Positions 1 to 30,280 of a stretch of 30,280 nucleotides of DNA are shown here, piece by piece. The notes beneath the pieces were generated by a model, which made no database searches, was not told where the DNA came from, and was given only the letters and a program-made list of their open reading frames with translations. Source of the stretch: a virus. The stretch is from positions 1 to 30,280 of the IMG/VR virus record IMGVR_UViG_3300020141_001026. One strand, 5' to 3'. Position 1 is the first letter of the stretch. Each line of letters opens with the position of its first letter. A program made the position numbers and the translations under genes.

Positions 1-267
1 AATCATTTCACCGATGGACTTTCCTCGAATTTGAAGGAATGCATATTGCACATCAAACAACGGGGCTGTTTTAATATCAATGGCGTCAAAGGTGCATGCT
101 TTAATCACATCACCTACTGCATCCATGACAATGGTAGCATCTTCTGATTCATTTGCCATGATCAACAGTTTCTCTTCCCGCACAACATATGGACGATACT
201 TCACTTCTTGCTGTGTGTACGGCAATTTCATAATATACGACGGCACTTTAATCATAGGTATAGACAT
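1..267 (-). CDS. gp26: Baseplate hub assembly protein gp26 (3' end outside window)
   Basis: Only the first 89 codons are in the window; the gene runs off the left edge. The N-terminus has the pattern of the T4 gp26 family (Pfam T4_baseplate): a short start with IKVPSY, then a KYRPYVVREEKLLIMA-type stretch around residues 22-37. In T4, gp26 acts in assembling the central baseplate hub. The start at 267 is supported by an AGGAG ribosome site five bases upstream. It follows the gp54-like gene after an 18-base gap in the same minus-strand operon, so these baseplate genes are probably co-transcribed. Family assignment is from remembered sequence pattern; only the N-terminal third to half (T4 gp26 is 208 residues) can be judged. 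Confidence 0.8.
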   Translation of the reverse strand, partial: MSIPMIKVPSYIMKLPYTQQEVKYRPYVVREEKLLIMANESEDATIVMDAVGDVIKACTFDAIDIKTAPLFDVQYAFLQIRGKSIGEMI

Positions 268-285
268 AATTTCTCCTGAATGTAA

Positions 286-1260
286 TTATCCACCAAAACG
301 TTTTCCAAGGCCCATCGCCTTGGATTGTAAATCTGCTCCTAATCCAGAAAGTTTCTGGGTGGGAATTTTATCTGTGAATTTCTCCAATTTCTTTGATAAT
401 GCGCTATTGATACCATTTACAATTTTTTCATCCAGTGAATCTGTTTCATTCACAGACGATGTCCAATATTTGTATGTGAATGTGACATTTACACGATGAA
501 CACCAATGCTTGAATAGGACACAGGCATCACGTTTATTGCCCGAGGCCAACATTCTTGTAGTTGAATACTGTATGCAATGGTTTCTGTATCACGAAACAA
601 TTCAAGCAGTGGATTTAACACTTTACTTGCACCTGCGGTAATTTGAGTTTTCACTTTATTTGTGAGTTCATCAACTTTACGTGTCCCGGCTGTTAACGCC
701 TTGCTCAGGGCAATTCCAGCTAAATTATTTTTTTCGCCGATGTCTCTTACAGCAGCACCCAATCCAATATCCGCCTGTGTTGGACTCCAATTTAATATTT
801 TTTCACCAGGAATTCCTGCAGGTATCAGCGCATGCAACGTTATAGTTCCTTTATAATCATCATACCAACCCACCTCGCGCCCTTTGTATGCGGGATCCAC
901 ACACAACTCCATCCATTTCTCCATTATAATTCTGGGAGTCCAATCGGTGTCAACATAAAATTGCAATGTTATGCTATCACCCATATAATCTGCTGTGTGT
1001 GCTCGCTGTTCATTCAGCCCGTTGATTCGTAAAGTTCGTGTTCCAATAGTTTTTCCAGGAAATGCAGCATCTTCACACAACAACATTAAATCCTGTATGC
1101 CTTGTATGGATTCAATATCTCCCAAGCCTTTCGGAGGGCTATTAAATTGTACAAAAAATCTTTCTGTGCGTGCTAAATTTCGCGTTTTAACCAACGAGAT
1201 GAAATTCTGTAAGGTTGGTGGATTGATTTTACCAATTGTAACTACAGGGGGATTGGCCAT
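286..1260 (-). CDS. gp54: gp54-like baseplate tail-tube initiator
   Basis: 324 residues, close to T4 gp54 (320). Residues about 28-147 and 223-270 look like the two halves of the gp19/gp54 tail-tube fold: an LARTERFFVQF strand, a CEDAAFPG loop, a GDSITLQFYVD strand, a WMELCVDP helix, then a C-terminal ECWPRAINVMPVSYSS and VNVTFTYKYW strand pair. Between them lies an Ala/Lys-rich, probably helical segment (about 148-222) not expected in the tube subunit itself. In T4, gp54 sits with gp48 on top of the baseplate and starts tube polymerisation. The start overlaps the stop of the upstream gene by one base (TAATG). A tube (gp19) paralogue is the main alternative, but length, insert and baseplate neighbours favour gp54. 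Confidence 0.65.
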   Translation of the reverse strand: MANPPVVTIGKINPPTLQNFISLVKTRNLARTERFFVQFNSPPKGLGDIESIQGIQDLMLLCEDAAFPGKTIGTRTLRINGLNEQRAHTADYMGDSITLQFYVDTDWTPRIIMEKWMELCVDPAYKGREVGWYDDYKGTITLHALIPAGIPGEKILNWSPTQADIGLGAAVRDIGEKNNLAGIALSKALTAGTRKVDELTNKVKTQITAGASKVLNPLLELFRDTETIAYSIQLQECWPRAINVMPVSYSSIGVHRVNVTFTYKYWTSSVNETDSLDEKIVNGINSALSKKLEKFTDKIPTQKLSGLGADLQSKAMGLGKRFGG

Positions 1261-1853
1261 TACATTTTGCTCCGTGTGTCGTTGTAAACTTGTTGTTTTG
1301 TTCCCTTCATGAAATTATCAAGCGGTAACATCACGGATTTTTTCCAATCTTTAGGATGCAATCTCATGAATCGGGATTCAACTTGGGTGTACAGATACCG
1401 TTTCACACATGCTTGAATTCCAGGAAATCTTGCAACATTGTTCAATAAACTCCAGCGAAGGCGGAGTTTTGTTGTTTTCGTCATCACTTTGTCATCTGAT
1501 AATTTCATCAATTGTGTCAACAATCTCATACGTAACATTGGTGGTAAATAATGGAAATTGATCGCGTAAAATCCCCCTGGCACTTTATTGAATGGAATCA
1601 CCAAAGGTACCGTATCATAATATGGCAATTTATCTTTAGTTTTAGGATCATACACAAAGATATACATCTCGCCCACAATGATGTTGTTCACAAACTCGCC
1701 TATCTCACTCTTGAAAATTTTCTGAGAACGAATGGTTGACAATCCTAGTTGTTTAATCAAGTCCATGTACCACCTGGCCGCCCGTTCAGGATTCTGAATT
1801 GGCTTATCTAGTTCATTTTCACGTTTACTGATCGCATCAAAAATATTAGGCAT
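1260..1853 (-). CDS. Conserved T4-like phage protein of unknown function
   Basis: 197 residues, basic and soluble, with no signal peptide or membrane segment. A central stretch (about residues 60-110) contains GEMYIFVYDPKTKDKLPYYD followed by a PLVIPF strand, a GGFYAINFHYLPP stretch and a LRMRLL helix. I remember very similar proteins in other aquatic T4-like phages, next to tail or head-completion genes, but no established function. It lies between gp4 and the gp54-like gene, suggesting a role in virion assembly. No clear Shine-Dalgarno site precedes the start. A CATAAATA late-promoter-like octamer lies 82 bases upstream. Its position in the operon could suggest a hub assembly factor (gp51 is nearby in T4), but I see no residue-level support for that. 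Confidence 0.75.
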   Translation of the reverse strand: MPNIFDAISKRENELDKPIQNPERAARWYMDLIKQLGLSTIRSQKIFKSEIGEFVNNIIVGEMYIFVYDPKTKDKLPYYDTVPLVIPFNKVPGGFYAINFHYLPPMLRMRLLTQLMKLSDDKVMTKTTKLRLRWSLLNNVARFPGIQACVKRYLYTQVESRFMRLHPKDWKKSVMLPLDNFMKGTKQQVYNDTRSKM

Positions 1854-1933
1854 ATAGTGGTGAAATTGGGGGCTTGACTACTACTTGACAAGGTGTTAAC
1901 ATTACTATGTCTGGGATAACATGAATAACTATA

Positions 1934-2401
1934 CTATTTATGTGAGTTATGTAAAAGACCCAAGTCTTTCTCCGTGATCAGCATGAAGTTCCATCCGTTA
2001 TTCGATGCTGCAGCACGTGCTGCTTCCCACTTGGCATTGTTCACAGCCCATTGGTACACTTCATTGATGAAGTTTTTTGTTTTCCTTTTCGGGATCACGG
2101 GTTCCTGAGTGAAACGAAACGGCTTCACTTCAATGAGGTATTTTTTTATTTCTCCATTCTTGTTTCGAATTTTAATGAAAAAATCCACGAAATAGCGATG
2201 CATTTTATTGTCCAATGGACTTCGATAGGGAATGACAACTTCTTCACTCCCCCATTGCAACACACTGGTATTTAAATCACACCAATTCATGAAACGTAAC
2301 TCATAACTTGACCGATATGTGATGCCAGTGACATCACCTAGATATTTTTGAGGATGTTTAGGGGTGTAGGTTCCTTTGTAGGTGTCTTTTGTATATGCCA
2401 T
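1934..2401 (-). CDS. gp4: Head-completion protein gp4, PD-(D/E)XK nuclease fold
   Basis: 155 residues, matching T4 gp4 (about 150). The N-terminus has the family pattern YTPKHPQKYLG, then YRSSYELRFMNWCD and a SEEVVIPY strand. A nuclease-type active site can be read as E34, D73 (VDFFI) and E91-V-K93 (LIEVKP), the PD-(D/E)XK arrangement. T4 gp4 is needed after DNA packaging to finish the head so that tails can join. The gene is the first of the minus-strand block and diverges from gp48. No good ribosome site is visible: the nearest AAGG is about 18 bases from the ATG. Its start overlaps the opposing late promoter of gp48. All proposed catalytic residues are present, so the gene looks intact. 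Confidence 0.85.
   Translation of the reverse strand: MAYTKDTYKGTYTPKHPQKYLGDVTGITYRSSYELRFMNWCDLNTSVLQWGSEEVVIPYRSPLDNKMHRYFVDFFIKIRNKNGEIKKYLIEVKPFRFTQEPVIPKRKTKNFINEVYQWAVNNAKWEAARAAASNNGWNFMLITEKDLGLLHNSHK
1935..1942 (-). promoter_or_regulatory. Candidate late promoter (CATAAATA) for the 1853 gene
   Basis: Read on the minus strand, the octamer CATAAATA differs from the T4 late core TATAAATA by one base. It overlaps the gp4 stop codon and lies 82 bases before the start at 1853, in the 80-base gap between the two genes. One mismatch in AT-rich DNA is easily met by chance, so this is tentative. Confidence 0.35.
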
Positions 2402-2408
2402 ATAAATA
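2401..2408 (+). promoter_or_regulatory. T4-type late promoter upstream of gp48
   Basis: Perfect TATAAATA, the core recognised by the T4 late sigma factor gp55. Transcription would begin near 2414, giving a leader of about 25 bases with an AGGA ribosome site at 2430-2433 before the ATG at 2440. It is the first + strand element before the long baseplate run and overlaps the start codon of the divergent gp4 gene. Confidence 0.75.
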
Positions 2409-2433
2409 ATGTTGAAAGACCTTATTCATCAGG

Positions 2434-2441
2434 ATATTTAT
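2434..2441 (-). promoter_or_regulatory. Candidate late promoter (CATAAATA) for gp4
   Basis: Minus-strand CATAAATA, one base off the T4 late core. Transcription would begin near 2427, about 27 bases before the gp4 ATG at 2401. It overlaps the gp48 start codon, mirroring the gp48 promoter that overlaps the gp4 start. Confidence 0.45.
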
Positions 2442-3606
2442 GGCAGATCCAAAAAGTCCGTATAGTGCTGTGGAACAGAATGATCGTGCGCTAGCAGCAG
2501 GTGCTGCATCCTTGACATCAGCAAATCAAGGAAAGGCAGGAGCCTTCAATGTATTCCGGTATCCTAGTGATTTAGGCTCGGACCAACATCCGCATTATCT
2601 CATGTTTTTCATCACGGTTCGAGAAAGTGATATTTCCAAAGGTGAGCTAGCAACTTTAAAAAACGATTCTGTACAATTTGATTTCAGCCAGAACAATTCA
2701 GGTGTTGATAAAAGTACTGAATCTGCTGTAGGTTTCGGTGTTGCGACTAGCGCAGTAGGAGCATTACAAACGCTCAAAACAGTTAGTTCAACAGTATCTT
2801 CAAACGTGTTGGCAGCAACTAGCAGTCAGGCTGCAGCAGATACTGCAGGTGCTGCTGCAGGTGTTACTGCGGGGGGTGTTGTAGGTGGCGCGTCAGCGCT
2901 GACACTAGGACTCCTTGGCCAAGGAAGCGATCAAATTACGTTGAAAACGGCGATTGCTTTGTACATGACAGGTAAACCAAGTGTTCAGTATCAAGCCAAT
3001 TGGGCTGATGAGGATATTGGTATTGTTGGAGGAATAAGTAAAACTTTGGCAGGCATGAGCGCGTCAGATGGCATAGGCAGCTTGATAGAAGGAGGATTAA
3101 AAGGTGTTGGGGGTGGGATGGCATCATATGTGTTAACACAGGCACAGAAAGGTGGAGATTTTGGAGGTTTAGGTAATGCTGGCGCAGCTTTTTCAGCAGC
3201 AGCTGGAGTTACTCAGAATCCTTTCAAAGCACAATTGTTCAAGAGTATGGGCTTTCGTAAATTTTCATATGAATATGTGTTTTTACCGAGAAATATTACA
3301 GAGTACAAAGAAACACAAAATATTATTAAAACATTCAAGGTATATATGCATCCAACATTAGGCGTGGGTAAATTCATTTTAAATTATCCCGCGGAATTCA
3401 CGATTGCATATTTTCATAAAGCTGATAGAAATAAAGAACTGTATAAAATTTCCAATTGTGCATTGACGAATTTGTCCATTGAATATGGTGGAACGGATTT
3501 CACAACATTCAAGGAAACGGCTGGATATCCTACTGAAATTTCCATGAAATTGGAATTTACTGAACTTGAAGTGCTTTCACGCGAGCGTATCGAGGCGGGC
3601 TACTAA
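2440..3606 (+). CDS. gp48: Baseplate tail-tube cap gp48
   Basis: 388 residues (T4 gp48 is 364). The N-terminal FRYPSDLGSDQHPHYLMFFI stretch (about residues 39-60) and the C-terminal region with FRKFSYEYVFLPRN, an IIKTFKVYMHP segment and LNYPAEFTIAYF are typical of T4-like gp48. The middle (about 90-265) is rich in Ala, Gly, Ser and Thr and looks variable. gp48 sits on the central baseplate dome and, with gp54, forms the platform on which the tube grows. The stop codon overlaps the gp53 start by one base (TAATG), suggesting coupled translation. It heads the plus-strand baseplate operon behind a perfect late promoter. Confidence 0.88.
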   Translation: MADPKSPYSAVEQNDRALAAGAASLTSANQGKAGAFNVFRYPSDLGSDQHPHYLMFFITVRESDISKGELATLKNDSVQFDFSQNNSGVDKSTESAVGFGVATSAVGALQTLKTVSSTVSSNVLAATSSQAAADTAGAAAGVTAGGVVGGASALTLGLLGQGSDQITLKTAIALYMTGKPSVQYQANWADEDIGIVGGISKTLAGMSASDGIGSLIEGGLKGVGGGMASYVLTQAQKGGDFGGLGNAGAAFSAAAGVTQNPFKAQLFKSMGFRKFSYEYVFLPRNITEYKETQNIIKTFKVYMHPTLGVGKFILNYPAEFTIAYFHKADRNKELYKISNCALTNLSIEYGGTDFTTFKETAGYPTEISMKLEFTELEVLSRERIEAGY

Positions 3607-4310
3607 TGTCATATTTTTCCAAGTTTCCACGATATCTTACCAATGCCGGTGATAGAAAAAACATCATCATCACGGATTTTTTTCGTCGAACCCGTTTAGG
3701 AAATGCATTCGAGGAATATTCGGTATTTTTATTACCGTATTTAGTTGAAGATCGTGAAACTCCAGAAATGGTGTCTAACAAGTTTTACAACAATCCGTTG
3801 TACCATTGGGTGATTTTAGCGGTCAATAACATTGTGGATCCCCGAACAGAATGGATCATGTCTGATACACAATTATATCACATGATATTTGAAAAATATG
3901 ATTTTACGCTTACAGTACCTGATACATCGGTGTTTTCATTGAATGATGAAGTGACAAGTTCTACCGGAGGAACGTTTATTGTGACAGATGTAGGCTCTAC
4001 GTCAATTCAATTGCATTCAGTAAACGGCCCCGTAAATTTAGCAACATCTGATTTTTTAAATAACGAAACACAAAATATTCAACTCATAACAATTGTTGCA
4101 GTTACAGATCCAACTGAAGGTGTCCATCATTATCTGGATTCTGAAACGTCATTGATTGTTGATTATGATGCGAATGATCCCAATGTAGCCCCTATCACGA
4201 ATTTTCAATATGAACAAGATGTGAATGAAAAAAAACGTGTTGTCCGGGTACTGGATGCAAAATATCTAGATCAGTTTGTTAGAGATTTTGAAAATATCAT
4301 TAATAGATAA
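3606..4310 (+). CDS. gp53: Baseplate wedge protein gp53
   Basis: 234 residues (T4 gp53 is 196). The N-terminal half has the gp53 pattern: SYFSKFPRY start, a DFFRRTRLGN segment, YLVEDRETPEMVSNKFYNNP followed by YHWVILAVNNIVDP, then a WIMSD turn. In T4 this protein links neighbouring wedges at the inner baseplate and its addition permits wedges to close around the hub. A Thr/Ser/Val-rich stretch of about 60 residues (about 105-165) precedes the C-terminal FQYEQDVNEKKRVVRVLD segment and may be a small inserted beta domain that accounts for the extra length. The gene starts on the last base of the gp48 stop and is followed after two bases by the hub gene. Confidence 0.88.
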   Translation: MSYFSKFPRYLTNAGDRKNIIITDFFRRTRLGNAFEEYSVFLLPYLVEDRETPEMVSNKFYNNPLYHWVILAVNNIVDPRTEWIMSDTQLYHMIFEKYDFTLTVPDTSVFSLNDEVTSSTGGTFIVTDVGSTSIQLHSVNGPVNLATSDFLNNETQNIQLITIVAVTDPTEGVHHYLDSETSLIVDYDANDPNVAPITNFQYEQDVNEKKRVVRVLDAKYLDQFVRDFENIINR

Positions 4311-4312
4311 TC

Positions 4313-5668
4313 ATGGCTGATCAAACAACTCCACCTGTTGTAAATCTTGATAGCGTGAATGAAGCCGGTGATGTCATCACTGAAGAAATCTTCATTACCG
4401 CTGCCAATGGAAACAATTATGACATCAGAAATTTCTGTCTTGCCGTAACATTGTTTGAAGATGTTTTTTCCAATGTTATGATGGGGAATGCAGTCATTGC
4501 AGATGCTGCCAACTTAATTGGAAAAATCCCGTTGCAGGGAGCTGAATACATCACATTCACATATAAAACACCGTCATTCAAAGAGAAAATTTCCAAGACA
4601 TTTTACATCAATAAAATTGGAGATAGATTTTTCTCATCCAATGATCGGCAAGCAGGATATGTGTTGTCATTCATTTCCATTGAAGGATATTTAGATAACA
4701 CGTTGACCATCTCAAAAAAATATTCCGATACAACTGATAATATTGTCAGTAAAATATTCAATGAATATCTGAAAACAACTAGGCACATTAAAAAATCAGG
4801 TACAACTGCCACCAATTTCAAGAAAGGATTGGGATCAAGTGCAACTGTTGTAGTTCCTTATTGGAATCCATTCAAGGTGATCAATTGGGCAACATCACGT
4901 AGTTTTGGTAGTGCTGCTGAAGCACCCAACTTTGTGTTTTACGAATCAAACAAAGGATTTTATTTTACTAGTATTGAAGAACTGGCGTCTAAACAACGTG
5001 AATCGAAAAAATTATTTGCTGAATATGTGTATTTTCCTGGTGCGAAAATGATACAGGGAAATCCTAAATCCAAGTTCACATATACGAAACCAGAATTATT
5101 ACAACAATACAGTCGTGTGCGCAGTATGAAACCGTTCAACATGGCGGATACATTGAAAGCACAAGATTATGGATATCATGCAAGTAAATTGATTTCTTTT
5201 GATGTGACATTGAAACGACCTACAGAACATGTGTTTGATTATTACAATCAGTTCAAGACATTTAAACATTTTGAAGAAGAAAATCATCCAACATTTTCAC
5301 AATCGACATTTCGGAATCCAGATGCCAACCGAGTTGTCTTGACAAAATATCATAAAATTCATAATGATGCAAAAGATCCGTTGTTTCAAAAATGGGCATT
5401 GCAAAGAAATAGTCTCATGTATGATTTAAGCAATTTAAAAATTGAAATTGAAGTGCCAGGACGAACGGACATTGAAGTGGGGCGGTTGGTGAATTTCTTG
5501 TATCCTAAAAATATAGATAAGAATGCAGCTGATTTGGCTGAAGATACATTGGATCCATACATGTCAGGTATTTACATGATCACGGCAATACGCCATGAAT
5601 TTGTGTTGAATAAACATACCATGTACATGGAGTTAGTTAAAGATTCATTTAAACGAGAATTAAAATAA
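4313..5668 (+). CDS. gp27: gp27-like baseplate hub protein
   Basis: 451 residues (T4 gp27 is 391). It lies directly before gp5, its structural partner in T4-like spikes, with one base between stop and start. The N-terminal half (about 20-150) reads as beta-barrel hub sequence: EEIFITAANGNNYDIRNF, a LFEDVFSNVMMGN stretch, then an ISKTFYINKIGDRFF strand. The C-terminal half ends in a domain with FLYPKNIDKN and YMITAIRHEF, the latter typical of the last hub strand in related phages. Trimeric hubs of this type hold gp5 below and the tube above. Sequence divergence from T4 is large, so the name rests on fold-like pattern plus position. No strong ribosome site is visible; coupling to gp53 is likely. 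Confidence 0.7.
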   Translation: MADQTTPPVVNLDSVNEAGDVITEEIFITAANGNNYDIRNFCLAVTLFEDVFSNVMMGNAVIADAANLIGKIPLQGAEYITFTYKTPSFKEKISKTFYINKIGDRFFSSNDRQAGYVLSFISIEGYLDNTLTISKKYSDTTDNIVSKIFNEYLKTTRHIKKSGTTATNFKKGLGSSATVVVPYWNPFKVINWATSRSFGSAAEAPNFVFYESNKGFYFTSIEELASKQRESKKLFAEYVYFPGAKMIQGNPKSKFTYTKPELLQQYSRVRSMKPFNMADTLKAQDYGYHASKLISFDVTLKRPTEHVFDYYNQFKTFKHFEEENHPTFSQSTFRNPDANRVVLTKYHKIHNDAKDPLFQKWALQRNSLMYDLSNLKIEIEVPGRTDIEVGRLVNFLYPKNIDKNAADLAEDTLDPYMSGIYMITAIRHEFVLNKHTMYMELVKDSFKRELK

Positions 5669-5669
5669 T

Positions 5670-8099
5670 ATGACAATGAATAATTTTTTCAATACAACAG
5701 GATTTCATTGGTGGATGGGTGTTGTGGAGGATCGAATGGATCCTCTGTATCTCGGTCGGTGTCGTGTTCGTATTCTGGGATTTCACAACAAAGACAAGAC
5801 CATTTTACCTACAGTGGATCTACCATGGGCCACGCCCATTCAGCCCATCACTTCAGCCGCCATCAGTGGTGTGGGAACGGCACCTGTTGGTCCTGTTGAA
5901 GGCACGTGGATTGTAGGATTTTTCGCTGATGGTGATGATTGTCAACAACCTGTGATGATGGGTACATTTGCAGGTATTCCTCAAAGTGAGTATGAACAAA
6001 AAATTCCTAGCAATGAAGGATTCCGTGATCCCAATAAAAAATATCCACTTGAACTGCTGTTGGATGAACCTGATACAAATCGACTGGCTCGGAATCAAGG
6101 CATCACAGACACCATAGTTCAAAAGAAAAAAGATGCGCTGGATGAGGGAATTGACATAGCATTTTCTGGAACATGGGATCAACCGAAAATTCCATATGGC
6201 GCAAAATATCCTTACAATCATGTCACGTTCACTGAAAGCGGTCACGTTATTGAATTGGATGATAGTCCTTCAGCCGAGCGTGTTCATGTGTATCATAAAG
6301 CAGGAAGTTTCGTGGAAATTGACCGTGGTGGCTCCATGGTTCGGAGAATCGTGGGCAATGATTATCAAATCATTGATTGCAACGAATACATTCATATCCG
6401 CGGAAAAGCTAACATCACAGTGGATGGATCATGCAACATCTACGTGAAAAACAATTGTAATTTACAAGTTGATGGCAATTTGAAAGCGCATGCTCACGGC
6501 AACATTGAGATGAAAGCAGGAAAGAAAATGTTGTTAACAGCAAAGGAAAACATTGAAATTAAAACTGATGCTAATTTCAACGTGGATGCGTCCAACATCA
6601 TTAACATGAAATCGTTGAAGGGCATGAATTTAACAGGAACATTGAAAACTACAATTGCCAGTCCCATCACTGAAGTTGCCATGTTGAAAATGAATGCCAT
6701 GGGTATCACACCTGTACCTCCGGTGCCGCCGGTGTTTGTATCTCCCAGTACAATCAGCAGCAAATCTCCAACAGAACCCACCATTTCTGATCCAGCATTT
6801 GCGTTGACTGCTGAAGATAGAGAGAAAATCAAAAAAGAAATTGTCATTGCCGAACAATCTTCCGATGTCACATCACGTGAATTTGTAGCGCTAAAACAGC
6901 AAGAACTTGACACCAATGAACGTGTCTCCATTGATGCACCTGAGCCGCTGCCTCCGGTGGTGGCATGTGAGGCAGCAAAGAAAGTTGTGGAAACTGCCAA
7001 GTTAGATGTTCTCGTCACTGAAACGGAAGACAAGAATTATGGAGGTAAACAGGGAGGTGAAATCACCCCTGTGGGACAAGCTGGAAGAATTGATGAAATG
7101 TTACGTATTGCCGGCAATGATAATACAGCACGGCGCAAGAGTTCTAGAACAGGAACAGGGGATCCTTGGTGTGCTGCAGCGGTATCAACTTGGTGGAAAA
7201 CAGCAGGATTGCCCATACCCCCGAAAGGTGCTGCTTCATGCGCCGCATGGGATGCTTGGGCCAAGGAAAAGAAATTATATTCTACGACACCAAAAATTGG
7301 TGCGGCAGCAATCTATTATAACGAAAAAGGCCTCGCATTTCACATTGGTATTGTGGCAGCAATTGATGCAAAAGGTAAGGTGACCACTATCGAAGGAAAC
7401 ACAAGCGGTAAAGGATTCAACCGTGATGGTGGCGGATGTTTCGTGAAAACACCTAATCCCGGTACACATTATCCAAAAGCATTCGTACATGTCCCAGAAA
7501 AACGTGTGCCTCCAGAAGCTACCACAATAGATTCAGCATGCATGTCCGCTGAAATGAAGGCATATGTTGAGAAATTGAAAGGAACCATGCCTGAAAAAGT
7601 TCGTGCACAAATTCCTGAGGTGGTGTGTAAATTTGCCATCAACACCCCGCTTCGATTAGCACACTTTTTGGCACAAATTGCACATGAAAGTAGCAATTTC
7701 AAATATGTTCGAGAAATTGCCAGTGGAAAAGCCTATGAAGGAAGAAAGGATCTAGGAAACACTCAGCCAGGAGATGGTCCTCGGTATAAAGGACGGGGCT
7801 ACATACAGTTGACTGGTCGCGTGAATTATCGAGCATTCAGTAAGTTTGTGCCAGAAAACTGTGAAGAAAATCCTGAATTGGTGGCGGACAAATATCCAAT
7901 GTTGTCTGCTGCTTGGTTCTGGACTCGGCCAAGATTGCTATCAGGTGCTTCATGTTTGTCATGTTCAGACAAGGGAGATAATCCTGAAACAGTTCTATTG
8001 GTTTCTAAATTGGTGAATGGTGTTAACAAAGTCACGAAGTTGCCAAATGGATTGCCTGATAGACAAAGCAAATTCAATACATTTAATTCGCTTGCATAA
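5670..8099 (+). CDS. gp5: Spike protein gp5 with two wall hydrolase domains (CHAP and GH19)
   Basis: 809 residues against 575 for T4 gp5. Residues 1-105 form the gp5 OB-fold domain (GRCRVRILGFHNKDK, then LPWATPIQP and a GTWIVGFFADGDDCQQPVMMG ending). Residues about 185-340 are beta-helix spike sequence with short alternating strands (GHVIELDD, GNDYQIIDCNEYIHIRG, then repeats such as NLQVDGNLKAHAHGNIEMKA). A Pro-rich linker follows. Residues about 470-600 form a CHAP amidase/endopeptidase domain with a readable C501, H558, N577 triad. Residues about 620-809 form a GH19 lysozyme/chitinase-like domain with catalytic HES (E673) and the RYKGRGYIQLTGRVNY signature. The T4-type GH24 lysozyme between OB fold and helix is absent. 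This protein should pierce the outer membrane and cut peptidoglycan. Confidence 0.9.
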   Translation: MTMNNFFNTTGFHWWMGVVEDRMDPLYLGRCRVRILGFHNKDKTILPTVDLPWATPIQPITSAAISGVGTAPVGPVEGTWIVGFFADGDDCQQPVMMGTFAGIPQSEYEQKIPSNEGFRDPNKKYPLELLLDEPDTNRLARNQGITDTIVQKKKDALDEGIDIAFSGTWDQPKIPYGAKYPYNHVTFTESGHVIELDDSPSAERVHVYHKAGSFVEIDRGGSMVRRIVGNDYQIIDCNEYIHIRGKANITVDGSCNIYVKNNCNLQVDGNLKAHAHGNIEMKAGKKMLLTAKENIEIKTDANFNVDASNIINMKSLKGMNLTGTLKTTIASPITEVAMLKMNAMGITPVPPVPPVFVSPSTISSKSPTEPTISDPAFALTAEDREKIKKEIVIAEQSSDVTSREFVALKQQELDTNERVSIDAPEPLPPVVACEAAKKVVETAKLDVLVTETEDKNYGGKQGGEITPVGQAGRIDEMLRIAGNDNTARRKSSRTGTGDPWCAAAVSTWWKTAGLPIPPKGAASCAAWDAWAKEKKLYSTTPKIGAAAIYYNEKGLAFHIGIVAAIDAKGKVTTIEGNTSGKGFNRDGGGCFVKTPNPGTHYPKAFVHVPEKRVPPEATTIDSACMSAEMKAYVEKLKGTMPEKVRAQIPEVVCKFAINTPLRLAHFLAQIAHESSNFKYVREIASGKAYEGRKDLGNTQPGDGPRYKGRGYIQLTGRVNYRAFSKFVPENCEENPELVADKYPMLSAAWFWTRPRLLSGASCLSCSDKGDNPETVLLVSKLVNGVNKVTKLPNGLPDRQSKFNTFNSLA

Positions 8100-8102
8100 C
8101 CA

Positions 8103-8110
8103 TATAAATA
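8103..8110 (+). promoter_or_regulatory. Late-promoter-like TATAAATA before gp25
   Basis: Perfect TATAAATA in the 17-base gap between gp5 and gp25. The predicted transcription start (about 8116) falls at the gp25 ATG (8117), which would make a nearly leaderless message. No Shine-Dalgarno site is present. Either it is used this way, or it matches by chance. Confidence 0.4.
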
Positions 8111-8116
8111 TTACAT

Positions 8117-8515
8117 ATGTCAATTATTCGCCCGTATCGTTTATATAAAGATATTGATCTAGCATTCACACCACATCCTCAAACAGGGGATGTGGCGAAA
8201 AAGTTGGATGTGAATGCTGTTAAGCAATCATTGAAAAATTTAATGTTCACTCAATACAATGAACGATTGTTTCAACCCAAAATTGGATCCCCTTTATATG
8301 GGTTATTGTTTGAGCCCATGGATCCCATCACAGTGGAAGGCATGAGACAAACCATTGAATTGTTGATTCAGAATTATGAACCACGCATCATTCTAGAACA
8401 AATTGATATTGTTCCTAATTATGATGAGAACACCTATGAACTTAGTATATTTTTCACAGTTGTGGGTATCCCTCTCCCGATTTCATTCAGCACAATTTTA
8501 CAGAGATTACGATAA
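8117..8515 (+). CDS. gp25: Baseplate wedge protein gp25
   Basis: 132 residues, the same length as T4 gp25, with the GPW/gp25 family pattern: a short N-terminal YKDIDLAFTPHP segment, DVAKKLDVNAVKQSLKNLMFT, NERLFQPKIGSPLYGLLFEP, then a helix (VEGMRQTIELLIQNYEPRI) and two closing strands. gp25 is one of the most conserved parts of contractile injection machines; with gp53 and gp6 it forms the inner wedge core and starts sheath assembly. The gene overlaps gp6 by one base (TAATG). No ribosome site is visible ahead of its ATG, so translation probably depends on ribosomes ending gp5 or on a leaderless message. Confidence 0.93.
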   Translation: MSIIRPYRLYKDIDLAFTPHPQTGDVAKKLDVNAVKQSLKNLMFTQYNERLFQPKIGSPLYGLLFEPMDPITVEGMRQTIELLIQNYEPRIILEQIDIVPNYDENTYELSIFFTVVGIPLPISFSTILQRLR

Positions 8516-10404
8516 TGGCAGATATCAGAGTTACAGAATTGGACTTTGCAGATATTAAACAAAATTTAAAGAATTATCTGAAAAGTCAAGATGAATTTTC
8601 TGATTATGACTTTGATGGAGCGGGATTGAATGTGCTGCTGGATGTGTTGGCATACAACACACATTACAATGCGTTATTGGCACACTTACAAGCCAATGAA
8701 ATGTTCATTGATACTGCAATCAAACGGTCATCGGTTGTTTCTATAGCTAAAACACTAGGGTATATTCCTCGGTCTTCAACAGCATCTCGCGCGCGCGTGA
8801 ATTTGGTGGTGACTCCCACCGTTGACACCGCGGCAACATCATTAACATTGATGCCAAGTGTGAAATTCACATCATCAGTGAACAATGTGAATTACACGTT
8901 CAATGTTGCCAATGAGTACACCGCAGTAAAAACCAATGGGGTGTTCACATTCAACAATGTGGATCTTCTTGAAGGAAACAAAGTCACCAACTCATTTATA
9001 GTTGCTGCTGATACTGTGTCTGGACCTTTTGTGATACCAAATGCATTTTTAGATGAAACAACATTTTCCGTGGGTGTTCGTTCATCGACATCAGCTATTG
9101 ACAATGTTACCTACTCACGGGCCACCAGCATCATTGACATTGCAAACACGAGCACCGTGTTCTGGTTGGAAGAAAATCCAGATGGGTTGTTTCAAATTGT
9201 ATTTGGTGATGACATCATTGGAAAGAAATTAGCCTCAGGCAATGTTGTCACCGTGCAATATCTTGCATGCAATGGACCCAACGCCAACGGTGCCAATTCA
9301 TTCACACTGGTGGGAACCATTAACGGCGAGCCATCTGTTGATATCACCATGGTCAACAAAAGTGCTTCAGGTAGTTTTAAAGAATCCATTGATGAGATTC
9401 GGTTCAATGCCCCCAAGTATAATGCCACAAGAAATCGAGCAGTCACATCACAAGATTACAAGTCATTGATTTTGTCGGAATTTTCTCGTGCAAAAAGTGT
9501 TGCTGTGTGGGGCGGCGAGGAAAACGACCCACCCATTTACGGCAAAGTATTCATCACGCTGGATCCGAAAGACGGTGAAGTTATCACGGATGCTGACAAA
9601 GATTTCATCAGTGAATCCATTCTTCGTCCACGAAGTGTGTTGAGTATTCAACATGAATTTGTTGATGCTGACTATTTGTACGCGGGATTTGAAGTAGATA
9701 TCAAATACAACCCACGAAACACAGCATTGACTGCCAATGAAATATCATCTGAAGTGCGACAAGGAATTGAGGCATATTTCAACACCAATTTGAAAACATT
9801 GGACAAAACATTCATATATTCACAATTTGTGGATTACATTAAATTGTTATTACCCAACATCATTGTGGGTGTTCTTGCCAAGATGAAGTTGCAACGGCGT
9901 GTGGAATTTGTAACTAGCACATCAAACAGTAAAACGGTGAGATTTTTAACAAGTATTGTGCCAGAAACTTTACGAAGCACCAACTTTTCTGTGTCATTGA
10001 ATGACAACACATACACCGCCTTTATTAAAGATTTTTCCAACACCGACACCATTGATTTTACTGGCACTGGCACATTGAAATTGATGGATGTGGACACAAA
10101 CAATGTGTTGAACGGATCATTAGGCACCATCAATTACACAACCGGTGTTGTGGTGATTAACAATCTCACAATATTATCTTATTATGGAAATGCAACGGAA
10201 CTTCGATTGACAGTGATACCTCAAGAATTGGGAAAAAACATTGCCCCCTCGGTGATTCCAATAACAGAAACATCATTGTTTGCCACAACTCCGTCGCCAT
10301 CGCGTAATAGTATTATTGATTTGGATGATAGTGAAGCTGACACCACCTCTAATTTATCGCCAGGATTGATTGTTACAGTTTCACCATATATTTCCAATAA
10401 CTAA
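8515..10404 (+). CDS. gp6: Baseplate wedge protein gp6 (Baseplate_J family)
   Basis: 629 residues (T4 gp6 is 660). The start carries the conserved gp6 pattern: ELDFADIKQNLKNYLKSQ, then FDGAGLNVLLDVLAYNTHYNA and a long run IDTAIKRSSVVSIAKTLGYIPRS. A FNAPKYNATRNRAVTSQDY segment (about residue 300) followed by KSVAVWGGEENDPP is the typical J-protein core. The region after about 480 is Thr/Asn-rich and less conserved. In T4 gp6 dimers form the continuous inner ring of the baseplate and drive its hexagon-to-star change. The gene starts on the last base of the gp25 stop and its own stop overlaps the next start (TAATG), so the wedge genes appear to be translated as a coupled series. Confidence 0.92.
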   Translation: MADIRVTELDFADIKQNLKNYLKSQDEFSDYDFDGAGLNVLLDVLAYNTHYNALLAHLQANEMFIDTAIKRSSVVSIAKTLGYIPRSSTASRARVNLVVTPTVDTAATSLTLMPSVKFTSSVNNVNYTFNVANEYTAVKTNGVFTFNNVDLLEGNKVTNSFIVAADTVSGPFVIPNAFLDETTFSVGVRSSTSAIDNVTYSRATSIIDIANTSTVFWLEENPDGLFQIVFGDDIIGKKLASGNVVTVQYLACNGPNANGANSFTLVGTINGEPSVDITMVNKSASGSFKESIDEIRFNAPKYNATRNRAVTSQDYKSLILSEFSRAKSVAVWGGEENDPPIYGKVFITLDPKDGEVITDADKDFISESILRPRSVLSIQHEFVDADYLYAGFEVDIKYNPRNTALTANEISSEVRQGIEAYFNTNLKTLDKTFIYSQFVDYIKLLLPNIIVGVLAKMKLQRRVEFVTSTSNSKTVRFLTSIVPETLRSTNFSVSLNDNTYTAFIKDFSNTDTIDFTGTGTLKLMDVDTNNVLNGSLGTINYTTGVVVINNLTILSYYGNATELRLTVIPQELGKNIAPSVIPITETSLFATTPSPSRNSIIDLDDSEADTTSNLSPGLIVTVSPYISNN

Positions 10405-12179
10405 TGTCAACATCTTTCAAGAATAAACTGTTCTACTTTATTTCCGGACAGTTACCGGAATATATTGTTGCCGAGTACCCGCAGTTTGTTCAATTTTTAA
10501 CTAGTTATTATAAATTTCTAGAAACATCAGAGGAAGTTCATGATGTGTTATTGAACAATGCATCATGGAAAGATATTGATAACACATTGGATCTGTTTCT
10601 GCCTGAATTCAAGAAACAATATGCAAGTGATATACCTGATACCGCATTATTGAATATTCGCCGGTTGATTAAATACATCAGTGAATATTATGAAGCCAAG
10701 GGATCAGAAAACGCAGCAGAATTGTTTTTTCGATTCATGTACAATGAAAAATCATCGGTAGTGTATCCTGGTGATTACACCTTGCGGGCATCTGATGGTA
10801 AATGGTCCAGAAAAAAGATCATTAAAATTGATACCGTGGCGTTCCCCTCGGAAAATATTTTTGAACTTACGGGAAAACAAATTTCTTTTAAGTACATGGA
10901 ATTCATTCCAGGAGAAGGTAGTGTCCTGCGGAATATTCAAACATCATGCTTCAATGTGGTGGGACAAATTGAACCGAACATTTATCAGCTTGAAGTTGAT
11001 ATCAATCCCGGGTATGTGTTTCCTGATGTCATAACACCGGTTACCAATGTAGACATCAATAATGATGGTGTGCCTGAAACCATTCAAAGTCTTGGTACAT
11101 ATGATACACATGTGTATTTGGTATTCAATAACAACATTTACGGATCCATTTCCAAGCAAATTGTAGATGTGGTGTCCATTGATGTTGGTGGTTCCAACTT
11201 CCGAGTTGATGATTCCTATTTGATAGGAGAATCAGGCATTGAACAAGCATATTTTGCGGAAGTGTATGTGTCAGATGCCACCCCGTATGTGTTTGAAACA
11301 TTCAATAATAATGCAGTTATCAGAATCCAGGAGGTTACGCCGCGAGTTCAATTACCTTCACCATATGCATCAGATGTGGAGCTGTATTTTGCTTCTGATT
11401 ATGTGGGTGAAGGATTCCAACGCCGCGGCGCGAACATCACTGAAATTCAAATTGTCAGCACCGGACAAAAATTTGCAGCAAGAAAAGAAGATAATTTAAG
11501 TGATGTTGGATATTTTGCCGGTGACTACGCTGTTAATCCTGACAATTATGCAACAGATGTTCAATTGCTGGAACCCGCCGACACGTTCACACTGGATCTA
11601 TCTCCGCGGTATCCGAGAAATCTCACGGGAACAACAGCAACAATTACATTTAGAACTGGGTTAATTCGCCATGCCGAAGGAATATATAAAGATTCTTCAG
11701 GGTTCTTGTCTGATATCAATCGGTTACAAGACAACTACTACTACCAGCCATATTCCTATGTAATTCGGTCACAACAACCATTCAGTACATGGAAAAATGT
11801 ATACACCCAGAGCAATCATCCTGCAGGATTCAAAGTATTCTCGGAATTGCAATTCATAGACACCATTCCATCCACCATCACCGTTGCTGATAATTTCAAA
11901 CTGTTTGAGTTCATCCTTGATGACATTATTGTACTTGATGATAGTTTTGCAAAACATGTGTATAAATCGGTGTCTGACACAGCAGTGATGAATGATAGCA
12001 TTGTAAAACATGTGCAACCTGTGTTGATTGATGGTATTACCACAATTGATAACATCAATTTTACAATTAATCAAAATCTTTCAGATGGTATCACAACATC
12101 TGATTCCATCAATATAAATATTGAAACAAGTGTGAATGAATCATTGGTGTTTACCGATTCAGTAACATCACAGTTATAA
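10404..12179 (+). CDS. Large virion protein at the gp7 position, probable baseplate wedge component
   Basis: 591 residues. The N-terminal 130 residues are helical and match a pattern I know from other aquatic T4-like phages: LPEYIVAEYPQFVQFLTSYYKFL, then DTALLNIRRLIKYISEYYEAKG, SENAAELFFRFMYNE, and a YTLRASDGKWS stretch. These are usually annotated as virion structural or wedge proteins. Gene order (gp25, gp6, this, then gp8) places it where T4 has gp7 (1032 residues), but I see no clear gp7 sequence match. Residues about 484-588 hold six imperfect repeats of about 18 residues. The gene starts in the gp6 stop (TAATG). No ribosome site is visible, so coupling to gp6 is likely. Confidence 0.75.
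   Translation: MSTSFKNKLFYFISGQLPEYIVAEYPQFVQFLTSYYKFLETSEEVHDVLLNNASWKDIDNTLDLFLPEFKKQYASDIPDTALLNIRRLIKYISEYYEAKGSENAAELFFRFMYNEKSSVVYPGDYTLRASDGKWSRKKIIKIDTVAFPSENIFELTGKQISFKYMEFIPGEGSVLRNIQTSCFNVVGQIEPNIYQLEVDINPGYVFPDVITPVTNVDINNDGVPETIQSLGTYDTHVYLVFNNNIYGSISKQIVDVVSIDVGGSNFRVDDSYLIGESGIEQAYFAEVYVSDATPYVFETFNNNAVIRIQEVTPRVQLPSPYASDVELYFASDYVGEGFQRRGANITEIQIVSTGQKFAARKEDNLSDVGYFAGDYAVNPDNYATDVQLLEPADTFTLDLSPRYPRNLTGTTATITFRTGLIRHAEGIYKDSSGFLSDINRLQDNYYYQPYSYVIRSQQPFSTWKNVYTQSNHPAGFKVFSELQFIDTIPSTITVADNFKLFEFILDDIIVLDDSFAKHVYKSVSDTAVMNDSIVKHVQPVLIDGITTIDNINFTINQNLSDGITTSDSININIETSVNESLVFTDSVTSQL
11853..12167 (+). repeat. Six imperfect 18-residue coding repeats in the gp7-position protein
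   Basis: The C-terminal repeats follow a pattern close to xSDGITTxDSIxxxIxxx. Clear examples are ILDDIIVLDDSFAKHVYKS, LIDGITTIDNINFTINQN and LSDGITTSDSININIETS. The last unit is cut short before the stop. Asp in the middle of each unit and alternating hydrophobic residues suggest a beta-solenoid or stacked-strand rod. Confidence 0.8.
12113..12120 (+). promoter_or_regulatory. T4-type late promoter inside the end of the gp7-position gene
   Basis: Perfect TATAAATA within the last coding repeat, 118 bases before the ATG at 12238. Transcription from about 12126 would give a leader of about 110 bases to the small virion gene and then gp8. A second imperfect copy (TATAAAGA) lies at 12175-12182. Confidence 0.5.
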
Positions 12180-12237
12180 AGAGTATATCGCTAAACCATA
12201 CGTTGGAACAATTAACACATTGTAAACAGAGGACACC

Positions 12238-12696
12238 ATGCAAGACTTTTTAGCAGCAAAGGGTAAATTACGTATCGTCGTTACTGACGAACACGGCAAT
12301 GTCAAAGAAGATCGGGAAGAAACCAATTTAGTGGTGAACGTTGGGAAAGCATTCACAACATCAAGAATGATTGGAACAGCTTCCACCGTTATGAGTCACA
12401 TGGAAGTGGGTACTTCCTCCACGGCGGCAGCAGCCGGACAGACCGCGTTGGTTGCACTGGTGGCGGCATCTCGCACTGCCTTAACATCATCCACACAATC
12501 CACCGTGACAACAACCAGTGATTCGGTGCAATATGTGTGTACATTTGGAGCGGGCGTGGGTACTGGTGCACTTACTGAAGCTGGGATTTTCAATGCAGCA
12601 TCAGCGGGTGATATGTTGTGCCGCACGGTGTTCTCAGTAGTAAACAAAGGCGCAAGTGACGTTATGACTGTTACTTGGACCGTCACACTTTCATAA
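12238..12696 (+). CDS. Small conserved phage virion protein
   Basis: 152 residues. The pattern is a common phage structural family that I recognise by sequence but cannot name: a short N-terminal strand pair (GKLRIVVTDEHGNVKEDREE), TNLVVNVGKAF, a central HMEVGTSSTAAAAGQTAL segment, and a C-terminal GALTEAGIFNAASAGDMLCRTVFSVV stretch ending in VTWTVTLS. Relatives often lie in tail or tail-fibre clusters of unrelated phages. It has no membrane segment or signal peptide. A good ribosome site (AGAGGA) is present at 12228-12233. It sits between the gp7-position gene and gp8, where T4 has no extra gene, so it may be an added surface or fibre-joining subunit. Its precise role is not known to me. Confidence 0.75.
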   Translation: MQDFLAAKGKLRIVVTDEHGNVKEDREETNLVVNVGKAFTTSRMIGTASTVMSHMEVGTSSTAAAAGQTALVALVAASRTALTSSTQSTVTTTSDSVQYVCTFGAGVGTGALTEAGIFNAASAGDMLCRTVFSVVNKGASDVMTVTWTVTLS

Positions 12697-12705
12697 TTAT
12701 ATACC

Positions 12706-14520
12706 ATGCCAGCACTACTACCAATTCGGTTTCGAACTGAATTAGCTCGTCAGTTTCACCGAACCATTACAAACACCACCAACGTTTTGTCAGAGGATAG
12801 AAACACCCTTACTCCTCTGGACACGGTGTTGTTTGAGTATACTGCATCTGCAAGTCAAATAACTTTCACAGGGGTTGATGATAATGCAAAAACATTATCC
12901 TACACACCTGGACGCATTGAAGTATATGTGAATGGAGGAAAAATTTCATCTGGAAATTATTCTGCATTAAATGGTACTAGTGTTGTGTTTTCTTCACCAT
13001 TGGCTCTTAATGATGTGGTAACTATCATCAAAATGAATATTTTGGTGTATCCAAATCCTTCGGATTATTATCATGTGTTTTTAGGGAGAACCACCCCATG
13101 GTATAATAATGTTGTGTCAACTCCCCAAGACACACGGAGCGAAGATTCTGAAACAAAAAGAAATATCATTGCTGTGAAAAAAGTACAACCCAGTGATACC
13201 GCTCTACTCATTCCAAGAATCAACTGGACAACCGACACCGTGTATTCAAGTTATCTTGACGATGAAAATTTTTCAAGCAATGAATTCTATGTGATGAACA
13301 CCAGTTACAGAATTTACAAATGCATCTACAGCCCAGGCACGCCTTCTGTGGTGCAACCCACACAAACAACTGCAGGCCCATTCAATCTCAGTGATGGGTA
13401 TTATTGGCAGTTGATGTATGAGGTGCCGGCAGCTGAACGTATTAGATTTTTAACTGATGATTTTATTCCAGTAAGATTCTATGCCACATCTACAACGTTT
13501 GATCATAATGGCATTGTTGATGAAATTATCCTGGGAACAGAACGGGGAAGTGGCTATGTAACACCTCCCACGGTGTTAATTTTAGGAGATGGACAAGGAG
13601 CCACCGCCACAGCATCATTGTCAGGAGGTGAAATATCTTCTGTGACCGTTACAAATGCAGGACAAGGATACACATTTGCAGTAGTGCAATTTATAGGAGG
13701 TGGTGGTTCAGGTGCTGTTGCTGAAGCATCTCTGCGGTCATCCGACCTGCCCATCACGGTAAATCAAGATGTGGCTTCTTATGCAATTTCAGCGGGTGGT
13801 GGCATCAATTTCATTGAGGTGGTGAATGGCGGCACTGGATATCTTGCATCCACAATTGAAATTGAAATTAACGGAGATGGCACCGGCGCCGAGGCAGCAG
13901 CTTCAGTTGTGAATGGTGTAGTTACCTCTGTTACTATTACTGACCGTGGAAAAGGATACACCTATGCGGAACTTGTGGTAACAGGTGCTGGTGCAAATGC
14001 ATCATTGCGCGCCGTGATTGAACCTCAAGGCGGTCATGGATCCAACCTCCCACAAGAACTATTCGCACGAGTTGTTGCCATTTCTGTCAATATCGAGGAT
14101 ATGCTATCAGACTTTTTCCTTGATAATGATTTTCGACAGATCGGGCTTGTGAAAAATATTAAAAATTTCAATGAAACTGAAATCTTCTCATCATCAACAG
14201 GAAACGCATGTTATGTTGTAGAAGTGCCATCAGTGAATCAATACAGTGTTGACGATGTGGTGTTAACTAACACCGGCGGAGAATATGTGGTTGTGAACAA
14301 AACGGCAACCACAATATTTCTTCTAGCTATAATTGATTCCATCTCAGCATCAAGTGTTCTAAATAATGAGACAACCGGCGTGAGTGCATTGAGCATCACA
14401 TCAATTGATGTGCCTGAAATATCAACGAAAACCGGCGATATCATTTATGTTCGAAACATTGCTCCAGTCACAAGACAAGTCGGGCAAGTGGAACAAATAA
14501 AACTTTATTTTAGCTTCTAA
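12706..14520 (+). CDS. gp8: Baseplate wedge protein gp8 with two added domains
   Basis: 604 residues, nearly twice T4 gp8 (334). The gp8 core is readable in pieces: an N-terminal helix (RFRTELARQFHRTI), then from about residue 118 DYYHVFLGRTTPW, a NIIAVKKVQPSDTALLIPRINW run, VYSSYLDD, a FYVMNTSYRIYKCIYSPG region, YYWQLMYEVPAAERIRFLTDD, and C-terminal VAISVNIEDMLSDFFLDNDFRQIGLVKNI. Residues about 37-113 hold an inserted beta domain of the kind common in phage fibres (FEYTASASQITFTG, then YTPGRIEVYVNGGKI). Residues about 281-440 hold four Gly-rich units with GxGY turns. In T4 gp8 dimers sit in the peripheral wedge. The start lies nine bases after the previous stop. Confidence 0.88.
   Translation: MPALLPIRFRTELARQFHRTITNTTNVLSEDRNTLTPLDTVLFEYTASASQITFTGVDDNAKTLSYTPGRIEVYVNGGKISSGNYSALNGTSVVFSSPLALNDVVTIIKMNILVYPNPSDYYHVFLGRTTPWYNNVVSTPQDTRSEDSETKRNIIAVKKVQPSDTALLIPRINWTTDTVYSSYLDDENFSSNEFYVMNTSYRIYKCIYSPGTPSVVQPTQTTAGPFNLSDGYYWQLMYEVPAAERIRFLTDDFIPVRFYATSTTFDHNGIVDEIILGTERGSGYVTPPTVLILGDGQGATATASLSGGEISSVTVTNAGQGYTFAVVQFIGGGGSGAVAEASLRSSDLPITVNQDVASYAISAGGGINFIEVVNGGTGYLASTIEIEINGDGTGAEAAASVVNGVVTSVTITDRGKGYTYAELVVTGAGANASLRAVIEPQGGHGSNLPQELFARVVAISVNIEDMLSDFFLDNDFRQIGLVKNIKNFNETEIFSSSTGNACYVVEVPSVNQYSVDDVVLTNTGGEYVVVNKTATTIFLLAIIDSISASSVLNNETTGVSALSITSIDVPEISTKTGDIIYVRNIAPVTRQVGQVEQIKLYFSF
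13546..14025 (+). repeat. Four Gly-rich GxGY coding repeats in gp8
   Basis: The four turns read GSGYVTPP, GQGYTFAV, GTGYLAST and GKGYTYAE, spaced 35-60 residues apart and each followed by alternating hydrophobic strands and a GxGAxAxAS segment. The pattern suits a stacked beta structure on the outer face of the baseplate. Confidence 0.75.
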
Positions 14521-14535
14521 CACATTTTAGGGACT

Positions 14536-17500
14536 ATGGCAAACTTAAATCTCAATACATTTCCATACTATGATGATTTCAATTCTGATAAAGGATTTCA
14601 TCGTATTCTGTTTAAGCCTGGATATGCAGTTCAGGCACGTGAACTCACTCAAATTCAAACAGTTCTTCAAGAACAGATAAAGCGTTTTGGAAACCATCTT
14701 TTCAAAGATGGCACAGTTGTTTTAGGCTGTGCTGAAACTTCAAATTTTTCAGTCCCGTTCATAAAAATTCTTGATACTTCCAATGTGGGATCCATCATTG
14801 ATGATACTGTGTTGGCATCCTTTGAGGGCAAGGTGATTGTTGGGGGAAATAACAGTGTAAAAGCCATCATTAAAAAAACAGTTAACGGGGCAGAAACAGA
14901 TTCACCCAATTTAAAAACGTTATACGTTCAATATACCGCTACAGGTGCTGGCAACGTTTTAACCACTTTTGGTATTGGTGAAGTGCTTACTGTTGAAAAC
15001 ACCACTGATACATTCATTGTTGCTGACGCAGGAGAAACACCCATTGGTGAAGGCACATTATTTTCAGTGAATGATGGTATCGTGTATGCCAATGGCAGTT
15101 TCATATTACATAATACACAAACCATTGTGTTGGGTAAATACACAACAACGCCCAGTGTGAAAGTAGGATTCATCGTAAAAGAAGAAATTGTTTCCTCAAA
15201 TGATGATGAGTCATTGTTGGATCCTGCTCAAGGATCATACAACTACACGGCACCAGGTGCAGATCGGTATGCTTTGAGCACAGAACTGACTTCAGTTGCA
15301 GCTGGTGTTACTGCACCTGATGGATTTTATATTCTGTTTGAAATAGAAGATGGTGTCATCAAGCGTCGATACAACACCACACAATATGCTGAACTAAACA
15401 AAACACTGGCTCGGCGCACATATGATGAATCAGGTGATTACACGGTTCGTTCATTTCCATTGATTATCCGTGAACATTTGGATGATGGTATCAATAATGG
15501 TCGATACAGTGGTGCGGAAGGAGACGCCAGTAAAATTGTTGTTGGTGTGGAACCAGGCAAAGCCTATGTGAAGGGCAATGAACATGAACTGTTTGCCACA
15601 GAATATTTGTCAATAGATAAAGCCATTGACACGGTAACAAACGAAAATCAGCCCATCACAACTGCCTATGGTAGTTATGTTACTGTGAATGATGTGGCGG
15701 GTGTATGGTCCACCACAGTAGGTAGTCTGGTATCATTACGAAATGCTGCAGCAAATGCTGTTACAAGTAGCACATATTCAGCAACATCAGCACCAGGATC
15801 AGAAATTGGTACTGCACGAGTGCGAGCAATTGAATATGTGTCAGGAACTGTCGGCACCTCAGCTGCACAATACAAATTGTATTTGTATGATGTTGTGATG
15901 AGTTCTGGTGGCTTCAGTAGTGTGTTGTCCATCTATTACAATGGACCTGGGGCTGATGCTTTTGCCGATATTGTGACAGCACCTGCTGTGTTGGAAAGTT
16001 CCAGCTTTACACCTGCGATTTTTCCATCACCGTTCACGAATTTACAAACAGTGACAGATGGCAGCTATGTGTATAGAAAATTACTATCTAGTGTTTCTGT
16101 TGCAAATGCGGGAACATTCACAGCATCCGTGTCAGGTGGAGAATCATGGGCATTCACTTCATTGCCAGGTGCTAGTGATATTAGTAGAGAAATCATTGTA
16201 GTTGCTTCTTCTGCGTTCACAGGAGGAACTTTAGGGACCAAGGCAATTGGTCAAATCTTGAATCCTGCCTCGGTCACATACACCAGTTCTTCCGTGTTAA
16301 ACTTTGCGTTAAGTGGAACCACCACAGGAACGCCCACTGTGGATGTGTTTGTGAATGTTCGAAAAACCACACCCACAGAAAACAGCAAAACACTTCGGAA
16401 ATCACGGTATGTGAAAATTGACACAGCATCACATCCTACTGGGGCAACAGGTACATATGGTCTGGGGTACTATGATGTGTATGAAATTGAGAATGTGTGG
16501 TCAGCCAACACAACAGAATCATACCCGACATCTGATCCCACGGCATTAAACACATGGACGGATGTGACAACAAGTTTCACATTGAATGATGGACAAAAGG
16601 ATGGATATTACGACTTGTCATCCATGACCACTACATCAACTTTCACCAACAAGAAATTGCTTGTGAAGTTGACGTATTTTGAACATGGCACCAGTTCCGC
16701 CTATTACACAGTGGACTCATACCCATTGCCAGCAGAAAATGCATCGCCCTCGGCTTCGCAAATCAATTGGTATGAAATTCCTTCGTTCACAGCAACTAAC
16801 GGCACCAAATACAATCTCCGAGATTGCATTGATTTCCGTCCAACAGTGACACTCACAGCAACTAGTAGTATTACTATTGCCGGGGCCAGTTTAAATCCAG
16901 CAACCACAAACACTTCGTTCTTGGCAGGGTTTGTTCACCCCGCCGCAGCAGAAGAATTCATCAGTGATTTAACATCGCACTTGCCCCGTGTTGATAGAAT
17001 TGTTGTGAACACCGAAGGCACGTTCAGTGCTGTCCGAGGTGTTCCAGGCCTGGAACCAGTACGTCCTCGTGAACCGGAAAACAGCATGACGCTAGGATAT
17101 GTGTTTGTTGCGCCATATCCTTCAATGTCACCATACTTTGCTAAACTAGAAAACACTCCAGAATATTCTTGCCGCATCACCTTGGTGGATAACCGTAGAT
17201 TCACCATGCGTGATATCGGTGATATTCATCGGCGTATTGATCGGTTAGAATATTACACCTCGTTGTCTTTGCTTGAACAGAATACCGCCAATCTATTAAT
17301 TTCCAATGTGGCGGGTGATAGCAGATTTAAAAATGGTATTTTGGTGGATTCATTCACCGGACATGACATCGGAAATGTGTATGATGATGCATACAAGGTT
17401 TCCATTTCAGATGGCGCATTACGACCATTCTTCAATCTAGATAACATTGAATTTGCATTCAGTTCAGGTAGCAACATTGCCAGAAAGGCAGATGATGCCA

Positions 17501-20100
17501 GCATCATTGTTCGACAAACTGCTGGAGCCACCACGTTTGCTGTGGGCACAACAGTAACGTCAAGTTCAGGTGCCACAGGCACGGTTCTTCATAGTATCGT
17601 GTTGGCAACAGCCGCTAATTACAAGTGGAGTCGTTTATACTTGACAACCGTGTCAGGCACATTTGCAACCAACAACACAATCACATCAGGTGCAATTTCT
17701 GGCACCATCACATACACGGATATCACGGATGCAGAAATTCCCACAGCACTTCGCCCAGATTTAGTTTCCACTCCATCCAATGGATCTTTGGTGACATTGC
17801 CGTATGTTCACAAGATTTTTGCAACAAATCCATATGCGTCCAAGACTCGAAATGCAGTAAGTCAATTGCTGTTCAATTATGTTGGAACCATGACATTGAA
17901 TCCGCCTCTCGACACTTGGACGGACACCAATGTTCTGCCCGCAGTGCAAATAAATCAGAATGGACAAGCAGATAACTGGGAAGTATTGAGTAATGCCTGG
18001 GGCACACAATGGGCCAATTGGGAAACCATTTGGCAGGGTACCACAGTTGACACCAGAACTACAGCAACTGCAAACACCATCACCAATGAAACCACCTCAT
18101 CAACTGCTCAACGGCAACAACGTACTGGTACAGGCATCGCTGTTACAAATCAGACAGTTACCAACAGCTTAGGGTCACGATTGGTATCTGCCTCGTTAGT
18201 TCCGTTTATGCGTAGTAGAATTGTTGCAATTTCTGCAACGCGCATGAAACCCAACACTCGTGTGTATGTGTTCTTTGATGGCATCAACGTCACACAACAT
18301 TGCCGCCCTGTTGGTGGAGCATTCAATGCCAGTTTACTCATTGATGCATCTGGTAACTTCACGGCAGAATTCAGAATTCCTGCCAACACATTCACTGTGG
18401 GTACAAAATCGTTGGTGGTGTGTGATAGTAGCACCAATCCATCAGCAACCAATTTAAAAACCTACGCCATTGCTTCGTTCACGGCAAATGGATTGGCAAC
18501 AACTGAACAAAACACCATTATCAGTACACAAGTCCCACAAATTACACAAACACGCCAAACACAAACACAAGATGTTGCAATTTCACGAATTGTAAACACC
18601 ACGGTGACGACTATCGGCGGGGTGGCTGCTGAACCTGCTCCACCACGAGACCCCATTGCACAAACATTCTTTGTGGGAAATAACACGAATGGTGTTTTAA
18701 TGACCAAGATGGATGTGTATTTCCAATCGAAATCTTCCACATCACCCATCACATTGGAAATTCGTGAAGTGAGTAATGGGTATCCTGCTGAGAGTGTTGT
18801 CCCATTCAGTTCAGTGACATTGCATCCAAAAGATGTGAACATTTCAAGTGATGCAACAGCACCAACAGAATTTAAATTTGCATCACCGGTGTATTTGAAA
18901 AATGACACGGAATATTGCTTTGTTCTCTTGCCTGCAGGTAATGATGCAAATTATGAAGTGTGGGTGTCGGAACTTGGTGAAAATCAAATAGGCACCACTC
19001 AACGTATTGACAAACAGCCATATTCAGGTGTGTTGTTCGTGTCAGCCAATAACAGAACATGGACGCCATTGCAAAATGAAGATGTTAAATTCACATTGTA
19101 TCAAGGTGAATTCAGTACCGCACTAACCGGACAATTGACTGTTGAAAATGTACCAGTTGATTTCATCACATTAAGTAACATTGTGTCTGCGGTTGCCATT
19201 GGTGACACAGTTGCATTTAAATTGAGTGGAACAACTCATGGTACTGGTGTTGTGAAATATTATGATGTCGTTAACAACATCATCACAGTGACAATCGCAT
19301 CAGGCAATGCACAAGTAGGTGATGATGTTGTTGTGTCCAATGCGGTCAAGGCGACTGTGGGTTCAATTAATAACAAAACAGTCAATGCCATTTCTCCAAC
19401 GTTGGGGTATCTAGGCTTCAACAACACGAACATTGTGTGGGAATTCAAGATGTATTCCACCGCAGGTGTGGATCCTGTCACATACAGTTCGTTAACAACA
19501 AATGGCACCACGGAACTTTCTTCTGAATTGAAGACCTATTCTACGTCCAATATAGCCAACACATTTAAACTGCGTAGTTCATTCACCACAGCAAACACCA
19601 ACATCTCACCCGTGTTTGATGTCAGCAAGTTGGCATGTGTCATCGTAGGAAACTATGTAAACAATGATGCCACCAATGAAACAACAAACACGGGTAACGC
19701 ATACAGCAAATACATTTCACGTAAAGTTGTGTTGGATGATGGGCAAGAAGCGGATGATTTACGTGTCTATTTGACTGCCAATTTACCAGCAGGCACATCA
19801 GTAAAGGTGTATGCAAAGTTGTTGAATGACACTGATATCACATCATTTAACAATCGTCCTTGGTTGTTGTTAACAGAAAATGGTCCATTGAACACACAGG
19901 GATTCAAAGAATACTACTACACCATTCCTGTGGGTAGCACAGGAACATCTGGTGGTGGGTTGGATGGAAGTGGGGTGTACCAATATTCAACCAATTATCT
20001 CACATTCAAAACGTTTGCCGTGAAAATTGTCTTGTTGAGTAGTTCAACTTCTTCTGTACCTATTGTTCGGGATATGCGAGCAATTGCTCTGCAAGCATAA
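14536..20100 (+). CDS. Giant DUF4815-type virion structural protein
   Basis: 1854 residues, the largest gene in the window. The N-terminus carries the DUF4815 signature (FPYYDDFNSDKGFHRILFKPGY, then QARELTQIQTVLQEQIKRFGNHLF). A second conserved block at about 798-917 includes FVHPAAAEEFISDLTSHLPR, a DNRRFTMRDIGDIHRRIDRLE helix and YYTSLSLLEQ. A third at about 1375-1520 (FVGNNTNGVLMTKMDVYFQSK through VKFTLYQGEF) matches a beta domain found in the same protein of other aquatic T4-like phages, and the C-terminus ends in the familiar VRDMRAIAL. The segments between are Thr/Ser/Val-rich. Its position after gp8 suggests a peripheral baseplate or fibre-network protein, comparable in place to T4 gp10, though I cannot show homology. 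An AGGGA ribosome site precedes the start. Confidence 0.85.
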   Translation: MANLNLNTFPYYDDFNSDKGFHRILFKPGYAVQARELTQIQTVLQEQIKRFGNHLFKDGTVVLGCAETSNFSVPFIKILDTSNVGSIIDDTVLASFEGKVIVGGNNSVKAIIKKTVNGAETDSPNLKTLYVQYTATGAGNVLTTFGIGEVLTVENTTDTFIVADAGETPIGEGTLFSVNDGIVYANGSFILHNTQTIVLGKYTTTPSVKVGFIVKEEIVSSNDDESLLDPAQGSYNYTAPGADRYALSTELTSVAAGVTAPDGFYILFEIEDGVIKRRYNTTQYAELNKTLARRTYDESGDYTVRSFPLIIREHLDDGINNGRYSGAEGDASKIVVGVEPGKAYVKGNEHELFATEYLSIDKAIDTVTNENQPITTAYGSYVTVNDVAGVWSTTVGSLVSLRNAAANAVTSSTYSATSAPGSEIGTARVRAIEYVSGTVGTSAAQYKLYLYDVVMSSGGFSSVLSIYYNGPGADAFADIVTAPAVLESSSFTPAIFPSPFTNLQTVTDGSYVYRKLLSSVSVANAGTFTASVSGGESWAFTSLPGASDISREIIVVASSAFTGGTLGTKAIGQILNPASVTYTSSSVLNFALSGTTTGTPTVDVFVNVRKTTPTENSKTLRKSRYVKIDTASHPTGATGTYGLGYYDVYEIENVWSANTTESYPTSDPTALNTWTDVTTSFTLNDGQKDGYYDLSSMTTTSTFTNKKLLVKLTYFEHGTSSAYYTVDSYPLPAENASPSASQINWYEIPSFTATNGTKYNLRDCIDFRPTVTLTATSSITIAGASLNPATTNTSFLAGFVHPAAAEEFISDLTSHLPRVDRIVVNTEGTFSAVRGVPGLEPVRPREPENSMTLGYVFVAPYPSMSPYFAKLENTPEYSCRITLVDNRRFTMRDIGDIHRRIDRLEYYTSLSLLEQNTANLLISNVAGDSRFKNGILVDSFTGHDIGNVYDDAYKVSISDGALRPFFNLDNIEFAFSSGSNIARKADDASIIVRQTAGATTFAVGTTVTSSSGATGTVLHSIVLATAANYKWSRLYLTTVSGTFATNNTITSGAISGTITYTDITDAEIPTALRPDLVSTPSNGSLVTLPYVHKIFATNPYASKTRNAVSQLLFNYVGTMTLNPPLDTWTDTNVLPAVQINQNGQADNWEVLSNAWGTQWANWETIWQGTTVDTRTTATANTITNETTSSTAQRQQRTGTGIAVTNQTVTNSLGSRLVSASLVPFMRSRIVAISATRMKPNTRVYVFFDGINVTQHCRPVGGAFNASLLIDASGNFTAEFRIPANTFTVGTKSLVVCDSSTNPSATNLKTYAIASFTANGLATTEQNTIISTQVPQITQTRQTQTQDVAISRIVNTTVTTIGGVAAEPAPPRDPIAQTFFVGNNTNGVLMTKMDVYFQSKSSTSPITLEIREVSNGYPAESVVPFSSVTLHPKDVNISSDATAPTEFKFASPVYLKNDTEYCFVLLPAGNDANYEVWVSELGENQIGTTQRIDKQPYSGVLFVSANNRTWTPLQNEDVKFTLYQGEFSTALTGQLTVENVPVDFITLSNIVSAVAIGDTVAFKLSGTTHGTGVVKYYDVVNNIITVTIASGNAQVGDDVVVSNAVKATVGSINNKTVNAISPTLGYLGFNNTNIVWEFKMYSTAGVDPVTYSSLTTNGTTELSSELKTYSTSNIANTFKLRSSFTTANTNISPVFDVSKLACVIVGNYVNNDATNETTNTGNAYSKYISRKVVLDDGQEADDLRVYLTANLPAGTSVKVYAKLLNDTDITSFNNRPWLLLTENGPLNTQGFKEYYYTIPVGSTGTSGGGLDGSGVYQYSTNYLTFKTFAVKIVLLSSSTSSVPIVRDMRAIALQA

Positions 20101-20291
20101 TGTCAGACACTGCATTCAGACGACAAGCCGCTGCCTTGATCAGCACCGATTTCGGGGGGTTGCATGCATATAAAACTCGTCGAGATCGTATGAAAAAATT
20201 GGAAGAACTGGAAGATGATATAAATAATATCAAACAAGATATGACTGAAATCAAAACACTTTTACAAAAAATTCTTATTAATAGAGGATAA
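20100..20291 (+). CDS. Small coiled-coil protein next to the S74 fibre
   Basis: 63 residues. The first 30 are basic (AFRRQAAALIST, YKTRRDRMKK); residues about 31-59 form a heptad-patterned coiled coil with Leu/Ile/Met at a and d positions. The start overlaps the stop of the giant structural gene by one base (TAATG), and the next gene, the S74 fibre, follows after two bases. Coding potential is supported by coupling on both sides. Similar short coiled-coil genes occur near this position in related phages. A role as a fibre connector or assembly helper (compare the 79-residue T4 chaperone gp57A) is an inference from size, coil and position only. Confidence 0.75.
   Translation: MSDTAFRRQAAALISTDFGGLHAYKTRRDRMKKLEELEDDINNIKQDMTEIKTLLQKILINRG
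20219..20226 (+). promoter_or_regulatory. T4-type late promoter inside the small coiled-coil gene
   Basis: Perfect TATAAATA, 68 bases before the ATG of the S74 tail fibre. Transcription from about 20232 gives a leader of about 60 bases with an AGAGGAT ribosome site, letting the fibre be expressed apart from the baseplate genes. Confidence 0.55.
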
Positions 20292-20293
20292 GC

Positions 20294-21445
20294 ATGGCCA
20301 CCACATTAGTCCTAAGAACAGTTAAAGGATCTCCTTTAACTAATGCCGAAGTTGATGGTAACTTTACGTCATTACGTGATGAAAAAATAGAACGCGATGG
20401 CACCATTGCCATGACAGGTAAATTGACATTAGTTGCCCCAACATCTAGTCGTGCTAATATTCGGTTTTCTGAAGGTGCTGCAAATCCAACATCACCTGCC
20501 ACTGGCGATCTTTGGAACAACACCGGCACGTTGAAATTCAGAAAAGACGGATCCAACACTGTTAACATAATCACATCAGAAACTGGGCAGTCGTTTGCTG
20601 GTGATGTGACTATTGGTGGCAATTTAACAATCAATGGCACCACAACAACCATCAACTCCACCACGTTGTCTGTTGATGACAAGAACATCATTCTGGGTGA
20701 TGTCACTTCACCCACCGATGTGACGGCAGATGGCGGCGGCATCACCCTGAAAGGCACCACAGACAAGACACTGAACTGGGTGGATGCAACTGATAGTTGG
20801 ACAGCAAGTGAACACATTGATCTCGCCAACGGCAAAGCGTTTAAAATTAATACGGCAAACGTATTAAGTTCTACAACATTAGGAAGTAGTGTTGTCAGTT
20901 CATCTTTAACAGGTGTCGGCACGATTACATCAGGGACCTGGACCGGCACAACGATTGCTATTGCGAATGGTGGTACAGGCGCAACATCAAGTAGTACTGC
21001 TGCAACAAATCTAGGTTTAGGTACAGGTAATAACGTTCAACATGCTAGCTTAGGTATTGGTACAGCAGCGTCAGGTACTGCTGGTGAAATTCGCGCCACA
21101 AATGAAGTTACTGCATACTACTCATCAGATGCTCGCCTCAAGGAAAATGTTACTGTTCTTCCAGATGCGTTAGCCAAGGTGTTGGCTCTCCGCGGCGTGG
21201 AATTTGATTGGACACAAGACACCATTGATGCTCGGGGTGGAGAAGATGGATTCTTTGTTCGTAAGCACGATGTTGGGGTAATCGCGCAAGAAGTGGAAGC
21301 TGTTCTTCCTGAAGTGGTTGCTGATCGTGAAGATGGCACCAAAGCCGTGAAGTATGAAAAGATGATTCCACTATTAATTGAAGCCATCAAGGAATTAAAG
21401 GCTGAATTAGATGAAGTGAAGAAGAATTGTAGTTGCCTTAAATAA
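20294..21445 (+). CDS. Tail fibre with self-cleaving S74 intramolecular chaperone
   Basis: 383 residues. The N-terminus (LVLRTVKGSPLTNAEVDGNF) is a common phage fibre start. Residues about 100-135 carry a GNLTINGTTTTINSTTLSVDD module, and about 215-235 an IANGGTGATSSSTAATN shaft segment. From S278 to the end is a Peptidase_S74 domain: SDARLKENV, then DVGVIAQEVEAVLPEVV and a C-terminal coil (LIEAIKELKAELDEVKK). S278 and K283 sit five apart, matching the Ser-Lys dyad of the endosialidase family, in which the domain trimerises the fibre and then cuts itself off just before the Ser. The mature fibre would be about 277 residues. Upstream are AGAGGAT and a late promoter. A Cys pair (CSC) lies at the extreme C-terminus. 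Confidence 0.9.
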   Translation: MATTLVLRTVKGSPLTNAEVDGNFTSLRDEKIERDGTIAMTGKLTLVAPTSSRANIRFSEGAANPTSPATGDLWNNTGTLKFRKDGSNTVNIITSETGQSFAGDVTIGGNLTINGTTTTINSTTLSVDDKNIILGDVTSPTDVTADGGGITLKGTTDKTLNWVDATDSWTASEHIDLANGKAFKINTANVLSSTTLGSSVVSSSLTGVGTITSGTWTGTTIAIANGGTGATSSSTAATNLGLGTGNNVQHASLGIGTAASGTAGEIRATNEVTAYYSSDARLKENVTVLPDALAKVLALRGVEFDWTQDTIDARGGEDGFFVRKHDVGVIAQEVEAVLPEVVADREDGTKAVKYEKMIPLLIEAIKELKAELDEVKKNCSCLK

Positions 21446-21470
21446 TCTGTTCAGCCATTAGGAGCATAAC

Positions 21471-21683
21471 ATGGGGTTAATACCTGCAACCGGGTCTGCA
21501 ATTGCGATGGGTAGAGTGGCCAACGCCTATGGGTTGGGTGCTGTTGGCACTGTAGCTGTAGGACTTAACGGTGTCGGTTCAGCAATTACAGCAAAACTAG
21601 GTGCTCAAATTGGTAAATCTGCCGCACAACTAACAAGCCTATCCATTGACTTTGGTGGAAAAACAACGCCGAACACGTACTAG
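21471..21683 (+). CDS. Small Gly/Ala-rich putative virion protein
   Basis: 70 residues, rich in Gly, Ala, Val and Thr (LGAVGTVAVGLNGVGSAITAKLGAQ stretch split over residues 21-45). The N-terminus, GLIPATGSAIAMGRVANAYG, recalls the IPASGAISMSDVNxELG start of small virion proteins common in T4-like phages, but it is shorter and I cannot place it securely. A TAGGAG ribosome site lies 7 bases before the ATG, supporting translation. It follows the S74 fibre after 25 bases and is the last gene before a sigma70-type promoter. The hydrophobic run is interrupted by Gly too often for a confident membrane span, although a weak membrane association cannot be excluded. Confidence 0.6.
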   Translation: MGLIPATGSAIAMGRVANAYGLGAVGTVAVGLNGVGSAITAKLGAQIGKSAAQLTSLSIDFGGKTTPNTY

Positions 21684-21687
21684 CACT

Positions 21688-21716
21688 TGACAATGTAGTG
21701 CATGATGTGTATATTG
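21688..21716 (+). promoter_or_regulatory. Sigma70-type promoter for the glycosyltransferase operon
   Basis: Consensus -35 TTGACA (21688-21693), a 17-base spacer and -10 TATATT (21711-21716, five of six matching). Transcription would start near 21723, about 20 bases before the ATG at 21745, with the GAGGTGAT ribosome site in between. A short inverted repeat (GCACT, nine bases, AGTGC) at 21685-21703 surrounds the -35 box and could be an operator. Confidence 0.7.
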
Positions 21717-21744
21717 ATAATACTATTATAATTTTGAGGTGATT

Positions 21745-22203
21745 ATGGACATTACATTAGAAACATTGCTTGACTCTATCAATGAAACCCCATCGGAATA
21801 CGAAGAAAGGTATGTCCGGTGGGTTTCCATTGGACATGATAGAAAAAAATTAACTGAATTGTTGTATGAATTGAAATTTTTAAAAGAGCAAGAAGATAAA
21901 GATGAAGCACGTATTGGGTTTTTACAATCCTTGCTTCAAGAGCACGATATGTCTCAATTACATTCGTTGCTAATGAATGATGAGACCACCGTTAGATTTG
22001 CTCTTATTGAAAAATATGCTCGCATTGGCGCCATGGAAATGTTGATTGATGGTAAATACACCATTGACACATTGAACACCATCACACAATTTCCATTGGC
22101 GGATTATCAGTTGATTGTGAAACGAATTCAAGAACTAGTAGCATTAATTAGTGATATCACAACTCAAGCATCTAACATGGCGGCTGGAGTTGCTGGGCTA
22201 TGA
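21745..22203 (+). CDS. Helical protein of unknown function, first gene of the glycosyltransferase operon
   Basis: 152 residues from the ATG at 21745; a GTG two codons earlier is in frame, but GAGGTGAT at 21736-21743, a near-perfect Shine-Dalgarno site that covers that GTG, fits the ATG better. The protein is predicted mostly helical: an acidic N-terminal half with LTELLYELKFLKEQEDKDEA and LQSLLQEHDM coils, then a C-terminal half (LIEKYARIGAMEMLIDGKY, then IVKRIQELVALISDITTQ). There are no Cys clusters, membrane spans or enzyme motifs I recognise. It overlaps the next gene by four bases (ATGA), so it is probably translated together with the glycosyltransferase. A partner or scaffold role is possible but unsupported. 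Confidence 0.75.
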   Translation: MDITLETLLDSINETPSEYEERYVRWVSIGHDRKKLTELLYELKFLKEQEDKDEARIGFLQSLLQEHDMSQLHSLLMNDETTVRFALIEKYARIGAMEMLIDGKYTIDTLNTITQFPLADYQLIVKRIQELVALISDITTQASNMAAGVAGL

Positions 22204-22895
22204 GGAAAAATATTTTCGATTCAAGCATTTGGAAAACTCGTCCCACCAAGCTGGCTGTGTTGGTGCCCTGCCGAGATACTGTACACTCGTTATTTGCTGC
22301 GTCTTTAACTGAACTGGTGAAAACATGCGTGATGGGTGGGATTGATACTCATGTGATTTACGACAGTAGCACCATTTTATTGAATCAACGAGAAACCTTA
22401 GCCAACAAAGGTGTTGAGATTAAATCCGACTATTTGCTATGGTTGGATTCTGATATGATGTTTCCCAGCACCACGGCCATGAGATTGATGAGTCATAACA
22501 AAGACATCGTGGCAGCCAATTACATGAAACGAAGTGTGCCCCTTACCACGGTGGCATACACGGAGCGTGGAGATTGGGACAATTGGTTGCCTTTGGAATC
22601 ACAAGAAGATTTGGAAATAGTTGAAGGTATTGGCATGGGGGTGATGTTAATGAAAACCGCCATATTGCAAGATGTGGAACGCCCATTGTTTGCATTTGAA
22701 TACACTGACAACAGTTGGCACGGGGAAGATTTCTACTTTCAACGAAAGTTGCAAGCAGCAGGACATAAAATTCATGTTGATATGAATTTGAGCCGACAAA
22801 TTCGCCACGTGGGAAACTGGGCGTTTGGACCCAGCATTGGAACCAATGATGATCAAATTCAAAAACGTCGAATTAAAAAGGTGTCGAAACAATGA
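22200..22895 (+). CDS. GT-A fold glycosyltransferase
   Basis: 231 residues. A Rossmann-like start (KLAVLVPCRDTVHS) is followed by SDYLLWLDSDMMFPS, in which D83-S-D85 is the DxD metal/nucleotide-sugar motif. Later features are IVAANYMKR (about 103-111), GIGMGVMLMK (143-152), the acceptor-side HGEDFYF (174-180) and KIHVDMNLSRQIRHVG (190-205). These fit family 2-like glycosyltransferases found in phages. It should move a sugar from a nucleotide donor to an unidentified acceptor. No membrane segment is present, so it probably acts in the host cytoplasm. It overlaps both neighbours by four bases (ATGA). The same set of motifs recurs in the last third of the large minus-strand glycosyltransferase (27093-29717), so the two are probably related. 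Confidence 0.82.
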   Translation: MRKNIFDSSIWKTRPTKLAVLVPCRDTVHSLFAASLTELVKTCVMGGIDTHVIYDSSTILLNQRETLANKGVEIKSDYLLWLDSDMMFPSTTAMRLMSHNKDIVAANYMKRSVPLTTVAYTERGDWDNWLPLESQEDLEIVEGIGMGVMLMKTAILQDVERPLFAFEYTDNSWHGEDFYFQRKLQAAGHKIHVDMNLSRQIRHVGNWAFGPSIGTNDDQIQKRRIKKVSKQ

Positions 22896-23995
22896 ATGAC
22901 AACACCACGTGGCTGGTACATAGTGAGTTATTCAATACACATTGGATTGTTGAAACAAAATCATGGGTTAGGCATCTTGGATGGTTTTCTGAATTTCAAG
23001 AATCTGTGAAAGAGTGTTGTGGGTGGGCCCAATATGGAAATCATGAATTGACAACTGTTGATTACGTGAATATCATTGACGCAACAGATGCTGAGAAAAA
23101 GTTATACAAATATCACGAAGGAACCTGGGAACATTTTTCAGGCCCCATATTGTTTGTTGTGAAAAAGAATGCTGAAGAAACGTATATTGCAGGATGGGCG
23201 GGCCCAGCAAAACTCCTCACTAAATTAAAACAACAATCAGATAATCCCTGGGACTGGGATGGCATCAACCTGGTTGAAGTGAATCCTTTTTCCGTTATGG
23301 TGGCATGTTCAAAACCTCAGAATAAACTGCTACCTGTATTTTTTGCATGCAACGGAGAAACAAATGCCGAAGAAAATTGGAAGCATTTGAAAAAAATGTG
23401 TCCTCGCGCTGTAAAACTTGAAAATATTGATGGGCGTAGAAAAATGTTTTTGCTAGCAGCCCATATAGCCAACCAAGAATCTCACTTTTTCTTGGTCACA
23501 GGAAAAAACTTCGTCACTGATAAAACGGTGTTTGACTATGTTCCTGATTACACGGTGCCCACATCTCATATTTTGTTTCAAGCAAAAAACATCAGCAATC
23601 GCTTAGAGTACGGGCACATGGCAATTGGATGCTACAACACAGAAATTGTGTTGTCAACACCTGAAAATTTTGGATTGGATTTCACGGAATATGGTAAAAT
23701 TTATCATGTTCCCAGAACAGTCAGTGAAGCCAATTTTGCAACGTCAGAATATGAAGCATGGCGAACTGCATTTCGGGAATGTGTGAAATTGACATTGAAA
23801 GGCAATGAGATAACGAAAAAATGGTTGTCTCGCTGGACGTCTTTTGCTGAAGGAGAATTCAGCGATTGGGTACTACTAGGTGCTGAACAAGGGCGAGATT
23901 TCGCGCTGGAGAACAAAGATGATGCAGCTGCCTTGAAAAATACTGAAAACTGGACCTGGTTGCAACAGTATTTCACTTCACGTAATGGCGCGTAA
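22892..23995 (+). CDS. Glycosyltransferase-like phage protein, probably lacking DxD
   Basis: 367 residues, soluble. The second half resembles a phage family I know from T4-like genomes: NWKHLKKMCPRAVKLENIDGR, a helix, then SHFFLVTGKNFV, a FDYVPDYTVP segment, the ISNRLEYGHMAIGCY stretch, and the marked AWRTAFRECVKLTLK helix. Relatives usually carry a VDAD-like acidic motif where this protein has VTGK, so the metal-binding DxD of a GT-A enzyme seems to be missing. The first 150 residues, with several Trp (CCGWAQYG, WDWDG), are not recognisable to me. It overlaps the glycosyltransferase upstream by four bases and ends the operon. It may be a regulatory partner or use another mechanism; family recall is from memory. 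Confidence 0.6.
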   Translation: MNDNTTWLVHSELFNTHWIVETKSWVRHLGWFSEFQESVKECCGWAQYGNHELTTVDYVNIIDATDAEKKLYKYHEGTWEHFSGPILFVVKKNAEETYIAGWAGPAKLLTKLKQQSDNPWDWDGINLVEVNPFSVMVACSKPQNKLLPVFFACNGETNAEENWKHLKKMCPRAVKLENIDGRRKMFLLAAHIANQESHFFLVTGKNFVTDKTVFDYVPDYTVPTSHILFQAKNISNRLEYGHMAIGCYNTEIVLSTPENFGLDFTEYGKIYHVPRTVSEANFATSEYEAWRTAFRECVKLTLKGNEITKKWLSRWTSFAEGEFSDWVLLGAEQGRDFALENKDDAAALKNTENWTWLQQYFTSRNGA

Positions 23996-24014
23996 TATTC
24001 TGATGTAATGGTTT

Positions 24015-24022
24015 TATAAATA
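24015..24022 (+). promoter_or_regulatory. T4-type late promoter before the Ig-like virion gene
   Basis: Perfect TATAAATA in the 53-base gap after the glycosyltransferase operon. Transcription from about 24029 gives a 20-base leader with a GGA-containing ribosome site before ATG 24049. It separates late fibre genes from the preceding sigma70-type operon. Confidence 0.75.
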
Positions 24023-24048
24023 TACATAACTACTAGTATAGGATACTT

Positions 24049-24381
24049 ATGGCACCAGTTAAACATCTAGTGATTGACCAAGGCACAACATTCAGCTTTT
24101 CAATCACCGTCACAGATATTCAAGGAAATCCTATAAATTTAACGGGATACACGTTAACTTCCCAGCTGCGCAAAAGTTACAACAGCAACACATACACAGC
24201 ATTTGTTGTAACTGCTCCAACTCCGTTAACTGGAGAAATGACGTTATCGTTGACAGCAACCACAACATCATTGCTTAAATATGGGCGGTATGTGTATGAT
24301 GTTGAGATTCGTAGTCCTTCCAATGAAGTCACTCGCGTCTTGGAAGGCATCATCACTGTTAATCCTGAGGTGACAAAATAA
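24049..24381 (+). CDS. Ig-like small virion protein
   Basis: 110 residues with the pattern of a single beta-sandwich: LVIDQGTTFSFSITVTDIQG, NLTGYTLTSQLRKSY, GEMTLSLTATTTSLLKYGRY, then VYDVEIRSPSNEVTRVLEGIITVNPE. Near-identical layouts occur in T4-like phages of aquatic bacteria, usually labelled virion structural protein, and resemble the N-terminal domain of baseplate upper proteins. It likely decorates or connects a fibre. The stop overlaps the next start by one base (TAATG), with GAGGTGA ahead of that start at 24367-24373. A perfect late promoter and the ribosome site upstream suggest late, high-level expression. No catalytic residues are evident. Confidence 0.8.
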   Translation: MAPVKHLVIDQGTTFSFSITVTDIQGNPINLTGYTLTSQLRKSYNSNTYTAFVVTAPTPLTGEMTLSLTATTTSLLKYGRYVYDVEIRSPSNEVTRVLEGIITVNPEVTK

Positions 24382-24635
24382 TGCCTGTAACAGTTCAAAT
24401 TGGAACATCAGCGACATCATTGGTTACAAAAGTTAACACACCCCCTGCGATCAACACTCGGTTAAAAAAAATTGATTTTTCGTTAGTGAAATTGGAAGAA
24501 TTGACAAATGTTGATGAAAACGGTTTACAAGATGGCTATACTTTGATATATGATGCAGGGACACAACAGTGGACCACACAAGAATTGACTGATAACAATA
24601 TCAATATCGGTAATATCGACGGCGGCACGTACTAA
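24381..24635 (+). CDS. Small fibre-associated protein ending in IDGGTY
   Basis: 84 residues. The middle reads LKKIDFSLVKLEELTNVDENGLQDGYTLIYDAGTQQWTTQEL, a segment typical of phage tail fibres in which a short helix is followed by a GDVLVYD-like strand and a Trp. The last residues (IDGGTY) match exactly the last six of the large fibre at 24666, with three silent base differences. It begins inside the previous stop codon and is preceded by a strong GAGGTGA ribosome site. It may be a fibre cap, joint or chaperone-like subunit that shares a docking end with the large fibre. I cannot name it further. Confidence 0.75.
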   Translation: MPVTVQIGTSATSLVTKVNTPPAINTRLKKIDFSLVKLEELTNVDENGLQDGYTLIYDAGTQQWTTQELTDNNINIGNIDGGTY

Positions 24636-24641
24636 ACATCT

Positions 24642-24649
24642 TATAAATC
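24642..24649 (+). promoter_or_regulatory. Possible late promoter (TATAAATC) before the repeat fibre
   Basis: One base off TATAAATA, in the 30-base gap before the ATG at 24666. The predicted start (about 24655) falls at the ribosome site CGGAG, so the leader would be very short. Read-through from 24015 could serve the gene instead. Confidence 0.35.
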
Positions 24650-24665
24650 GTACACGGAGACAGGC

Positions 24666-26165
24666 ATGGCAACAGTAATTCAGATTAAGCGATCTTCAGG
24701 TTCCGCCGCACCAACAACTAGCGCATTGGTTGAAGGTGAATTGGCTTATAGTGAAGATAGAAGTAATTCAGGTGCAGGCGCAGTATTGTATATTGAATCA
24801 ATTGGTAGCGATGGAACAACACAAGTCATTGATAAAATTGGTGGTAAGTATTACACCAATACCGTTGATGAGCTGTTAACACCGGCGGCAGCAGGAACAG
24901 CAGGTGCCCTTGAACTGTTTGAAGCTACTGCAAATGGAACTAATAAAATTTTATTAACTGCTCCTGCAACATTGGCAGCAGATGTAACATACACACTACC
25001 TGCAACACCCACGAACAATTACTTTTTGCAAACAAACGCAACAGGTACGTTGAGTTGGCAACAAGTTGTTAGTAGCTTAACTATCAGTGACAACCAAGGA
25101 ACACCAAACACTGACACGTTGAATACAGGGGAAACATTAACATTTGCTGGTACAGCAAATCAAATTAGTACCACCGTTTCAAATAATAATGTTGCCTTTG
25201 CATTAACCAATGATGTCACGTTGGTGGGCGACTTGACAGTTGGTGGCAACGACATCAAAGCATCTGATGGTGTCACTGCGTTAACATTGACAGCAGCCTC
25301 AGGCAATGTCACAGTGGCAGGTGATTTGAAAGTTGGGGGCAATGATATTCTAGCATCTGATGGTGTCACAGCGTTAACATTGCTTGCATCATCAGGTGAT
25401 GTCACGGTGGCAGGTGATTTGAAAGTTAATGGCAATGATATTAAATCATCATCGGCAACGGCGATCACGTTGTCAGGCACCAATGTCACGGTGGCTGGTG
25501 ACTTGACAGTGGGCGGCAATGATATTCTGGCATCTGATGGTGCCACCGCATTAACATTGACAGCATCAACAGGTGATGTCACAGTGGCAGGTGATTTGAA
25601 AATCATGGGTAATGATATTAAATCATCATCCGGATCAACTGCCATCACGTTGTCTGGTACCAGTGTCACGGTGGCGGGTGACCTAACGGTTAACGGCTCA
25701 ACAACTGTTATCAATTCAACAACGGTTACCATTGATGACTCGTTGTTGAAATTGGCGGATGGCAACGTTGGCAATAGCATTGACACAGGTGTGTATGCTG
25801 AATATGTGGAATCATCAACAGCTAAGTATGCAGGTTTCTTCCGCGATGCGTCTGATAACAACATCTTTAAGTTTTTCAAGAGCGCAGAAACAGAACCCAG
25901 CACAACCGTTAACACCGCAGGAACAGGATACGCAGTTGGTACCATTCTTGCCAACTTAACAGGCGGCACCGTTTCATCTCTGGCATCAGCTATCGGTGTT
26001 GCAGATGGCGGTACTGGCGCAGCAACATTCACTTCAAACGGAGTGTTGTATGGCAATGGCACAGGTGCCATTCAAGCAACAGCCGCCGGTACTGACACGT
26101 ACATTTTAAAATCAAACGCAGGTGTACCTGTTTGGTCAAATGTCATTGACGGTGGCACATACTAA
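24666..26165 (+). CDS. Repeat-rich tail fibre
   Basis: 499 residues. The N-terminal IQIKRSSGSAAPTTSALVEGELAYSED is a widespread phage adhesin start. A second block (LFEATANGTNKILLTAPATLA through NYFLQTNATGTLSWQQV) is common in shafts. Residues 184-367 contain six tandem units of about 28-34 residues built on VTVAGDLxVxGNDI. The last unit (GDLTVNGSTTVINSTTVTIDD) is close to a module in the S74 fibre, so the two fibres share parts. The end has GVADGGTGAATFTSNGVLYGN and finishes IDGGTY. There is no S74 or other visible chaperone domain, so folding may need a separate helper; a 57-residue coiled-coil gene follows 17 bases downstream. It is likely a trimeric receptor-contacting or shaft protein. 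Confidence 0.87.
   Translation: MATVIQIKRSSGSAAPTTSALVEGELAYSEDRSNSGAGAVLYIESIGSDGTTQVIDKIGGKYYTNTVDELLTPAAAGTAGALELFEATANGTNKILLTAPATLAADVTYTLPATPTNNYFLQTNATGTLSWQQVVSSLTISDNQGTPNTDTLNTGETLTFAGTANQISTTVSNNNVAFALTNDVTLVGDLTVGGNDIKASDGVTALTLTAASGNVTVAGDLKVGGNDILASDGVTALTLLASSGDVTVAGDLKVNGNDIKSSSATAITLSGTNVTVAGDLTVGGNDILASDGATALTLTASTGDVTVAGDLKIMGNDIKSSSGSTAITLSGTSVTVAGDLTVNGSTTVINSTTVTIDDSLLKLADGNVGNSIDTGVYAEYVESSTAKYAGFFRDASDNNIFKFFKSAETEPSTTVNTAGTGYAVGTILANLTGGTVSSLASAIGVADGGTGAATFTSNGVLYGNGTGAIQATAAGTDTYILKSNAGVPVWSNVIDGGTY
25215..25766 (+). repeat. Six tandem coding repeats in the fibre shaft
   Basis: Each unit begins VTVAGDL (the first VTLVGDL) and continues VGGNDI, then ASDGVTALTL or SSSxTAITL. 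Long units (about 31 residues) and short units (about 28-29) alternate after the first two, suggesting duplication of a two-unit block. DNA of adjacent units is also similar, so recent expansion or recombination is likely. The pattern suits a beta-helical trimer shaft. Confidence 0.88.
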
Positions 26166-26182
26166 CAACACATGGACACAAT

Positions 26183-26356
26183 ATGGATCAAACAAAATTT
26201 GTGAATGCCTATATACAGAAACTCAGTGATACAGCAAAAAATTTAATGTTGGAGAAAATTGTGTTTGAAACACAAATCACTCTGATGACAGAAGAAATTT
26301 CTGAACTGAAGAAACACATTGCGGAGTTGGAAGAAAAATTGACATTTCAAAACTAA
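26183..26356 (+). CDS. Short coiled-coil protein after the repeat fibre
   Basis: 57 residues starting MDQTKFVNAYIQKLSD and ending in a strong coiled coil (ISELKKHIAELEEKL). An ATG 11 bases upstream in another frame stops after 10 codons and is rejected. The ribosome site is weak, so it may depend on ribosomes from the fibre gene, whose stop is 17 bases before. Its stop codon lies in the left arm of the terminator. Size, coil and position recall fibre-assembly helpers such as T4 gp57A and parallel the 63-residue coiled-coil gene beside the S74 fibre; no sequence identity to gp57A is claimed. Confidence 0.65.
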   Translation: MDQTKFVNAYIQKLSDTAKNLMLEKIVFETQITLMTEEISELKKHIAELEEKLTFQN

Positions 26357-26378
26357 AAAGGGCCTTCGGGCCCTTTTT
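26355..26378. terminator. Two-way intrinsic terminator between convergent operons
   Basis: A perfect 10-bp inverted repeat (AAAAAGGGCC and its complement) with a TTCG tetraloop at 26365-26368. Because the arms begin with five A and end with five T, it can act on both strands. The arms overlap the stop codons of the coiled-coil gene (plus) and the FkbM gene (minus). Confidence 0.95.
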
Positions 26379-27096
26379 ATTTAACTGCCGCAATTAACTG
26401 GGGACAACTTTTGTGTACTGCAATATAATCAGGTCCCTTGAAATCTTCATCCCATAATTGATAATTTTTAAATTGCACACCCTGAGGAGTAAGTTTACCT
26501 ATCTCAAATCCTAATGGGGTCAACAATTCATAAAAATCCACAAGAAGTTTTTTAGTTAAAATGCTAATGTATCCATATTCAAATTGAATGATTTTTATTT
26601 GTTCTTGTTGCAACATGGAGTGAAACCCTTCAAGAACTCGATATTCATGTCCCTCAGTATCTATTTTCAAAAAATCAATCTGTGAGATGTTGTGCATTTG
26701 ACAATATGTGTCACCGGGCACCCCTAGGCCTGTTAGATAAAAACTATTGTCATGCGCCAGGTTCAACACACTGGTTGACACCCGATCATTATCTGCCACC
26801 ACTTTCAGATCCACCGTGGCGAGTTTATCAGAAAGCCCAAAACTGTTGGGAAACATGTTGGCATCTAACATGTTGTTGGAAATCAATTTACTGAACGTTT
26901 GGGGCACAATCTCAAATAAATGAATGTCGCTGACAGGATGATACCTACGAGTCATTCTGCTCCATTCACCTATATTACACCCAACATCAAAAATGGTGCG
27001 CATGTTGTGTTGCCGCAATTTTTCATGGAGCTGTGTTTCACCATGAATGGCAAATTCATGTTCAGCATACGATTGATTGTATTCAGGAAATGTCAT
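26377..27096 (-). CDS. FkbM-family SAM-dependent methyltransferase
   Basis: 239 residues. The class I methyltransferase motif I is FDVGCNIG (residues 36-43), followed by an acidic strand end (IHLFEIVP, 58-65) for SAM ribose binding. The FkbM signature FLKIDTEGHEYRVLEG spans residues 142-157, and IIQFEYG follows. Members methylate sugars or other hydroxyls in surface glycans and natural products. The start overlaps the stop of the triple glycosyltransferase by four bases (ATGA), so both are made together and the methyl group probably caps the glycan made by that enzyme. No membrane segment is visible. It ends in the shared terminator. Confidence 0.88.
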   Translation of the reverse strand: MTFPEYNQSYAEHEFAIHGETQLHEKLRQHNMRTIFDVGCNIGEWSRMTRRYHPVSDIHLFEIVPQTFSKLISNNMLDANMFPNSFGLSDKLATVDLKVVADNDRVSTSVLNLAHDNSFYLTGLGVPGDTYCQMHNISQIDFLKIDTEGHEYRVLEGFHSMLQQEQIKIIQFEYGYISILTKKLLVDFYELLTPLGFEIGKLTPQGVQFKNYQLWDEDFKGPDYIAVHKSCPQLIAAVK

Positions 27097-29717
27097 ACTG
27101 TGGGCCGGTAAATTGTTGACCCAATATGATTACACACCACCGTTGAATCCACGTGAATTTTCACACCTTGGTCTTTGGCTTTTTTACAAAAGTAGATATC
27201 TTCCGAGATGGTGCCGGCATGGTCCACGGCTGAGGTGTATACAAATTGGGGATATTGAATTTTCTTGATTACGTCAGATTTTATCAACACACAACCAAAT
27301 CCACAGGCATCAATTTCATGCAGCCCATATGGGGTGATGTCCTGCATGGATACATTGCTCACACCACCGTGTGAATTGTGTTTATAAATTTCTAGAATTT
27401 CTGTGTTGGGTTTTCGTTGAATATACACACCCGACACCATATCAACATTGTGATTGAAAAATTTTGTTAATGTGTTTGCAGGAAGCACGATATCACTGTC
27501 AACTGAAAACAGATAATCAAAATTCACTGCCCAGTGAGCAATCAAGTTGCGTATCTGATCAATTTGATACCCGAAAAAATACTGAAATGATACATCAACA
27601 TTCGGCGGGATATCAAGATCATAAATGCTTTTAAATGTCTCGGGTTCAATGTATTTTGCAGTAGGAATAGCAATTAATACCGTTTTCTTTTTCATAGTCA
27701 ATACCTTGTTTGCTGTGGCGGATTGTTCATCACCATGAACTTTATAATCATTCAACGGATTTTTATCATTGTACTGGTACACAATTTTCTGCAAGGCATG
27801 CACTTTATCAGGATTTGCTTGTTCAATCACATTGTAGAAAATGGATGTGTCTCCTCCTGCGCGATACCATGCACCTGTGTCATCTTGAAATGCTGAATCA
27901 GACACGGTGGTCATCAAGTGTTGCCGAAATGTTCTGAGATGTGTGTACGGCATGTTCCACGGAAACACATGTTCTCGGTATGCCTTACGGCGTTTTACAT
28001 CATTGGGATAGGGTTGGGCAATTAATGGAATATCATCAATTTGTGACCAACATGATCCATACGTGAATTCAGTTGATCCATCATATAGATTGTTGTAATA
28101 ATGAAAAATTGTGTTGTCGGGCATTAGACAATCATCACCGTCCAACATCATCACAATGTCATGCTCTGTGCAATGTTCACGAATGGCGGTGATTTGATTG
28201 CACACGGCGCCCATGTTCTCCGTGTTCTTCATCAACAGAAATTTTTGTTGTAGATGTTCTGGCAATGCAGCAATAACATCGTGCGCCACTTGATAACTGT
28301 TGTCTGTGGAACAATCATCAATTAAAATGTGTTGATAATTTTCATACTCTTGTGTGGCAACAGATGCAATGCAATCGGTCACATACTGTTCAGCATTAAA
28401 GAACGGTGAGATTATTTTTATGTGTTGCTGAGGATATGTGGGTGAAATGCTCCATTCTTCCATGTTGCTATATCGGCGATGAAACACTTCATGCAGTTTT
28501 TCATTCAATTTCATCACGGCACGATATTCATTCACAGGCAGAAATTTGTGCAGCTTCTTGAAGAAATGTTGTTTCCATTGTAATGCAACACCATCCCATC
28601 CTGCCACATCATGCACAATGTTGCAATAATGCATTTTCTGATAATGCAAATAGGTGTTGTGATGCGCCTGTAGCACAACGTCCACAAATTTCTTGCATTG
28701 TTGTTGCAAACTGATATCAGGAAACAACCCATTGGGTTCAATCGCGTAATCAATTTTATAACATGCTAAATCAATTGCTGTTTCTTCCAATGCACCAAAT
28801 CTATTGGTGATGATGGGTGTGTTGTATAACAACGATTCTAAACTGGAAATGCCAAATGTTTCTGGAAAGGCACATGGAAAAATCATGAAGGATGCATGCG
28901 CCAGATGTTCGGCAATATTCTTCTGAGGAATGATGCCCGTGAACTCCACATCCAATTGTGTTAAATCATTCCGCTGTGACAATTCACGCACAGTATTCTC
29001 TTGCGCGTCAGGTTCAGCATCATCACGAAATCGGTAATACCCCCCAATGATTTTCAACTTGGCAGCGGGAATATGTTTTTTCACTTCAGGCCAAATATGA
29101 TTCACTAATGGAATCATGCCCTTGGTGGCAGATGCATTGTAAATGAAAAGATTTGGATCTTTTTTACTGATATCAATTTCGTGTATATGCTTCTTTGCAC
29201 CATTTCTGGTGATGAACGTTTTGTTTTTCAACACTTCAAAATTACGCCGCTTGCCGTGATTGGCGTTCAACACATACGATGTGTGAAAATCTGACAATGT
29301 GAAAATTTCATCAACATGCCCGTGAACAAGCAAATCTTCAACAAATTCATCTCCCTGACAAAACGTATCATGCAGCCATAACACCTTTAATTTAGCACTG
29401 GTTTTCAAAGAAGAAAATTTCGTGTTTTCAGGCAGATAGGGAACAACTGTGCGTGACACAATCATGATGTCACATGCCGCATCTTCAGGAAAACTTGCCA
29501 GGTCAACATATTCAACCCCGTCATACACGCCGGGAGCTGATCGACTGTCACGGCAGTTGTTGTAGACTGTGACAGCGAACCCGTGATTGTTCAATTCAGC
29601 TGCCATGTAAATCACAGCAGATTCTGAACCTCCCAACCCGTATTTTTCAATGGTGGTGGCGTCATATGTTAATCCAATAACATCAACAATAGCAATTTTC
29701 AGTTTTTCCATACCCAT
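27093..29717 (-). CDS. Three-domain glycosyltransferase fusion (GT4, GT2, GT-A)
   Basis: 874 residues. Domain 1 (about 1-390) is GT-B, family 4-like: GLGGSESAV near residue 27, a NASATKGM segment near 194, and an EX7E motif in PETFGISSLES (about 284-294). Domain 2 (about 430-670) is a GT2 enzyme with IKIISPFFNAEQYV, IDDCSTDNS, and MLDGDDCL (about 521-528) carrying the acidic donor motif. Domain 3 (about 676-874) is a second GT-A domain with SVDSDIVLP (about 737), CGFGCVLIK and SEDIYF, resembling the 22200-22895 enzyme. The protein could add two or three sugars in sequence. A second ATG at 29711 is better spaced from AGGGTGA and may be the true start. It leads the operon with FkbM. Confidence 0.88.
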   Translation of the reverse strand: MGMEKLKIAIVDVIGLTYDATTIEKYGLGGSESAVIYMAAELNNHGFAVTVYNNCRDSRSAPGVYDGVEYVDLASFPEDAACDIMIVSRTVVPYLPENTKFSSLKTSAKLKVLWLHDTFCQGDEFVEDLLVHGHVDEIFTLSDFHTSYVLNANHGKRRNFEVLKNKTFITRNGAKKHIHEIDISKKDPNLFIYNASATKGMIPLVNHIWPEVKKHIPAAKLKIIGGYYRFRDDAEPDAQENTVRELSQRNDLTQLDVEFTGIIPQKNIAEHLAHASFMIFPCAFPETFGISSLESLLYNTPIITNRFGALEETAIDLACYKIDYAIEPNGLFPDISLQQQCKKFVDVVLQAHHNTYLHYQKMHYCNIVHDVAGWDGVALQWKQHFFKKLHKFLPVNEYRAVMKLNEKLHEVFHRRYSNMEEWSISPTYPQQHIKIISPFFNAEQYVTDCIASVATQEYENYQHILIDDCSTDNSYQVAHDVIAALPEHLQQKFLLMKNTENMGAVCNQITAIREHCTEHDIVMMLDGDDCLMPDNTIFHYYNNLYDGSTEFTYGSCWSQIDDIPLIAQPYPNDVKRRKAYREHVFPWNMPYTHLRTFRQHLMTTVSDSAFQDDTGAWYRAGGDTSIFYNVIEQANPDKVHALQKIVYQYNDKNPLNDYKVHGDEQSATANKVLTMKKKTVLIAIPTAKYIEPETFKSIYDLDIPPNVDVSFQYFFGYQIDQIRNLIAHWAVNFDYLFSVDSDIVLPANTLTKFFNHNVDMVSGVYIQRKPNTEILEIYKHNSHGGVSNVSMQDITPYGLHEIDACGFGCVLIKSDVIKKIQYPQFVYTSAVDHAGTISEDIYFCKKAKDQGVKIHVDSTVVCNHIGSTIYRPTV

Positions 29718-29731
29718 TCACCCTGCCAAGT

Positions 29732-29739
29732 TATAAATA
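29732..29739 (+). promoter_or_regulatory. T4-type late promoter for the collagen-like fibre
   Basis: Perfect TATAAATA, 72 bases before the start codon at 29804. The predicted transcription start (about 29746) is at the left end of an 18-bp palindrome, so the message would begin with it. Confidence 0.65.
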
Positions 29740-29744
29740 TACTT

Positions 29745-29762
29745 ATGTAATATATATTACAT
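29745..29762. promoter_or_regulatory. Perfect 18-bp palindrome between divergent promoters
   Basis: ATGTAATATATATTACAT reads the same on both strands. It covers the -10 box of the minus-strand sigma70-type promoter and the expected start point of the + strand late promoter. It could be a dimer-binding operator, or a weak hairpin at the 5' end of the late message. Confidence 0.55.
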
Positions 29763-29777
29763 GACATACTATGTCAA
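29749..29777 (-). promoter_or_regulatory. Sigma70-type promoter for the triple glycosyltransferase operon
   Basis: On the minus strand: -35 TTGACA (29777-29772), a 17-base spacer, and -10 TATATT (29754-29749). This is the same pair of hexamers with the same spacing as the promoter at 21688. Transcription from about 29742 gives a 25-base leader to the ATG at 29717. Confidence 0.75.
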
Positions 29778-29803
29778 CCGCTACATAGCGTTTGAGGAGC
29801 CAT

Positions 29804-30280
29804 ATGGCTAATATAATCAAGACAAAACGTTCCGCAGTTCCTGGAAAAATTCCACTGACTGTTGATTTGGATCTAGGCGAATTTGCCATCAACACCCATG
29901 ATGGTAAAATCTTCATTAAAAAAGATGTATCTGGCACAGAAACCATTGTTGAAATTGGTGCTAGTGCTGTTGGATACACAGGATCCAAAGGTGACACTGG
30001 GTTCACAGGATCCAAAGGTGATCTAGGCTACACAGGAAGTCAAGGTGTTGGCTTCACAGGATCACAAGGAAATACTGGTTATATTGGTTCAAAAGGTGAT
30101 GTGGGATTCACCGGCTCCACAGGCGCAATAGGCTACACAGGCAGTCAAGGTGATGTAGGTTTCACTGGATCCAAGGGTGATGTTGGATACACGGGTTCAC
30201 TGGGATACACTGGATCACAAGGAAATATTGGTTTCACTGGAAGTCAGGGCGCCACCGGCTTTGTGGGATCCAAGGGTGAT
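29804..30280 (+). CDS. Collagen-like tail fibre (3' end outside window)
   Basis: 159 codons are visible; the gene runs off the right edge. The N-terminus (IIKTKRSAVPGKIP, then LDLGEFAINTHDGKIFIKKD) is the fibre start shared in pattern with the 24666 fibre. From about residue 56 the sequence is Gly-X-Y, built of nine-residue blocks such as GYTGSKGDT and GFTGSQGNT, with one short interruption (SQGVGFTG). Such collagen-like stretches form trimeric rods in phage fibres. A GAGGAG ribosome site lies just before the ATG, and a perfect late promoter is 72 bases upstream. The C-terminal receptor-binding part is not in the window. Aromatic Tyr/Phe at X positions with Thr at Y is regular throughout. Confidence 0.9.
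   Translation, partial: MANIIKTKRSAVPGKIPLTVDLDLGEFAINTHDGKIFIKKDVSGTETIVEIGASAVGYTGSKGDTGFTGSKGDLGYTGSQGVGFTGSQGNTGYIGSKGDVGFTGSTGAIGYTGSQGDVGFTGSKGDVGYTGSLGYTGSQGNIGFTGSQGATGFVGSKGD
29969..30280 (+). repeat. Gly-X-Y (collagen-like) repeats, nine-residue period
   Basis: About 104 codons of Gly-X-Y with a near 27-base DNA period (GGNTTCACAGGATCC-like blocks). Repeated DNA of this type changes length easily by recombination. The array continues past the window edge. Confidence 0.92.

Follow-up and report, generated by a model that had tools for sequence, protein, structure and literature searches.

Early-type promoters before two glycosyltransferase operons in the tail-fibre cluster of an uncultured T4-like phage

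The window analysed here is a complete IMG/VR record of 30,280 bp that carries a T4-like tail and baseplate cluster. Family scans identify genes for the tail tube, gp2- and gp4-like proteins, gp48, gp53, gp5, gp25, gp6, a gp8-like protein, and an S74 fibre, and the only replication-type gene present is that of the DNA-end protector. By gp6, the nearest cultured relative is Pelagibacter phage HTVC008M (38 percent identity), and a near-identity search with the stretch 5670-14520 found no DNA-level match in the phages collection. Close relatives are present as metagenomic contigs. The phage is a member of an uncultured T4-like lineage.

Two operons encoding glycosyltransferases lie within the cluster, one on each strand, and each is preceded by a sigma70-like site with the same hexamers. 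E1 (plus strand) consists of TTGACA at 21687-21692 and TATATT at 21710-21715, has a predicted start at about 21722, and lies 30 nt from the ATG of W152 (21745). E2 (minus strand) consists of TTGACA at 29777-29772 and TATATT at 29754-29749, has a predicted start at about 29742, and lies 32 nt from the start of GT874 (29717). Both sites have near-consensus hexamers, a 17-nt gap that falls within the 16 to 18 nt used as a criterion for sigma70-type early promoters, and a position shortly upstream of a gene. A pattern search of the whole record for exact TTGACA-N17-TATATT returns one forward and one reverse match, and the same pattern read backwards returns none in this record. The strict class, in which the second hexamer is TATAAT, TATATT, or TATACT, occurs twice in the window compared with a mean of 0.0 in 10 dinucleotide shuffles. 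Only this strict form is informative, because loose sigma70-like scans yield matches at the level of chance (51 versus 49.9 and 46 versus 40.9). A first-pass annotation of this DNA had described a matching promoter on each strand ahead of the glycosyltransferase operons; both are exact, and its coordinates hold apart from the plus-strand start, which is 21687 and not 21688.

The octamer TATAAATA is found six times in the window, always on the plus strand. Four of these boxes are clearly intergenic, at 2401 before a gp48-like gene, at 8103 before gp25, at 24015-24022 before the gene for L-shaped tail fibre assembly (this one conserved in relative L083), and at 29732-29739 before a collagen-like open reading frame; this agrees with the earlier statement that the structural operons carry TATAAATA instead of the sigma70-like hexamers. 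The matches at 12113 and 20219 are inside reading frames and are doubtful. Sigma70-like early promoters and late promoters of the form NATAAATA or TATAAATA are described for marine T4-like phages (PMC2984593, PMC9004378). The window is a fragment without gp55, and relative G001 encodes a homolog of this late sigma factor that is 53 percent identical to its HTVC008M counterpart. The collagen-like (Gly-X-Y) frame begins at 29804 on the plus strand and is cut by the window end at 30280; its homolog in L083 has 1019 aa. The box at 29732-29739 shares its intergene with E2, which the first-pass annotation had overlooked.

The first operon follows a fibre gene and W70 (21471-21683, plus strand), which directly adjoins that gene and encodes a small glycine-rich protein with a C-terminal FGGxTTPNTY and no Pfam or PHROG match. 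Downstream of E1, the first gene is W152 (21745-22203, plus strand), a predicted all-helical protein with no match in the phages collection, no convincing PHROG, and no PDB fold match at E <= 0.001. It is followed by GT1 (22200-22895, plus strand), a glycosyltransferase that matches phrog_1574 and Pfam Anp1, the latter above the cut-off; this match and the D-x-D motif, present as an invariant D-S-D (D83/D85), assign it to the GT-A enzymes. The third gene, W367 (22892-23995, plus strand), has no PHROG below 0.02 and no credible PDB sequence match. In its structural model (pLDDT 82, pTM 0.55), residues ~141-282 resemble folds of the GT-A type and of nucleotidyltransferases, the best match aligning 135 residues with Z 11.0 and rmsd 3.5. 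The C-terminal half is predicted to be GT-A-like by fold only, and a Z of this size is also reached by nucleotidyltransferases.

This arrangement recurs among relatives. In 14 that contain GT1, almost all show the order fibre, W70, E site, W152, GT1, and W367, and in most of them a late box and then either the L-shaped-fibre gene or gp13 are found downstream of W367. A survey of the 80 nt before W152, allowing up to one mismatch, covered 75 of 80 GT1 loci; L253, L270, L271, and L273, which have no W152, and the truncated L262 were left out. Where GT1 identity is at least 60 percent, an E site is present in 41 of 42 loci. These reduce to 21 distinct upstream sequences, of which 20 have the site (13 exactly) compared with a shuffle average of 0.18, and none of the 21 carries TATAAATA within these 80 nt. 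The exception, L195, has no E site and carries GATAAATA. At GT1 identities below 60 percent (33 loci, 13 distinct sequences), five of the 13 match with one mismatch and none matches exactly. In more distant GT1 loci the style of promoter may follow the host, since some of them look Bacteroidota-like. A search for bacterial GT1 homologs gave two weak loci among 32 candidate stretches and no hint of the host.

W70 is tightly linked to GT1 and W152. It occurs together with W152 in 75 of 80 GT1 loci. Among loci fetched with a 499-aa fibre-like protein or with the S74 fibre, W70 is found in 14 of 80 and 10 of 79, respectively, each time with W152, and neither gene is found in any of 79 gp6 loci. 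The gap between the two genes is 36 to 82 nt in 73 of the 74 loci in which both could be read. Exceptions to the linkage are three loci with W70 near GT1 and no W152, and L194, which has W152 and no W70 match; L262 begins inside W152, so any W70 would lie outside its sequence.

E-type sites belong to a promoter class that extends beyond the fibre cluster. A pattern search that took in 11 relatives (TTGACA-N17-TATAAT, up to one mismatch) finds 22 sites in G001 (177.9 kb), all of them on the same strand and most with TATATT or TATACT as the -10 hexamer, and this genome has 19 exact class sites compared with a shuffle mean of 0.0. Gene association was counted in four large relatives with 602 called genes named by HTVC008M proteins, and an E-type site was accepted with up to one mismatch and a spacer of 16 to 18 nt within 130 nt upstream. 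The replication and structural classes are our own lists of HTVC008M product names, with T4 gene numbers that are partly our labels; the replication class includes CobS, peptidase, Hsp20, and PhoH, 410 genes have no class, and five are classed as "other". Of the 68 replication-type genes, 20 have an E-type site upstream, and of the 119 structural genes none does (Fisher P = 2e-10); genes with such a site include gp43, gp45, gp61 primase, uvsY, and CobS. For TATAAATA the corresponding counts are 2 and 35 (Fisher P = 3e-6), and the genes behind this box include gp13, gp18, gp22, gp23, gp25, and gp48.

When sites deep within a gene are set aside, 40 exact class sites remain, of which 32 have TATATT as the -10 hexamer and 36 have a 17-nt spacer. 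The identical hexamers of E1 and E2 are explained by TATATT being the class consensus, and both sites are, on sequence comparison, genuine members of a recurrent early-type promoter class in this T4-like lineage. With good support from the gene association and the conserved positions, we infer that the host polymerase transcribes both operons early, as had been proposed for them. The further proposal that such promoters precede only sugar operons is true of this fragment, which is nearly devoid of replication genes, but in relatives the class is general. MotA/AsiA searches matched in none of the four relatives, and the controls for these searches were also silent. Palindromes in the spacers were considered as operators and dropped, since they occur in 10 of 53 sites versus 6.2 in shuffles and are not clearly enriched.

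Nor is every sugar enzyme of the lineage found behind an E site. In G001, two GlcNAc-transferase-family genes and a carbamoyltransferase gene form a cluster behind a TATAAATA box, and upstream a degenerate E-like match stands in tandem with this late box. The cluster also encodes an HtrL-like protein, homologs of which follow a late box in G001 and belong to an E operon in L194. Early expression of sugar enzymes is thus no rule of the lineage.

The second operon begins with GT874 (27093-29717, minus strand), which encodes 874 aa with a GT1-type domain, a GT2-type domain, and a C-terminal domain of phrog_1574, the family to which GT1 also belongs. The second gene (26377-27096, minus strand) encodes an FkbM-type methyltransferase that is fused to the glycosyltransferase in L355. 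A bidirectional intrinsic terminator at 26354-26379 lies between the convergent transcription units and closes both; in L083, both sides of one of its pairs are changed and the pairing is kept. Peptide-pattern searches of viral_contigs confirmed no relative of GT874, and its homologs, with 72, 67, and 54 percent identity, were instead obtained from known relatives. L083 and L129 (72 percent) show no change from the window over 29715-29855, with flanking blast matches that are 86 to 88 percent identical; the complete identity of the E2 intergene may stem from recent recombination, and we treat both relatives and the window as a single lineage.

The lineages with 67 and 54 percent identity share little of this intergene but keep exact TTGACA-N17-TATATT. 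All three GT874 lineages have an exact E site at -59/-60 together with TATAAATA on the opposite strand. The opposite box lies past the -10 hexamer, at 9 nt in the window and 7 nt in L354 and L355, and in L356 and L090 the box overlaps the -10 hexamer and a second box lies at 26 nt. L355 and L356 differ in their spacers and have the same hexamers. Over all loci, an opposite box within 45 nt is found at 10 of 463 distinct E sites, three of which are those of the GT874 lineages; the corresponding Fisher comparison (3/3 versus 7/460) is post hoc.

If the late box is taken to occupy -13 to -6, as in an earlier study (PMC1524935), the predicted starts at 29742 (minus) and 29745 (plus) are only 3 bp apart. 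Each transcript would cross the promoter of the other, so that simultaneous use of E2 and the late box looks impossible. We tentatively suggest, at somewhat less than even chances, that these 46 bp (29732-29777) act as a toggle of overlapping promoters, by which the glycosyltransferase operon is expressed early only and the collagen-like fibre late only. The host sigma70 and gp55 late holoenzymes would exclude each other at this place, and late firing in the E2 intergene would switch the glycosyltransferase operon off. Retention of the pair in three lineages despite a diverged intergene would then mean that modifying enzymes are already in store when the fibre is made.

Taking the promoter sequences, their class and gene association, their conservation, and the interlock as the observations from which timing, polymerase, switch, and targets are to be inferred, we consider it probable that E1 and E2 are early-type promoters, that they give the glycosyltransferase operons early expression within a late tail-fibre cluster, and that the enzymes most likely modify virion fibre proteins. 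Unmodified host sigma70 holoenzyme would read E1 and E2, and neighbouring tail genes would use TATAAATA late boxes of the gp55 type. The enzymes would be made before the fibres, and their likeliest targets, W70 or the fibre and the collagen-like protein, would be modified as they appear, with the host surface as the main alternative.

The first operon may have a second source of transcripts. The stretch between W70 and E1 yielded no intrinsic terminator, so read-through from the fibre gene may supplement E1 with late transcripts of GT1. We give a little under an even chance to a dual-phase scheme, in which late transcription from upstream also reads the operon and E1 contributes an early start. 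Early and late promoters acting together as a middle mode have been described (PMC2984593), and in the G001 cluster a degenerate E-like match and a late box stand in tandem. This explanation is inapplicable to E2, however, since the E2 operon lies on the opposite strand and ends at a terminator, and the 21 distinct sequences upstream of the GT1 operon have no TATAAATA of their own within 80 nt.

Early timing had also been taken to mean that the enzymes act on the host, remodelling its surface so that superinfection or readsorption is blocked. Early-type promoters before both operons are compatible with this, the middle domain of GT874 weakly matches a GtrB-like PHROG, and glycosyltransferases of the pelagimyophage host-recognition cluster have been proposed to alter the O-chain against coinfection (PMC7029224). 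However, early expression alone does not pick a target. The five enzymes have no clear membrane segment (highest 19-residue hydropathy mean of 1.47, a crude test), general family scans found no GtrA- or GtrC-like partner or flippase, GT1 and W152 are seldom separated from W70, the gene that follows the fibre gene, and the GlcNAc-transferase cluster of G001 lies behind a late box. The step from early expression to a host target is not upheld by these results, and we regard host remodelling as possible but rather unlikely. The W70-W152 linkage behind a fibre gene and the lack of a clear membrane segment lead us to favour virion proteins slightly over the host surface as the target, a preference held at about even confidence and with the gene neighbourhood as its sole basis.

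Two further explanations carry little weight. T4 DNA glucosyltransferases are pre-late enzymes, and glycosylation of phage DNA would likewise account for early expression, but we consider this very improbable: the operons are located among fibre genes and linked to them, and PF00303 (thymidylate synthase / dCMP hydroxymethylase) is found in none of four relatives, whose contigs may be incomplete, compared with 9 of 14 genomes in a control. Least credible of all is that E1 and E2 arose by chance in AT-rich intergenes, or as a side effect of inverted repeats that form hairpins in the 5' untranslated region of the late collagen-like transcript. Inverted repeats do overlap E2, that region folds into hairpins (z -1.8), and loose sigma70 matches do not exceed chance. 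However, shuffles contain no exact site, such sites are kept before homologous operons with diverged intergenes, the hexamers are the same in L355 and L356 although the spacers differ, and spacer repeats are not clearly enriched.

The gtrABC cassettes for O-antigen conversion are known systems in which phage glycosyltransferases stand outside the late programme, and in this the operons described here would resemble them; the present enzymes differ in having no clear membrane segment, and a flippase was not found. For S-PM2, Syn9, RB49, and Methylophilales phage Melnitz, sigma70 early and gp55 late promoter classes are described, with a late box similar to that found here (PMC2984593, PMC1524935, PMC9004378). 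In contrast to these phages, the early -10 hexamer is mostly TATATT and the spacer is a near-invariant 17 nt, and early-type sites stand in the fibre cluster before sugar-enzyme operons, one of them interlocked with an opposing late box. Novel genes preceded by early promoters have been described in T4-like phages (PMC1524935). For RB49 and S-PM2, a middle mode that uses overlapping early and late promoters has been proposed (PMC2984593), with the two elements side by side as they are here; in that account both promoters drive the same gene, whereas the E2 pair faces opposite genes and appears mutually exclusive.

Pelagimyophages, which are also T4-like aquatic phages, likewise have glycosyltransferases near tail fibre genes; among these GT8 is the commonest family, and prediction of middle and late promoters failed in those phages (PMC7029224). 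The present lineage differs in having an Anp1/phrog_1574-like GT1 with a conserved promoter and the partners W152, W367, and W70. A literature search, mostly in broader terms, found no description of an interlocked opposing early/late pair or of the W70 module.

What began as a reading of two sites is extended here to a promoter class that is conserved, and clearly associated with particular genes, in an uncultured lineage of phages. Many T4-like contigs share a recurrent module, W70 / early-type promoter / W152-GT1-W367, and an interlocked pair of early and late promoters is kept over large divergence. The analysis also makes testable the question of why fibre-linked enzymes would precede the fibres, and whether the virion or the host is their target.

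An element of the form TTGACTACTACTTGACA...TTACTATGTC(C/T)GG lies on the plus strand between the gp2- and gp4-like genes (1874 to 1915); comparison with relatives reveals similar copies in loci L077, L011, L017, and L024, and a large relative, G001, also carries a close copy (L171), located there between gp3 and gp23. The predicted 5′-UTR of the late collagen-like transcript (29746 to 29810, plus strand) folds into four small hairpins, one of which covers the start codon, although the folding is not significant (z = −1.8); CGCTATGTAGCG of this region is conserved in L355.

At 26377 to 29717, the glycosyltransferase GT874 and the FkbM methyltransferase are encoded by two separate genes; in G012 and G013, they form a single 1118-aa fusion (L355:1501-4857), which is followed by a further FkbM-like gene. 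Within GT874, divergence is more rapid in the middle part than on either side of it. A 499-aa fibre-like ORF contains an internal repeated segment (25481 to 25690) that cross-matches in blastn.

The small proteins of the W70 family (21471 to 21683, with homologs in L194 to L273) have conserved ends, MGxIPATGSxI at the N terminus and FGGxTTPNTY at the C terminus, and had no match in Pfam or PHROG. Across many phages, the family is locked together with W152 and the glycosyltransferase GT1. Upstream of the W152 homologs in more distant GT1 loci (L236 to L267), promoter styles differ: one is TTTACA-N17-TATATT without a clear Shine-Dalgarno sequence, and some resemble a Bacteroidota-type promoter. 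Judging from these sequences, promoter style in the distant loci seems to vary as if it tracked the host.
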